This document shows, piece by piece, positions 1-43,534 of a stretch of 43,534 bases of DNA. Positions within the stretch are counted from its first letter, which is position 1. Each line of letters starts with the position of its first letter. A model generated the notes under the pieces. The model did no database searches and was not told the DNA's origin. It saw only the letters and a program-made list of their open reading frames with translations. This DNA comes from a virus: positions 1-43,534 of IMG/VR virus record IMGVR_UViG_3300002223_000003. The stretch is one strand, 5' to 3'. The translations under genes were made by a program, and so were the position numbers.

Positions 1-180
1 CCGCTGACCTTAAAGCCCCTAATCTCAAATCTGTCGGTGGCGACTTGTCTATCTATTCCTCCGCTGACCTTAAAGCCCCTAATCTCAAATCTGTCGGTGG
101 CTACTTGTTTATCTATTCCTCCGCTGACCTTAAAGCCCCTAATCTCAAATCTGTCGGTGGCGACTTGTTTATCAATTCCA
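1..180 (+). repeat. 60-bp tandem repeat, three units here
   Basis: Three head-to-tail 60-base units encode 20-aa protein repeats. Apart from the last base of the third unit, they differ only at unit positions 42 (g/t), 50 (c/t) and 55 (t/a). Each of these changes an amino acid: Asp/Tyr, Ser/Phe and Tyr/Asn. The array continues at the right end of the window. Confidence 0.95.
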
Positions 181-680
181 AAATTTCAATAGACCTAGCA
201 AAAAATCTTTGGGGAGCAAATAGAAAAAAGAATACAAAATGGAAAGTATGTAATCTAGTTCCTGACTGGCTTATTAAAAGAGTTGCAACCAAAAAAGATT
301 CCGTATTCAAAATCAATAATGTTGAACTTCCTTTTGAATGGTTTGAGAAAATCCGCAAAGATAAACTTTCTCCCGGAGAAGTTTTTGCCATAGACAATGT
401 AGAACACCGCAGAATCGCCTACGAAATGATGGACAAAGCAAAAATGAAGCAGTTAAAAGATTTTACAGTCTTAGAAACTGGCGTAGATGAAAAAGGTAAA
501 AAAGTAGAGATAGTTTCCTTTACAGTTCAAAATATGAAAGAGCCACTTATATTTTATCACTGTTTCTGTCCTAGCACCGGTAGAGAATATTTTTTACAAA
601 CTGACCAAAAAACTTGGAAACTCGCAAAGGCACGACAGTTCGGTTTTAATGAGATTATAAACTTTATAAATGAATGGTAA
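1..680 (+). CDS. Repeat protein with DUF6745-like C-terminus, 3' part of a gene that crosses the circle junction
   Basis: The frame is open from base 3 and has no start here. It continues the frame that starts at 43336, so the joined protein is about 278 aa. The N-terminal part is a run of near-identical 20-residue repeats (core SADLKAPNLKSVGG), leucine-rich-repeat or beta-solenoid in character. A lysine-rich linker follows, then a domain with HRRIAYEMMDKAK, a central beta-rich part and FYHCFCPSTGREYFLQ, ending in a tryptophan. From memory this C-terminal half resembles DUF6745, which is often joined to such repeats. No enzymatic motif is visible. A TTG at 45 is an in-frame start only if the contig is read as linear; the ATG at 43336 is preferred. 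Role unknown. Confidence 0.75.
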   Translation, partial: ADLKAPNLKSVGGDLSIYSSADLKAPNLKSVGGYLFIYSSADLKAPNLKSVGGDLFINSKISIDLAKNLWGANRKKNTKWKVCNLVPDWLIKRVATKKDSVFKINNVELPFEWFEKIRKDKLSPGEVFAIDNVEHRRIAYEMMDKAKMKQLKDFTVLETGVDEKGKKVEIVSFTVQNMKEPLIFYHCFCPSTGREYFLQTDQKTWKLAKARQFGFNEIINFINEW

Positions 681-684
681 AACT

Positions 685-813
685 ATGAAAAAGAAAAAAC
701 AAAAAACAGAAGAAGATATATCGGAATATTACCGAAAACTAGGCAAGCGAAGTGCAGAAGTTAGGCGTGCAAAGATTTTAGGCATAGAATTAAAGGATAA
801 TAAGCCGAAATAA
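685..813 (+). CDS. Small basic protein, unknown (42 aa)
   Basis: ATG to TAA, starting 5 bases after the preceding gene. The product is highly charged: it starts MKKKKQKTEEDISEYYRKLG and continues with arginine/lysine-rich helix-like sequence. It is probably translated with the repeat gene. No domain is recognised. It is the last gene before the 831 promoter. Confidence 0.5.
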   Translation: MKKKKQKTEEDISEYYRKLGKRSAEVRRAKILGIELKDNKPK

Positions 814-830
814 GTTATCCCCATATTTAC

Positions 831-859
831 TTGCGAACGAACGAACACCGTGCTAGTAT
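831..859 (+). promoter_or_regulatory. Sigma-70-type promoter of the early region
   Basis: TTGCGA (831-836), a 17-base spacer ending in TGC, then TAGTAT (854-859). The stretch GTGCTAGTATAT plus TAGGAA downstream is shared with the promoter at 36465-36493. A DnaA-box-like TTATCCCCA lies at 815-823. The promoter reads toward 1016. Confidence 0.65.
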
Positions 860-1015
860 ATAAATAGGAATAAGTTTACGGAGTTTTGGATTTTTTCTGG
901 GCCTTGCGTAAAACTTAGTCTTAGGTAGGGCAAAAGTTCTACTGACGGATTACAAATAATACTCTTTAGCCCCGCGTTTTCAATAAAGATATGCGGGGCG
1001 AAAAGAGAAAATAAT
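860..1015 (+). ncRNA. Structured 5' leader or small RNA upstream of the early genes
   Basis: The predicted start is the A of AGGAA near 866. Two inverted repeats are visible. AAGTTTACG (872-880) pairs with CGTAAAACTT (907-916) with one bulged A. GCCCCGC (969-975) pairs with GCGGGGC (993-999). The second hairpin lies 16 bases before the ATG at 1016 and has no U-run after it, so it is not a classical terminator. It could control translation start or RNA stability. No coding frame fits this stretch. Confidence 0.45.
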
Positions 1016-1234
1016 ATGCCAAACATAGACCAATTAAAAAAAGATGTAGATTTATTCTGGGAACATTCTAAACACACTACCTATCAGCCAAAGTGTTCAA
1101 CTTGCTTCAGCGAAAATCAGGGTGTAAAGGCTTCAGTTGAAAAAGGTAGGGATAATCATATTGGTCGGCTTATGACTTACATAATCTGGGGAGAAACAGG
1201 CGACTGGATTGACCCTTCTTTCCGAAAATGGTAG
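1016..1234 (+). CDS. Unknown early protein (72 aa)
   Basis: This is the first gene after the early promoter and leader, with an AG-rich stretch (aaaagagaaa) about 6 bases upstream of the ATG. The protein has one CxxC pair (KCSTC) near residue 28, a basic middle and an aromatic C-terminus. It overlaps the next ORF by 7 bases. No family is recognised. Confidence 0.6.
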   Translation: MPNIDQLKKDVDLFWEHSKHTTYQPKCSTCFSENQGVKASVEKGRDNHIGRLMTYIIWGETGDWIDPSFRKW

Positions 1235-1440
1235 CAAATATTAAAATTGAAGTATGGGAGGAAGGAAATCCTTTTAACTCTGCCGAAAAATACTACAACT
1301 CCCAACATCCCAATGATTTTAATAAAGAAGTGGAAAAATTATTAGAACAAATAAAAACTAATGAAACCAATATCAATGAAAGGGTGGGAAAAAATAAAAA
1401 TACAAATAGCGGTCAAAGACAAGCAAGACGAACTCATTAA
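1228..1440 (+). CDS. Unknown small protein (70 aa)
   Basis: It starts inside the end of the previous gene (ATGGTAG overlap). The sequence is acidic to polar, with a helical section around residues 28-45, and its basic tail overlaps the following small ORF by 65 bases. That overlap makes this frame or the next one doubtful. No recognisable family. Confidence 0.45.
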   Translation: MVANIKIEVWEEGNPFNSAEKYYNSQHPNDFNKEVEKLLEQIKTNETNINERVGKNKNTNSGQRQARRTH

Positions 1441-1504
1441 ATATTCAGTTGTATTCATCGGGTCGTATCTTATTTACAAGATTATTATTAGTTTAATTTA
1501 TTAA
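1376..1504 (+). CDS. Small predicted membrane protein (42 aa)
   Basis: ATG to TAA, ending one base before the SSB-like gene. A basic N-terminal half is followed by a hydrophobic segment (YSVVFIGSYLIYKIIISLIY) that could span the membrane once. It overlaps the preceding frame by 65 bases, so only one of the two may be real here. The hydrophobic segment and the tight junction to 1506 favour this one. Confidence 0.45.
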   Translation: MKGWEKIKIQIAVKDKQDELIKYSVVFIGSYLIYKIIISLIY

Positions 1505-1505
1505 A

Positions 1506-2045
1506 ATGAGTATACCAAAAGACATAAAAATACCACGAAGTAGCCAGTTTGGAAAGTTGAAAGACGGGGTTAATAAGTTTAGGGTTTTATCAGATATTAT
1601 TTTTGGTTGGGAAGGATGGAAAGATAATAAGCCTTTCAGGCACGAGGGCGAGGTCTGCAAGATTAAGCCGGAACAGGTGGACTTAAATCAAAATGGCAAA
1701 CCCAACATAAATTATTTTTGGGCTATGGTGGTATGGAATTATCAAGACAAAGCGATTCAAGTGCTAGAACTTACTCAAAAGACCATTATGACTCCTCTTT
1801 ATGATTTAGAGCAGAATGAGGATTGGGGCGACTTAAAAAATTACGATGTTCAAATTAAAAAAGAAAAGGTCGGTGATAAAACAACTTATACCACTTTGGG
1901 AATACCACCAAAACCAATTTCAAAAGAGATTAATGATGCCTTTGAGGCAACTGAAGTAAAGCTAGAGAAAATCTTTGAAAATGAATATCCAATGCCGACA
2001 GATGACGGCGATGAGATTGACAAAGAGGACAATCCTTTTAATTAG
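1506..2045 (+). CDS. Phage single-stranded DNA-binding protein-like (179 aa)
   Basis: The pattern fits a family of phage ssDNA-binding or replication-associated proteins: KFRVLSD near residue 24, GWEGW, a central WAMVVWNYQDKAIQVLELTQ beta-rich stretch, WGDLKNYDV, and a very acidic tail ending DKEDNPFN. Acidic tails ending in a Phe-containing motif are typical of SSBs, where they contact replication partners. It sits in the early operon near the RusA resolvase, consistent with DNA replication or recombination. Family assignment is from pattern memory and was not searched. Confidence 0.6.
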   Translation: MSIPKDIKIPRSSQFGKLKDGVNKFRVLSDIIFGWEGWKDNKPFRHEGEVCKIKPEQVDLNQNGKPNINYFWAMVVWNYQDKAIQVLELTQKTIMTPLYDLEQNEDWGDLKNYDVQIKKEKVGDKTTYTTLGIPPKPISKEINDAFEATEVKLEKIFENEYPMPTDDGDEIDKEDNPFN

Positions 2046-2063
2046 CCCCTAGAATGCGCTACA

Positions 2064-2447
2064 ATGCCCCACAACACGAGAAAACGCGATAAACGCCCTG
2101 GAGTCAAGCAACGCACTAATCAGCAATCCAGGGCGTTATACAAAGGACTGACTTTATTGGCCAACAAATTAAATGAGATGGGGTTGGATGCTAGGAAAGT
2201 CCTAAAACCCACTTATGAGATTTGGTGGACGAAGGAAATGGTGCATGACCACTTATGGATTCCTTTTCAAGAAGCAAAATACAAAACAAACAGCACGATA
2301 TTCTTACATAAACAAGGGCAGATAGAGGAGATATGGGATGATTTATTCAGGAATTTGGGGCAGAAGTTTAATGTAGAATACATAGATTTCCCAAACGACC
2401 CCGTGAAACAATTTGAAAAGGTTTCACATGGAATATATAGACCATGA
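2064..2447 (+). CDS. Conserved phage early protein (127 aa)
   Basis: A very basic N-terminus (residues 1-20) precedes NQQSRALYKGLTLLANKLNE, then a pattern with KPTYEIWWTKEMVHDHLW and an E/D-rich segment ending GQKFNVEY. I recall this pattern as a widespread phage protein found near SSB and RusA genes. Its function is not established to my knowledge; a recombination role has been suggested for neighbours of this type. The next gene overlaps its stop by 4 bases. Confidence 0.6.
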   Translation: MPHNTRKRDKRPGVKQRTNQQSRALYKGLTLLANKLNEMGLDARKVLKPTYEIWWTKEMVHDHLWIPFQEAKYKTNSTIFLHKQGQIEEIWDDLFRNLGQKFNVEYIDFPNDPVKQFEKVSHGIYRP

Positions 2448-2758
2448 CACAAAAAACCACACAACATCAAAAGATAATTGAAATGCAAAAAGATGGACTT
2501 TGGCATTGTGTAAATGAATATCGGGCTATGTTTGTCTTTAATGGTTGGAAGCGTAGAATAGAGATAGAAGGTAGAAAAAACCGCAACGAACTACCTACTG
2601 GAAAATACATTTTTGAAGAAAGAAAATGTGAACACGGCATTAACAACCAAAAAGATTACCGCATGTTTATCAACGAACGGCTATACAAGAAAGTTCAATA
2701 TACCATCCCAGATTTAGGAAAGCAGATTACATTATTTGAAAAGGTCGGCATAAGTTAG
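2444..2758 (+). CDS. Unknown early protein, possible winged-helix N-terminus (104 aa)
   Basis: It begins in an ATGA overlap with the previous stop. Residues 1-30 (QKIIEMQKDGLWHCVNEYRA) look like a helix-turn-helix opening as in small winged-helix proteins, but this is weak. The rest has a basic, beta-rich character. No catalytic motif is seen. It is part of the early operon. Confidence 0.5.
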   Translation: MTQKTTQHQKIIEMQKDGLWHCVNEYRAMFVFNGWKRRIEIEGRKNRNELPTGKYIFEERKCEHGINNQKDYRMFINERLYKKVQYTIPDLGKQITLFEKVGIS

Positions 2759-2798
2759 AAGTGAAATTATAAATTAACTTGGCATACTGTCGAATTTT

Positions 2799-3176
2799 AT
2801 GGAAAAACAATTAAAAAGTATGATGAATATAGAACACAAGCAAATTAACTTTAATATACAGGCAAAACCTTTAACGGTAAATAAGGCGTGGGTGGGTGGT
2901 AGAAGATTTAGAAGTCCTGAATATAAAAGTTTTGAAAAAGAAATAGCATATTTTTTACCAAAAATTACTGTTAAAGGAGAAGTAGAAATACGCTACAAGT
3001 TTTATATTAAGAATTATAACCGAACTGATGTAAGTAATTTGATAAAGATTTTAGAGGATATTTTAGTAGCCAATGGAATAATTGAAGACGATAGGTTTGT
3101 TAAAAAGTTTTCGGCAGAGAAGTTTAAAAATGACAACGAATCAATACAAATTTTAATAAAGCAATATGAAAGGTAA
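2799..3176 (+). CDS. rusA: RusA-family Holliday junction resolvase (125 aa)
   Basis: RusA enzymes cut four-way DNA junctions as metal-dependent dimers. The family signature is clear: NRTDVSNLIKILEDIL then NGIIEDDRFV, with Asp77, Asp87, Asp97 and Asp98 in the positions used for metal binding. The length is normal for the family (about 120 aa). An internal ATG pair at residues 8-9 (MMNIEHKQINF) is an alternative start. In a phage without its own polymerase this enzyme would resolve branched DNA before packaging. It overlaps the next gene by 11 bases. Confidence 0.85.
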   Translation: MEKQLKSMMNIEHKQINFNIQAKPLTVNKAWVGGRRFRSPEYKSFEKEIAYFLPKITVKGEVEIRYKFYIKNYNRTDVSNLIKILEDILVANGIIEDDRFVKKFSAEKFKNDNESIQILIKQYER

Positions 3177-3363
3177 AATAATAATCCCCAAAATGAAATA
3201 TCCGCCTTTGCCTCCTTTTAAGTTAAGAAGTGAAAAACAAATGGAAGAACTCTTACACCGGGCACGAGTAGTTGCTCGCAAAAATCAGATTTCTATGCTA
3301 AAATTAGAACAAGATATACCCTCTTTTTTGACAAGCATTAGGAAAAACAGAAAAATGAAATGA
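3166..3363 (+). CDS. Unknown basic protein (65 aa)
   Basis: It starts inside the end of rusA. It has a proline-rich start (KYPPLPPFKL) and then a charged helical part. The strong basic bias and the position next to a resolvase allow DNA binding, but nothing specific supports it. The 108 bases after it hold no convincing gene. Confidence 0.45.
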   Translation: MKGKIIIPKMKYPPLPPFKLRSEKQMEELLHRARVVARKNQISMLKLEQDIPSFLTSIRKNRKMK

Positions 3364-3471
3364 AGAAATAATACACCCCAAGGGTTCAGAATGGAGAATA
3401 AATTAGCACTCTTTCATAGACCACCTAACCGAGGGAAAGGACATTAACAGCTTCTTTAAGGAATTATTAGA

Positions 3472-3603
3472 ATGAAAACAATACTTTTAATTATAATACT
3501 GCTCTTATTGTTTACTATCTCTAATGAAATGCACAAAATTCAACAACAAAATGTACTTCTATGCCAATTAGTAAATACATCATCTAATATAATTTGTAAA
3601 TAA
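3472..3603 (+). CDS. Small secreted or membrane-anchored protein (43 aa)
   Basis: ATG to TAA, 4 bases before the next gene. MK is followed by a hydrophobic core (TILLIIILLLLFTI), then a polar part with two cysteines. This has the shape of a signal anchor or of a spanin/holin-like peptide, but it lies far from the lysis genes. No lipobox is seen. Confidence 0.45.
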   Translation: MKTILLIIILLLLFTISNEMHKIQQQNVLLCQLVNTSSNIICK

Positions 3604-3607
3604 TTTT

Positions 3608-4078
3608 ATGTCTCTCTCAAACGAACAAAAGAATAAGATAAAAGAAAAGTTTGAAAAAACATTTGAAGAGTGCAATGGGGGATTTTTAATAAATTCTTGG
3701 GCAACAAGAGATAATTTTCTTGACTTCTTCCTCTCCCAGTTTGACTCTCTCCAAGCAGAAGCAAAAGAAGAATATAAATCCTGTGGAAAAGAAAGAAGTC
3801 CTTTATGGGATACATTCGTAGATATAATTGACGAGCAATTTCCTAAAGGTCAATGTAAAGAAAGAGGCAAAGCACTGGTAATGTTAGCATATATAGATAT
3901 GGCAGTTTCTTCTTTAATAAAAAAAGCAAGAGAAGAATTGAGGAAAGAGATAGAGAAGATGTATAAACAATCCACCATAAATCAACATCACAAATATATA
4001 GAAGATAACACACAATATAATTCTGCCCTAGACGATATATTACAAATCTTAAATAAATATGAAAAAGATTTTACATAA
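3608..4078 (+). CDS. Unknown, mostly helical protein (156 aa)
   Basis: The protein looks largely alpha-helical. A central block with PKGQCKERGKALVMLAYIDM resembles a conserved stretch I have seen in uncharacterised phage and metagenome proteins. The C-terminal 50 residues are charged and may form a coiled coil. It overlaps the next small ORF by 20 bases. Function unknown. Confidence 0.6.
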   Translation: MSLSNEQKNKIKEKFEKTFEECNGGFLINSWATRDNFLDFFLSQFDSLQAEAKEEYKSCGKERSPLWDTFVDIIDEQFPKGQCKERGKALVMLAYIDMAVSSLIKKAREELRKEIEKMYKQSTINQHHKYIEDNTQYNSALDDILQILNKYEKDFT

Positions 4079-4205
4079 AATTGCCCACTGGCTACACTTA
4101 AATTCCACAGAAGAAGTGATTGTATTCAATCAAAGTAAGGGTATGCAAATGAGTTATAGAAATGAATGTTTAGAGTATGGTAGATGCTTATTAACTAACA
4201 AATAA
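4059..4205 (+). CDS. Unknown small protein (48 aa)
   Basis: It begins at an ATG inside the last codons of the preceding gene and ends 2 bases before the next ORF. It begins with a basic helix (MKKILHKIAHWLHL) and carries two cysteines near the end. The tight tandem arrangement with three equal-sized small ORFs (48 aa each) supports translation. Confidence 0.4.
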   Translation: MKKILHKIAHWLHLNSTEEVIVFNQSKGMQMSYRNECLEYGRCLLTNK

Positions 4206-4207
4206 TT

Positions 4208-4354
4208 ATGGAAATAAAAAATCTAAGAGAATGGTATATTAGAAAAGAGGGTCAAGTTTCAACAGCTATAAACAGAGAAGCAACTATTGGAGAATTGATG
4301 GATGTAGTAGCTATTCTTATTAAAGAAATAGAATTATTAAAAATTAAGAAGTAA
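4208..4354 (+). CDS. Unknown small helical protein (48 aa)
   Basis: This is the second of three consecutive 48-aa ORFs. The C-terminal half (GELMDVVAILIKEIELLKIKK) is an amphipathic helix suitable for a coiled coil. One base separates it from the next ATG. Confidence 0.45.
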   Translation: MEIKNLREWYIRKEGQVSTAINREATIGELMDVVAILIKEIELLKIKK

Positions 4355-4355
4355 A

Positions 4356-4502
4356 ATGATAACCTTAAAGCTAAATTGTAGCCGATGCGGAGAAAGTGTA
4401 ATCCGGCACAGCAATATACCTAGGCCAATGTGTAGAAAGTGCGTTTTAAAAAGAAGATGGGAAAGAAGGGTTGCAATTAGAAAGGAGAAGAGTATAATAT
4501 AA
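4356..4502 (+). CDS. Small zinc-ribbon protein (48 aa)
   Basis: The knuckles CSRCG and CRKC (residues 8-11 and 26-29) form a CxxC-x14-CxxC zinc site, followed by an arginine/lysine-rich helix. Such small zinc ribbons are common phage DNA- or RNA-binding proteins. It is the last gene of the early block before the sugar cassette. Confidence 0.5.
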   Translation: MITLKLNCSRCGESVIRHSNIPRPMCRKCVLKRRWERRVAIRKEKSII

Positions 4503-4547
4503 TAATAATTATTATGATATATTCAACCAAGAATATAATTATAATAC

Positions 4548-5576
4548 ATGAATCCTAGTGATTTTACAAGATTAGCAAATAACTTCTACATATCCAAAGG
4601 AATGGAGTCCAATATTGAACGTATCAGTATAGACGCTGATTTTGTAAATTATTATGTTGAAAATCAAAAAGGTTTTCCTAGTTCTAAGGTGGCTTTAGTG
4701 TTTATTTGCCTTAATCCTTTATATTGGCAGTATGCTCCTGAAATGGTGGCTGGAGCCAAAAGATTTTTTCTTCCCGGTCATGAAACTGATTTTTTCTTTT
4801 GGACAGATATACCGACAGAGGGAGTAAAAGATAAAATAACACAGGCCTGGAAAGAACGAGGAAAGGATGTGGAAAATCCTGATGTTATAAAAACTATAAA
4901 CGATATAAGTAGCGCAATTATAGATTTACGAAATAAAAAAGATATAACTCTATTCCCCACCGAAGCGGTTGATTGGCCTTACCCTACTTTATTACGCTAT
5001 AATCTTTTTTTACAGCAAGAGGAAAAACTAAAAGAATACGACTATATTTTTTATTGTGATGTAGATATGAAGTTTGTAAATGTGGTAGGGGATGAAATTT
5101 TACCCAAAGAGGGGATTATGGCCGCCCAGCACCCAATGTATGCTCTCAAAAAAGAATATTGGCCACCCTATGAACCCAACGAGCTTTCAGCTTCATATAT
5201 CAAACGCCCCGGCAAATTGATAGAAGAAAATGGCAAGCCTAGATTTATGCCTCTTTACTTCGCTGGAGGATTTCAAGGAGGTAAATCAGATAAATACCTA
5301 GAAGCTATGAAAACTACCAAAAAGATTATTGAAATTGATTTAACTCAATCATATATTCCTATTTGGAACGATGAATCTGCCTGGAATAAGTATTTATCAG
5401 AAAATTCGCCAGATGTAATTCTTACACCTTCCTATGTTTACCCTGATAGTTTAATAGAGCAATTTTATATTCCACTGTGGGGCTGTAATTACCAACCAAA
5501 ACTTATGACATTAACAAAATGGTTTTCTACTTCTAAAGAGGGTGGGGAAGCCGTAGCCAAGATGCTTAAAAAATGA
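4548..5576 (+). CDS. Glycosyltransferase family 6 (ABO/alpha-1,3-galactosyl type), 342 aa
   Basis: GT6 enzymes transfer Gal or GalNAc in alpha-1,3 linkage from UDP-sugar, retaining configuration. Landmarks run in family order: an N-terminal beta strand (VALVFICLNP), FFLPGHETDFFFWTD near 72-87, the metal site DVD at 171-173, AQHPMY at 194-198, the acceptor loop YFAGGFQGG at 237-245, WNDESAWNKYL at 273-283 and TPSYVYP at 293-299. Bacterial GT6 members usually carry NxN instead of DxD; this one keeps DxD like the vertebrate and cyanophage members. There is no transmembrane anchor. It opens the sugar cassette, and AT-rich DNA just upstream has two TATAAT strings (4534, 4540). Confidence 0.85.
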   Translation: MNPSDFTRLANNFYISKGMESNIERISIDADFVNYYVENQKGFPSSKVALVFICLNPLYWQYAPEMVAGAKRFFLPGHETDFFFWTDIPTEGVKDKITQAWKERGKDVENPDVIKTINDISSAIIDLRNKKDITLFPTEAVDWPYPTLLRYNLFLQQEEKLKEYDYIFYCDVDMKFVNVVGDEILPKEGIMAAQHPMYALKKEYWPPYEPNELSASYIKRPGKLIEENGKPRFMPLYFAGGFQGGKSDKYLEAMKTTKKIIEIDLTQSYIPIWNDESAWNKYLSENSPDVILTPSYVYPDSLIEQFYIPLWGCNYQPKLMTLTKWFSTSKEGGEAVAKMLKK

Positions 5577-5607
5577 TTATAATTAGAAATAAGCGGGAAA
5601 AATTAAA

Positions 5608-6273
5608 ATGTTGACCATCAGCATAAGTTCATATAACCAGGCAGGATATTTACCAGATGCTATTGAAAGTGCGTTAACTCAGACTACGCCGTGCCAAGTT
5701 ATTGTGGTAGATGATGGGAGCACGGATAATTCTTTAAAAATTGCCCAAAGTTATGAACCTCAAATTAAAGTCGTTTCGCAAGTGAATAAAGGTCTTCCAT
5801 CTGCTCGCAATACTGGTATTATGTGGGCAACAGGAGATTTTGTGTTGCCACTTGATGCAGACGATATACTTTTACCTGATTGTGTTGAAAAGATTTTAGA
5901 AGTCATAAAACAAAATCCCAACGCTGATATAATTGCCCCCTCTTTCAAGTGTTTTGGTAAAGGAGAAGATACGATTATTTTAAAAGAAAATATCATTTTA
6001 AAAGATTTTGAGACAGGTAATTATTTACCATATTTTTGCGCTATCAAAAGGGAAAAACTTTTAGAGATAGGTGGATATAGTCCTAAAATGATATGGGGAT
6101 GGGAGGATTTGCATTTGTGGATAAACTTGTTGTCTAGGGGTGCGATAGTAAAAACTATACCTAAAGTTTTGGTTTTATACCGCACGAAAGAAAAATCAAT
6201 GTGGACCGACAGCAAAGACCATGCTGAAGAATTACAAGCTCAGATAAATAAAGATTTTCCAACTATTTTTTAA
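5608..6273 (+). CDS. Glycosyltransferase family 2 (221 aa)
   Basis: This is a GT-A fold sugar transferase. The nucleotide-binding DDGSTD lies at 35-40 and the metal-binding DADD at 83-86. The acceptor or base motif WGWEDLHLW in the last third corresponds to the ED region of GT2 enzymes. The protein is short, ending soon after the catalytic domain, so no membrane segment is present and it should act in the cytosol. It lies directly after GT6 and 6 bases before an HNH gene. Confidence 0.85.
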   Translation: MLTISISSYNQAGYLPDAIESALTQTTPCQVIVVDDGSTDNSLKIAQSYEPQIKVVSQVNKGLPSARNTGIMWATGDFVLPLDADDILLPDCVEKILEVIKQNPNADIIAPSFKCFGKGEDTIILKENIILKDFETGNYLPYFCAIKREKLLEIGGYSPKMIWGWEDLHLWINLLSRGAIVKTIPKVLVLYRTKEKSMWTDSKDHAEELQAQINKDFPTIF

Positions 6274-6279
6274 TACCAA

Positions 6280-6918
6280 ATGCCAAAAGGGATACCTAAA
6301 AATGGAATAAATAGAGGATGGTTTACCAATAGTCCTAGACCCTACAAGAAAACAGGTATTTTAAAAGTATGTAAGTGTGGTAAGGAATTCTATTGTGAAA
6401 AAAATGTGATTGAGAGAAAAAAATATTGTTCAACTGTGTGTTTTTATAATTATAAAAGCTATGGTTATATTCATAGCGAAGAAACAAACAAGAAAATAAG
6501 TTTAAGTAATAAAGGAAAAAAACTTTCAGAAGAAATTAGAAAAAAAATAAGTCTTGCCCGAATTGGCAAATCTTCTCCTAAAAAAGGTAAAGAATATCCT
6601 CACTTACAAGGAGAAAATAGTTCTAGGTGGATTGAGGATAGAAGTAGGATAAAGAAAAGTGATAAAAAACATTTAGATTGTGGTTACATATCTTGGATGT
6701 TGAAAGTCAAAAGGAGAGATAATTGGAAATGTAAAATAGAAAACTTAGACTGTAAAGGTCGTTTAGAAGCTCACCACATACTTCCATGGAGGGATTATCC
6801 TGAACTTAGGTATGAGGCTAACAATGGCATCACTTTGTGCCACTTCCATCATCCTCGCAAGAGAACTGAAGAAGAAAGATTATCTCCTTACTTTAGAGAA
6901 ATAATCAGTCAGAACTAA
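6280..6918 (+). CDS. HNH homing endonuclease with NUMOD3-like motifs (212 aa)
   Basis: N-terminal zinc-finger-like part (CKCGKEFYC...YCSTVC, about 33-61), then two NUMOD3-type DNA-binding repeats (HSEETNKKISLSNKGKKLSE and EIRKKISLARIGK), then a C-terminal HNH nuclease (EAHHILPWRD ... ITLCHFHH). NUMOD3 plus nuclease is typical of free-standing homing endonucleases of phages. It is wedged between two glycosyltransferases with 6-base and 2-base gaps, so it has inserted without breaking either gene. Transfer of this cassette by homing is an inference. Confidence 0.85.
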   Translation: MPKGIPKNGINRGWFTNSPRPYKKTGILKVCKCGKEFYCEKNVIERKKYCSTVCFYNYKSYGYIHSEETNKKISLSNKGKKLSEEIRKKISLARIGKSSPKKGKEYPHLQGENSSRWIEDRSRIKKSDKKHLDCGYISWMLKVKRRDNWKCKIENLDCKGRLEAHHILPWRDYPELRYEANNGITLCHFHHPRKRTEEERLSPYFREIISQN

Positions 6919-6920
6919 TT

Positions 6921-7499
6921 TTGAAACCGATAAGAAATTATATGGGTGGGTTAGGTAATAGACTTTTTCAATATGCCTATTTATATTCGCAAGTCAGAGA
7001 AGGTAAACTACCTGATATATATTTACAAGACCATAAATACTTTGACAAGTATAAACAGGAGTTGGTAGATATTTTAAGTGTAGATATAATAAAAAGCGAT
7101 TATGTTTCTTTACATATTAGAAGGGGCGATTACAAAAATAATTCTTTCTATGTGGATTTAACACAGACAGATTATTACGATAGAGCGATAGCAGAATTTC
7201 CCAATGATAAATTTTTGGTATTTTGTGCCGATAGGCAAAGTGGGAGTGATGATACATTAGACCAAGAATGGGTAATGAATTGGTTAGAAGCGAAATATGG
7301 CGATAAAGTCAAGTTATTCAAGGGTTTTGACGACATAGAGGATTTTAATAATCAAGCGGGTTGTAAAGCCCACATTATAGCCAACTCCAGTTTTTCCTAT
7401 TGGTGTGCTTATGTTGGTGGAGGAAAGGTTATAGCACCAAAAGAATGGTTCGTCGCAGGTAAAGAAATGACATTACCAAATAATTTTATCCGAATATGA
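6921..7499 (+). CDS. GT11-type fucosyltransferase-like protein (192 aa)
   Basis: GT11 alpha-1,2-fucosyltransferase landmarks: GGLGNRLFQYA at 9-19, SLHIRRGDY at 63-71, IIANSSFSYWCAY near 152-164, and VIAPKEWF. These are the family's conserved motifs I to III. The protein is much shorter than the usual 280-300 aa because the segment between motif I and the RRGD motif is only about 45 residues. The TTG start is chosen because family members begin 6-8 residues before GGLGN. It overlaps the next start by 4 bases. Confidence 0.8.
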   Translation: MKPIRNYMGGLGNRLFQYAYLYSQVREGKLPDIYLQDHKYFDKYKQELVDILSVDIIKSDYVSLHIRRGDYKNNSFYVDLTQTDYYDRAIAEFPNDKFLVFCADRQSGSDDTLDQEWVMNWLEAKYGDKVKLFKGFDDIEDFNNQAGCKAHIIANSSFSYWCAYVGGGKVIAPKEWFVAGKEMTLPNNFIRI

Positions 7500-8521
7500 A
7501 AACTATTTTAGTAACGGGGGCTAATGGATTAGTCGGGGGAGAGGCAATGAGTTTTTTCTTAGAGAAAGGCTGGCAGACTATTGGCATAGATAATAACACA
7601 AGAGAGAAACTTTTTAGTGTGCAACAAGGTTGGAATGTGGGAGTAAGTGATATTGATATACGAGATGAAAGGTTGATAAATAACTTCTTTAAAGACCATA
7701 AATTTGATGCAATTATACACACCGCCGCTCAACCCTCTCACGATTACTCTAAAGACCATGCCCTAGAAGATTTTGATATAAATGCTCGTGGAACTTTAAT
7801 TTTACTAGAAGCAACCCGCAAGTATTGTCCTGAAGCTGTGTTTGTTCACATTTCAACCGATAAAGTTTATGGGGAGAATATGGTGCGAATTAATGATACA
7901 CTCTTCGACGAGGAACACAGGCCAGACTTTCTTTTGACAGAAAAAAAGACTCGTTATCATTGTGATTTACCATTTGATGAAGAATTGGGATTAGATTTTA
8001 CAGGTCAGCGTTCTCTTTTTGGTTGTTCTAAAACCGCCGCAGATATTTATGTTCAAGAATATGGAAACTACTTTGGCATGAAAACTGTCTGTTTTAGGTG
8101 TGGCTGTATTACTGGCAGAAATCACAAAGGGGCGGAATTACATGGTTTTATGTCTTACCTAGTGAAGTGTATTAAAGAGGGAATTACATATAAAATTTTT
8201 GGCTATAAAGGTAAACAAGTGAGAGACCAAATTCATGCTTACGATTTAATTTCGGCTTGTTGGGAGTTTATTCAAAATCCTAAAAGTGGAGCAGTTTATA
8301 ACATAGGAGGAGGTAAAGAAAGAAGCGTATCTATTTTAGAAGCTATTGATTTAATAGAACACGAAACTGGCAAGAAGGCAATAGTAAATTACATTGACGA
8401 AAACCGAAAAGGTGATAGAATATGGGATATACATAATATCTCTAAATTTATGAAAGATTACCCAAATTGGAAATATAAATATAGTTTAAAAGATATTATC
8501 TCTGATTTATGTCAATTTTAA
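7496..8521 (+). CDS. SDR nucleotide-sugar epimerase, CDP-paratose 2-epimerase-like (341 aa)
   Basis: It has the Rossmann NAD site GANGLVG at 8-14, HTAAQPSHDY near 75-84, the STDKVYGE region, FGCSKTAADIYVQEYG, FRCGCITG and FGYKGKQVRDQIHAYDL. The AAQPSHD and YKGKQVRDxIH segments are characteristic of the RfbE-like clade, which epimerises C2 of CDP-paratose to CDP-tyvelose. Phe stands where classical SDRs have Tyr of YxxxK; I believe this clade tolerates that, but this needs an alignment. It overlaps both neighbours, so it is translationally coupled in the sugar operon. Confidence 0.75.
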   Translation: MKTILVTGANGLVGGEAMSFFLEKGWQTIGIDNNTREKLFSVQQGWNVGVSDIDIRDERLINNFFKDHKFDAIIHTAAQPSHDYSKDHALEDFDINARGTLILLEATRKYCPEAVFVHISTDKVYGENMVRINDTLFDEEHRPDFLLTEKKTRYHCDLPFDEELGLDFTGQRSLFGCSKTAADIYVQEYGNYFGMKTVCFRCGCITGRNHKGAELHGFMSYLVKCIKEGITYKIFGYKGKQVRDQIHAYDLISACWEFIQNPKSGAVYNIGGGKERSVSILEAIDLIEHETGKKAIVNYIDENRKGDRIWDIHNISKFMKDYPNWKYKYSLKDIISDLCQF

Positions 8522-9192
8522 TTACTGGAAATTTCGGCAATATAGGAAGTAGACTTGCTAAATTTTTTGATGGTTACATTGGTATAGACACAAAAGATGG
8601 AAAAGACCTTTTAACTTGTGAACTTCCTAATGATGTAGATGTAATTTATCATTTAGCGGCTCATGCTCCGGTGGAAAACTCTTGGAAAGACCCTGTGAGG
8701 ACAATAGAAAATCTAGCTACCACTATCCGGCTTGTGCATAAATATCCCAATGCTAAGATAATTTTTGCTTCCACTGGTGCTTCAATAGACCCTGTGTCTC
8801 CTTATGGATTTTCTAAGTGGGCTTGTAACGAATACTTAAAAAGATTCCATAAAAATTCAGTGATACTTTATTTTCCTAACATTTTTGGTATTCCCAGAAG
8901 TGTAGTTGATATTTTTAAAGGAAAAGATGAAGTAGTAATTTACGGAGATGGTCTTCAGATAAGAGACTATGTTCATGTGAATGACATAGTTTCTGCACTT
9001 TGCAAAGCCCAAAAATGGCAAGCAGGAGAGTATTTTTGTGGCAGTGGAATAAAAACCAATCTATTTCAATTAACTAAAGGGAAAAAAGTAATTTTTAAGG
9101 AATCTCGGAAAGAGCAACGAGAATCAGTGCTTCCAAATACCACTCCAAATTGGGAACCAATTATTAATGTAATGGATTATATTAATGAGTAA
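8509..9192 (+). CDS. Short SDR NAD-dependent epimerase/reductase (227 aa)
   Basis: Dinucleotide site GNFGNIG at 7-13, HLAAHAPVE at 48-56, catalytic YGFSK (Tyr99, Lys103), and the substrate-side motif RDYVHVNDI. About 80-100 residues shorter than UDP-glucose 4-epimerase, mainly in the substrate domain. A C4 epimerase or C4 ketoreductase of a deoxysugar are both possible; the sequence alone does not decide. It overlaps the previous gene by 13 bases and the next by 8. Confidence 0.7.
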   Translation: MSILITGNFGNIGSRLAKFFDGYIGIDTKDGKDLLTCELPNDVDVIYHLAAHAPVENSWKDPVRTIENLATTIRLVHKYPNAKIIFASTGASIDPVSPYGFSKWACNEYLKRFHKNSVILYFPNIFGIPRSVVDIFKGKDEVVIYGDGLQIRDYVHVNDIVSALCKAQKWQAGEYFCGSGIKTNLFQLTKGKKVIFKESRKEQRESVLPNTTPNWEPIINVMDYINE

Positions 9193-9517
9193 AAAAGACT
9201 TACAAGTATATTGTTTTGACCTTGACGGAACTCTTTGTGAAATAAAAAAAGGGCCAAAAGGTTTAAAAGAGTATGGCAAGGCACTTCCCATGTGGGATAG
9301 AATTAAAAAAGTAAATCAACTCTACGATGAGGGACATTTAATCAAAATTGAAACAGCCAGAGGGCGCCAAACTGACCAGGAATGGGAGGAGTTTACCAAA
9401 AATCAATTAGCAGAGTGGGGATTAAAGTATCATGTTTTACGGGTCGGTGTAAAAATGCACGCTAATCTTTACATTGATGATAAAGGGATAAATGATAGAG
9501 ACTTCTTTAAAGATTAA
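9185..9517 (+). CDS. HAD-family phosphatase (110 aa)
   Basis: Small phosphatase of the haloacid dehalogenase fold with FDLDGTLC at 11-18 (nucleophile Asp12, acid/base Asp14), the Thr/Ser motif (ETARG) and C-terminal acidic motif LYIDDKGIND. The architecture, including the QLAEWGLKYH segment, matches short capsule-biosynthesis HAD enzymes. In this operon it probably dephosphorylates a sugar phosphate, but the substrate cannot be read from the sequence. It overlaps the cytidylyltransferase by 26 bases. Confidence 0.8.
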   Translation: MSKKDLQVYCFDLDGTLCEIKKGPKGLKEYGKALPMWDRIKKVNQLYDEGHLIKIETARGRQTDQEWEEFTKNQLAEWGLKYHVLRVGVKMHANLYIDDKGINDRDFFKD

Positions 9518-9911
9518 AGGTTATACCTGTGGAAGTTTTGACCTTCTTCATGCCGGGCATCTTTTGATGTTGAAAGAATGTAAAGCTCAGTGTGATTATT
9601 TGATTGTAGGACTGCATACTAATCCAACTATAGATAGACCCTTGAAGAATAAACCTGTGGAAACTGTGGAAGAAAGAATCATACGCCTGCAAGGTTGTAA
9701 GTATGTGGATAAAATTTTAACTTATGATACTGAGAAAGATTTAGTAAATCTCTTAAAAGAATTAAAACCTGATGTAAGATTTTTAGGAGAAGATTGGAAA
9801 GGCAAGCGTTTTACAGGAGATGAATTAGATATTAAAATAATATATAATAGTAGAGAACATGATTTTAGTAGTTCAAATCTAAGGGAACGAATACGCAATG
9901 CAAAAAAATAA
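9492..9911 (+). CDS. Cytidylyltransferase-like nucleotidyltransferase (139 aa)
   Basis: It carries the HxGH signature of the nucleotidylyltransferase superfamily (His20-Ala-Gly-His23, in GSFDLLHAGHL) and a C-terminal SSSNLRERI matching the ISTT-x-RI end of glycerol-3-phosphate and heptose cytidylyl/adenylyltransferases. Length is typical of TagD-like enzymes (about 130 aa). It would couple CTP (or ATP) to a phosphorylated substrate. It is not a homologue of RfbF glucose-1-phosphate cytidylyltransferase, so its place in a CDP-sugar route is uncertain. It overlaps both neighbours. Confidence 0.8.
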   Translation: MIETSLKIKGYTCGSFDLLHAGHLLMLKECKAQCDYLIVGLHTNPTIDRPLKNKPVETVEERIIRLQGCKYVDKILTYDTEKDLVNLLKELKPDVRFLGEDWKGKRFTGDELDIKIIYNSREHDFSSSNLRERIRNAKK

Positions 9912-10485
9912 CCCAAAAATTTCAATAGTTCTCCCGATTCATGATATGAAAAACGGTGCCTTCTTTTTATGGAGAACCATCAATTCTATCATGGAACAGA
10001 CCTTTAAAGATTACGAGATTATTATTACCAAAGAAGGCAAAATGGCGGAAAACACCAATGCTGGAATTAAGAAAGCGAAGGGTGAATTGATTAAAATACT
10101 ATATTTAGATGACTGGTTTGCTCACCCAAACGCACTTAAGGATATTGTGGAAAATTTTGATGATAGAATAAATTGGCTTATAACTGGATGTGATACAAAC
10201 CCTCATCCTGAATGGACAGATGATATTGAGACAGGAAATAATAAACTCGGTTCGCCTTCTTGTCTGACTATAAGAAACTGGAATAATATGCCTTTATTTG
10301 ATGAACGCATGAGTTGGTTGCTTGATTGTGATTTATATAAAAGACTCCATAATAGTTCGGGGAAGCCAAAAATTTTAGATGGTGTAAATGTGAATATGGG
10401 TATCGGAGACCATCAAATGACTCATATCTTAACAGACGAAGAAAAATTAACAGAACATAATTTGATGCAAGAAAAATATGCCTAA
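9898..10485 (+). CDS. Short glycosyltransferase family 2 protein (195 aa)
   Basis: Starts KISIVLPIHD, contains NTNAGIKKAKGELIKILYLDDW with the metal-binding DDW at 71-73, and MPLFDERMSWLLDCDLY in place of the GWEDxDL region. The DDGS motif of typical GT2 enzymes is replaced by IITKEGK, so the donor site may differ. Cytosolic, no membrane segment. Overlaps the flanking genes by 14 and 8 bases. Confidence 0.75.
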   Translation: MQKNNPKISIVLPIHDMKNGAFFLWRTINSIMEQTFKDYEIIITKEGKMAENTNAGIKKAKGELIKILYLDDWFAHPNALKDIVENFDDRINWLITGCDTNPHPEWTDDIETGNNKLGSPSCLTIRNWNNMPLFDERMSWLLDCDLYKRLHNSSGKPKILDGVNVNMGIGDHQMTHILTDEEKLTEHNLMQEKYA

Positions 10486-11506
10486 AAAGTGTTTAATAAC
10501 AGGGCTAGCGGGAAGTATAGGAATTCATGTTTTTGCTCATATTATGCACAACACTAACTGGGAAGTAGTGGGAATATGTAGTTTCCGTCATAAGGGGCTA
10601 GTGGATAGAATAGTGGAAATAACTGAAGACCATCCAGAATGGTTAAAGCGATTAAATATGATAACTCATGACCTTTCTGCTCCCATATCGTCCCTTACTA
10701 GAGAAAAAATCGGCAAGATAGATTACATAATAAACTTGGCTTCTCTTTCCGATGTAGAAGCAAGTATCCAACAACCAACAGAGTTTATTCAAAACAATGT
10801 GGCTCTGATGGTTAATATGCTGGAATATGCTAGAGAGGCAAAGCCAGAAGTATTTATTCAATTTTCAACTGATGAAGTTTATGGGCCAACCCAGAATAAA
10901 ACAGATGGCTATAAAGAATGGTCGCCACAAGTTCCCTCAAATCCCTATGCGGCTTCAAAAGCCTGCCAAGAGATGATTTCTGTTGCTTATTGGCGAACCT
11001 TTAATGTGCCAGTAGTCATTACTAATACGATGAATAACTTTGGAGAAATGCAACAGCCTTTTAAGTTTCCGGTGATGATACAAAAAGCCATAGAGGCAGG
11101 AGAAGAAATAACTATACATGGGAATGAAAATGGAGACATTGGTTCTCGTTCTTATATTCATTCAAGAAATGCGGCAGACGCTTTGTTATTCATTCTCAAA
11201 CAACCAGTCTATATGCACCAACCGGCGCAAGCAGACAAGCCCGATAGATATAATATAGTGGGAGATAAACAACTTGATAATTTAGAATTAGCTCAAATTA
11301 TTGCTCGTCTTATGGGCAAGGAATTAAAATATAAACTTGTCAACTTCCATAAAACCAGAATGGGGCATGACCCTCATTATGGGCTTGATGACTCAAAATT
11401 AAAAGAGATGGGCTGGAGGTCGCCAGTTTCATTTGAAGATAGTTTGAAGTCCACGATTGAGTGGCAACAGAACCACCCAAATTGGATTTCTAAAAATCAT
11501 ATATGA
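10478..11506 (+). CDS. Nucleotide-sugar 4,6-dehydratase-like SDR (342 aa)
   Basis: NAD site GLAGSIG at 9-15, STDEVYG at 130-136 with the Asp132-Glu133 pair that defines 4,6-dehydratases, YAASK (Tyr157, Lys161), and NNFGEMQQPFKF, the loop typical of RmlB/GDP-mannose dehydratase relatives. RSYIHSRNAADAL closes the nucleotide site. The expected product is an NDP-4-keto-6-deoxyhexose, the first committed intermediate of deoxysugars. It is followed by the DegT-fold enzyme with a 4-base overlap. The nucleotide (dTDP, CDP, GDP) is not decided. Confidence 0.8.
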   Translation: MPKKCLITGLAGSIGIHVFAHIMHNTNWEVVGICSFRHKGLVDRIVEITEDHPEWLKRLNMITHDLSAPISSLTREKIGKIDYIINLASLSDVEASIQQPTEFIQNNVALMVNMLEYAREAKPEVFIQFSTDEVYGPTQNKTDGYKEWSPQVPSNPYAASKACQEMISVAYWRTFNVPVVITNTMNNFGEMQQPFKFPVMIQKAIEAGEEITIHGNENGDIGSRSYIHSRNAADALLFILKQPVYMHQPAQADKPDRYNIVGDKQLDNLELAQIIARLMGKELKYKLVNFHKTRMGHDPHYGLDDSKLKEMGWRSPVSFEDSLKSTIEWQQNHPNWISKNHI

Positions 11507-12675
11507 AACGTGACCTTCGCTATGGAGGGACTCTGATAGATAGTCGTGAAATCAGAGCAATTATAAAATCAATTAACAAAAGCCGTAAAACAGGAAATTG
11601 GCAGACTGCTTCCGAAGCCCAAAAAATGGAACAGGAAGCCGCTAAATTCCTCGGTGTAAAATATGGAATACTTACTACTAGTGGTAGCTGTGCTGGGCTT
11701 TTGGCTCTTAGTGCTTTGGAGTTGCCTAAAGGTTCCGAAGTTATCATCTCGGCCGTTACTTTCCCTACTATATACAATATCATTCTTCAGTGTTCTCTCG
11801 TTCCTGTTGTGGTGGACGCAAAAGTAGGCACATATAACTTTGATGTAGATGAAGTAGAACAAGCAATTATTAAAAGCAAAGGCAAAGTAAAAGCCGTGAT
11901 AGCTGTTCATGCAGTGGGCAATCCTTGCGATATGCCAAGACTAATGAAAGTGGCTAGGAAATATAATGTCAAAGTCATCGAAGATAACTGTGATGGTTGG
12001 GGTTCTACTATACAAGGCAAAAAGGTGGGTTCTTTTGGTGATGTATCAATTACTTCGTTTCATGCAGCACATATTGTTAGCATGGGAGTCGGTGGAGGAA
12101 TCTACACTAATGATAAAGAAATTGCAGGACGAGTTAGACAATACCGAGATTGGGGGCGACAAGCAAATACAATAGAACCCCATAAAGTAAAAGAACTTCC
12201 GAAAGATTACAACCCTCGTTTTGTCTACGACAAAATAGGCTACAACTTCCAAATCCTAGAACTTCAAGCGGCTATGGGGAGGGTGCAGTTAAGAAAAACC
12301 AATAAGATAAAAAAATTAAGGAAAAAGAACTTTGACTATTTATATAATGGTTTAATGTGGTTAGAAGATTTATTAATGCCTGATTGGTTGCCGGATACCG
12401 ATGTATGCTGGTTTTCTTTTCCAATTACCTGTTATGGAGATAGAGGTAAACTTGTAGATTATCTTGAAAAACACGGCACAGAAACTCGCAGTATGTTTGC
12501 TGGCAATATAACACTTCATCCTGCTTACCGTCATTCAAAGTTTAGGATAAGCGGAAAACTTACCGAAGCTAATTACATACTAAAACATTCATTTTGGATA
12601 TCCACACACCCACGCCTAAAGAAAAGTGATTTGGATTATATTATAAAAGTTTTTAAGGATTATTACAAATGCTAG
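11503..12675 (+). CDS. DegT/DnrJ/EryC1-fold PLP/PMP enzyme with His in place of Lys; 3-dehydratase-like (390 aa)
   Basis: The fold is that of sugar aminotransferases: TTSGSCAGLLAL, AVTFPT, EDNCDGWGS at 160-168, and QAAMG near the end of the central part. The usual SFxxxK lysine is replaced by His190 in SFHAAH at 185-190, followed by MGVGGG. The same swap defines the dehydratases RfbH/DdhC (E1) and ColD. RDWGR, LPKDYNPRFVYDKIGYN and the region after it track RfbH, but the cysteine-rich insert that binds [2Fe-2S] in RfbH is absent. It probably removes the C3 hydroxyl of an NDP-4-keto-6-deoxyhexose using PMP (inference). Confidence 0.8.
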   Translation: MKRDLRYGGTLIDSREIRAIIKSINKSRKTGNWQTASEAQKMEQEAAKFLGVKYGILTTSGSCAGLLALSALELPKGSEVIISAVTFPTIYNIILQCSLVPVVVDAKVGTYNFDVDEVEQAIIKSKGKVKAVIAVHAVGNPCDMPRLMKVARKYNVKVIEDNCDGWGSTIQGKKVGSFGDVSITSFHAAHIVSMGVGGGIYTNDKEIAGRVRQYRDWGRQANTIEPHKVKELPKDYNPRFVYDKIGYNFQILELQAAMGRVQLRKTNKIKKLRKKNFDYLYNGLMWLEDLLMPDWLPDTDVCWFSFPITCYGDRGKLVDYLEKHGTETRSMFAGNITLHPAYRHSKFRISGKLTEANYILKHSFWISTHPRLKKSDLDYIIKVFKDYYKC

Positions 12676-13301
12676 AATTACCGCAAGTTACGCTCATTGC
12701 ACTTGGGACAAAAAATGTAGAAGGCATGTATAACGCTCTTCAACAAAGTCAAAAAGGTATAAAATGGGGAGCAGTTAAACTTATTACCGAGATACAATGC
12801 AATACCATAGACGAATGGAATCACGCTATTGTGTTTGAATTACGACATTTCGTAGATACACAGTTTTGTATGTTAGTGCATCCTGATGGTTTTGTGGTTA
12901 ATCCTGAAAGTTGGGAGCCGGAATTTTTGAATTATGATTATATTGGCGCGCCGTGGCCACTACCAAGTGATGATTATTCTTACCAGACACCTGACGGTGA
13001 AATAGTTAGAGTTGGAAATAGTGTAAGTATAAGGAGTAAAGATTTACTAGAATTACCTTACGCCTTAGAAGTAGTATGGCGACCTTACTACGGAAATACA
13101 AACGAAGATGGATTTTTAACTTGCCATAACCGCAGACTTTTTCAACATTTTGGGGCTAGATACGCGCCGATTGAAGTAGCCAAATGGTTTGGCAGAGAAT
13201 TAGATATACCAGAGAATGTAGATGTGGAAAGTCCTTTCGCTTTTCACTTGCATGATACAATGCCAGGTCGCAATGAGAAATATAGAAGTTTAATGATATG
13301 A
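12669..13301 (+). CDS. DUF5672-like putative glycosyltransferase (210 aa)
   Basis: VTLIALGTKN at the N-terminus, VKLITEIQCNTIDEWN, LRHFVDTQFCMLVHPDGFV (57-77), and FLNYDYIGAPWP, then a VGNSVSIRSKDLLELP acceptor-type motif. This order matches DUF5672, a family of uncharacterised proteins in surface-polysaccharide loci that look like GT-A transferases. HPDGFV takes the place of the DxD. It overlaps the flanking genes by 7 and 4 bases. Confidence 0.7.
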   Translation: MLELPQVTLIALGTKNVEGMYNALQQSQKGIKWGAVKLITEIQCNTIDEWNHAIVFELRHFVDTQFCMLVHPDGFVVNPESWEPEFLNYDYIGAPWPLPSDDYSYQTPDGEIVRVGNSVSIRSKDLLELPYALEVVWRPYYGNTNEDGFLTCHNRRLFQHFGARYAPIEVAKWFGRELDIPENVDVESPFAFHLHDTMPGRNEKYRSLMI

Positions 13302-14041
13302 TTTGTGGTATTTTTCACGAAGGAAGTGGATTAGGCAATCAGTTGCACCGTTATGTAGCGACTAGAGTTTTGGCCTTGGATAAAGGAGTAGGATACAGCA
13401 TGAAAAACTTCTCTTTATTTAAAGGAGAACATTTTATAAAAAATGTAAGGTCTATTGCTTGGAGCGAAGGAGAAAAATGGCCGACAAAAGAATGGCTGGA
13501 AAAAAAAGTGGTAGAAAACGGTGTAGACATACGAAGCTATGACCCAGAATTTAATTTTATAGAAGACGGAACTGTCATCGATGGTGAATTTCAGGACGAA
13601 CGCTACTTTGGACACCGAATGAAAGAAATAGACGAATGGTTAAAAGTAGAACCTTTAAATATACCTGATGATGTTTGTGTAATAGGATTTAGAGGGGGAG
13701 AATTTAGTGTATTTCCTGATTTATTTCTCACTAAAGAATATTGGGAAGAAGCGAAAGTTTTAATGTTGCGGAAGAATATAAATATGAAGTTTGAGGTTCA
13801 TACTGATGATGAAATTCTAGCAAAACAGTTCTTTCCTGATTATAAAATAATCCACGATATAGGTATAAACTGGCGAAGTATTCGTTTTGCTAAATACGCT
13901 ATTATCGCCAATTCTTCTTTTTATATTTTACCTAGATTATTGAATAGCGGATACACAATTGCCCCACATTTTTGGGCTAGAAGAAATACTGGCATATGGT
14001 GTCTTCCACAAAATTATTATAAGCAATTTACTTATATATGA
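13298..14041 (+). CDS. GT11-like (fucosyltransferase-type) protein, divergent (247 aa)
   Basis: It shares the GT11 skeleton of the gene at 6921: GSGLGNQLHRYVATRV near the start, IGFRGGEF in place of HIRRGDY, AIIANSSFYILPRLL and TIAPHFWA at the end. The Arg-Gly pair of the donor site is kept, but the flanking residues differ, so donor or acceptor may differ from fucose. Not a close copy of the first GT11. Starts in an ATGA overlap with the preceding gene. Confidence 0.65.
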   Translation: MICGIFHEGSGLGNQLHRYVATRVLALDKGVGYSMKNFSLFKGEHFIKNVRSIAWSEGEKWPTKEWLEKKVVENGVDIRSYDPEFNFIEDGTVIDGEFQDERYFGHRMKEIDEWLKVEPLNIPDDVCVIGFRGGEFSVFPDLFLTKEYWEEAKVLMLRKNINMKFEVHTDDEILAKQFFPDYKIIHDIGINWRSIRFAKYAIIANSSFYILPRLLNSGYTIAPHFWARRNTGIWCLPQNYYKQFTYI

Positions 14042-14241
14042 GATGTAAATTATGTAAAATGTTGGAAGATGAAGAATTGATTGTGCACAAGTATGAAACT
14101 CATGGGATTCGACTAAAAGACTCAATGGGGGATGATTACTATTCTGAAGAGAAAATAAAAGAGTTAATCAACAAACATCGGAGAACAGGACAAGCTAGTG
14201 TAGAGAAGAAGTTTGGCAAGAAACCTAGTAGAATTATATAA
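14038..14241 (+). CDS. Small zinc-finger-like protein (67 aa)
   Basis: CKLC near the N-terminus followed by HKYETHG gives a CxxC...H...H arrangement that resembles a single zinc finger. The rest is charged, ending with a basic segment. It lies within the sugar operon (4-base overlap with the gene before). Probably regulatory, but unproven. Confidence 0.5.
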   Translation: MRCKLCKMLEDEELIVHKYETHGIRLKDSMGDDYYSEEKIKELINKHRRTGQASVEKKFGKKPSRII

Positions 14242-14289
14242 AATATATTTTAATAAGAAAATGGATACTTATGGTAGAAAATTAAAATA

Positions 14290-14895
14290 ATGCTCTTCGT
14301 ATTATCAAGATACAATCATGATATAAGCTGGGTAAAGGACTATACTGATGATGTGGTTCTTTATGATAGAAGCGAAGAGAAAATTTCTAACTCCATTCCC
14401 ACACCGAATATAGGAAGTGATTTGTATGATAAATTCACCTACATAATAGATAACTATGACAACCTGCCTGATGTTGCTTTATACAGCAAGGCGAACTTAT
14501 TTAAATACATTACCAAGGAAGAGTTTGACAAAGTAAAAGACAACACAACCTTTACGCCCTTACTAACGCAGAACCATAAAACATATTTACCAATATGCTG
14601 GTATGAAAATGGTCTTTACGCAGAAATTAACGATTATTGGTATCTTGGTTCACATCCAGCGAAACACACTAAGGAGATAATGGATATATTTAAAATGAAC
14701 GAAAGATATTATAATTTATTTGCTCCTGGCTCAAATTACATAATACCCAAAGAAAACATACTTAAACATCCAAAAGAATTCTATGAAAAATTAAGGTCGT
14801 TTTTAGAGTGGGATGTATATCCGGGAGACGCCCAAATTTTGGAACGCAATTTATTTTATTTATGGAACAATCCTCTATCCCCCCAGAAGAATTAG
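14290..14895 (+). CDS. DUF3431-like putative glycosyltransferase (201 aa)
   Basis: FVLSRYNHDISWV at the N-terminus, then YTDDVVLYDRS, a long TYIIDNYDNLPDVALYSKA segment (50-70), and FAPGSNYIIPKENILKHPKEFYEKL near 145-165. These match the pattern of DUF3431, found in capsule and cell-wall sugar loci. No biochemical role is known for most members. Its 3' end overlaps the FkbM gene by 34 bases. Confidence 0.6.
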   Translation: MLFVLSRYNHDISWVKDYTDDVVLYDRSEEKISNSIPTPNIGSDLYDKFTYIIDNYDNLPDVALYSKANLFKYITKEEFDKVKDNTTFTPLLTQNHKTYLPICWYENGLYAEINDYWYLGSHPAKHTKEIMDIFKMNERYYNLFAPGSNYIIPKENILKHPKEFYEKLRSFLEWDVYPGDAQILERNLFYLWNNPLSPQKN

Positions 14896-15392
14896 AGATA
14901 TTTAAATCCCTTAAAGATATTAAGGTTGTTTTTGATGTGGGGGCAAGAACAGACATAGACTACTTTAACATTCTTCCTGAGGCGACTTATCACTTGTTTG
15001 AGCCGAACCCCTTGTTCTTTGCGGACTTAAAAGCAAAGGTAGGCGACAGAAAAAATGTTTACCTAAATAATTATGGTTTGGGAGATAAATTTGAAGAGTT
15101 GCCTTATGACCCCACTACACAGTCATTTCTTTTACCTGTTACCAATCCTACACTTGCAATTAAAACATTAGACTGGTATATTCAAGAAAATAATATCAAG
15201 CGTATAGACTTTCTCAAGATAGATACTGAGGGATGGGATTACAAGGTTTTGCTGGGGGGGAAAGAAGCTATTAAAATATGTCGCTATATTCAATATGAAC
15301 ATTGGAATGATAGGTGGTGTTTTCACGAATTATTAAATAACGATTTCTGGATGAAGTATATAGGATATAGAAATGTTTTATGCCAAAGATAA
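14862..15392 (+). CDS. FkbM-family methyltransferase (176 aa)
   Basis: SAM-binding VVFDVGAR, the acidic LFEPNP, VYLNNYGLGDK and FLKIDTEGWDYKVLLGG are the FkbM signature (an O-methyltransferase fold used on sugars and polyketides). It may cap or decorate a glycan. A longer frame starts at 14808, but the ATG at 14862 is preferred: the extra 18 residues overlap the previous gene in another frame and add no domain. It overlaps the following GT17 gene by 13 bases. Confidence 0.8.
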   Translation: MEQSSIPPEELEIFKSLKDIKVVFDVGARTDIDYFNILPEATYHLFEPNPLFFADLKAKVGDRKNVYLNNYGLGDKFEELPYDPTTQSFLLPVTNPTLAIKTLDWYIQENNIKRIDFLKIDTEGWDYKVLLGGKEAIKICRYIQYEHWNDRWCFHELLNNDFWMKYIGYRNVLCQR

Positions 15393-16147
15393 TTGATGTT
15401 TGTATATACAACGGGGAGAAAGATTTATTTGAAATAAGATACAATATCTTAAAGGATTATGTTGATGAATTTATTGTGGTGGAGTTTGATAAGACATTTA
15501 GCGGGCAACCAAAACCGTGGCGATTTATAGAATATAACTTTAAGAATGTTTATTATCACGGGCTAGAAGAAAAAGACTATTTGAAATACAAAGAACTAGC
15601 CGAAAATTCTCCTAATACAAAGGGAGCAGAACATTGGAAACGAGAGTTTATGCAAAAGGAGAGTATAAAAGATTGCCTAACTCACTTGAAAGACGATGAT
15701 ATAGTTTTTATTGGGGACACAGACGAAATAGTTGAGCCGTTATTTTATACCACATCAATATACAAGATTATTAAATTCAAATTGAGGGTTTATACTTATT
15801 GGCTGAATAATCGCTCTAACGAAGTGTTCTGGGGAACAATTAAAGCGAGGTATGGAGATATTAAAGGTGAATGCTTGAATCACTTACGGAATAACGATGA
15901 AAGAAAAAATACCATTTTTGAGGCTGGTTGGCATTTTACCTCTCTTAAAGATGGACTTGCTAAAAAACTAACAGATAGTTATACTGAAGAAGATTATGCC
16001 CATCCTAGAGTGCTGAATGAGTTAAAAGAAAATATAGAGAATAATCGGGACTTTCTTGGTCGGGACTTTACATATAAAGTGGACGAAAGTCAATGGCCAG
16101 ATTATCTCAAAGAAAATAGGTCAAAATACTTGCATTTATTAAAATAA
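15380..16147 (+). CDS. Glycosyltransferase family 17-like protein (255 aa)
   Basis: GT17 enzymes include the bisecting-GlcNAc transferase of animals. Landmarks: YNGEKDLFEIRYNILKDYVD (10-29), IVVEFDKTFSGQPKP, REFMQKESIKDCL, the metal site GDTDEI in DDDIVFIGDTDEI, and AGWHFTSL. Bacterial and viral members with this order are frequent in surface-glycan loci. It is the last gene of the sugar cassette; 16 bases precede the GroES-like gene. The sugar is unknown. Confidence 0.8.
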   Translation: MPKIIDVCIYNGEKDLFEIRYNILKDYVDEFIVVEFDKTFSGQPKPWRFIEYNFKNVYYHGLEEKDYLKYKELAENSPNTKGAEHWKREFMQKESIKDCLTHLKDDDIVFIGDTDEIVEPLFYTTSIYKIIKFKLRVYTYWLNNRSNEVFWGTIKARYGDIKGECLNHLRNNDERKNTIFEAGWHFTSLKDGLAKKLTDSYTEEDYAHPRVLNELKENIENNRDFLGRDFTYKVDESQWPDYLKENRSKYLHLLK

Positions 16148-16163
16148 TATATATAATTAAATT

Positions 16164-16400
16164 ATGAAATGTTTTAAACTCTTACTAAAAGAAATTCCCC
16201 AAGAAAATGCTTGGGGCTATCAAGATAAAGATGCTATCAAGCTCGGTAAAATAGCATTCCCCTTCAAAGGAAAGACAGACGATTATGACTTTGACTTAAA
16301 GAAGGGCGATGAAGTTTATTTTCAATATGGAACAAATGTTAAACTAGACGGGGAGGACTATATATTAGTATCTTTAACAAGCCTAGTATGTCAAAAATAA
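16164..16400 (+). CDS. groES: GroES-like co-chaperonin (78 aa)
   Basis: The alignment to GroES is recognisable: MKCFKLLLKEIP at the start, LGKIAFPF, then DLKKGDEVYFQYGTNVKLDG and EDYILVSLTSLV, which corresponds to the conserved VKVGDRVLF..G.EVKLDGEEYLIVRESDIL end. The mobile loop with IVL that contacts GroEL is replaced by a short different segment (ENAWGYQDKDAI), so the product is about 20 residues shorter than bacterial GroES. It directly precedes GroEL with a 13-base overlap, as in groESL operons. Confidence 0.7.
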   Translation: MKCFKLLLKEIPQENAWGYQDKDAIKLGKIAFPFKGKTDDYDFDLKKGDEVYFQYGTNVKLDGEDYILVSLTSLVCQK

Positions 16401-17950
16401 TATCATTTTCAAAACAAAAACAAATAGATGGAATAAACAAGGTGGTGGATTTAATGAAAATTACTATTGGTCCAAGAGGTAAAAATGTGTCTCTAACCAA
16501 TGGGAATACAGTCAATGATGGTAGACGAATAGCTGAAGACATAATACTTAAAGACCCAACAGAAAACAAAGGGGCAGAAAGGGTAAAACGATTAGTGCGT
16601 AAAGTATCCAGTGATGTGGGTGGTGGGAGAACTGCAACAGCAATACTTTATCAGGAACTTATCAAAGTAGGTATGGATTTACTTAATCGGGGCTTTAATT
16701 TTAATGAACTTAAAAAAGGTATGCAGTTAGCGGTCAAAGATATACACGAACAATTAGATAAAATGTCTATACTGGTTAAAGGCAAACTCAAAGAAATAGC
16801 TACTATCTCAACCGAAAGTGAAAAACTAGGTAAAGTTATTGCTGAAGTAATGGAAAAGATAGGTAGGGATGGCATAGCCACAGTTGAGGAATCTAATTCA
16901 TTTGATATTACAAGTGAAATAACCGAGGGATTGAAGTTTGATAAGGGATTTATCTCGCCCTATATGATAACCAATAACCGGCAAGAGGCGGAATACAAAG
17001 ATATACCTGTTTTAATTACAGATAAAAAACTATCTTTTTTTAGAGATTTGCAACCAATTTATGATTCACTAATTAAGGAATCTGAACTTAAAAAGAGTAA
17101 AAAAGATTTGATGATTATTGCTGAAGATTTAGAAGGAGAAGCGTTGAGTGTATGTGTGTTTGCTAAACTAAAGGGACAATTCAACACCCTAGCTATTAAA
17201 ACACCCGGTATTGGAGATAACAAGAAGTTCTGCCTTGAGGACTTATGCGCACTTACAGGGGCAGAATTGTGGACTGAATACTTACAAGAACCAAAACTCG
17301 GCAAGATTAAAAAAGTGGTATCAACAAAGGATTCAACTATTATTCTAGGTGGAGATGTAAAAACTTGGATAACTACATTACGAGTCAGAGAAGAAATGAC
17401 TCCAAATAAATGGGAAAAAGACCAATTCCAAGAAAGAATAGCTAAATTACAGAATGGTATAGCGGTAATTAAAGTGGGTGCGTCTAGTGAAGATGAAGTA
17501 AAATACTTAAAATTAAAGATAGAAGATGGTGTAAATGAAACCAAGAGAGCTTTAGAAAGTGGTATTGTAATGGGGGGGAATACAGCGTTTATTCACGCTT
17601 CAAAAAATATAATTGATTGGTCAAAACAAATACAACCCATCCAAACACATTCACAAGACGAAAAATTGGGCTATAATATAGTATTTGGAGCAATTGAGGC
17701 GCCACTAAGACAAATTGTGGAAAATTCTAGGGGTAAGCCAGATATAGTGATTGATAAAATAAGAAAGTCTAAAGATTTGACAACAGGATACAATTCATTA
17801 GATAATACAGTGGTAGATGATATGTATAAATTAGGTATTATAGATGCAACTAAAGTAGTTAAAACTGTGCTAGAATATGCGGTAAATGAAGCTATATTAT
17901 TTCTAAGTATCGGAGGTGATGTCTCCGAAGAATTAGAAGAAAATGATTAG
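16388..17950 (+). CDS. groEL: Divergent GroEL-type chaperonin (520 aa)
   Basis: Clear group I chaperonin along its length: TIGPRGKNV at 26-34, NDG (Asp44, equivalent to Asp52), EGLKFDKGFISPYM at 180-193, and IEDGVNETKRALESGIVMGGNTAF at 378-401 with Asp380 in the Asp398 position. The ATP-binding GDGTTT reads GGGRTAT at 78-84, so the Asp87 that binds Mg is missing. The C-terminal GGM tail is also absent. GroEL is present in some phages (Pseudomonas phage EL). It is likely to fold virion proteins. Whether it still hydrolyses ATP is open. Confidence 0.9.
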   Translation: MSKIISFSKQKQIDGINKVVDLMKITIGPRGKNVSLTNGNTVNDGRRIAEDIILKDPTENKGAERVKRLVRKVSSDVGGGRTATAILYQELIKVGMDLLNRGFNFNELKKGMQLAVKDIHEQLDKMSILVKGKLKEIATISTESEKLGKVIAEVMEKIGRDGIATVEESNSFDITSEITEGLKFDKGFISPYMITNNRQEAEYKDIPVLITDKKLSFFRDLQPIYDSLIKESELKKSKKDLMIIAEDLEGEALSVCVFAKLKGQFNTLAIKTPGIGDNKKFCLEDLCALTGAELWTEYLQEPKLGKIKKVVSTKDSTIILGGDVKTWITTLRVREEMTPNKWEKDQFQERIAKLQNGIAVIKVGASSEDEVKYLKLKIEDGVNETKRALESGIVMGGNTAFIHASKNIIDWSKQIQPIQTHSQDEKLGYNIVFGAIEAPLRQIVENSRGKPDIVIDKIRKSKDLTTGYNSLDNTVVDDMYKLGIIDATKVVKTVLEYAVNEAILFLSIGGDVSEELEEND

Positions 17951-18116
17951 AATAATAAGTAGAGCACCAAGAAGTAGAGCGGAAGCGCAAAAGAATATCG
18001 ATGCTTTTAAGGGTGTAGTAAAAGGAGTAAAAAACTATGGTAAAAATGTTGTAGGTGGTGCTAAAATAGTGAGTAGTGCAATTAAAAGGAAAGTATTAAA
18101 AGCTTTTAAGAAGTAG
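17943..18116 (+). CDS. Small, very basic protein (57 aa)
   Basis: It starts inside the last codons of groEL (8-base overlap). The sequence is rich in Lys/Arg and small residues, with a GVVKGVKNYGKNVVGGAK section and no acidic residue after the first third. It could bind nucleic acid or be a small virion protein packaged with DNA. Not recognised. Confidence 0.5.
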   Translation: MIRIISRAPRSRAEAQKNIDAFKGVVKGVKNYGKNVVGGAKIVSSAIKRKVLKAFKK

Positions 18117-18123
18117 AAAGACA

Positions 18124-18408
18124 ATGGATGAAGAAAATACGATAAAACCGCATAAGAAATCGTATGATTGGTTAAAACAATATCAATTTCAAGCTGGGAA
18201 CAATGCTAATCCAAACGGAAGACCAAAAGGTAAAAGTCTTAAAACATTTGTTAAAGAGATGCTTGAAAAAATGTCAGATGAGGATAAGGCAAAATACTTA
18301 AAGGAGTTGGACCCAGATTTTACTTGGCGAATGGCTGAAGGAAATCCTGCTAATAATGTAGAAGTATCCGGCGAACTTAAAAGTAAAATAATCAGATTAA
18401 ATGGATGA
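18124..18408 (+). CDS. Terminase small-subunit-like, DUF5681-type (94 aa)
   Basis: AGNNANPNGRPKGKS near residue 25-39 is the DUF5681 motif (GxSGNPNGRPKG) found in genes just upstream of large terminases. A charged helical C-terminus follows. Small terminases recognise the packaging site and feed DNA to the motor. It overlaps the large terminase by 8 bases. Confidence 0.7.
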   Translation: MDEENTIKPHKKSYDWLKQYQFQAGNNANPNGRPKGKSLKTFVKEMLEKMSDEDKAKYLKELDPDFTWRMAEGNPANNVEVSGELKSKIIRLNG

Positions 18409-19786
18409 GGAAATTAAGTGGTCAGAACTTTGCCGTTTTTTTCCTAAACAAACAGAGGCACTAGAAGCCTCTAAAAGATTTAAGTTTGTATTGTTTGGTG
18501 GGAGTGTAGGTTCAGGTAAGTCATATTGGATTCGTTGGAGTGTTATATGGTGGTTAATGGAATATTACGCTAAATATAATATTAAAGGAATACGAGCAGG
18601 AGTATTTTGCGAAGATTATCCCTCACTTAACGATAGGCATTTGAGTAAAATCAAATTTGAATTTCCTACATGGTTAGGCAAGTTTAATGAGGCAAAGCAC
18701 GAATTTGTTTTAGCTCCTGAATATGGGAGTGGACTAATAGCTTTCAGAAATCTTGATGACCCGGCAAAATACCTTTCAGTAGAATTTGCGGTTATTGCTA
18801 TTGATGAAATAAATAGAAATCCAAAAACAACATTTGATATGTTGCGTTCCCGTCATCGCTGGCCTGGTATTAAAGATGTAAAATTTATAGCAGGCTGTAA
18901 TCCTTTAGGCGAAGCGTGGGTAAAAAATATGTGGGTCAAAAGATTATTTTCTCCTGATGAGAAAGAACAATATGAATTTGTGTTTGTGCCAGCCTTACCT
19001 ACAGATAATCCACACTTACCAAAAGAGTATTATAAATCACTTGAGAGCTTACCGGAAAATCAGCGTAAAGCATACCTTGAAGGCAACTGGGATGCTTTTG
19101 ACGAGGGAATGGATGGGAAAGGATATATACGATTAATCAGTGACAGAGAATTACAATCTGTTTTAACAACTCAGGCAGAACATACTGGTTATGTGATAAT
19201 GGGTGTAGACCCTGCGGCGGGGGGGGATAATACAGCCATAGTAATTAAGAGTGCCAACCTGCAAGAAATAGTATTCAATCAGAAATTGCAAAACACAATG
19301 GACTTGGTTGGTGTTATAATGGAGAATTATAGAAAATATAAATGTGATTATATTGTGGTTGATAAGACAGGTGTTGGGCAGGGAATTTGGGATAAACTTA
19401 AAGATATGGACTATCCCGTGAGAGGTGTAGCTTTTAATGAAAAGAGTGAGGATGAACAATATCCTAACTTGAAAGCGGAATGGCATTTTAGAGAACGCAA
19501 ATGGTTGTTGAGTGGTGGAAGACTTTTACAAAACTATGGTTGGAATGAATTTGAATTAGTAAAGTATAAGAACAAGGATGGCAAAATAGTTATCCAGCCC
19601 AAAGAAGATTTATTTAGTGAAGGTATAGCAAGTCCTAATTGTGTTGATGCCGCAGTATTAACTATGTGTATAGCAGATAAAAATATCAAATCACAACGTA
19701 TTATAAAAGCTAATCGTGGTAAGGCTTTTTATGACGAAATGGATAGTGTTTGGAAAGACGAAAGGTCAATAGATAAATATTTATAG
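18401..19786 (+). CDS. terL: Terminase large subunit (461 aa)
   Basis: It is the DNA-packaging ATPase and nuclease. Walker A GGSVGSGKS is at 33-41, Walker B VIAIDE at 131-136 and the coupling motif AGCNP follows at 164-168. The RNase H-fold nuclease has Asp270 (MGVDPAAGGDN), Asp321 (VVDKTGVGQG) and Asp415 (NCVDAAVL). Length and domain order are standard. It lies between the small subunit and the portal gene block. Confidence 0.95.
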   Translation: MDEEIKWSELCRFFPKQTEALEASKRFKFVLFGGSVGSGKSYWIRWSVIWWLMEYYAKYNIKGIRAGVFCEDYPSLNDRHLSKIKFEFPTWLGKFNEAKHEFVLAPEYGSGLIAFRNLDDPAKYLSVEFAVIAIDEINRNPKTTFDMLRSRHRWPGIKDVKFIAGCNPLGEAWVKNMWVKRLFSPDEKEQYEFVFVPALPTDNPHLPKEYYKSLESLPENQRKAYLEGNWDAFDEGMDGKGYIRLISDRELQSVLTTQAEHTGYVIMGVDPAAGGDNTAIVIKSANLQEIVFNQKLQNTMDLVGVIMENYRKYKCDYIVVDKTGVGQGIWDKLKDMDYPVRGVAFNEKSEDEQYPNLKAEWHFRERKWLLSGGRLLQNYGWNEFELVKYKNKDGKIVIQPKEDLFSEGIASPNCVDAAVLTMCIADKNIKSQRIIKANRGKAFYDEMDSVWKDERSIDKYL

Positions 19787-19796
19787 CGATTGTGAG

Positions 19797-19805
19797 TTAT
19801 CCACA
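19797..19805 (+). other. Exact DnaA-box sequence
   Basis: TTATCCACA, the strong consensus DnaA binding site, lies in the 49-base gap after terL. Its function is not shown. Confidence 0.4.
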
Positions 19806-19835
19806 TAGACATTCATACTTGACAACAAGTAGAAT

Positions 19836-20219
19836 ATGTTTATGGATAAAACTAATTTTGAATTGGTAGAAGAAAATGCCATTGACTCTCCAGTCAAAGA
19901 TATTAAATGGTATGGCAAAGAAGATATCACAGAACAAAAATCTATACATGATAAAGGTAAAGGCGAACCTGTTTTAATAAGATTATTTGAATTTAGACTT
20001 GCACCTAATTTAGAAACATTACCAACTAAGGAACAGATTTTAACTCTTGAATATATTAAACACTTAAAAGTTCAATTATGGGCTGATGGTTTGCGTTTGA
20101 TTATGGAGCCGAGAGTGATGATAGACAAAGAGAGCATTAAGATATTTGCTCCCTGCCAGGCAACAATGGGTAATAACTTTTTAGAAGAGCCTAAATTATT
20201 ACAAGAATGGATAAAGTAA
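19836..20219 (+). CDS. Unknown packaging-region protein (127 aa)
   Basis: It lies between terminase and portal. The middle (RLFEFRLAPNLETLPTKEQILTLEYIKHLKVQLWADGLRLI) is beta/alpha mixed, and the C-terminus is charged. A second ATG lies two codons downstream (residue 3). No domain is recognised. It ends at the start of the portal gene in a 13-base overlap. Confidence 0.65.
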   Translation: MFMDKTNFELVEENAIDSPVKDIKWYGKEDITEQKSIHDKGKGEPVLIRLFEFRLAPNLETLPTKEQILTLEYIKHLKVQLWADGLRLIMEPRVMIDKESIKIFAPCQATMGNNFLEEPKLLQEWIK

Positions 20220-22108
20220 TGGATAAAAATAGTTTAGTGGGAGATATCCAAACAAAATACAATGAAAGTTTTGAGTTTCTTCAAGCTCGTAAGAAAAGGC
20301 AAGCACAGCAACTTAGACTTTTAATTAACTTACAGAAGGGTGACCAGACTATTTCTTCAACACTTTTGCTTACTTTATTTAATCGTGTGATGTCATCTCT
20401 TTATGATGATAAATTGCAGATTAAATTCTTACCTTCACAGGGAATAAATCAAGACCAAATCAATGCTTATAACACTCTGGCTCAATCCGATTATCTTGAA
20501 ATGGGTAAAGCTAAATTAGACTATGATTGGTGTTGGGATACTCTATTCTATGGGCGAGGCTATATGGAAACATATAATTTTGATAAAAAGCGGAAGATAA
20601 TGTGTCCTCATGTTATTAATCCACTAGTGTTTGGCTACGACCCGATTGTTAGTGAAGTGCAGGAGTGGAGATATTACTGGAAGTGGATTACTAAAAATAA
20701 ATGGGAATTAGAGAAATTGATTAAGAAAGGTAAAATAACAGGTATTAAGAAAGTTAATGAAATAGCGTCTGGTGTGGAAAATTATTTATGGGAATACAAA
20801 ACTATTGTAGACCAAGCTAGAGCCGGTATTGAACCTAGTCCCGACCCAAGCACATTAGACGTGTTTCAGATACTTGAGTTCTATTCATACAACGATAAAG
20901 GTATGAAATGTTGTTATTGGGTAGATAAAAGCTTCTCTAAAATTTTAATGGAAGAAGAGTTAGATTTAGGAGATGGGGAAGATGGGGATTCAAAGTGGCC
21001 TATTGTAGTGAAAGAAAGTTATCGTCAGCCGCATAGTTCACTTCCTTTCTCAGTTGCCGATTTACTAGATGATAAGCACCGAGCAAAATCTGTGTTGCTT
21101 AATCTTGCATATATCTCTGCTAAAGATGAAGCTAATCCTATATATCTCTATAACTCAGATAAAGTAGATGATATAGCCCAATTCTTATCAAGACAGGTTA
21201 ATCAACATATTCCTGTTAGTGATGTGAATGATGCTGTCGCTCCTTTAAATAAGGCACGCGCAATGTCGCCTGAACTCATTAACTTTATTCGTGTTTTAGA
21301 AAGTGAAGCGGAAGACCCTGTTGGGGCAGGCAGACCGATGCAACCTGAGGGGGGAGGAGGCAAGCAAACAGCGACCCAAGCGGCTTTAGACCAACAATTA
21401 AACGATATGTCTCAGTCTCTCTTATCTAAAGTTTTACAATTTGGCGAATCGGAGTTTTGGTCTCATTGGTTTCATAGATACGCTAAATATGGCTCTGAAT
21501 TAGGCTCTAAAATGGCTAATATTGTGGGAGTTAAGGGTGTAGATACCAAAGAAATTGAATTGTCAGTTTTCCACACTGACTTTCCGCCCGGTATCATGGT
21601 ATATTCCGCAAAAGGGGCAGAATATAAGGAGTTAGTGCTTCGCAGAGATTTAATGCAACTCTATCCTGCTCTAGTGACAACATTAGATATGGATGGGTTG
21701 CGAAATTTCAATAAGCATGTGTTCTTTCCAAAATTCCTGCAAGACCCTTCACTTATTGATGTAATGTTGCCTAAAACTATTGATGAAATTAAAGCTGAAG
21801 GGGAGAATGAGATGCTACAACGAGACCAAATGCCGAATGTATTACCGACAGACAACCATACTACGCACATTTATACACACATGATGGTTCAACCGAAAAC
21901 TTGGTCGTTATGGCTACATTTAGAATGGCATCAAGAATTATTAGCTCAACAGAAAGCCCAAGAACAAATGATGTTGAAAATGCAAGGACAAGAAATACAA
22001 CAAAAAGAATTAGGGAAAGAATTAGGGGGTAAGGGAAAGGTCGGCCCGGAAAAGCAAAGCCCTATGGCTATGGCAACCCCATTAAAAAATGAGATGAAAA
22101 ATGTATGA
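20207..22108 (+). CDS. Portal protein (633 aa)
   Basis: The portal ring is the DNA gate of the capsid. Position, size and sequence character fit: an N-terminal helix bundle (ESFEFLQARKKRQAQQLRLL), a ring core with WCWDTLFYGRGYMETYN, VINPLVFGYDPI and WRYYWKWITKNK, a later region RQPHSSLPFSVADLLDDKHRAKSVL, and a Gln-rich C-terminus. A second start at 20219 overlaps the previous stop by one base and is equally good. Assignment rests on these portal-like segments and gene order. Confidence 0.85.
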   Translation: MDKVMDKNSLVGDIQTKYNESFEFLQARKKRQAQQLRLLINLQKGDQTISSTLLLTLFNRVMSSLYDDKLQIKFLPSQGINQDQINAYNTLAQSDYLEMGKAKLDYDWCWDTLFYGRGYMETYNFDKKRKIMCPHVINPLVFGYDPIVSEVQEWRYYWKWITKNKWELEKLIKKGKITGIKKVNEIASGVENYLWEYKTIVDQARAGIEPSPDPSTLDVFQILEFYSYNDKGMKCCYWVDKSFSKILMEEELDLGDGEDGDSKWPIVVKESYRQPHSSLPFSVADLLDDKHRAKSVLLNLAYISAKDEANPIYLYNSDKVDDIAQFLSRQVNQHIPVSDVNDAVAPLNKARAMSPELINFIRVLESEAEDPVGAGRPMQPEGGGGKQTATQAALDQQLNDMSQSLLSKVLQFGESEFWSHWFHRYAKYGSELGSKMANIVGVKGVDTKEIELSVFHTDFPPGIMVYSAKGAEYKELVLRRDLMQLYPALVTTLDMDGLRNFNKHVFFPKFLQDPSLIDVMLPKTIDEIKAEGENEMLQRDQMPNVLPTDNHTTHIYTHMMVQPKTWSLWLHLEWHQELLAQQKAQEQMMLKMQGQEIQQKELGKELGGKGKVGPEKQSPMAMATPLKNEMKNV

Positions 22109-22299
22109 TTAAAAAGAAAAAAAAAGTAAATGAAGAAAATAAAAAACAGAAAACGATACAAGTTAAAGTTGAAACCACAGAAACCAAGTCTGTGGTGGAA
22201 ATTAAAAAAATTGATAAATTAAGTGTGGGATTTCCAAATGATGATATGAATCAAGTAGTCGCAAAATTAAATGAACTAATAGATAAATTCAATGATTAA
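22105..22299 (+). CDS. Unknown small charged protein (64 aa)
   Basis: It starts in an ATGA overlap with the portal stop. The first 25 residues are almost all Lys/Glu, then come KLSVGFPNDDMNQVVAKLNELIDKF. The C-terminus could form a helix. It overlaps the next gene by 8 bases. Confidence 0.55.
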   Translation: MIKKKKKVNEENKKQKTIQVKVETTETKSVVEIKKIDKLSVGFPNDDMNQVVAKLNELIDKFND

Positions 22300-22711
22300 T
22301 CCATATCCAGTTCTACCTCATGATAAAGGTAATAATGTAATGCAGGAATTTCCTGCAGCCACTTCGGTTTTAGCCATGTATGCTAGTGAAAACTCTTCTA
22401 CCTCTTCGGTTATTAGCGTAACGCACGATACAACTACTATAGAAATTGCAGCTGTGGGAGGTCCGGCAGTTATGCGATGGGTAAGTTCTGTTGTAGCTTT
22501 TGGAGCTGCTTCTTCAGTTATTAGTGCCGCAGGCACAGCGAATTTTAACCATGTTATTCCAACCGGGACAGTTCGCAGATTTGCTATTCCAATAGAGAGA
22601 CAAGATACAAATCCGCAAAGTGTGCAAGGAGTAAATAGGCTGAATGGTCTTTATAATCGGGTCGCAATTAAATCAATAGGAGTAGCAAGTGTTCTCCTAA
22701 CGGAATACTAA
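22292..22711 (+). CDS. Predicted head structural protein (139 aa)
   Basis: The product is rich in Ser, Thr, Ala, Val and Gly (SSTSSVISVTHDTTTIEIAAVGG) with alternating beta-strand periodicity, as in small virion decoration or head proteins. Short N-terminal extension PYPVLPHDKG. It is followed by a 36-aa ORF. No named family is recognised. Confidence 0.6.
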   Translation: MINPYPVLPHDKGNNVMQEFPAATSVLAMYASENSSTSSVISVTHDTTTIEIAAVGGPAVMRWVSSVVAFGAASSVISAAGTANFNHVIPTGTVRRFAIPIERQDTNPQSVQGVNRLNGLYNRVAIKSIGVASVLLTEY

Positions 22712-22722
22712 GGAATACTAAA

Positions 22723-22833
22723 ATGAAAAAAGAAATGATGATGAAACATTTTAGGAAAGAGACGGGTGTGCCAAAGGGTATGTCAAGAAAGATGGCTAAG
22801 ATAGATAAAGCCGTAAAAAAAAGTGGATTTTAA
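22723..22833 (+). CDS. Small basic protein (36 aa)
   Basis: ATG to TAA between two structural genes. The sequence MKKEMMMKHFRKETGVPKG is followed by a Lys-rich end. It has several Met codons near the start and an unusually basic composition. A minor virion or regulatory peptide is possible. Confidence 0.45.
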   Translation: MKKEMMMKHFRKETGVPKGMSRKMAKIDKAVKKSGF

Positions 22834-22868
22834 GGTCGAGTAATTATTAAAACAATCAAAACAAATAT

Positions 22869-23399
22869 ATGGGTATAAGATTTCCTTTAAAGACAGTTCT
22901 AGATGTATTCAACGACGCTCCTGGACATGGAGGTCCAGCTTCAGTATCTGGCGGAGTAGCACATACATTTAATCTTCCACAAGATACAGATAATATTGTT
23001 GTTAAGTTAATAGCGTCTGTTGTTGGTGGAGGGGTAAGTGCAGTTTTGCAAACTACTGATGATGGAGGAACAACTTGGTATGATGTTGCTAGAACGAGTA
23101 TTGTATCAAACGCTGTTTCAGAAAATGCTCAGTGGCTCTCTGCTCCGGTAATAGGGAGTGGTATGAGAACAGGTGTGGTTGTTCCCAGCGTGGTAGCTGC
23201 GGGTAGTGTGGTTAGTTTTGGAAGTATCGCAGGTGCGATTGGCTCGGCCGCCGCATCAACACTTGGACAAAGAGAAGTTTCTGGTCTTCCAATTCTTAGT
23301 TCACTTGGTCGTATATTTTTGCAATATACGGCTGCTGTATCAAGTATTCAATCTGAGCGAGTGCAAGTTAAAGTTAATAGTGAGTCAGGAACAGCCTAA
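22869..23399 (+). CDS. Predicted virion protein (176 aa)
   Basis: It contains VLDVFNDAPGHGGPASVSGG at the start, then beta-rich segments with VLQTTDDGGTTWYDVART (66-83), a motif common in head or tail surface proteins. Gly/Ser/Val-rich sequence follows to the end. Signals of an enzyme are absent. Next gene begins at the last base of its stop. Confidence 0.6.
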   Translation: MGIRFPLKTVLDVFNDAPGHGGPASVSGGVAHTFNLPQDTDNIVVKLIASVVGGGVSAVLQTTDDGGTTWYDVARTSIVSNAVSENAQWLSAPVIGSGMRTGVVVPSVVAAGSVVSFGSIAGAIGSAAASTLGQREVSGLPILSSLGRIFLQYTAAVSSIQSERVQVKVNSESGTA

Positions 23400-23710
23400 T
23401 GAATAACGGCTCAATTATAATGGAAGATGTGCCTAATCCAAAGGAAGTTATTTCCAGAGAGAAAGAAACACAACTTACAGAAGTAATTGATGCATTACAA
23501 AACATAGCAGGTTCAAGTTATTGGAAAGTTCTTCAACAAAATGTATTTGAAGTGGACTTATTTAAAGCGAAGAGTCGACTCGCTAAGGAGAAGGACACAA
23601 CAGAGATATTCCGATTACAAGGAGAAATTCGCTGGGGAGAAAAATTTAACCTAGAGAAACTCCTAGAAAAGTATCGGAATGAATTATCAGCTATAAGGAA
23701 AAATATATGA
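23399..23710 (+). CDS. Unknown helical protein (103 aa)
   Basis: Predominantly alpha-helical: VIDALQNIAGSSYWKVLQQN, then a charged helix with AKSRLAKEKDTTEIFRLQGEI and a final coiled-coil-like helix. Between two virion genes; it may act as an assembly factor. It overlaps the next gene by 4 bases. Confidence 0.6.
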   Translation: MNNGSIIMEDVPNPKEVISREKETQLTEVIDALQNIAGSSYWKVLQQNVFEVDLFKAKSRLAKEKDTTEIFRLQGEIRWGEKFNLEKLLEKYRNELSAIRKNI

Positions 23711-24081
23711 ATCCAACTACTGTGAGTTCAAATGTTCAGCCACCGAGGGAGACCGAACGCCGAGGAGGAAAGACAGTTCCTTATACGAGAATGTATCCTT
23801 TGATTAAAGGAGGACAATGCGATTGGTGTGGAACTTTGGATAAAAACCAACCCGCCACTATGCAATATAAACTTTGTCCGCATTTCAGGGATATGGGAAA
23901 TATTGAATGTTCTTACTGCGACCCTACTAAAGACCCTAATGAGGTCATTAGGTATTCGGTAATGAAGATTCATGACCACCCTTACGACAAAGATAGCCAA
24001 GGGAGACCAAAGCTAGTAGTCGTATGCGACTCGTATGACTGTTCAACCAAACACCGAGCACGTTTTGAAATAGCAGGTTAA
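23707..24081 (+). CDS. Zinc-binding phage protein (124 aa)
   Basis: It has a first pair CDWC (about residue 38), a CPHFRD segment, then CSYCD and CDSYDC, giving several candidate zinc ligands. The order suggests two zinc knuckles. The protein lies just upstream of the tandem hairpins and the scaffold gene. Function unknown; possible head assembly or DNA binding. Confidence 0.6.
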   Translation: MNPTTVSSNVQPPRETERRGGKTVPYTRMYPLIKGGQCDWCGTLDKNQPATMQYKLCPHFRDMGNIECSYCDPTKDPNEVIRYSVMKIHDHPYDKDSQGRPKLVVVCDSYDCSTKHRARFEIAG

Positions 24082-24164
24082 TCTCGCTTATCGCTTAGTC
24101 CGCAATAAGTTTGATGTATTAAAAGACTAATCTCACTTGGAAGTCGCTGAACCAAGTTGATGTA
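24079..24164 (+). promoter_or_regulatory. Two tandem hairpins with matching loops before the scaffold gene
   Basis: Two copies of a unit of about 46-49 bases start with TAATCTC and end with GATGTA. In copy 1 CTTAT (24087-24091) pairs with ATAAG (24105-24109). In copy 2 ACTTGG (24135-24140) pairs with CCAAGT (24152-24157). The stems differ by two compensated base pairs, while loops share AGTC and GC. This may be an RNA element processing or regulating the scaffold/capsid message. Confidence 0.45.
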
Positions 24165-24176
24165 AAAAGCTGGTTT

Positions 24177-24644
24177 ATGGTAGAGGAAGATTTAGATTTA
24201 GATTTAGAAGACGAAAACATTACTAGAGAAAAAGATAGGAATAAAAAACTCGCTGATAAGGTTAAAATAGCTTCTGAAGAGCGAGATGCTCTAGCTAAAG
24301 CCAAAGAAGAAGAGGTTAAGGCTAGAACTAATGCAGAGAAGGAGAGAGATTTCTTTAAAAACTTCAATCAAGTTGCTATAAAGTATCACGGTGCAAATGA
24401 ATACCAGGATAAAATCTGGGAAAAGGTGCAAGGAGGATATGATATAGAAGACGCTATGATTTCAATTTTAGCTAAGGAGGGTAAGTATAATCCCACCCAA
24501 CCTAAAGTAGAAGAAAAAGCAGCAGGAGGTTCTGCCGCCACTGCCATAAAAGGCAATGATGACAAAACACCGGAAAAAATGTCGCAAGACGAAAGACGAG
24601 CCGCATTACTTGATTATGAAAACAAAGGAGAACTCACACTTTAA
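24177..24644 (+). CDS. Scaffold-like protein (155 aa)
   Basis: Acidic start (EEDLDLDLEDE), then a long Lys/Glu/Ala helix (residues 14-65) predicted to form a coiled coil, then a Gly/Ala stretch and a charged C-terminus. This layout and the position directly before the major capsid gene are typical of phage scaffolding proteins, which shape the procapsid and are removed later. No protease motif is seen in it. Confidence 0.7.
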   Translation: MVEEDLDLDLEDENITREKDRNKKLADKVKIASEERDALAKAKEEEVKARTNAEKERDFFKNFNQVAIKYHGANEYQDKIWEKVQGGYDIEDAMISILAKEGKYNPTQPKVEEKAAGGSAATAIKGNDDKTPEKMSQDERRAALLDYENKGELTL

Positions 24645-24655
24645 ATTTATCAGGG

Positions 24656-24673
24656 ATTCCGTAAAGTCGGAAT
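24656..24673 (+). promoter_or_regulatory. Short hairpin before the capsid start codon
   Basis: ATTCCG (24656-24661) pairs perfectly with CGGAAT (24668-24673) over a 6-base loop (TAAAGT). It ends 4 bases before the ATG at 24678. It may limit or time translation of the capsid gene. Confidence 0.35.
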
Positions 24674-24677
24674 TATA

Positions 24678-25766
24678 ATGCCAGTAACAGTTAGAGGGTC
24701 AGGGTGGGGTGGGGCAAACACAGATGTTTCGCAACTCCTTCGTTCTTACATTAATGGGAAAATTGATGTATTGGAACCTGACCTTAAATATGCCCAGTTG
24801 GGTATGAGACGAGATGTCCCTCAAGGATATGACCGTATCTTATTCCCTCAAACTAACCAGTTGCCTGTCAGAATCAACATTCGTGGTTCTACCCTTGGTG
24901 GAACTATGTATGATTCTGTATTAGGTGGTTCGGTTTGGGGAGCAGGAGCGTCTATTCAAGGCGGACAGGCATCAGATGCCAGAGGATACCCAGTATCTTC
25001 TACACAAGGTGTCGCAGGAATAGTGGAAGGAACAAACCCAACATCCATTACTTGGGGTGCAGCTGCTTATGTAGCAGGCCCAGCTCAGTATGGTATTCTA
25101 GTCCAGATTAGCGACCTGTTGGTTAGAAACTCAGCAATTGAAACGATTGATGATGCTTCTATGCAAGTTCGCAACGCATTGGCAAGGTTGGTAGATGGAG
25201 TTCTGCAAACTATCGCTAACGCTGGGACAAATGGAGTTATCTATGCAGGTGGAAAAACTGCTAGAGCCGATTTGGCCGCAGGTGATACTGCTGCCCAGTC
25301 AGACCTTATAAGAGGAGTAACCTACCTACGAGCTTCAAATGCCGCAGGTTTAAATCCTTTTGAAGGGTCTTACTATGTCGGAGTCATTCACCCTAATACA
25401 ATGGGGGATTTGATGAGCAACACAGCTTCCGGCTCTTGGGTAGATATGGCTAGATACTCGTCTGTGGAAGATATAAAGAAAGGAACTGTTGGAACATTCC
25501 GAGGGATTCGTTTCTTGGAATATCCTTATCAGAACTACTTTAACTCCACAGTTGATGTCTTACCGGTTACCCTTCTAGGGGAAAGGTCATTTGGTTGGGG
25601 ATATTTCCAGCAACCACAGGCTATTCTGACGACTACCGCAGATTCAAATAACCCACTTAATCTTTACAAGTCAATCGCTGGTAAAGTAACTTTGGGGGCT
25701 ACGAGATTTGAAGATGCAGTCGGATACATCAGAATAATCCGTTATGAAGCCGCATTTACAGGATAA
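24678..25766 (+). CDS. Major capsid protein, N4-gp56 family (362 aa)
   Basis: It has the HK97-like fold class called N4-gp56. Landmarks: GYDRILFPQTNQLPV near 51-65, a Gly/Ser-rich middle, VQISDLLVRNSAIETIDDAS (about 142-161), LARLVDGVLQTIANAGTNGVI, and in the C-terminal half YYVGVIHPNTMGDLMSN, VEDIKKGTVGTFRGIRFLE. This order matches the family. Length is normal. Preceded by the scaffold gene and a short hairpin; followed by two hairpins and an HNH gene. Confidence 0.9.
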   Translation: MPVTVRGSGWGGANTDVSQLLRSYINGKIDVLEPDLKYAQLGMRRDVPQGYDRILFPQTNQLPVRINIRGSTLGGTMYDSVLGGSVWGAGASIQGGQASDARGYPVSSTQGVAGIVEGTNPTSITWGAAAYVAGPAQYGILVQISDLLVRNSAIETIDDASMQVRNALARLVDGVLQTIANAGTNGVIYAGGKTARADLAAGDTAAQSDLIRGVTYLRASNAAGLNPFEGSYYVGVIHPNTMGDLMSNTASGSWVDMARYSSVEDIKKGTVGTFRGIRFLEYPYQNYFNSTVDVLPVTLLGERSFGWGYFQQPQAILTTTADSNNPLNLYKSIAGKVTLGATRFEDAVGYIRIIRYEAAFTG

Positions 25767-25776
25767 CGCTTTGTCT

Positions 25777-25801
25777 TTGCCCACCAATAAAAGGTGGGCA
25801 A
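25777..25801 (+). terminator. Strong hairpin after the capsid gene (terminator-like, no U-run)
   Basis: TTGCCCACC (25777-25785) pairs with GGTGGGCAA (25793-25801), 9 bp with a 7-base loop. The lack of a following U-tract makes it a weak terminator; RNA end protection or processing is also possible. Confidence 0.45.
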
Positions 25802-25803
25802 GA

Positions 25804-25822
25804 TACAGGGTATTAACCTGTA
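25804..25822 (+). promoter_or_regulatory. Hairpin upstream of the HNH start
   Basis: TACAGG (25804-25809) pairs with CCTGTA (25817-25822) over a 7-base loop. It lies 3 bases before the ATG of the HNH gene and could hide the start site, as known for some phage homing endonuclease genes. Confidence 0.4.
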
Positions 25823-25825
25823 ATT

Positions 25826-26185
25826 ATGAAAGAATCAAGATATAAAAGATTTTATAGAAAGCATAAAGAAAAGAGAAAAAAAGCTCAATTAGACTACACA
25901 AAGAAAACGAAAGGTGAAAGTCAAAAAGCCTATAATCTTAAATTTAAAAATGCCGTTTATGAAATTTTAGGTAAAAAATGTGTTAAATGTAGGTATAGTG
26001 ATATAAGGGCTTTACAAGTTGACCATATAAATGGTGGTGGAACTAAGGAACGAAAGACCATTAAAGGTAATTATTATAGTTATATCTTGAAAGAGATAGC
26101 AAATAATCCAAACAAGTATCAAATTTTATGTGCAAATTGCAACTGGGTTAAGAAATATGAAAACAAAGAAGATTATATAAAATAA
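25826..26185 (+). CDS. HNH endonuclease (119 aa)
   Basis: A basic N-terminal helix precedes a compact HNH domain: CVKC (51-54), the first His in LQVDHINGGG (68-77), and CANCN near the end. Short free-standing HNH enzymes are common phage mobile elements. It sits between the major capsid gene and the head-tail adaptor with 2 bases to the next ATG, and does not split either gene. Confidence 0.85.
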   Translation: MKESRYKRFYRKHKEKRKKAQLDYTKKTKGESQKAYNLKFKNAVYEILGKKCVKCRYSDIRALQVDHINGGGTKERKTIKGNYYSYILKEIANNPNKYQILCANCNWVKKYENKEDYIK

Positions 26186-26187
26186 TT

Positions 26188-26877
26188 ATGGCAACTTTAG
26201 AGAATGTAGGGTCATTCGCGAGAGCGCAAGCTCAAACCGACAGTAATGGATTAACTGATACTAATCTTATTATCTTCGCTAATGAAGGGTTATTGGACTT
26301 CCATAGGCAACTTATTAGTCATGGAGTGGATGCTTCCCAACTTCAAGAAGCATACCGAGACGGCACAATAAACATTGGAACTTATCTTTATCCAACAGAT
26401 ATGTTTTTCTTGAAAGCGATTGAACTAAATTATGAAGATACCGATGCTAATAATTACATTACAGCCACTCAATTAGATGTGTCTAACCTATCGGGAGGAA
26501 ACTCTTTTTCTTGGCTAAGGCTTAATCAAAATAAAAATACGCCAATGTTTGATGATAGAGGAGACTGGTATGAGATATTTCCTACCCCTGTCTCTGGCGA
26601 TAATGTAACCAGTTTAATTCGTATATTTTATTTCCTAAGACCAACTGAATATACCGCTACCTCAGACACGATTTCTTATCCAATGTCGTTAGATTACCGA
26701 GCTTTAGGTTGGCGTGTTGCCTCCTCTTACTATTACTCTTTAAATAAAATGGAGGAAGGAAAAATGTTTAACGATAAATACGAAGAAAGAGTCAATCAAC
26801 TTATTAAAACCCTTAGTCGGGGGATTCAGTCGCCTATGGTCGCGACAACAATACAAGATAACGGTTGGTCATATTAA
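26188..26877 (+). CDS. Head-tail adaptor protein (229 aa)
   Basis: Start FARAQAQTDSNGLTDTNLIIFANEGLLDFHRQLI is typical of the phage adaptor or gp6-like proteins, and PTDMFFLKAIELNYED follows the same family pattern. The C-terminus is helical with a Tyr-rich segment. It joins the portal to the tail. Its place after the capsid gene fits. Confidence 0.7.
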   Translation: MATLENVGSFARAQAQTDSNGLTDTNLIIFANEGLLDFHRQLISHGVDASQLQEAYRDGTINIGTYLYPTDMFFLKAIELNYEDTDANNYITATQLDVSNLSGGNSFSWLRLNQNKNTPMFDDRGDWYEIFPTPVSGDNVTSLIRIFYFLRPTEYTATSDTISYPMSLDYRALGWRVASSYYYSLNKMEEGKMFNDKYEERVNQLIKTLSRGIQSPMVATTIQDNGWSY

Positions 26878-26881
26878 ATTT

Positions 26882-27151
26882 ATGCCTTATGTTAATGTAG
26901 CAAAACCAACAGGAGCAAGTTACATAAAGGTAAATTCCTATGTGGATACTTATGATAATAGTGATGTCGCTTACGATAGTTCTTCTTTTTATGAGGGATA
27001 CAATCCAAGTGCTTACACAAATATCGCCAAACCTGTAGGTGGGTTAAGAATTTTCCCCGGTATGATAACTGGATTGATGATTCCTTTAACTTATTCAAGG
27101 TCGTATGATGCAAGTCCGTGGTTTAAAATACCAAAACCCTTAGTAACTTAA
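26882..27151 (+). CDS. Small virion protein (89 aa)
   Basis: It contains two copies of a VNVAKPTG / TNIAKPVG element (residues 4-11 and about 46-53), each followed by a Tyr/Ser-rich stretch, and a final KIPKP. This suggests an internal duplication. Such short Tyr-rich proteins occur between adaptor and tail genes. No enzymatic motif. Confidence 0.6.
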   Translation: MPYVNVAKPTGASYIKVNSYVDTYDNSDVAYDSSSFYEGYNPSAYTNIAKPVGGLRIFPGMITGLMIPLTYSRSYDASPWFKIPKPLVT

Positions 27152-27160
27152 AATATATTT

Positions 27161-28003
27161 ATGCCATATAATTTCATTGACGGCTATGGGAGTGTATTAA
27201 CAGCAGATTCCAGCGTTGTTGGAAGTGCTATACGCCCAATAGTTCATATTGGGTCTGTTCTTTCTGTTTTACCTGTTTTCTTTAGTGGTTCGCCTTCTAT
27301 TTCTGGACAAGTAGGGGCTTCTATAATCGGAGCGGTAAATGTAAATCCAAGTTCAGTTTATGTATTAAATCCTGTATCCGTGCTAGCCGTAAATCCAAAT
27401 CCCGCTTCGGTTCAAGTTTTAAATCCTGTGTCCGTATTAGCAGTTACCCAAGGCACTCCCGAATGGATTGTTAAAAGTTCAATCGCAGGAGGTATATTCC
27501 CAATATCAGGTTCAGTGGCGGCAGAAATCATTAATACCAACCTAAATATAAGTGGCTCGGTTGCTTCCTTTCATATGGGTAATGCTTCAGTCATTGCTAT
27601 TATTCAAGGCTCGGTCGCGACTGTGGGGACGGCAGCTGCTAATCAGTCAGTTTCGGGACAAGTGGGGGCATCAATCATCGGCACTGTGCCAGTAATTCAA
27701 TCGGGAACAGTCATATCTTCTGTTTCAGGAGCGATTGCACCCACAGGAACAGTTACTTCAGTTGCTACTCAAGCCTCAACCTTAAATCTTTTAGCATCAA
27801 ATTCAGGTCGTAGAGGAGCGACAATAATGAATACAGCTGGAACTTCAGTTTTAGTTAAATTAGGTCTGATGGCAGGAGTAACTGACCATACAGTTGTTAT
27901 GCAAGACACCGATTACTATGAAGTTCCCTTTAATTATTCGGGAGTTATCCAACATTTTTCTTCCTCGGTCGCAGGATTTATTAGAATAACTGAAATCACT
28001 TAG
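27161..28003 (+). CDS. Predicted virion protein with internal repeats (280 aa)
   Basis: Gly/Ser/Val-rich with tandem beta repeats: NPSSVYVLNPVSVLAV (62-77) and ASVQVLNPVSVLAV, plus two copies of SGQVGASIIG (48-57 and in the third quarter). This is a filamentous or decoration-like design. The C-terminal 70 residues are a separate, more conventional domain (RRGATIMNTAGTSVLVKLG). Likely part of a tail or head surface. Confidence 0.65.
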   Translation: MPYNFIDGYGSVLTADSSVVGSAIRPIVHIGSVLSVLPVFFSGSPSISGQVGASIIGAVNVNPSSVYVLNPVSVLAVNPNPASVQVLNPVSVLAVTQGTPEWIVKSSIAGGIFPISGSVAAEIINTNLNISGSVASFHMGNASVIAIIQGSVATVGTAAANQSVSGQVGASIIGTVPVIQSGTVISSVSGAIAPTGTVTSVATQASTLNLLASNSGRRGATIMNTAGTSVLVKLGLMAGVTDHTVVMQDTDYYEVPFNYSGVIQHFSSSVAGFIRITEIT

Positions 28004-28549
28004 ATGCCCTTACAAGGAGTAAATAAAACATTATCTAATCTCGCCAATAAAGGAACGGCTACCCACGTCCTTACCTCAAATGGTGCAGGTGCAGCTCCGA
28101 CTTTTCAGGCGGCGGGAGGGGGTCTTGGTTATAGTTTAGGAACTATGTGGACGAGCGAAGGAAATCCTGCTGATGGTCTGACTTATTTTATGGCAAGAGC
28201 AGGAGCTATTACAGTTTCTGAAGCGTCTGGAATTGGTGATGCTGCAGCTCAAAGACAATTATTTATAGTTCCAAAAGCAGGGAATCTGAAAGCAGTTGTC
28301 GGTTCGGTTGAAGTTGATGGAACAGCAGGTAGCGGAGAATCAGTGGCTATTTACATTAGAATAAATAATACAACCGATGTTGCGATAACAACAACAGCTA
28401 CTTTTGGAGGAGGAACTAATACATTCAGCAAAACAGATTTATCTACGGCTGTGGTAGCTGGAGATGTATTAGAAATTAAGATTGTCTGTCCTACTTGGGT
28501 AACAAATCCGACAACAGTATCCTTAAATGCAAGTATTTATATAGAATAA
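28004..28549 (+). CDS. Predicted tail or fibre protein (181 aa)
   Basis: It begins immediately after the previous stop with LQGVNKTLSNLANKGTATHVL then TSNGAGAAPTF, a motif often seen in tail-fibre tips and collagen-like virion proteins. Beta-rich sequence follows (VAIYIRINNTTDVAITTTA). Receptor binding or attachment of a fibre are possible. Confidence 0.6.
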   Translation: MPLQGVNKTLSNLANKGTATHVLTSNGAGAAPTFQAAGGGLGYSLGTMWTSEGNPADGLTYFMARAGAITVSEASGIGDAAAQRQLFIVPKAGNLKAVVGSVEVDGTAGSGESVAIYIRINNTTDVAITTTATFGGGTNTFSKTDLSTAVVAGDVLEIKIVCPTWVTNPTTVSLNASIYIE

Positions 28550-28597
28550 CCCCCCTTAACAAACATACAATGAGAAATAAATTAGAAGATAAATAAA

Positions 28598-29458
28598 ATG
28601 CCATACCCCAGCACATTAAGCGTATATAGCGACCCCCTAGCAAGTGAAAGATTAAACTCGCCTTCTCATTCCAGTATTGAGTCAGCCCAAAACACAGGGC
28701 TGAAGGAAATACAGGCTTTTGTCGGTTCTCTATCTTCATTAGCAGGAACTTTAATATATGATATTCGGGCAACTGATTCGGATGGCGGAGGACATGTGCA
28801 AGGTGTAAATAAAGGGGGGACAAACCAAACTGGTTACACTAAAGGGGATATTCTCGTAGCCACTAGTAGTTCAGTCTTGGCTAGATTAGGCGTGGGAGCG
28901 AATAACCTAGTGCCTATCGCTGACACTAGCCAAAGTTCTGGTATTAGGTGGGGCAGTCCCAATAGACTTGGCACTGTTGCTTCGGTGGTTACAGTAATCG
29001 GAAATACTAATGAAACTTCCATCCTTTCAGTAACAATTCCAGCTTCCATCCTTTCAACTAATAACGCTGTGCGGGCCACAGCTTATATTTCAGCATACAC
29101 AGTAGGCGGACCTTCAGATACTCTTTTAATCAGGGCAAATTATGGCAATAACTCTATTGGTTCTGTCTTATTAGCCCCTGTGGCCGCTTCAACACCTTCA
29201 GTCGGAGGAAAAATTGAACTGACAGTGTTAGCTAATGCCGCCAGTGATGTCCAACGAAGTGAATTATTGGTAGATTTAAGAAGAGATATGTTAAGTATAA
29301 ATAGCACTTCAATAATAGGAGTAAATGCTTTTAGGAGCACAATATCCTCTATAAACAGCATGGCGAACCAAACTTTAGGATTGACAGCTCAATGGGGAGC
29401 TTCTATCGCTGGGTCAAGATTTGATGTGGATGGATATATAGTAGAAAAAATAATATGA
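28598..29458 (+). CDS. Predicted tail-fibre-like protein (286 aa)
   Basis: Contains HVQGVNKGGTNQTGYTKGDI followed by LVATSSSVLARLGVG (70-105), a tail-fibre connector element (GGTNQTGYTKGDIL). The C-terminal half is beta-strand rich and Ser/Asn rich. Upstream 48 bases hold no gene but TTAACCCCCC-like sequence. It overlaps the next gene by 4 bases. Confidence 0.65.
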   Translation: MPYPSTLSVYSDPLASERLNSPSHSSIESAQNTGLKEIQAFVGSLSSLAGTLIYDIRATDSDGGGHVQGVNKGGTNQTGYTKGDILVATSSSVLARLGVGANNLVPIADTSQSSGIRWGSPNRLGTVASVVTVIGNTNETSILSVTIPASILSTNNAVRATAYISAYTVGGPSDTLLIRANYGNNSIGSVLLAPVAASTPSVGGKIELTVLANAASDVQRSELLVDLRRDMLSINSTSIIGVNAFRSTISSINSMANQTLGLTAQWGASIAGSRFDVDGYIVEKII

Positions 29459-31062
29459 ACATTCAGACAAAAGTAATAGATAATTTTAGAGGAAGTATGA
29501 CTCAATATTTAGATGGAGATTTGAACTCTGGTTTTTCCTATGTGCAAAATAGTGCAGGGGCGAACCCATTTAAATCACCCGGAAATTTAACTTGGAGTAG
29601 TGCTCCCTCACGGATAGACCCTGATGAAACCGTTATAACCGATTTAATAATGGCAGGCAAAGAACGGGTAGAATCAGGCATACTTTATGTTTACGCTATT
29701 GGACATCTAGGCAGACTCTATAAAATACAAGTAAACGACCCCGCGACTAATAATCCTAACTACGATAATCCTGTTCTCTTAACTACTCTTACAATAGGTT
29801 CTCCGACTTTTACCAGAGGCGGGTTTATGGATTTCTTCGGTTCAACTGAACGAATTTATATCGGACATGATATGGGCGTAACTAGAATAAATTTTGATGG
29901 CACAAGCGAAACCGTGGTTGGTGTGGCTGGTTCTTGGATACAAACAGTGCCTAGACCTCTAAAACAATTTATCGGCAGACTTTATGCGGGCAATGGAAAC
30001 AATATCGCCGAGATAGACTCAACTGCTACTGTAACAGATTACACTAAACTTGACCCCAGTTTTCCCGATAATACACAAGTTAGGGATATGGATGTTTCTC
30101 CCGATGGAACTTATTTGCAAATAGTGGTGAGTCGTCTAGCTTTAGAAGATATAACTTCCGCTAATCAAGATACATCATTTTTTGCAAATTCCGAAAGTTA
30201 TATATTTAAATGGAATGGAACAGACACAGGCTATACTTCTTATGATACTTTCCCTTCATTTTCTCTAACCGCTAATACAATGTTTCAAAATTATCAATAT
30301 ACATTTGGTTATGACCAATTTGGAGCTGCCGTTTACTCGCCTTTAGATAAAAAACTGAGTATGCAGGAAAGTTTGTCCCCCCTTCCGGGTGCGGTATCAT
30401 CAACAGGAAATCTGGTAACTTGGATGTTTCCGCTTTGGTGGGAAGGATTTATGGAAACCGATTATTGTGTATTAGGTTCCAATGATTTTGAAATTGGACC
30501 AGGTTATTGGGATTTATTTTTCCAATTGGCCACTGAACCCGAAATTGACGTTATTCAAACACCACTTAGTCTGGCAGTTTCAAATCTCGGAGTGGGTTCT
30601 TCTTCAAATGGATATACAAATAATATTGTCAGCACATCAAAAACATATTTTTCAACTCTTGAAATTTCTGCGACGACTACAAAATACAAATTTTATAAAT
30701 GGATTTTTAGTCCTTCCCCTAATATGCCCCAAACTGTTTCTTCTTTAATAAACGCAATTTATCAAACGCAGACTCAATTATTTTCAAAGAAAATTCAGGT
30801 AAAAGAAATTAGGGTCTATGGCGAACCTTGGATAACCGATAACTCTTTTAGAATAGATTTAATCGGTTCAAATGGAGCAGTAATGACTAATGGAAGCCAA
30901 ACATTTATCGCTGGAACGAATTTGACAATCGGAAATGACTTTGCTTGGTATAATCCAGGAATAGCTCCCACTTATGCTTTGGGATTATGGATTGAAAACT
31001 TGGGAACTGCCAACTTTACAATTAACAAGATAGAAATTGATTATGTGGCAGGAGGAAAATGA
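29455..31062 (+). CDS. Large virion protein, possible beta-propeller (535 aa)
   Basis: Repeated strands containing LYVYAIGHLGRLYKIQV, RIYIGHDMGVTRINFDG and MDVSPDGTYLQIVV resemble WD40/propeller blades. The C-terminal third is a separate beta-rich domain (IDLIGSNGAVMTNGSQ). Likely a tail or head-tail stabilisation protein. No enzyme motif is seen. Confidence 0.6.
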   Translation: MNIQTKVIDNFRGSMTQYLDGDLNSGFSYVQNSAGANPFKSPGNLTWSSAPSRIDPDETVITDLIMAGKERVESGILYVYAIGHLGRLYKIQVNDPATNNPNYDNPVLLTTLTIGSPTFTRGGFMDFFGSTERIYIGHDMGVTRINFDGTSETVVGVAGSWIQTVPRPLKQFIGRLYAGNGNNIAEIDSTATVTDYTKLDPSFPDNTQVRDMDVSPDGTYLQIVVSRLALEDITSANQDTSFFANSESYIFKWNGTDTGYTSYDTFPSFSLTANTMFQNYQYTFGYDQFGAAVYSPLDKKLSMQESLSPLPGAVSSTGNLVTWMFPLWWEGFMETDYCVLGSNDFEIGPGYWDLFFQLATEPEIDVIQTPLSLAVSNLGVGSSSNGYTNNIVSTSKTYFSTLEISATTTKYKFYKWIFSPSPNMPQTVSSLINAIYQTQTQLFSKKIQVKEIRVYGEPWITDNSFRIDLIGSNGAVMTNGSQTFIAGTNLTIGNDFAWYNPGIAPTYALGLWIENLGTANFTINKIEIDYVAGGK

Positions 31063-31352
31063 TTATGGAACCACAAGACGAAAAATTTAATAAAGCGGTA
31101 GACGAAAGAATTAAAAAGTTGGTGCCTGAAATACTAAGAGGTTCAGCTTTTACTATGCGAAAAATAACCGACACCCCAAAAGATGATTTGCAGGTAGTTC
31201 CCAGAAAATATGTAAATATGTATGGCTCAATCGCAGGCAGACCGCAAGTTTCCGTGATTGGACAACAATATTTTGCGACTGATTTAGGATACCCAATTTT
31301 TAGAAATAGTAATAATGCGTGGGTTTCTGCCACTAGCAGTGTGGTAGCATAA
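31059..31352 (+). CDS. Small virion protein (97 aa)
   Basis: It starts in an ATGA overlap with the gene before; a second ATG two codons later is also possible. It has a charged N-terminal helix, then VPRKYVNMYGSIAGRPQ and YFATDLGYPIFRNSNNAWVSATS, typical of small phage tail components. Function not defined. Confidence 0.6.
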   Translation: MIMEPQDEKFNKAVDERIKKLVPEILRGSAFTMRKITDTPKDDLQVVPRKYVNMYGSIAGRPQVSVIGQQYFATDLGYPIFRNSNNAWVSATSSVVA

Positions 31353-31356
31353 TTAT

Positions 31357-33348
31357 ATGACAACACCAACTTACAAAACTTCATACAACACAGCTACCAG
31401 AAATGATGGAAGCACTTATCAAGTAAAATCAGTCAGTAGCCCTGAATTAGATTCAATGAATGATTTTGACGATATTTTGCGCGCAGGTGGCACTAATTTG
31501 GATTATCTACAATCCAGGGGATTTGGTCAGTTATTAGTTGCCAGAGGTGGTTCACTCGCTCCTGTGTCAAAAGGAGAGGATTTTGGACAAGCGGCAGGCA
31601 CAGGACTTTCTACTCCGGCCGAAGTTGAAGCAAGCCAAAAAACTCAAGATGCTTCGCAAGCTAAAATAAATTATGACATAGCGACTCAAGGTAGTCCTTA
31701 TGCTTCTTCGGAAGATGATACTAAAAGATTTCAGACTGCTTTAACTAATTTACGAGCAACTGGGCAAGAACCGCCTACTACTCAAGGTCCTGCAAGTTCG
31801 GCTATTCAAAATGTATTGCCTCCATCTCCTCAAAGTGCCAATACTTCTTTAATAAACACCACTCTCCAAGCCGATACTGGACTGCAAACCTTACTTCAAA
31901 ACGTTCAACAATATATGAGTCCGCAAAATCAGCAACAGACTCTTACCCAAGAATATACAAAACTGTTAGAAACTAGTGGCATACAAGGCATCAACACTCA
32001 ACTCTTAAATGCTAAGAAAGTAATTGAAGGCACGACTGATGACATACGAAATGAAATCACCAAAGCGGGCGGATTCGCGACAGAATCACAAGTTCAGGCT
32101 CTTTCTATCGCCCGAAACAAAAGTCTGGTGCAAAACTACAACAATCTCTTAAACCAAAAAGCCCAAATCCAAGACCAAGTAAATATGATGATAGGGCTTT
32201 CTGAGAAAGATAGAACTGCCGCTTCTGCTCAACTGGATAAACAAATGAATATGAGTGTTAAGTTATTTGAAATTGGGCAAACAATGAATAAAAATGCCCA
32301 AGAGACTTATAACAATTTAGTAGAAAATCTAGGATATAACGGACTTTACCAAGCTACCGGCGGAGACCCCTATTATACAAGTCTAGTGGAAGAAAGTTTA
32401 GGACTGGCGCCAGGTGGTCTGCAACAACTAGCCCAACAGCAAGATTATGAACAGCAAGTGGCACAGCAACGAGAGGAAATTAAAGCCAACCTGGAAAATC
32501 AAGTAAAAATGGCTGAACTTTCGCTCGCCCAAGCCGCTACTAAAAAATCATTGGCTGAGACAGGGGGCATTGCTCAAAAACAATATTTAGACGCTCAAGA
32601 ATCTCTAGCCGCTATTCAGAAAGCAGAACTAGACATAAAGAAGTTAGAGCAAGAAATTGCCAATGCTCCTACAAAACTAGCACAAGATAAATTAAAAGCA
32701 GACTTGGAGAATAAGAAGTTGGAAGCTGATATTGCATATACCAAAGCTAAAACTGCTGGTGAACAACCAACCGGTATATCTTCTACCACTCAAGCAATAA
32801 TAGATAATCCTAGTTTATTTGATGATTTAACCCCGACAGAAAAAGGAAAAGTTATAACTCAACTACAAACTAATAAATATGATACTTCTAATCTTGGAGT
32901 GAAAGGATTATCAGATACTGCTATCCAAAATGTCGCTCAAACTCAAAAGGCACTAGATGATTTAGCATATCTAAAAACTAAAATACAAGGAAATGAAAGT
33001 AAACTAGGCCCAATAAAAGGACTAGCCGCTTTGAATCCGTGGTCAGAGGCTAGGAAACTTCAAGCTGATGTAGATAGAGTTCGCCAGACAGTAGGTAAAG
33101 CCCTTGAAGGCGGTGTGCTTAGAAAAGAAGATGAGGAGAAGTATAAGAAAATATTGGCTACCTTGACTGATACACCAACCACAGCTCTCTATAAAGTAGA
33201 TGCTTTAATTGGTAGTATTACTAGAGATATTGAAACTTACAAATCTCTTCAACAGAGTGCAGGTAGAAGTATGAATATTGGTGCAAGTTTGCAAAAAACT
33301 GGAAGTGCCACAAACACTCAAGATTTAAGAACTAAATATAATTATTAA
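31357..33348 (+). CDS. Large Gln/Ala-rich virion protein with coiled coils (663 aa)
   Basis: Long helical coiled-coil section (about residues 340-470) with heptad Leu/Ala/Lys/Glu, preceded by a Gln/Ser/Thr-rich region and followed by an alpha/beta C-terminus (LDDLAYLKTKIQGNESKLG). Size and design resemble an internal core or ejection protein of podoviruses; it lies after the tail genes. No motif confirms it. Confidence 0.6.
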   Translation: MTTPTYKTSYNTATRNDGSTYQVKSVSSPELDSMNDFDDILRAGGTNLDYLQSRGFGQLLVARGGSLAPVSKGEDFGQAAGTGLSTPAEVEASQKTQDASQAKINYDIATQGSPYASSEDDTKRFQTALTNLRATGQEPPTTQGPASSAIQNVLPPSPQSANTSLINTTLQADTGLQTLLQNVQQYMSPQNQQQTLTQEYTKLLETSGIQGINTQLLNAKKVIEGTTDDIRNEITKAGGFATESQVQALSIARNKSLVQNYNNLLNQKAQIQDQVNMMIGLSEKDRTAASAQLDKQMNMSVKLFEIGQTMNKNAQETYNNLVENLGYNGLYQATGGDPYYTSLVEESLGLAPGGLQQLAQQQDYEQQVAQQREEIKANLENQVKMAELSLAQAATKKSLAETGGIAQKQYLDAQESLAAIQKAELDIKKLEQEIANAPTKLAQDKLKADLENKKLEADIAYTKAKTAGEQPTGISSTTQAIIDNPSLFDDLTPTEKGKVITQLQTNKYDTSNLGVKGLSDTAIQNVAQTQKALDDLAYLKTKIQGNESKLGPIKGLAALNPWSEARKLQADVDRVRQTVGKALEGGVLRKEDEEKYKKILATLTDTPTTALYKVDALIGSITRDIETYKSLQQSAGRSMNIGASLQKTGSATNTQDLRTKYNY

Positions 33349-33349
33349 A

Positions 33350-34981
33350 ATGCTACCAGAAGACAAAAGAAAACAATTAGACGGAATAGTTCAACAAATG
33401 GTTCAGAATAAAGAATCTGATAGTAATATTCGTTTTGTTGTTGATGACTTTAAGAAAAAATATACTCCTATTGAAACCAAAGCTCCCATAAAACAACCTG
33501 GCTATTTTCAAAGAGTCGGACAAGAATATGCGAAAGCTGGCCAGGATATAATTTCTGGTATAAAACAGGGGGCTACTGATATTCAGGGTGGTGGATTACT
33601 TGGTGGAGTTCGTGCTGGACTAAGAACAGTAGGTGGGGTTGCCAAAGCAACTTTTGCCCCAATTACTGAAGCTCCCGGAATTAAACAGGGAATTGAACTA
33701 GCTGGCAAGGGTGTTCAAAAACTTTCCGAAACTGCTCCTATAAAAGCGGCAGGTGAAGCTATATCCCCTTTAACGGAAAAATTGATGGGATTAGCACAAA
33801 AATATCCTGAAACCGCAAAAGATGTTGAGGATATAGTTAATATTGCGATTGTTGGCGGGGGTAAAGCAGTTTCAGAACCTCTTGCTGGAGCGACTGGTAA
33901 AACCCTTATCAAAACAGGCAAAGCTGTTGAGAAAGGCGCGATGGAGAGCCTAGAAACAAAACAAGGAGAATTTATCAGAAAATTGGTTCGCCCTGAACAG
34001 ACAAAGGCAGTTAAAGAGGCGCAAGTGGCTAGAACTACCGAAGTAGGGGTAGGGCCATTGAAAAGAAGTGTCATTGCGCCTACACCACAAGAATTAAGAA
34101 TGGAAGAAGCTGTAAAAGGAGTTAAAGGGATTGCAGAAAAAAACACTTTTCAAAGAAATTATAATTTTGTTAAAAGTGCAAATAGACAGGAAGCTGAAAA
34201 TTTAGTTTCCCAATTAGAACAAGTTGAAACACAAGTAGGAAAAGATAGAGGATTTTTCACTCCCAATGAATTCAATAGTTATATGAATTCAGTTAAAAAA
34301 GAACTTGCCGATAATCCACTTTTGGTAGGAGATGCGGAGAAAACAGCTTCTAAAATACTTGATAAATTTTCTTCACTTGTCAAAGAAGAAGGACATACTC
34401 CGAGAGGTTTGCTCTCGGCAAGAAAGAAACTGGATGCTTGGATGGAATCCCAAAAAGGTCCGAATATCTTTGACCCTAAAACTGAAAGTGCCGTATCTAT
34501 TGCTTTGCGGGGAATAAGACAGGGGGGTAATACTTTCTTGGCATCTAAAGTTCCTGATGTAGCTGTTATAAAATCTTTAGAAAAACAAACTGCCTTATAT
34601 AATACTTTAGATAATTTAGCTCCAAAAGCTGCTAGAGAAGCCGATACAGCCATTGGGCGTGCCTTTCAAAGAGCAGGAGATGCTGTGGGAATAAGAAACG
34701 AAGTTGTAAGAAATATAGCCGCCGCCACTGGTATATTTGGAATTGGTGCAATATCTTTGTTGAATCCTTTCGCTGGAGGTGTTGCCACCGCAACCGCCTT
34801 ATCTTTTCTAATGTATAAAGGAGGAAAATTAATATTAAAACCAGAATTAAGAGTTCAATTTGGCAAACTGCTACAATTAGCAGGAAATAAAATTACACCC
34901 CAAGACAGGAAGATTATAGAAAACGCTATTCAAGGAAAAGAAATAACCGAAGGATTTATTCGCGGAAAGCCAAGTCAATAG
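33350..34981 (+). CDS. Large internal virion protein with membrane segment (543 aa)
   Basis: One base separates it from the previous stop. Ala/Gly/Lys-rich N-terminal half (about 60-190), a charged helical middle, and a hydrophobic C-terminal region (IFGIGAISLLNPFAGGVATA, about 473-492) that could enter a membrane. Together with the gene before it this looks like a DNA-ejection or internal virion protein pair. This is inferred from position and design only. Confidence 0.6.
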   Translation: MLPEDKRKQLDGIVQQMVQNKESDSNIRFVVDDFKKKYTPIETKAPIKQPGYFQRVGQEYAKAGQDIISGIKQGATDIQGGGLLGGVRAGLRTVGGVAKATFAPITEAPGIKQGIELAGKGVQKLSETAPIKAAGEAISPLTEKLMGLAQKYPETAKDVEDIVNIAIVGGGKAVSEPLAGATGKTLIKTGKAVEKGAMESLETKQGEFIRKLVRPEQTKAVKEAQVARTTEVGVGPLKRSVIAPTPQELRMEEAVKGVKGIAEKNTFQRNYNFVKSANRQEAENLVSQLEQVETQVGKDRGFFTPNEFNSYMNSVKKELADNPLLVGDAEKTASKILDKFSSLVKEEGHTPRGLLSARKKLDAWMESQKGPNIFDPKTESAVSIALRGIRQGGNTFLASKVPDVAVIKSLEKQTALYNTLDNLAPKAAREADTAIGRAFQRAGDAVGIRNEVVRNIAAATGIFGIGAISLLNPFAGGVATATALSFLMYKGGKLILKPELRVQFGKLLQLAGNKITPQDRKIIENAIQGKEITEGFIRGKPSQ

Positions 34982-35041
34982 AATGAAAAACAAACCAAAT
35001 GTAAAGTATTATAAATAAATATATCATGAACATATTATACC

Positions 35042-35329
35042 ATGAACCCAAACGAAACACAACCAAATAATCCACAGTCAGCAGACCAATCAGCCGCGGC
35101 ATTATCTTTCGCCACCCAACTTCAAGAGCAGATGATGCCTCAAATGGAACAACTAGAAGAACAGCCTACAGAATCCCCTGTAGAGCCTGAAACTACCCCA
35201 GAACAAGAGGAAACGCCAAAAATGGGGGAAGATACTAACAAGGAAAAAAATGAGTTAAAAAACGAAATTTCAGAAATAAAAACTGATATTCAACTTATCA
35301 AAAAACTACTTTTGAAAGAAAAAGAATAG
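35042..35329 (+). CDS. Acidic low-complexity protein (95 aa)
   Basis: Poorly ordered N-terminus rich in Pro, Gln, Glu and Thr, then a Lys/Glu helix (NELKNEISEIKTDIQLIKKLL) that likely coils. A single base separates it from the next gene. Could be a lysis timing partner, but nothing confirms that. Upstream 60 bases hold only AT-rich sequence. Confidence 0.5.
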   Translation: MNPNETQPNNPQSADQSAAALSFATQLQEQMMPQMEQLEEQPTESPVEPETTPEQEETPKMGEDTNKEKNELKNEISEIKTDIQLIKKLLLKEKE

Positions 35330-35330
35330 T

Positions 35331-35603
35331 ATGGAAAATTACTTGCAACTAGGAGCGGTCGCAGTCATATTTCTTTTCGCTGTAAAAGAGTTTTTCGCCT
35401 ATCTAAAAACCAAAAAGGAAGGAAATGGCAATGGTTTGACTTCCGCCATTTTGGGAGAGTTGCAGAAAATGAATGACAATCATCTTCATAGTTTAGAGAA
35501 GGCAATCAATGATGGAAATGGTAAGATAGTGGAAGCGATAAATAATGGCAATTTAAGACAAATTGAATTATTAGGAGAAATTAAAGGAACATTGTCTAAA
35601 TGA
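35331..35603 (+). CDS. Holin-like protein, one membrane segment (90 aa)
   Basis: N-terminal membrane segment (LQLGAVAVIFLFAVKEFFAYL) and a charged cytoplasmic tail of about 65 residues with repeated NDGNGKIVEAINNGN. It lies just upstream of the amidase, 4-base overlap with its start, so it is probably the holin or a lysis co-factor. Confidence 0.65.
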   Translation: MENYLQLGAVAVIFLFAVKEFFAYLKTKKEGNGNGLTSAILGELQKMNDNHLHSLEKAINDGNGKIVEAINNGNLRQIELLGEIKGTLSK

Positions 35604-36163
35604 ATATAAAAAAACAAATCTGTTCAAACTGGAGCGAACGAGAAGGACACAAACCAGAAATTATTGTGGTGCATATCAGCACAGGAACTTTGGCTTCAAT
35701 GACTTCATGGTTCAATACTCCAAGTTCTTTCGCTTCGGCTCACTATGCAGTGGGCAAAGATGGAACTATTTTACAATATGTGGAAGACGAAAAAAAAGCG
35801 TGGGCAAATGGCAAAGTAAATAATCCCACTTTCAAACTTTACAAACCGAACATAAATCCAAATCTCTACACTTTAAGCATAGAAAACGAAGGAACCGACC
35901 TCGCCAAAGCCCCCCAGACGCAGTTAAATGCTCTAGGTGAGCTTTTAACCCACTTATGCGACAAATGGGTCATTCCAAGAGATAGGGAGCATATTTTGGG
36001 TCATTTTGAGATAGATGAAATGAATCGCATTAATTGTCCCAGTCCTAATCATTCTATTATGGAAAAAATTGTCGCTATGATACAACCCCCATTGCCAATT
36101 TCCACGAAAGATATATTATTAAAAATAATAGAGGAGTTAAAAAAATTAGTAGAAAATTTATGA
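35600..36163 (+). CDS. N-acetylmuramoyl-L-alanine amidase endolysin (187 aa)
   Basis: Amidase_2 domain: IIVVHISTGT with zinc-binding His25, SAHYAVGKDGTILQYVEDEKKAWANG (46-71), SIENEG, then LGHFEIDEMNRINCPSP with His135 and Cys146 as the other zinc ligands. It cleaves the amide between MurNAc and L-Ala in peptidoglycan, releasing phage. A short helix at the end (residues 165-187) may dock it. No signal peptide is present, so export relies on the holins. Confidence 0.9.
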   Translation: MNIKKQICSNWSEREGHKPEIIVVHISTGTLASMTSWFNTPSSFASAHYAVGKDGTILQYVEDEKKAWANGKVNNPTFKLYKPNINPNLYTLSIENEGTDLAKAPQTQLNALGELLTHLCDKWVIPRDREHILGHFEIDEMNRINCPSPNHSIMEKIVAMIQPPLPISTKDILLKIIEELKKLVENL

Positions 36164-36441
36164 GACCATTATATAAATTTACTATGCCCGAAGATTTTGA
36201 CATTACAGACGAGGTCGCGTCTGACAACATTTTATTAAATAATGAAAATAATAAAATGGATTCACAATTAAAAAAGAGAATAAAATCACTTGTTTGGCGG
36301 GCAGTAATGATGGGGTTAGCAACAGTGATTACGGTTGTCGTAGAAGGTTTAACCGGTTTAGGACTCCCGACATGGATTACAGGTGTGTTTGGATTAATTT
36401 TAGGAGAAATTTCTAAATTCTTAAATACCGGAATTAAATAG
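36160..36441 (+). CDS. Holin-like or membrane lysis protein (93 aa)
   Basis: It starts in an ATGA overlap with the endolysin. A polar N-terminus, then one or two membrane segments: WRAVMMGLATVITVVVEGLT and LPTWITGVFGLILGEIS. A shorter start (MDSQLKKRIKSLV, about residue 33) begins right before the first segment. Two-segment holins of this size are common. Second of two lysis membrane proteins flanking the amidase. Confidence 0.65.
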   Translation: MRPLYKFTMPEDFDITDEVASDNILLNNENNKMDSQLKKRIKSLVWRAVMMGLATVITVVVEGLTGLGLPTWITGVFGLILGEISKFLNTGIK

Positions 36442-36464
36442 TTAATACTCTAGCCAAATTCACA

Positions 36465-36493
36465 TTTACAAAATAAGAATTGTGTGCTAGTAT
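36465..36493 (+). promoter_or_regulatory. Sigma-70 promoter of the 36.5-kb small RNA
   Basis: TTTACA (36465-36470), 17-base spacer ending TGC, TAGTAT (36488-36493). Core and start region share GTGCTAGTATAT and TAGGAA with the early promoter at 831-859. Confidence 0.65.
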
Positions 36494-36499
36494 ATTATT

Positions 36500-36573
36500 A
36501 GGAAGTTGCGGAGCCGAGTAATCGGGAAAATCTGTGGCTCACCGGAAAAGACCTCTTAATAGGGGTTTTTTTT
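36500..36573 (+). ncRNA. Probable small noncoding RNA, about 74 nt
   Basis: A promoter precedes it and a terminator ends it, and no start codon with a usable frame exists inside. A GAGCC/GGCTC stem (36511-36515 with 36536-36540) encloses CCGA-GTAA-TCGG (36514-36525), a GNRA-type tetraloop. The two stems share two bases, so they may be alternatives. It could act on other phage or host transcripts. Confidence 0.55.
36546..36573 (+). terminator. Intrinsic terminator of the small RNA
   Basis: The stem ACCTC/GGGGT (36551-36555 with 36562-36566) has a 6-base loop and extends outward with A-T pairs. It runs into eight Ts (36566-36573). Confidence 0.7.
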
Positions 36574-36582
36574 ATTTTCTAA

Positions 36583-36591
36583 TGTTATAAT
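36583..36591 (+). promoter_or_regulatory. Extended -10 promoter of the moron cassette
   Basis: TGTTATAAT: TG one base before TATAAT (36586-36591). No good -35 is needed with this motif. The next genes carry GGAGG ribosome-binding sites. Confidence 0.5.
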
Positions 36592-36618
36592 AAAGTAAAC
36601 AAGTTCCTGGAGGTGCTG

Positions 36619-36693
36619 ATGAAGTTCCCTATCCGTTGGGTAAGGGTCTGGTGGTATCGGAGGCAGTTGCGCAAGTTCCTACGGAGGCGGTGA
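36619..36693 (+). CDS. Leader peptide, Arg/Trp-rich (24 aa)
   Basis: A GGAGG ribosome-binding site lies 5 bases upstream. The sequence MKFPIRWVRVWWYRR is followed by a very basic end (RKFLRRR). The TGA stop overlaps the ATG of the next gene, so translation is coupled. Such cationic Trp/Arg peptides can act at membranes or on RNA, but here it may only couple the next gene. Confidence 0.45.
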   Translation: MKFPIRWVRVWWYRRQLRKFLRRR

Positions 36694-36902
36694 TGAAGGG
36701 ACAAACAACGAACCTTGTGTGCTACATCCACCGCAAAAAGTTTGCGGAAGTGTTGTTGAACACCAATCCCTACTTCCCTGTCGCTTACGACTTCTGTCCG
36801 AACTGCGAAGTTTGGATGGTTCGTAACTTTGAGCGGGATATGTTGGGACTTTCCCTTCTTCCCCGCAACTTCAAAACCAGACTCCGATTAGAAAAGTCCT
36901 GA
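36693..36902 (+). CDS. Moron-like protein with Cys pair (69 aa)
   Basis: The ATG in TGATG overlap with the leader peptide, with GGAGG just before, is preferred over the in-frame TTG at 36636. The protein begins MKGQTTNLVCYIHRKKF and has FCPNCEVW (CxxC) in the middle, with one more Cys near residue 10. Codons end in C or G much more than in flanking genes, suggesting transfer from another source. Function unknown. Confidence 0.55.
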   Translation: MKGQTTNLVCYIHRKKFAEVLLNTNPYFPVAYDFCPNCEVWMVRNFERDMLGLSLLPRNFKTRLRLEKS

Positions 36903-36914
36903 CAGATGTTGGGC

Positions 36915-36940
36915 AGGGGGCGACCAAACACCGCCCCTTT
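36915..36940 (+). terminator. Terminator-like hairpin after the moron gene
   Basis: AGGGGGCG (36915-36922) pairs with CGCCCCTT (36932-36939), including one G-T pair, over a 9-base loop. Only three Ts follow, so efficiency is uncertain. It separates this unit from the convergent minus-strand genes. Confidence 0.45.
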
Positions 36941-36973
36941 ACTAACTCCATTTCTTTAATCATAACAGGGGGG

Positions 36974-37150
36974 TTAAAGAGAAGTTAATGGTTTTCTTAT
37001 AATGCCGAATTTTGAATTTACCCAAGCGTGTCGCCCGCCCGCAGTTATTCTAATTAACTCATATTTGTTAGAAACCTCAATTTTCTTACGGAATAAAGAT
37101 ATAAACCACGATATTATCTTTTTGATTTTTTCTTTCATTATCTTAATCAT
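36974..37150 (-). CDS. Small protein with basic amphipathic N-terminus (58 aa)
   Basis: ATG at 37150, TAA at 36974. MIKIMKEKIKKIISWFISLF may form an amphipathic or membrane-associated helix, and RITAGGRHAWVNSKFGIIRKP follows. It is the last gene of the minus block and meets the plus-strand moron cassette head-on. No family known. Confidence 0.45.
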   Translation of the reverse strand: MIKIMKEKIKKIISWFISLFRKKIEVSNKYELIRITAGGRHAWVNSKFGIIRKPLTSL

Positions 37151-37159
37151 AACATAGGG

Positions 37160-37417
37160 TTAGCGAATAATCTTTTTAATTAAAGTTTTAGGTATCATTG
37201 TTATATCCGAATATAATCCCGAAGATTTTGTTGTTGCTATTACAATAAATTCTTTATTTTCGTAAATTATCCAGCCAGAAGTTTCGCATATTTCTTCCCA
37301 TAATTCTTTGGCTCTTTTAATTGCTGACTCAAGATAAAACCACTCGCTCGGTTCATCTCCATTTCTCAAGCCAGAAGCATCTCTCCATTTTATTATTACG
37401 TGTTTTTCTTCTTTCAT
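37160..37417 (-). CDS. Unknown minus-strand protein (85 aa)
   Basis: It has a beta strand at the start (KHVIIKWRDASG), a helix (YLESAIKRAKELWEEICETSG), then a beta-rich end (WIIYENKEFIVIATT). The alpha/beta pattern could be a small regulator. The region upstream of the start is AATAATATGTT, shared with the next gene upstream. Confidence 0.55.
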   Translation of the reverse strand: MKEEKHVIIKWRDASGLRNGDEPSEWFYLESAIKRAKELWEEICETSGWIIYENKEFIVIATTKSSGLYSDITMIPKTLIKKIIR

Positions 37418-37423
37418 AACATA

Positions 37424-37582
37424 TTATTTATTATTTTTTAATTTTCTATTAAGAAATCTTGTAAACTTTTTTACTAATTCTCTTGCTTCTTCCGACTCAT
37501 TGGGGCATTTTTCAGCAGGATGGTATGGGTGCATACATCTTTCTCCTAAAAACTCTTTTGCTAATTTTGTTATTTCTTTCAT
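37424..37582 (-). CDS. Small minus-strand protein with Cys/His pairs (52 aa)
   Basis: ATG at 37582, TAA at 37424. RCMHPYHPAEKCPNESEEAR carries Cys16, His18, His21 and Cys26, a possible metal site; the rest is helical and basic. It ends 6 bases before the next gene's start. Confidence 0.45.
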   Translation of the reverse strand: MKEITKLAKEFLGERCMHPYHPAEKCPNESEEARELVKKFTRFLNRKLKNNK

Positions 37583-37650
37583 AACATATTATTAACTACT
37601 TTTAATCATCTAATTCTTCTTCTATTTCGTCTAATTTATACTTCATATAA

Positions 37651-37773
37651 TCATTTGTTATCTTTTTTAATCTTTTTAGCTATTAATTTAACAATTTCTA
37701 TAAACTCTTTTGTAGTTATTTCTTTTGTTAGAAATTGTTTGCTCGCTAAGTTAAATAATTCTAGGTAAGTCAT
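37651..37773 (-). CDS. Small helical protein (40 aa)
   Basis: ATG at 37773, TGA at 37651. MTYLELFNLASKQFLTKEIT followed by a Lys-rich helix. A 14-aa ORF (37602-37646) follows it and is too short to call. Low confidence because of size. Confidence 0.35.
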   Translation of the reverse strand: MTYLELFNLASKQFLTKEITTKEFIEIVKLIAKKIKKDNK

Positions 37774-37801
37774 AATCATTTGTTATCTAGTTTATTCTTT
37801 A

Positions 37802-37984
37802 CTATTGTAATTCTTCACTTAGTGGAATTTCTTTTAATCCTTTTATAAAAGTTCGGCAGTGGCGATTTAATCCCAAACTTACTAAACTAGTATTTGTGTT
37901 CTTTAAAATCCAATCCTGTAAAGAAATAACCATATCTACTTCTTTTAATTTTCTTTTAAGTTTTATATATTTTATCTTCTTCAT
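37802..37984 (-). CDS. Small basic protein (60 aa)
   Basis: The start MKKIKYIKLKRKLKEVDMV is very basic; QDWILKNTNTSLVSLGLNRH and a mixed end follow. A helix-turn-helix is possible but not demonstrable. The gene preceding it upstream is a 14-aa ORF (37993-38037), not called. Confidence 0.45.
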   Translation of the reverse strand: MKKIKYIKLKRKLKEVDMVISLQDWILKNTNTSLVSLGLNRHCRTFIKGLKEIPLSEELQ

Positions 37985-38039
37985 TTTATTTATTAACTAC
38001 TTTTAAGTAAAGAAGCTAGGTATTCAGTATTTGTCATAC

Positions 38040-38345
38040 CTATTGGTTTCTTTTGAGTTTAGTTTTCTTTGGGTTTAGTGATTTTGTTAGAAGATAATCG
38101 TAGGGGAATTTTTGTGTTTTATTTTTCTTAATATATTCTCGCTCGGCAAAATTAGGTTTTCCTATGGTTAAAGTTATTTCCGTGTTTCCTTGTTTTATTT
38201 TTCCACCATAGGTTGTTTTAACACCACGAACTATAAAATTCGGCAACACAAACTTTGTTGCCTTTATAATTGTTTTATTTTCTAATAGTGTTTCAAGAAC
38301 TTCCTTAACATTAAAAACATTATAATAATCTTGTTTTGTTTCCAT
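38040..38345 (-). CDS. Unknown minus-strand protein (101 aa)
   Basis: N-terminal helix (YYNVFNVKEVLETLLENKT), then an extended beta section with KATKFVLPNFIVRGVKTTYGG and KQGNTEITLTIGKPNF, then a basic end (KKTKLKRNQ). Possibly a nucleic-acid binding protein. No family known. Confidence 0.55.
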   Translation of the reverse strand: METKQDYYNVFNVKEVLETLLENKTIIKATKFVLPNFIVRGVKTTYGGKIKQGNTEITLTIGKPNFAEREYIKKNKTQKFPYDYLLTKSLNPKKTKLKRNQ

Positions 38346-38386
38346 ACTATTTAAGTTAATTTTTAATTTTAAAAAGTTTTGTTAAT

Positions 38387-38575
38387 TTATTTTATGTCGT
38401 TTATATATAAATTGTTTGTCCTTTTTTCAACGATGCCCTCCTTCACCGTCTTAGAATCTGGTAAAAAATCTACTTGACTGCATTCTTCTTTCGTGCAACC
38501 CCAATAATTCATCTCTTTCTTGCAATTCAAACATTTACCAATATAGATTATATGTTTTTTTATTTTATTAAACAT
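38387..38575 (-). CDS. Small zinc-ribbon protein (62 aa)
   Basis: CLNC (residues 15-18) and CTKEEC (27-32) form a CxxC-x8-CxxxxC zinc site. A polar C-terminus follows. Part of the string of small ORFs that starts at 38830. It overlaps the upstream gene by 16 bases. Confidence 0.5.
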   Translation of the reverse strand: MFNKIKKHIIYIGKCLNCKKEMNYWGCTKEECSQVDFLPDSKTVKEGIVEKRTNNLYINDIK

Positions 38576-38694
38576 CTTTTCCTAAAATATAAATTACATC
38601 TCATACATAATTTGTCTTCTGTCCCAAAATTCCATTTATGTCCAAATAACCAACAAATTATTTTATTTATTTCCATTTTTCCGTTTTCATTCAT
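38560..38694 (-). CDS. DUF1660-like small zinc protein (44 aa)
   Basis: It contains CWLFGHKWNF followed by CMRCN, the short C-x-x-FGHxW...CxRC pattern of small phage proteins like DUF1660. ATG at 38694, TAA at 38560. It overlaps the genes on both sides by 8 and 16 bases, typical of a coupled operon. Confidence 0.5.
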   Translation of the reverse strand: MNENGKMEINKIICWLFGHKWNFGTEDKLCMRCNLYFRKRCLIK

Positions 38695-38830
38695 TGTAAT
38701 ATATTAAAGCCCATACAAAAAAAATAAAAATGATAAAATCGGTAATTAAAATCGGAATTGAAGTCGGTAAGTTTAAGAAAAACCCAATAACTGCTATAAC
38801 AATAAATACTAAAATTATTACCCTAGCCAT
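38687..38830 (-). CDS. Small membrane protein (47 aa), leaderless transcript
   Basis: Two hydrophobic stretches (VIILVFIVIAVIGFFL and IPILITDFIIFIFFVWALI) suggest two membrane spans or a hairpin. It starts at 38830, exactly 7 bases after the -10 box of its promoter, so the ATG would be the first base of the RNA. First gene of the minus-strand small-ORF series. Confidence 0.5.
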   Translation of the reverse strand: MARVIILVFIVIAVIGFFLNLPTSIPILITDFIIFIFFVWALIYYNE

Positions 38831-38836
38831 TAAATA

Positions 38837-38865
38837 AGTATATACCACTGATAATCAATAGTCAA
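38837..38865 (-). promoter_or_regulatory. Leaderless promoter for the gene at 38830
   Basis: Minus strand TTGACT (38865-38860), 17-base spacer, TATACT (38842-38837), then 6 bases to ATG. An exact DnaA-box lies just upstream (38873-38881). Confidence 0.7.
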
Positions 38866-38872
38866 TAGGAAG

Positions 38873-38881
38873 TGTGGATAA
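38873..38881 (-). other. Exact DnaA-box sequence
   Basis: Minus-strand TTATCCACA, 8 bases upstream of the -35 box of the 38830 promoter. Function not shown. Confidence 0.4.
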
Positions 38882-38909
38882 ACTCCATTAACAGGGGAGT
38901 ATGGGGGGG

Positions 38910-39239
38910 TTAAACTTTTCTAAATCCCTTTAAGTGTTTTATTTCGTAGTCCTTTTTCCATTGATTACATTTATTACAAAGCACCTGCCAATTTCTTTTA
39001 TCATACCTTGCACCGCCTTTGCTTCTTGGAATAATATGGTCAATAGTTAGATTTTCTTTTTTATGACATCTTGCACATTCGCCCTTTTCTTTTATAAATC
39101 TTGTTTTATTTCTTGCCCGCTTTCTTTTTTGTCGTTGGTTGTTGTATATTCTTTCTTTTTCGGCAAAGCAAAAAGTTTTATACCGAACTAATCTTTGAAA
39201 GTAATGCAATACCCTAAAATAGTAAAATCGCCATTTCAT
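38910..39239 (-). CDS. HNH endonuclease (109 aa)
   Basis: Basic helical N-terminal half, then a compact HNH: CARCHKKENLTIDHIIPRSKGG (56-77), NWQVLCNKCNQWK. The two CxxC pairs hold a structural zinc and the His-Asn-His set the catalytic metal. The start at 39239 is preceded by an AAAGAGAA stretch. Downstream of another zinc-HNH gene in the same orientation, 6 bases between them. Confidence 0.85.
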   Translation of the reverse strand: MKWRFYYFRVLHYFQRLVRYKTFCFAEKERIYNNQRQKRKRARNKTRFIKEKGECARCHKKENLTIDHIIPRSKGGARYDKRNWQVLCNKCNQWKKDYEIKHLKGFRKV

Positions 39240-39245
39240 TTCTCT

Positions 39246-39638
39246 TTATTCTACCAAACTTCTATGAATTAAACTATGACACTTTCTACAAACCCACACT
39301 ACCTCTAATGGTTTTTCATAATCAAAGTGATGCCCTTCTACTATTTTAATTTGCTCACATTTTTCACACTTATTCGGTTTAATAATTTTACCAGCTAGTA
39401 AGGCAAGTCGCATTTTGACTCTTGCATTTTGTTTATAATAATGTTTCTTCTGTGTCTTTTTAGCACCTCTATTAAATATCTCGTTTCCTTTTTTAGTATG
39501 CCTGTATTTTTTACACCTTTCAGCATTACATTCTTGGCAATGGTAGTATTGCACTCCATACTTATTTTTATTATATTTCAAAACCTCATTACGATTAAAA
39601 AAACCTTTACAAATACTACATCTATATGGAGTTTCCAT
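39246..39638 (-). CDS. Zinc-finger HNH protein (130 aa), leaderless transcript
   Basis: The start at 39638 (METPYRC) is preferred over GTG at 39656, because the promoter -10 box overlaps the GTG region. Contains CSICKGFF, CQECNAERCK and C-terminal CEKCEQIKIVEGHHFDYEKP with CRKCHSLIH, an HNH-like domain. The -10 box ends 6 bases before the ATG, so the message would be leaderless. Confidence 0.75.
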   Translation of the reverse strand: METPYRCSICKGFFNRNEVLKYNKNKYGVQYYHCQECNAERCKKYRHTKKGNEIFNRGAKKTQKKHYYKQNARVKMRLALLAGKIIKPNKCEKCEQIKIVEGHHFDYEKPLEVVWVCRKCHSLIHRSLVE

Positions 39639-39644
39639 AGGTAA

Positions 39645-39673
39645 AGTATGTACCACACTAAAACATAAGTCAA
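39645..39673 (-). promoter_or_regulatory. Leaderless promoter for the gene at 39638
   Basis: Minus strand TTGACT (39673-39668), 17-base spacer, CATACT (39650-39645), then 6 bases to ATG. Same layout as at 38837. Confidence 0.7.
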
Positions 39674-39722
39674 TACCACATTTTCTACCACATCTTCTCT
39701 GTATAGAGGGAGAGGGGGGAAG

Positions 39723-39995
39723 TTATTTAGCTTTTAGCGACCACCACCAAGTTTTGTCAAAATTTTTAGTTTCATCGCAGTATTTATAAAACCAATATAA
39801 GTCAAAATTACTTTTTAAACCACTTTGTGCCATTTTCACAGCATAAAATCTTGCAGGTAATTCTTTAAATCCATTTTTTTTCCTAGAAGTGTTTAATTTA
39901 TCCACGAATTTTTTTACAATATCTGCTCGTTCACTAACAGGTGTATCGGACTTATTTTTTATTTTATAGTTTTCAATGATTTCCTTAATATCCAT
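39723..39995 (-). CDS. Unknown minus-strand protein (90 aa)
   Basis: Charged N-terminal helix, then RFYAVKMAQSGLKSNFDLYW and TWWWSLKAK at the end. The aromatic-rich C-terminus is distinctive. Overlaps the upstream HNH gene by 37 bases. No function assigned. Confidence 0.55.
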   Translation of the reverse strand: MDIKEIIENYKIKNKSDTPVSERADIVKKFVDKLNTSRKKNGFKELPARFYAVKMAQSGLKSNFDLYWFYKYCDETKNFDKTWWWSLKAK

Positions 39996-40315
39996 TTTAT
40001 TGATTGATTAAGTCCTAGATTATTCGCTTGGGCAACTTCGTGAACTTTGTGGTGGCATTTTTCACATAGAGCGACTATATGTCTTTTTCTTTTCTTTAAA
40101 CTCGGTTTGAAAATATCAACATAACTTGTATGGTGCATATTTAGATTTTTATTAGAAGAACAGATTTTGCATTTTTTGTATTCTTCAAATTTTCTTAAAT
40201 AAATTTTTGTGTCCGCCCAAATTTTAGATTTCAAAAACTCCAAATAATTTATTCCTTTTCTTCTTAATCTCTTATTTCTTGCTCCGAATTGATTTTTTAA
40301 TTGATTTACTTTCAT
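39959..40315 (-). CDS. HNH endonuclease (118 aa)
   Basis: Very basic start (KNQFGARNKRLRRKG), then CKICSSNKNLNMHHTSYVDI and CEKCHHKVHE, a CxxC zinc-type HNH. The ATG at 40315 (MKVNQLKN) is chosen; a longer frame begins at 40360 (MGERGSVS) without better support. First true gene downstream of the minus-strand promoter at 40592-40619. Confidence 0.75.
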   Translation of the reverse strand: MKVNQLKNQFGARNKRLRRKGINYLEFLKSKIWADTKIYLRKFEEYKKCKICSSNKNLNMHHTSYVDIFKPSLKKRKRHIVALCEKCHHKVHEVAQANNLGLNQSIKWILRKSLKTIK

Positions 40316-40480
40316 TGTATTATTGTTTTCTTTGGTGGAGACGCTCCCCCTTTCCCCCATAGCTTTTAAGAAAGCAAATGTTGAAAAGAAAAAGCGAATC
40401 CTCCTTGTTTTCTTTGGAGCCAGACGCCGTTAGGACTTACTTTAGACACGCTCTCCTAACTTCCCCCCTCGTGTAAATGC

Positions 40481-40509
40481 AAAAAACCGCCTCTCTTACG
40501 AGAAACGGC
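40481..40509 (-). terminator. Intrinsic terminator on the minus strand
   Basis: A 10-bp stem with G-T pairs (40500-40509 with 40486-40495) and a GTAA loop is followed by six Ts on the minus strand (40486-40481). It would end the transcript from the 40619 promoter or act as an attenuator for the HNH gene downstream. Confidence 0.7.
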
Positions 40510-40585
40510 TTAATGTTTGATGTTCAATCAAAAAACTATTTACGGCGACTTGCACATATTCAGTTTTTTGACTTTGATTGAACAT
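40496..40585 (-). CDS. Leaderless micro-ORF (29 aa) over a structured RNA
   Basis: The ATG at 40585 is 7 bases after the -10 box (same layout as three other leaderless starts). It ends with TAA inside the terminator loop. MFNQSQKTEYVQVAVNSFL then EHQTLSRFS. A 13-bp inverted repeat (40520-40532 with 40573-40585) means its first codons are paired in the RNA. Whether the peptide or the RNA matters is open. Confidence 0.4.
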   Translation of the reverse strand: MFNQSQKTEYVQVAVNSFLIEHQTLSRFS

Positions 40586-40591
40586 ACCAAG

Positions 40592-40619
40592 AGTATAGCA
40601 AATACAAGAATAGTGTCAA
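40592..40619 (-). promoter_or_regulatory. Strong minus-strand sigma-70 promoter
   Basis: Minus TTGACA (40619-40614), 16-base spacer ending in TGC, TATACT (40597-40592), then 6 bases to ATG at 40585. The best promoter match in the window. Its -35 overlaps a 12-bp palindrome (GTCAAGCTTGAC, 40615-40626). Confidence 0.75.
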
Positions 40620-40621
40620 GC

Positions 40622-40650
40622 TTGACTTCTGTGGAAAACTTTGCTACACT
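40622..40650 (+). promoter_or_regulatory. Plus-strand sigma-70 promoter of the divergent pair
   Basis: TTGACT (40622-40627), 17-base spacer, TACACT (40645-40650), then 6 bases to ATG at 40657. The -35 lies on the other arm of the GTCAAGCTTGAC palindrome. A DnaA-box variant TTTTCCACA (minus, 40630-40638) lies in the spacer. Confidence 0.75.
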
Positions 40651-40656
40651 CTAACT

Positions 40657-40743
40657 ATGAATAAAAGCTTTGACGCTATTATAAATATAAACCCCGCACT
40701 AATGTTCCGTCAAAGCTCATTGGTGTGGGATTTTTGCGTATAA
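40657..40743 (+). CDS. Leaderless micro-ORF (28 aa) upstream of yopX
   Basis: ATG at +1 by geometry, TAA 4 bases before the next start codon. MNKSFDAIINI then NPALMFRQSSLVW. The RNA below it can form a pseudoknot. A leader peptide that controls the YopX gene by coupling or attenuation is the simplest idea. Confidence 0.4.
   Translation: MNKSFDAIININPALMFRQSSLVWDFCV
40666..40735 (+). promoter_or_regulatory. Interleaved hairpins (H-type pseudoknot or attenuator) in the yopX leader
   Basis: Stem 1: AGCTTTGACG (40666-40675) with CGTCAAAGCT (40708-40717), 10 bp perfect. Stem 2: CCCGCACTAATG (40693-40704) with CATTGGTGTGGG (40718-40729), 12 pairs including G-T, followed by ATTTTT. The arms alternate (1-2-1'-2'), so they either make a pseudoknot or compete as antiterminator and terminator. 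Confidence 0.55.
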
Positions 40744-40747
40744 TTTT

Positions 40748-41122
40748 ATGAATAGAGAAATAAAATTTAGAGCGTGGGATAAAGAAAGAGAAAAAATGGA
40801 CTATGCTCCAGTTTATGTTAATCCTCCAAATCTTGATATAAATTCTATTTTTAGAGGTTCTACTCTTTTGTGGATGCAATATACAGGTTTAAAAGATGAA
40901 AATGAAAAAGATATTTTTGAAGGAGATATTTTTGATTGCATTTATAAATTTGATGGATGTAAAAAACATAAACTTATAGTTGTATGGAGTAAAAATACTG
41001 CAAGTTTTAGATTAAAAGATTATGGAGAATGTCATCAACCAAATGTAGTTAAAAGTATGGGAGATTTAGAACGATTAAAAATTATTGGCAACATTTATGA
41101 AGATAAAAATTTCAAATCATAA
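40748..41122 (+). CDS. yopX: YopX family protein (124 aa)
   Basis: NREIKFRAWDKEREKM at the N-terminus, MQYTGLKDENEKDIFEGDIF in the middle and LKIIGNIYED at the C-terminus match the YopX family, widespread in phages with no defined function. Preceded by a leaderless micro-ORF and structured leader. It overlaps the next gene by 26 bases. Confidence 0.85.
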   Translation: MNREIKFRAWDKEREKMDYAPVYVNPPNLDINSIFRGSTLLWMQYTGLKDENEKDIFEGDIFDCIYKFDGCKKHKLIVVWSKNTASFRLKDYGECHQPNVVKSMGDLERLKIIGNIYEDKNFKS

Positions 41123-41507
41123 TAATTGGGCAACCCCAAAAACTTATTATGAAAAATTAAACAAGGAATTTAATTTTAATTTTGACCCTTGTCCTCTAAA
41201 TTCAAAAGAAAATGGTCTTATAAAGGAATGGGGAACGAGAACATTTGTAAATCCGCCCTATGGTAGAGAAATCGGAAAATGGGTTAAAAAATCTCACGAG
41301 GAAAGTTTGAAAGGGAAAATTGTAGTAATGTTAATGCCCGTGCGAACAGACACAAATTATTTTCACGATTATATTTTAGGAAAAGCAGAAATAAGATTTA
41401 TAAAAGGTCGGCTAAAATTTAAGGGATTTAGTAAAAAACAAAATAAAATAATAGATAATCAACCAGCTTCTTTTCCTTGTATGACAATTATTTTTAAGAA
41501 ATCATAA
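41097..41507 (+). CDS. Dam-type DNA N6-adenine methyltransferase (136 aa)
   Basis: WATPKTYYEKLNKEFNFNFDPCP at the start, then the catalytic NPPY at 52-55, then IVVMLMPVRTDTNYFHDYI and RLKFKGFS. This is the short phage N6-adenine methyltransferase family (PF05869-like). It could protect the genome from restriction. The ATG at 41097 is preferred over a TTG four codons earlier. Confidence 0.85.
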   Translation: MKIKISNHNNWATPKTYYEKLNKEFNFNFDPCPLNSKENGLIKEWGTRTFVNPPYGREIGKWVKKSHEESLKGKIVVMLMPVRTDTNYFHDYILGKAEIRFIKGRLKFKGFSKKQNKIIDNQPASFPCMTIIFKKS

Positions 41508-41564
41508 TGCACCAAATAAATGAAATCTTACAAGTTAAGAAGTTTTAGATAACAAAGTAAATAT

Positions 41565-41807
41565 ATGAAAGACGAGAAGCAAAATGAAATTAAAATAACC
41601 CGAAACTACTCTTTTTGGAAACACCCTATTAAGTGGTGGAAAGATAGAAAGGTAATGAAAGTGGCGAATTTGTTAATCAACTACGAATGGGAACACGGAA
41701 TGAAAGAAGAAGTGGAAAAAATGGAAATGGATATGTTTCTTTATGGCTCGGCAGTTCTTAAAAATGGAAAGAGAATAGACCCAAAAGATTTTATTAACAA
41801 TAACTAA
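41565..41807 (+). CDS. Unknown small protein (80 aa)
   Basis: It contains Trp-rich basic SFWKHPIKWWKDRKV near residue 17-31, an acidic helix (MKEEVEKMEMDMFLYG) and a mixed end. No family recognised. Lies between the two methyltransferase genes in an operon. The preceding 57 bases hold only a 13-aa ORF. Confidence 0.55.
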   Translation: MKDEKQNEIKITRNYSFWKHPIKWWKDRKVMKVANLLINYEWEHGMKEEVEKMEMDMFLYGSAVLKNGKRIDPKDFINNN

Positions 41808-41811
41808 AAGA

Positions 41812-42150
41812 ATGAGTAAATACTTAGAAATAAAAAAAGAACTAAAAGAAAGGTATAAAACAGACACTCTAACAAAAACTCATAGAGAAGTTTTGGAAAG
41901 GGCGATTTTTGAAGATTTAAAAAAAGAACAGGGCAAGTGTGCTAAGTGTTGGCGGACAGAAAATCTTAATTTAGACCACATAATCCCGAAAGATATACTT
42001 AGAATGTTCGGTATGGATGTTGAAAAAGAAATACTAGAAGGAAATTACCGAATAATGTGTCGTTCTTGCAATGCTTTTAAAGGAAACAAACTAGATTTCG
42101 CAGAACCCAAGACTAAAGAACTATTATTAGAACTTGTAAAAAGAATTTGA
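41812..42150 (+). CDS. HNH endonuclease (112 aa)
   Basis: A helical N-terminus precedes CAKCWRTENLNLDHIIPKD (44-62) and later IMCRSCNAFKGNK, a standard HNH zinc-type nuclease. It sits between an adenine and a cytosine methyltransferase, a position compatible with restriction-type or homing function; nothing decides between them. Confidence 0.8.
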   Translation: MSKYLEIKKELKERYKTDTLTKTHREVLERAIFEDLKKEQGKCAKCWRTENLNLDHIIPKDILRMFGMDVEKEILEGNYRIMCRSCNAFKGNKLDFAEPKTKELLLELVKRI

Positions 42151-42193
42151 TAACTAAAAGAATAGATTATTAGTTTTCAAAGATATAACATAG

Positions 42194-42907
42194 ATGAAAG
42201 AAACAAAAATAATTTTAGATTTATGCGGAGGAACTGGAAGTTGGGCGAAGCCGTATAAAGATGCGGGGTATAAAGTGCATACCATTACTCTGCCAGAGTG
42301 TGATATTTTGAAAACCATAATTGGAAAGGATGATATTACTTTTGTCGGCAAAGATAAAATTACTGGCGAGAAAGGACTGATGATAATGAAGTCTGCTATC
42401 TACGGTATTCTAGCCGCGCCACCTTGCACTATGTTTTCATTTGCACGGACTAATGCAAAGACACCGAGGGACTTAAAAGAGGGAATGGCTTGTGTGAGAA
42501 TGTGCCTAGATATAATTTGGTCGTGTATGGAAGTGAAACAAGATACCATAAAGAAAACTTTGCCTTTGCAATTCTGGGCGTTGGAAAATCCATATCACGG
42601 ATTTCTTAAAAAGTTTCTATCCACACCAGCATTTACATTTGACCCGTGGGAGTTTGGCGAAGCGTATCAAAAAAGAACGGCTCTATGGGGACATTTTAAC
42701 GAGCCTAAAAAATCTCCAGTGCCTATGACTAAAGAAGCCAAAGACAAAGCAAAAACTAACAGCACACTTCACACGCTCGGAGTTAAGTTTGATTATCTTA
42801 AAAGTAAAGACATACACCCCGAAGCATTTGGAAAGTTTGACCGACAAACAAGACGAAGTATCACACCGGCAAAATTCGCCCAAGCATTTTATGAAGCAAA
42901 TAAATAA
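42194..42907 (+). CDS. C5-cytosine methyltransferase-like protein (237 aa)
   Basis: DLCGGTGSWAKPYKDAGYKV (SAM site, 9-28), AAPPCTMFSFART with the catalytic Cys in PPC at 76-78, LENP at 130-133, and RTALWGHF (166-173). It is shorter than bacterial enzymes (300+ aa), with little target-recognition region. It may methylate the phage DNA or be a base-modification enzyme. No overlap with the HNH gene upstream (43-base gap). Confidence 0.75.
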   Translation: MKETKIILDLCGGTGSWAKPYKDAGYKVHTITLPECDILKTIIGKDDITFVGKDKITGEKGLMIMKSAIYGILAAPPCTMFSFARTNAKTPRDLKEGMACVRMCLDIIWSCMEVKQDTIKKTLPLQFWALENPYHGFLKKFLSTPAFTFDPWEFGEAYQKRTALWGHFNEPKKSPVPMTKEAKDKAKTNSTLHTLGVKFDYLKSKDIHPEAFGKFDRQTRRSITPAKFAQAFYEANK

Positions 42908-42953
42908 CTTTTTTAGCGATAGACTTTAGAAGGGGGGTTGGGGATAAACTCGC

Positions 42954-42982
42954 TTGCGTTCGCTCGCTAAGTGTGATACATT
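42954..42982 (+). promoter_or_regulatory. Promoter for the 43011 gene pair
   Basis: TTGCGT (42954-42959), 17-base spacer ending TGTGA, TACATT (42977-42982). The -35 is like TTGCGA at 831. A DnaA-box-like TTATCCCCA (minus, 42939-42947) lies just upstream. 29 bases follow to the ATG. Confidence 0.55.
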
Positions 42983-43010
42983 GTTTAGATTATAAGTTTA
43001 ACCAAAAAAT

Positions 43011-43334
43011 ATGATAAATGGATATAGGCACGGAGAAATTTTATTTGAAGTAATAGAAAGTTTACCAACCAGACTAACTAAGTCCAAGGATAAAGAGTTT
43101 TTAAAAGGTTCTCACGGACACCCCCATACTTTTAATAAGGGCGAATTTTATCCTAAAGTAGAGAACGAAAATATATTTGGATATTTTGTGGCTAAAGATA
43201 CAATCTTAAAACATCTTGAACACGGAGATAAAAAAGTAGGCGAATTAAAACAAACTGAACTTCCTGATGGTATCTATCGTGTTAGACGAGGTGTAGAGGT
43301 CGTAAATAAAGAACTCAAAAAAATAATTGACTAA
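43011..43334 (+). CDS. Conserved phage/bacterial protein, partner of DUF6745-type gene (107 aa)
   Basis: Signature: YRHGEILFEVIESLP at the start, GHPHTF, then LKHLEHGDKK and a final LPDGIYRVRRGVEVV. I recall a family of about 100-150 aa (HGDVLL ... GHAH ... EEH ... LPPGxYRVxRQREY) often next to DUF6745 proteins. No function is known. One base separates it from the repeat gene at 43336, so the two should be one operon across the circle junction. Confidence 0.65.
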   Translation: MINGYRHGEILFEVIESLPTRLTKSKDKEFLKGSHGHPHTFNKGEFYPKVENENIFGYFVAKDTILKHLEHGDKKVGELKQTELPDGIYRVRRGVEVVNKELKKIID

Positions 43335-43335
43335 A

Positions 43336-43534
43336 ATGAAAATAATAAAAGGTAATTTAGAAATTAAACAAGGAGATACAACAGACTATTCTGATTTGGA
43401 AGAGATTACTGGCGACTTGTTTATCTATTCCTCCGCTGACCTTAAAGCCCCTAATCTCAAATCTGTCGGTGGCTACTTGTCTATCAATTCCTCCGCTGAC
43501 CTTAAAGCCCCTAATCTCAAATCTGTCGGTGGCG
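43336..43534 (+). CDS. Repeat protein with DUF6745-like end, 5' part (continues at base 1)
   Basis: ATG at 43336, one base after the previous stop. Reads MKIIKGNLEIKQGD, then a linker and the 20-aa repeats. The frame stays open to the last base (split Gly/Asp codon) and continues exactly in frame at 43 of the left end after merging the 42-base overlap. Domains of the joined product are given in the entry at 1-680. Confidence 0.75.
   Translation, partial: MKIIKGNLEIKQGDTTDYSDLEEITGDLFIYSSADLKAPNLKSVGGYLSINSSADLKAPNLKSVGG
43413..43534 (+). repeat. 60-bp tandem repeat, right part of the array
   Basis: Two further unit copies, the last incomplete (42 bases). The final 42 bases equal bases 1-42, so the circle closes here; after merging there are four complete 60-bp units. 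Because units are almost identical, the true copy number could be higher. Confidence 0.9.

Follow-up and report, generated by a model that had tools for sequence, protein, structure and literature searches.

A divergent promoter hub with two candidate leaderless attenuators in an uncultivated virus predicted to infect Patescibacteria

Introduction

In the pyrBI attenuator of E. coli, a leader ORF runs through the terminator, and RNA polymerase does not terminate there when a ribosome follows it closely; this ORF is led by a Shine-Dalgarno (SD) motif, and the leader contains a UTP-sensing pause region. In phage P4 immunity, premature termination of a phage leader is governed by RNA pairing, and the CI RNA is a processed RNA that acts in trans. 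To our knowledge, ribosome-led attenuators in which the transcript starts at the leader ORF come only from a few amino acid operons. In the trpL attenuator of Sinorhizobium meliloti (rnTrpL/peTrpL), the ATG of a short, 14-aa leader ORF opens the transcript, and Trp codons in this ORF sense tryptophan (PMC7298713). Gene control in Patescibacteria, which are ultra-small bacteria, and in their viruses is little known, and we found no report of leaderless attenuators in either (in a literature search that lacked most subscription journals).

Here we describe a divergent promoter hub in IMG/VR record IMGVR_UViG_3300002223_000003, an uncultivated virus contig; the whole stretch analysed, 43,534 nt, is referred to as the window. 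Like the pyrBI leader, one of the two hub leaders has an ORF that runs through its terminator; the SD-led start and the UTP-sensing pause region of pyrBI both differ from the hub, and we know of no pyrBI counterpart to the helix that can form here between the 5′-end and the terminator loop. The resemblance to P4 lies in a phage leader whose premature termination would be under the control of RNA pairing. As in S. meliloti trpL (PMC7298713), the leader ORF is predicted to begin with the transcript, two structures are mutually exclusive in silico, and the terminated leader would be a small RNA; unlike in trpL, the type B ORF (see below) crosses the terminator, phage operons lie behind it, and there is no dominant regulatory codon. 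Gifsy-1 prophage IsrK is likewise a phage leader RNA with a terminator, short and read-through forms and an upstream ORF, but there, unlike in our model, the short RNA works in trans against its longer, read-through counterpart, and the sections of that report drawn on here describe no terminator-crossing ORF with its AUG at +1 (PMC4825925).

The hub sequence has two traits of ribosome-dependent attenuators: an intrinsic terminator before the regulated gene and a leader ORF that overlaps the regulatory hairpins. We consider it probable, although far from certain, that the hub consists of two translation-linked transcription attenuators facing opposite ways, best read as a variant of ribosome-dependent attenuation, itself already known. 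This reading is firmer for the plus side than for the minus side.

Results

Two promoters share one palindrome

The initial annotation had placed back-to-back promoters on a 12-bp palindrome whose arms supply both −35 boxes, with each transcript opening at an ATG. These elements are present, as follows.

40615..40626, no strand: 12-bp palindrome GTCAAGCTTGAC with parts of both −35 boxes; candidate operator
40614..40619, minus strand: −35 box TTGACA of the minus promoter
40592..40597, minus strand: TGn-extended −10 box TATACT of the minus promoter, exactly 6 nt before the ATG
40622..40627, plus strand: −35 box TTGACT of the plus promoter
40645..40650, plus strand: TGn-extended −10 box TACACT of the plus promoter, exactly 6 nt before the ATG
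40630..40638, minus strand: DnaA-box-like TTTTCCACA, upstream of the minus −35 box and within the plus promoter spacer

Both promoters are of the extended −10 type, with spacers of 16 bp (TTGACA-16-TATACT, minus) and 17 bp (TTGACT-17-TACACT, plus), and the ATGs are at 40585 (minus) and 40657 (plus). The −35 boxes, sited on the palindrome arms, are separated by a gap of 2 bp; because they abut, simultaneous binding of two polymerases is probably impossible. The palindrome has no second copy in the window, even when 2 mismatches are allowed. When the hub DNA was sought in 39 related virus records, it was found whole only in G001, a 99.9% identical contig, and among the matches listed from named phages only the start of the YopX gene was covered. 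Divergent pairing on a shared palindrome was seen only in this virus and that contig, the other loci having been checked in part. At window position 38830 (minus), another promoter of the leaderless type, again with a DnaA-box-like element, drives a 47-aa hydrophobic ORF and has no attenuator fold.

The hub promoters are of a recurring type, with a DnaA-box-like TTWTCCACA, a −35 box, a −10 box, exactly 6 nt, and an ATG. The TTWTCCACA element lies upstream of several leaderless-type promoters in related viruses, and similar boxes stand before such promoters in Patescibacteria genomes. A scan of viral contigs for TTATCCAC-TTGAC-TAnnnT-6 nt-ATG returned 106 stretches (36 for the version with 7 nt), and the 6-nt pattern gave at least 115 matches in a genome collection. 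Among those listed, most are from Patescibacteria lineages, the pattern often precedes long ORFs that open at that ATG, and several of these ORFs resemble, by eye, LexA-type repressors or DnaA. Because the 6-nt spacing between −10 box and ATG is typical of this promoter class, leaderless starts at 40585 and 40657 are likely, a view that draws on promoter spacing and class enrichment. Nearly all genes of the window are without an SD-like motif, with only isolated AGGA or GAAAG. Short leaderless-type ORFs (MKQINSKTILLSVLI.., MKNMQTKISFILSV..) at L376:2173, L379:5612, L396:6120, L482:4350, L432:2488 and L439:6892 recur in Moranbacteria and related genomes and may be leader peptides of host operons.

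The terminase relatives retrieved are from uncultivated viruses, and named phages gave no close relative, only remote matches. One MAG, labelled Candidatus Staskawiczbacteria, encodes a terminase 55% identical to that of the window; the contig concerned (129,872 bp) also carries rpoA, ribosomal protein S4 and EF-G (Pfam) together with a run of phage-like genes including an integrase; this combination looks like a prophage. Among 380 sampled genomes of the host phylum, this apparent prophage was the one close and strong terminase match. Together with its promoter class and the lack of SD motifs, this one relative suggests that the window virus infects Patescibacteria. Elsewhere in the window, the two contig ends (1-180 and 43410-43534) share a ~60-bp repeat, and the contig may look closed only because of it. 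A GroEL-like chaperonin gene (by eye; 16388-17950) adjoins a long run of sugar-metabolism and glycosyltransferase-like genes (4548-16147).

The plus leader can form two mutually exclusive structures

The plus leader, assigned to type B below, comprises the following features.

40657..40743, plus strand: 28-codon putative leaderless micro-ORF that crosses the terminator, with its stop 4 nt before the YopX ATG
40666..40675, plus strand: a, 5′ arm of the competing helix, AGCTTTGACG
40693..40704, plus strand: b, 5′ arm of the terminator
40708..40717, plus strand: a′, CGTCAAAGCT, within the terminator loop and directly abutting b′
40718..40735, plus strand: b′ (terminator 3′ arm, 40718-40729) and U-run (40731-40735)
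40748..41122, plus strand: YopX family gene (PF09643), the first behind the leader; a Dam-type methylase gene (PF05869) is next

Strong inverted repeats had been claimed for both transcripts; the claim holds for the minus RNA, but the nested fold of the plus leader is only moderately stable (z=−2.9). The plus leader also has a non-nested pairing that the initial annotation did not contain, as it did not contain the DnaA-box-like element or the host link. This pairing joins 40666-40675 to 40708-40717 (p=0.002 when the 5′ part is shuffled, 0.028 when the loop is shuffled). In silico, the full a:a′ and full b:b′ helices are mutually exclusive, with energies of −13.6 kcal/mol for the a:a′ state and −21.7 kcal/mol for the b:b′ state. 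In prefix folding with a 14-nt polymerase footprint allowed, a:a′ alone is available up to the U-run, b′ having not yet emerged. Because a:a′ is available first although b:b′ is the more stable, the outcome should depend on which helix folds first and on where a ribosome stands, and not solely on stability.

The minus element folds strongly and ends short of its gene

The minus element, assigned to type A, has these features.

40481..40585, minus strand: type A element, ~105-nt RNA with predicted AUG at +1, a 5′ hairpin and then a terminator
40520..40585, minus strand: 5′ hairpin AUGUUCAAUCAAA...UUGAUUGAACAU, with the start codon in the stem
40496..40585, minus strand: 29-codon putative leaderless micro-ORF with its stop codon in the terminator loop
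40481..40511, minus strand: intrinsic terminator with U-run
39959..40360, minus strand: first gene behind the element, HNH-like by eye and without a Pfam match

Both micro-ORFs thus have the lengths and stop positions first described for them. Among 1580 windows scanned across the genome, none folds with a lower z-score than the minus RNA (−7.9; −7.2 against 200 shuffles). The second strongest fold of the genome scan (z about −7.2) lies at 936-1046 (plus), with hairpin arms AGCCCCGC and GCGGGGC. The minus element has no competing antiterminator helix and ends about 120 nt short of its gene, and for these reasons it may stand alone, as an RNA or a gene. We regard it as rather unlikely, but deserving of serious weight, that the element encodes a small RNA or a tiny peptide and ends at a terminator of its own, with the HNH block expressed by leak or from an undetected promoter and the plus side still being a leader. 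A 5′ hairpin followed by a terminator is the shape of a stable sRNA, and type A elements are separated by well over 100 nt from the genes behind them, which are small genes or a portal-like gene (portal-like by eye). Against this, no strong sigma-70-type promoter was found between 40360 and 40480, that is, from the element to the HNH-like gene, and the stop codon holds a nearly constant position relative to the U-run, ending 12-15 nt before the U-run end in 7/7 type A elements.

The same anatomies recur in other virus loci

Through the promoter pattern, the architecture of the hub leaders was found in 15 other virus loci, for a total of 17 elements of two types when the window pair is included. 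Type B (n=10) comprises the window plus leader, L177, L321, L292, L224, L207, L273, L219, L252 and L345; type A (n=7) comprises the window minus element, L172, L277, L198, L041, L272 and L501. When folded, the sequence after such promoters is mostly that of ordinary small genes, with a strongly structured minority. Because the elements were hand-picked after ranking by fold, and because type A includes some homologous members, the p-values err on the optimistic side.

In type B, the micro-ORF runs through the terminator and U-run and stops beside the ATG of the next gene. The U-run is crossed by 9/10 of these ORFs, and most stop within 12 nt of the next ATG or overlap it. The 5′-end pairs with the terminator loop in 8/9 interleaved leaders (p 0.002-0.008 each, shuffling the 5′ part); the ninth, L252, is not significant (p=0.25), and L345 is not interleaved. 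For these hand-picked leaders the combined Fisher p is about 4e-12. Among the eight that pair, a′ lies 0-1 nt from b′ in seven, and the complementarity includes the AUG itself in several cases. Mutually exclusive antiterminator and terminator structures form in silico in the plus leader and in 7/8 other interleaved type B leaders.

In type A, a 5′ hairpin at the AUG is followed by a terminator with the in-frame stop in its loop or 3′ arm. The scan with 7-nt spacing produced two strong structures, L501, with full type A anatomy, and L497, with an early stop. L336 and L497 have a similar structure yet contain early in-frame stops, while L181 and L252 fit imperfectly. Scanning 46 loci with the bare −10/ATG motif gave no clear additional member among the fold-ranked matches listed, and no such leader was seen by eye in the stretches before the YopX genes of G026, G020, G034 and G013. 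The same anatomy was seen in two phages of the window's terminase family (G026 and G028), with an imperfect fit in a third, G034. The Staskawiczbacteria prophage has a similar element (L532:14642, plus), a micro-ORF that has an AUG hairpin and crosses a terminator before an integrase; here the spacing from −10 to ATG is 5 nt and there is no DnaA-like box. In G007, two near-identical ~125-nt copies (L041 about 1713-1840 minus; L021 1-125), each with a promoter-like site and a terminator-like hairpin, run in the same direction, towards each contig end, and are possibly another small RNA.

Several type B leaders precede replication genes. The L207 leader lies before a replication protein O homologue followed by a helicase-like protein, that of L219 before a protein with an NrS-1 polymerase domain, and those of L177, L321 and L224 before replication-initiator-like proteins without a Pfam match; the L273 leader precedes an HNH-like protein. 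That leaders front early or replication operons in several phages would also fit terminated leader RNAs acting in trans as immunity or regulatory RNAs, like phage P4 CI RNA or prophage IsrK, as would the apparent prophage in the lineage and the complementarity of a and a′, which could pair between molecules too. We nevertheless judge this very unlikely, as the complementarity of the plus and minus hub RNAs, the only pair examined, does not exceed that of shuffled sequences (p=0.78). Neither the window nor 11 related loci matched an Rfam family at gathering score; BTnc231 scored 28.3 bits (cutoff 80.4).

The reading frame is kept open, but type B peptides are not conserved

Stop codons were counted over the stretch that begins at the ATG and extends through the U-run (type B) or up to the terminator (type A). 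Across the 17 hand-picked elements there is 1 stop in frame 0, with 26 in frame 1 and 47 in frame 2 (Poisson about 5e-15; sign test against frame 1 alone 4e-7). Adding L181, L336 and L497 changes the counts to 3, 33 and 50. In a frame-blind terminator search, 9/11 virus matches with a strong terminator had no frame-0 stop ahead of it. It is therefore highly improbable that these are ordinary promoters and terminators with chance ORFs: the phage is AT-rich and the structured loci L336 and L497 have no through-running ORF, as this explanation would have it, but it is contradicted by the frame bias and by a topology repeated across many loci.

Depletion of in-frame stops would also be expected if the micro-ORFs made functional peptides, with hairpins that just stabilise or end the mRNAs. 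Type A peptides are indeed more alike than shuffled ones (mean score 20.3 vs 17.0, sd 0.8), a likeness that fits this explanation as well as a stand-alone peptide gene on the minus side, but which may merely reflect homologous RNA. The likeness of type B peptides is not greater than that of shuffled peptides (p=0.085), and the ORFs traverse complementary arms and a U-run, which themselves constrain sequence; we thus think functional peptides quite unlikely. Regulatory-codon attenuation of the trpL type, sensing an amino acid, was considered and rejected: there is no codon bias and no dominant residue, and W makes up 0.9% of residues. The initial annotation had left open whether the switch acts by peptide or by RNA. 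Because the type B ORF is kept open while its peptide is not conserved, the act of translation is favoured over the peptide product.

Discussion

The promoters, ORFs, hairpins, alternative helix and recurrence are seen in the sequence; from them we infer transcript ends, read-through, an on-state and a signal along the following lines. Each hub promoter would produce an RNA that begins at an AUG, on which ribosomes of a non-Shine-Dalgarno lineage would load directly. On the plus side, a ribosome that initiates and trails RNA polymerase would cover b, the terminator would not form, and polymerase would enter the YopX-methyltransferase operon; the ribosome would finish 4 nt before the next ATG and could restart there. 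A ribosome held at the start would instead block a, leaving a′ free and favouring the terminator. With no ribosome, a:a′ would form first and the operon would be read. As the model predicts read-through in this last case too, the sign of the regulation is ambiguous. On the minus side, the AUG hairpin and the terminator could both form, so that the default would be a ~105-nt RNA stopping before the HNH block, whereas a ribosome that loads ahead of hairpin closure would get as far as the stop codon in the terminator loop, cover the terminator and allow read-through.

The original proposal of a compact two-way switch for the flanking HNH and methyltransferase blocks gains from the leaderless-type starts, the terminators before both operons and the presence of the anatomy in other virus loci; among the loci checked, its divergent pairing gained no such support as a general feature. 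The recurrence of the same design in about 15 other virus loci suggests a switch by which translating the first few dozen bases governs operon expression. Tentatively, and with somewhat more doubt than confidence, we propose that viruses of Patescibacteria share a previously undescribed class of leader, in which the RNA starts at the AUG of a micro-ORF, complementarity links its 5′-end to the loop of the terminator, and a race between leaderless initiation and RNA polymerase gates early or replication operons. If so, the leader would read the host's capacity for leaderless initiation.

The grammar itself (TTWTCCACA, −35, −10, 6 nt and AUG, followed by a through-running ORF and terminator) allows uncultured lineages to be tested by sequence for leaderless transcription, and may help to assign viral contigs to hosts. 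It also predicts testable translation-coupled switches, several of them ahead of phage replication genes.
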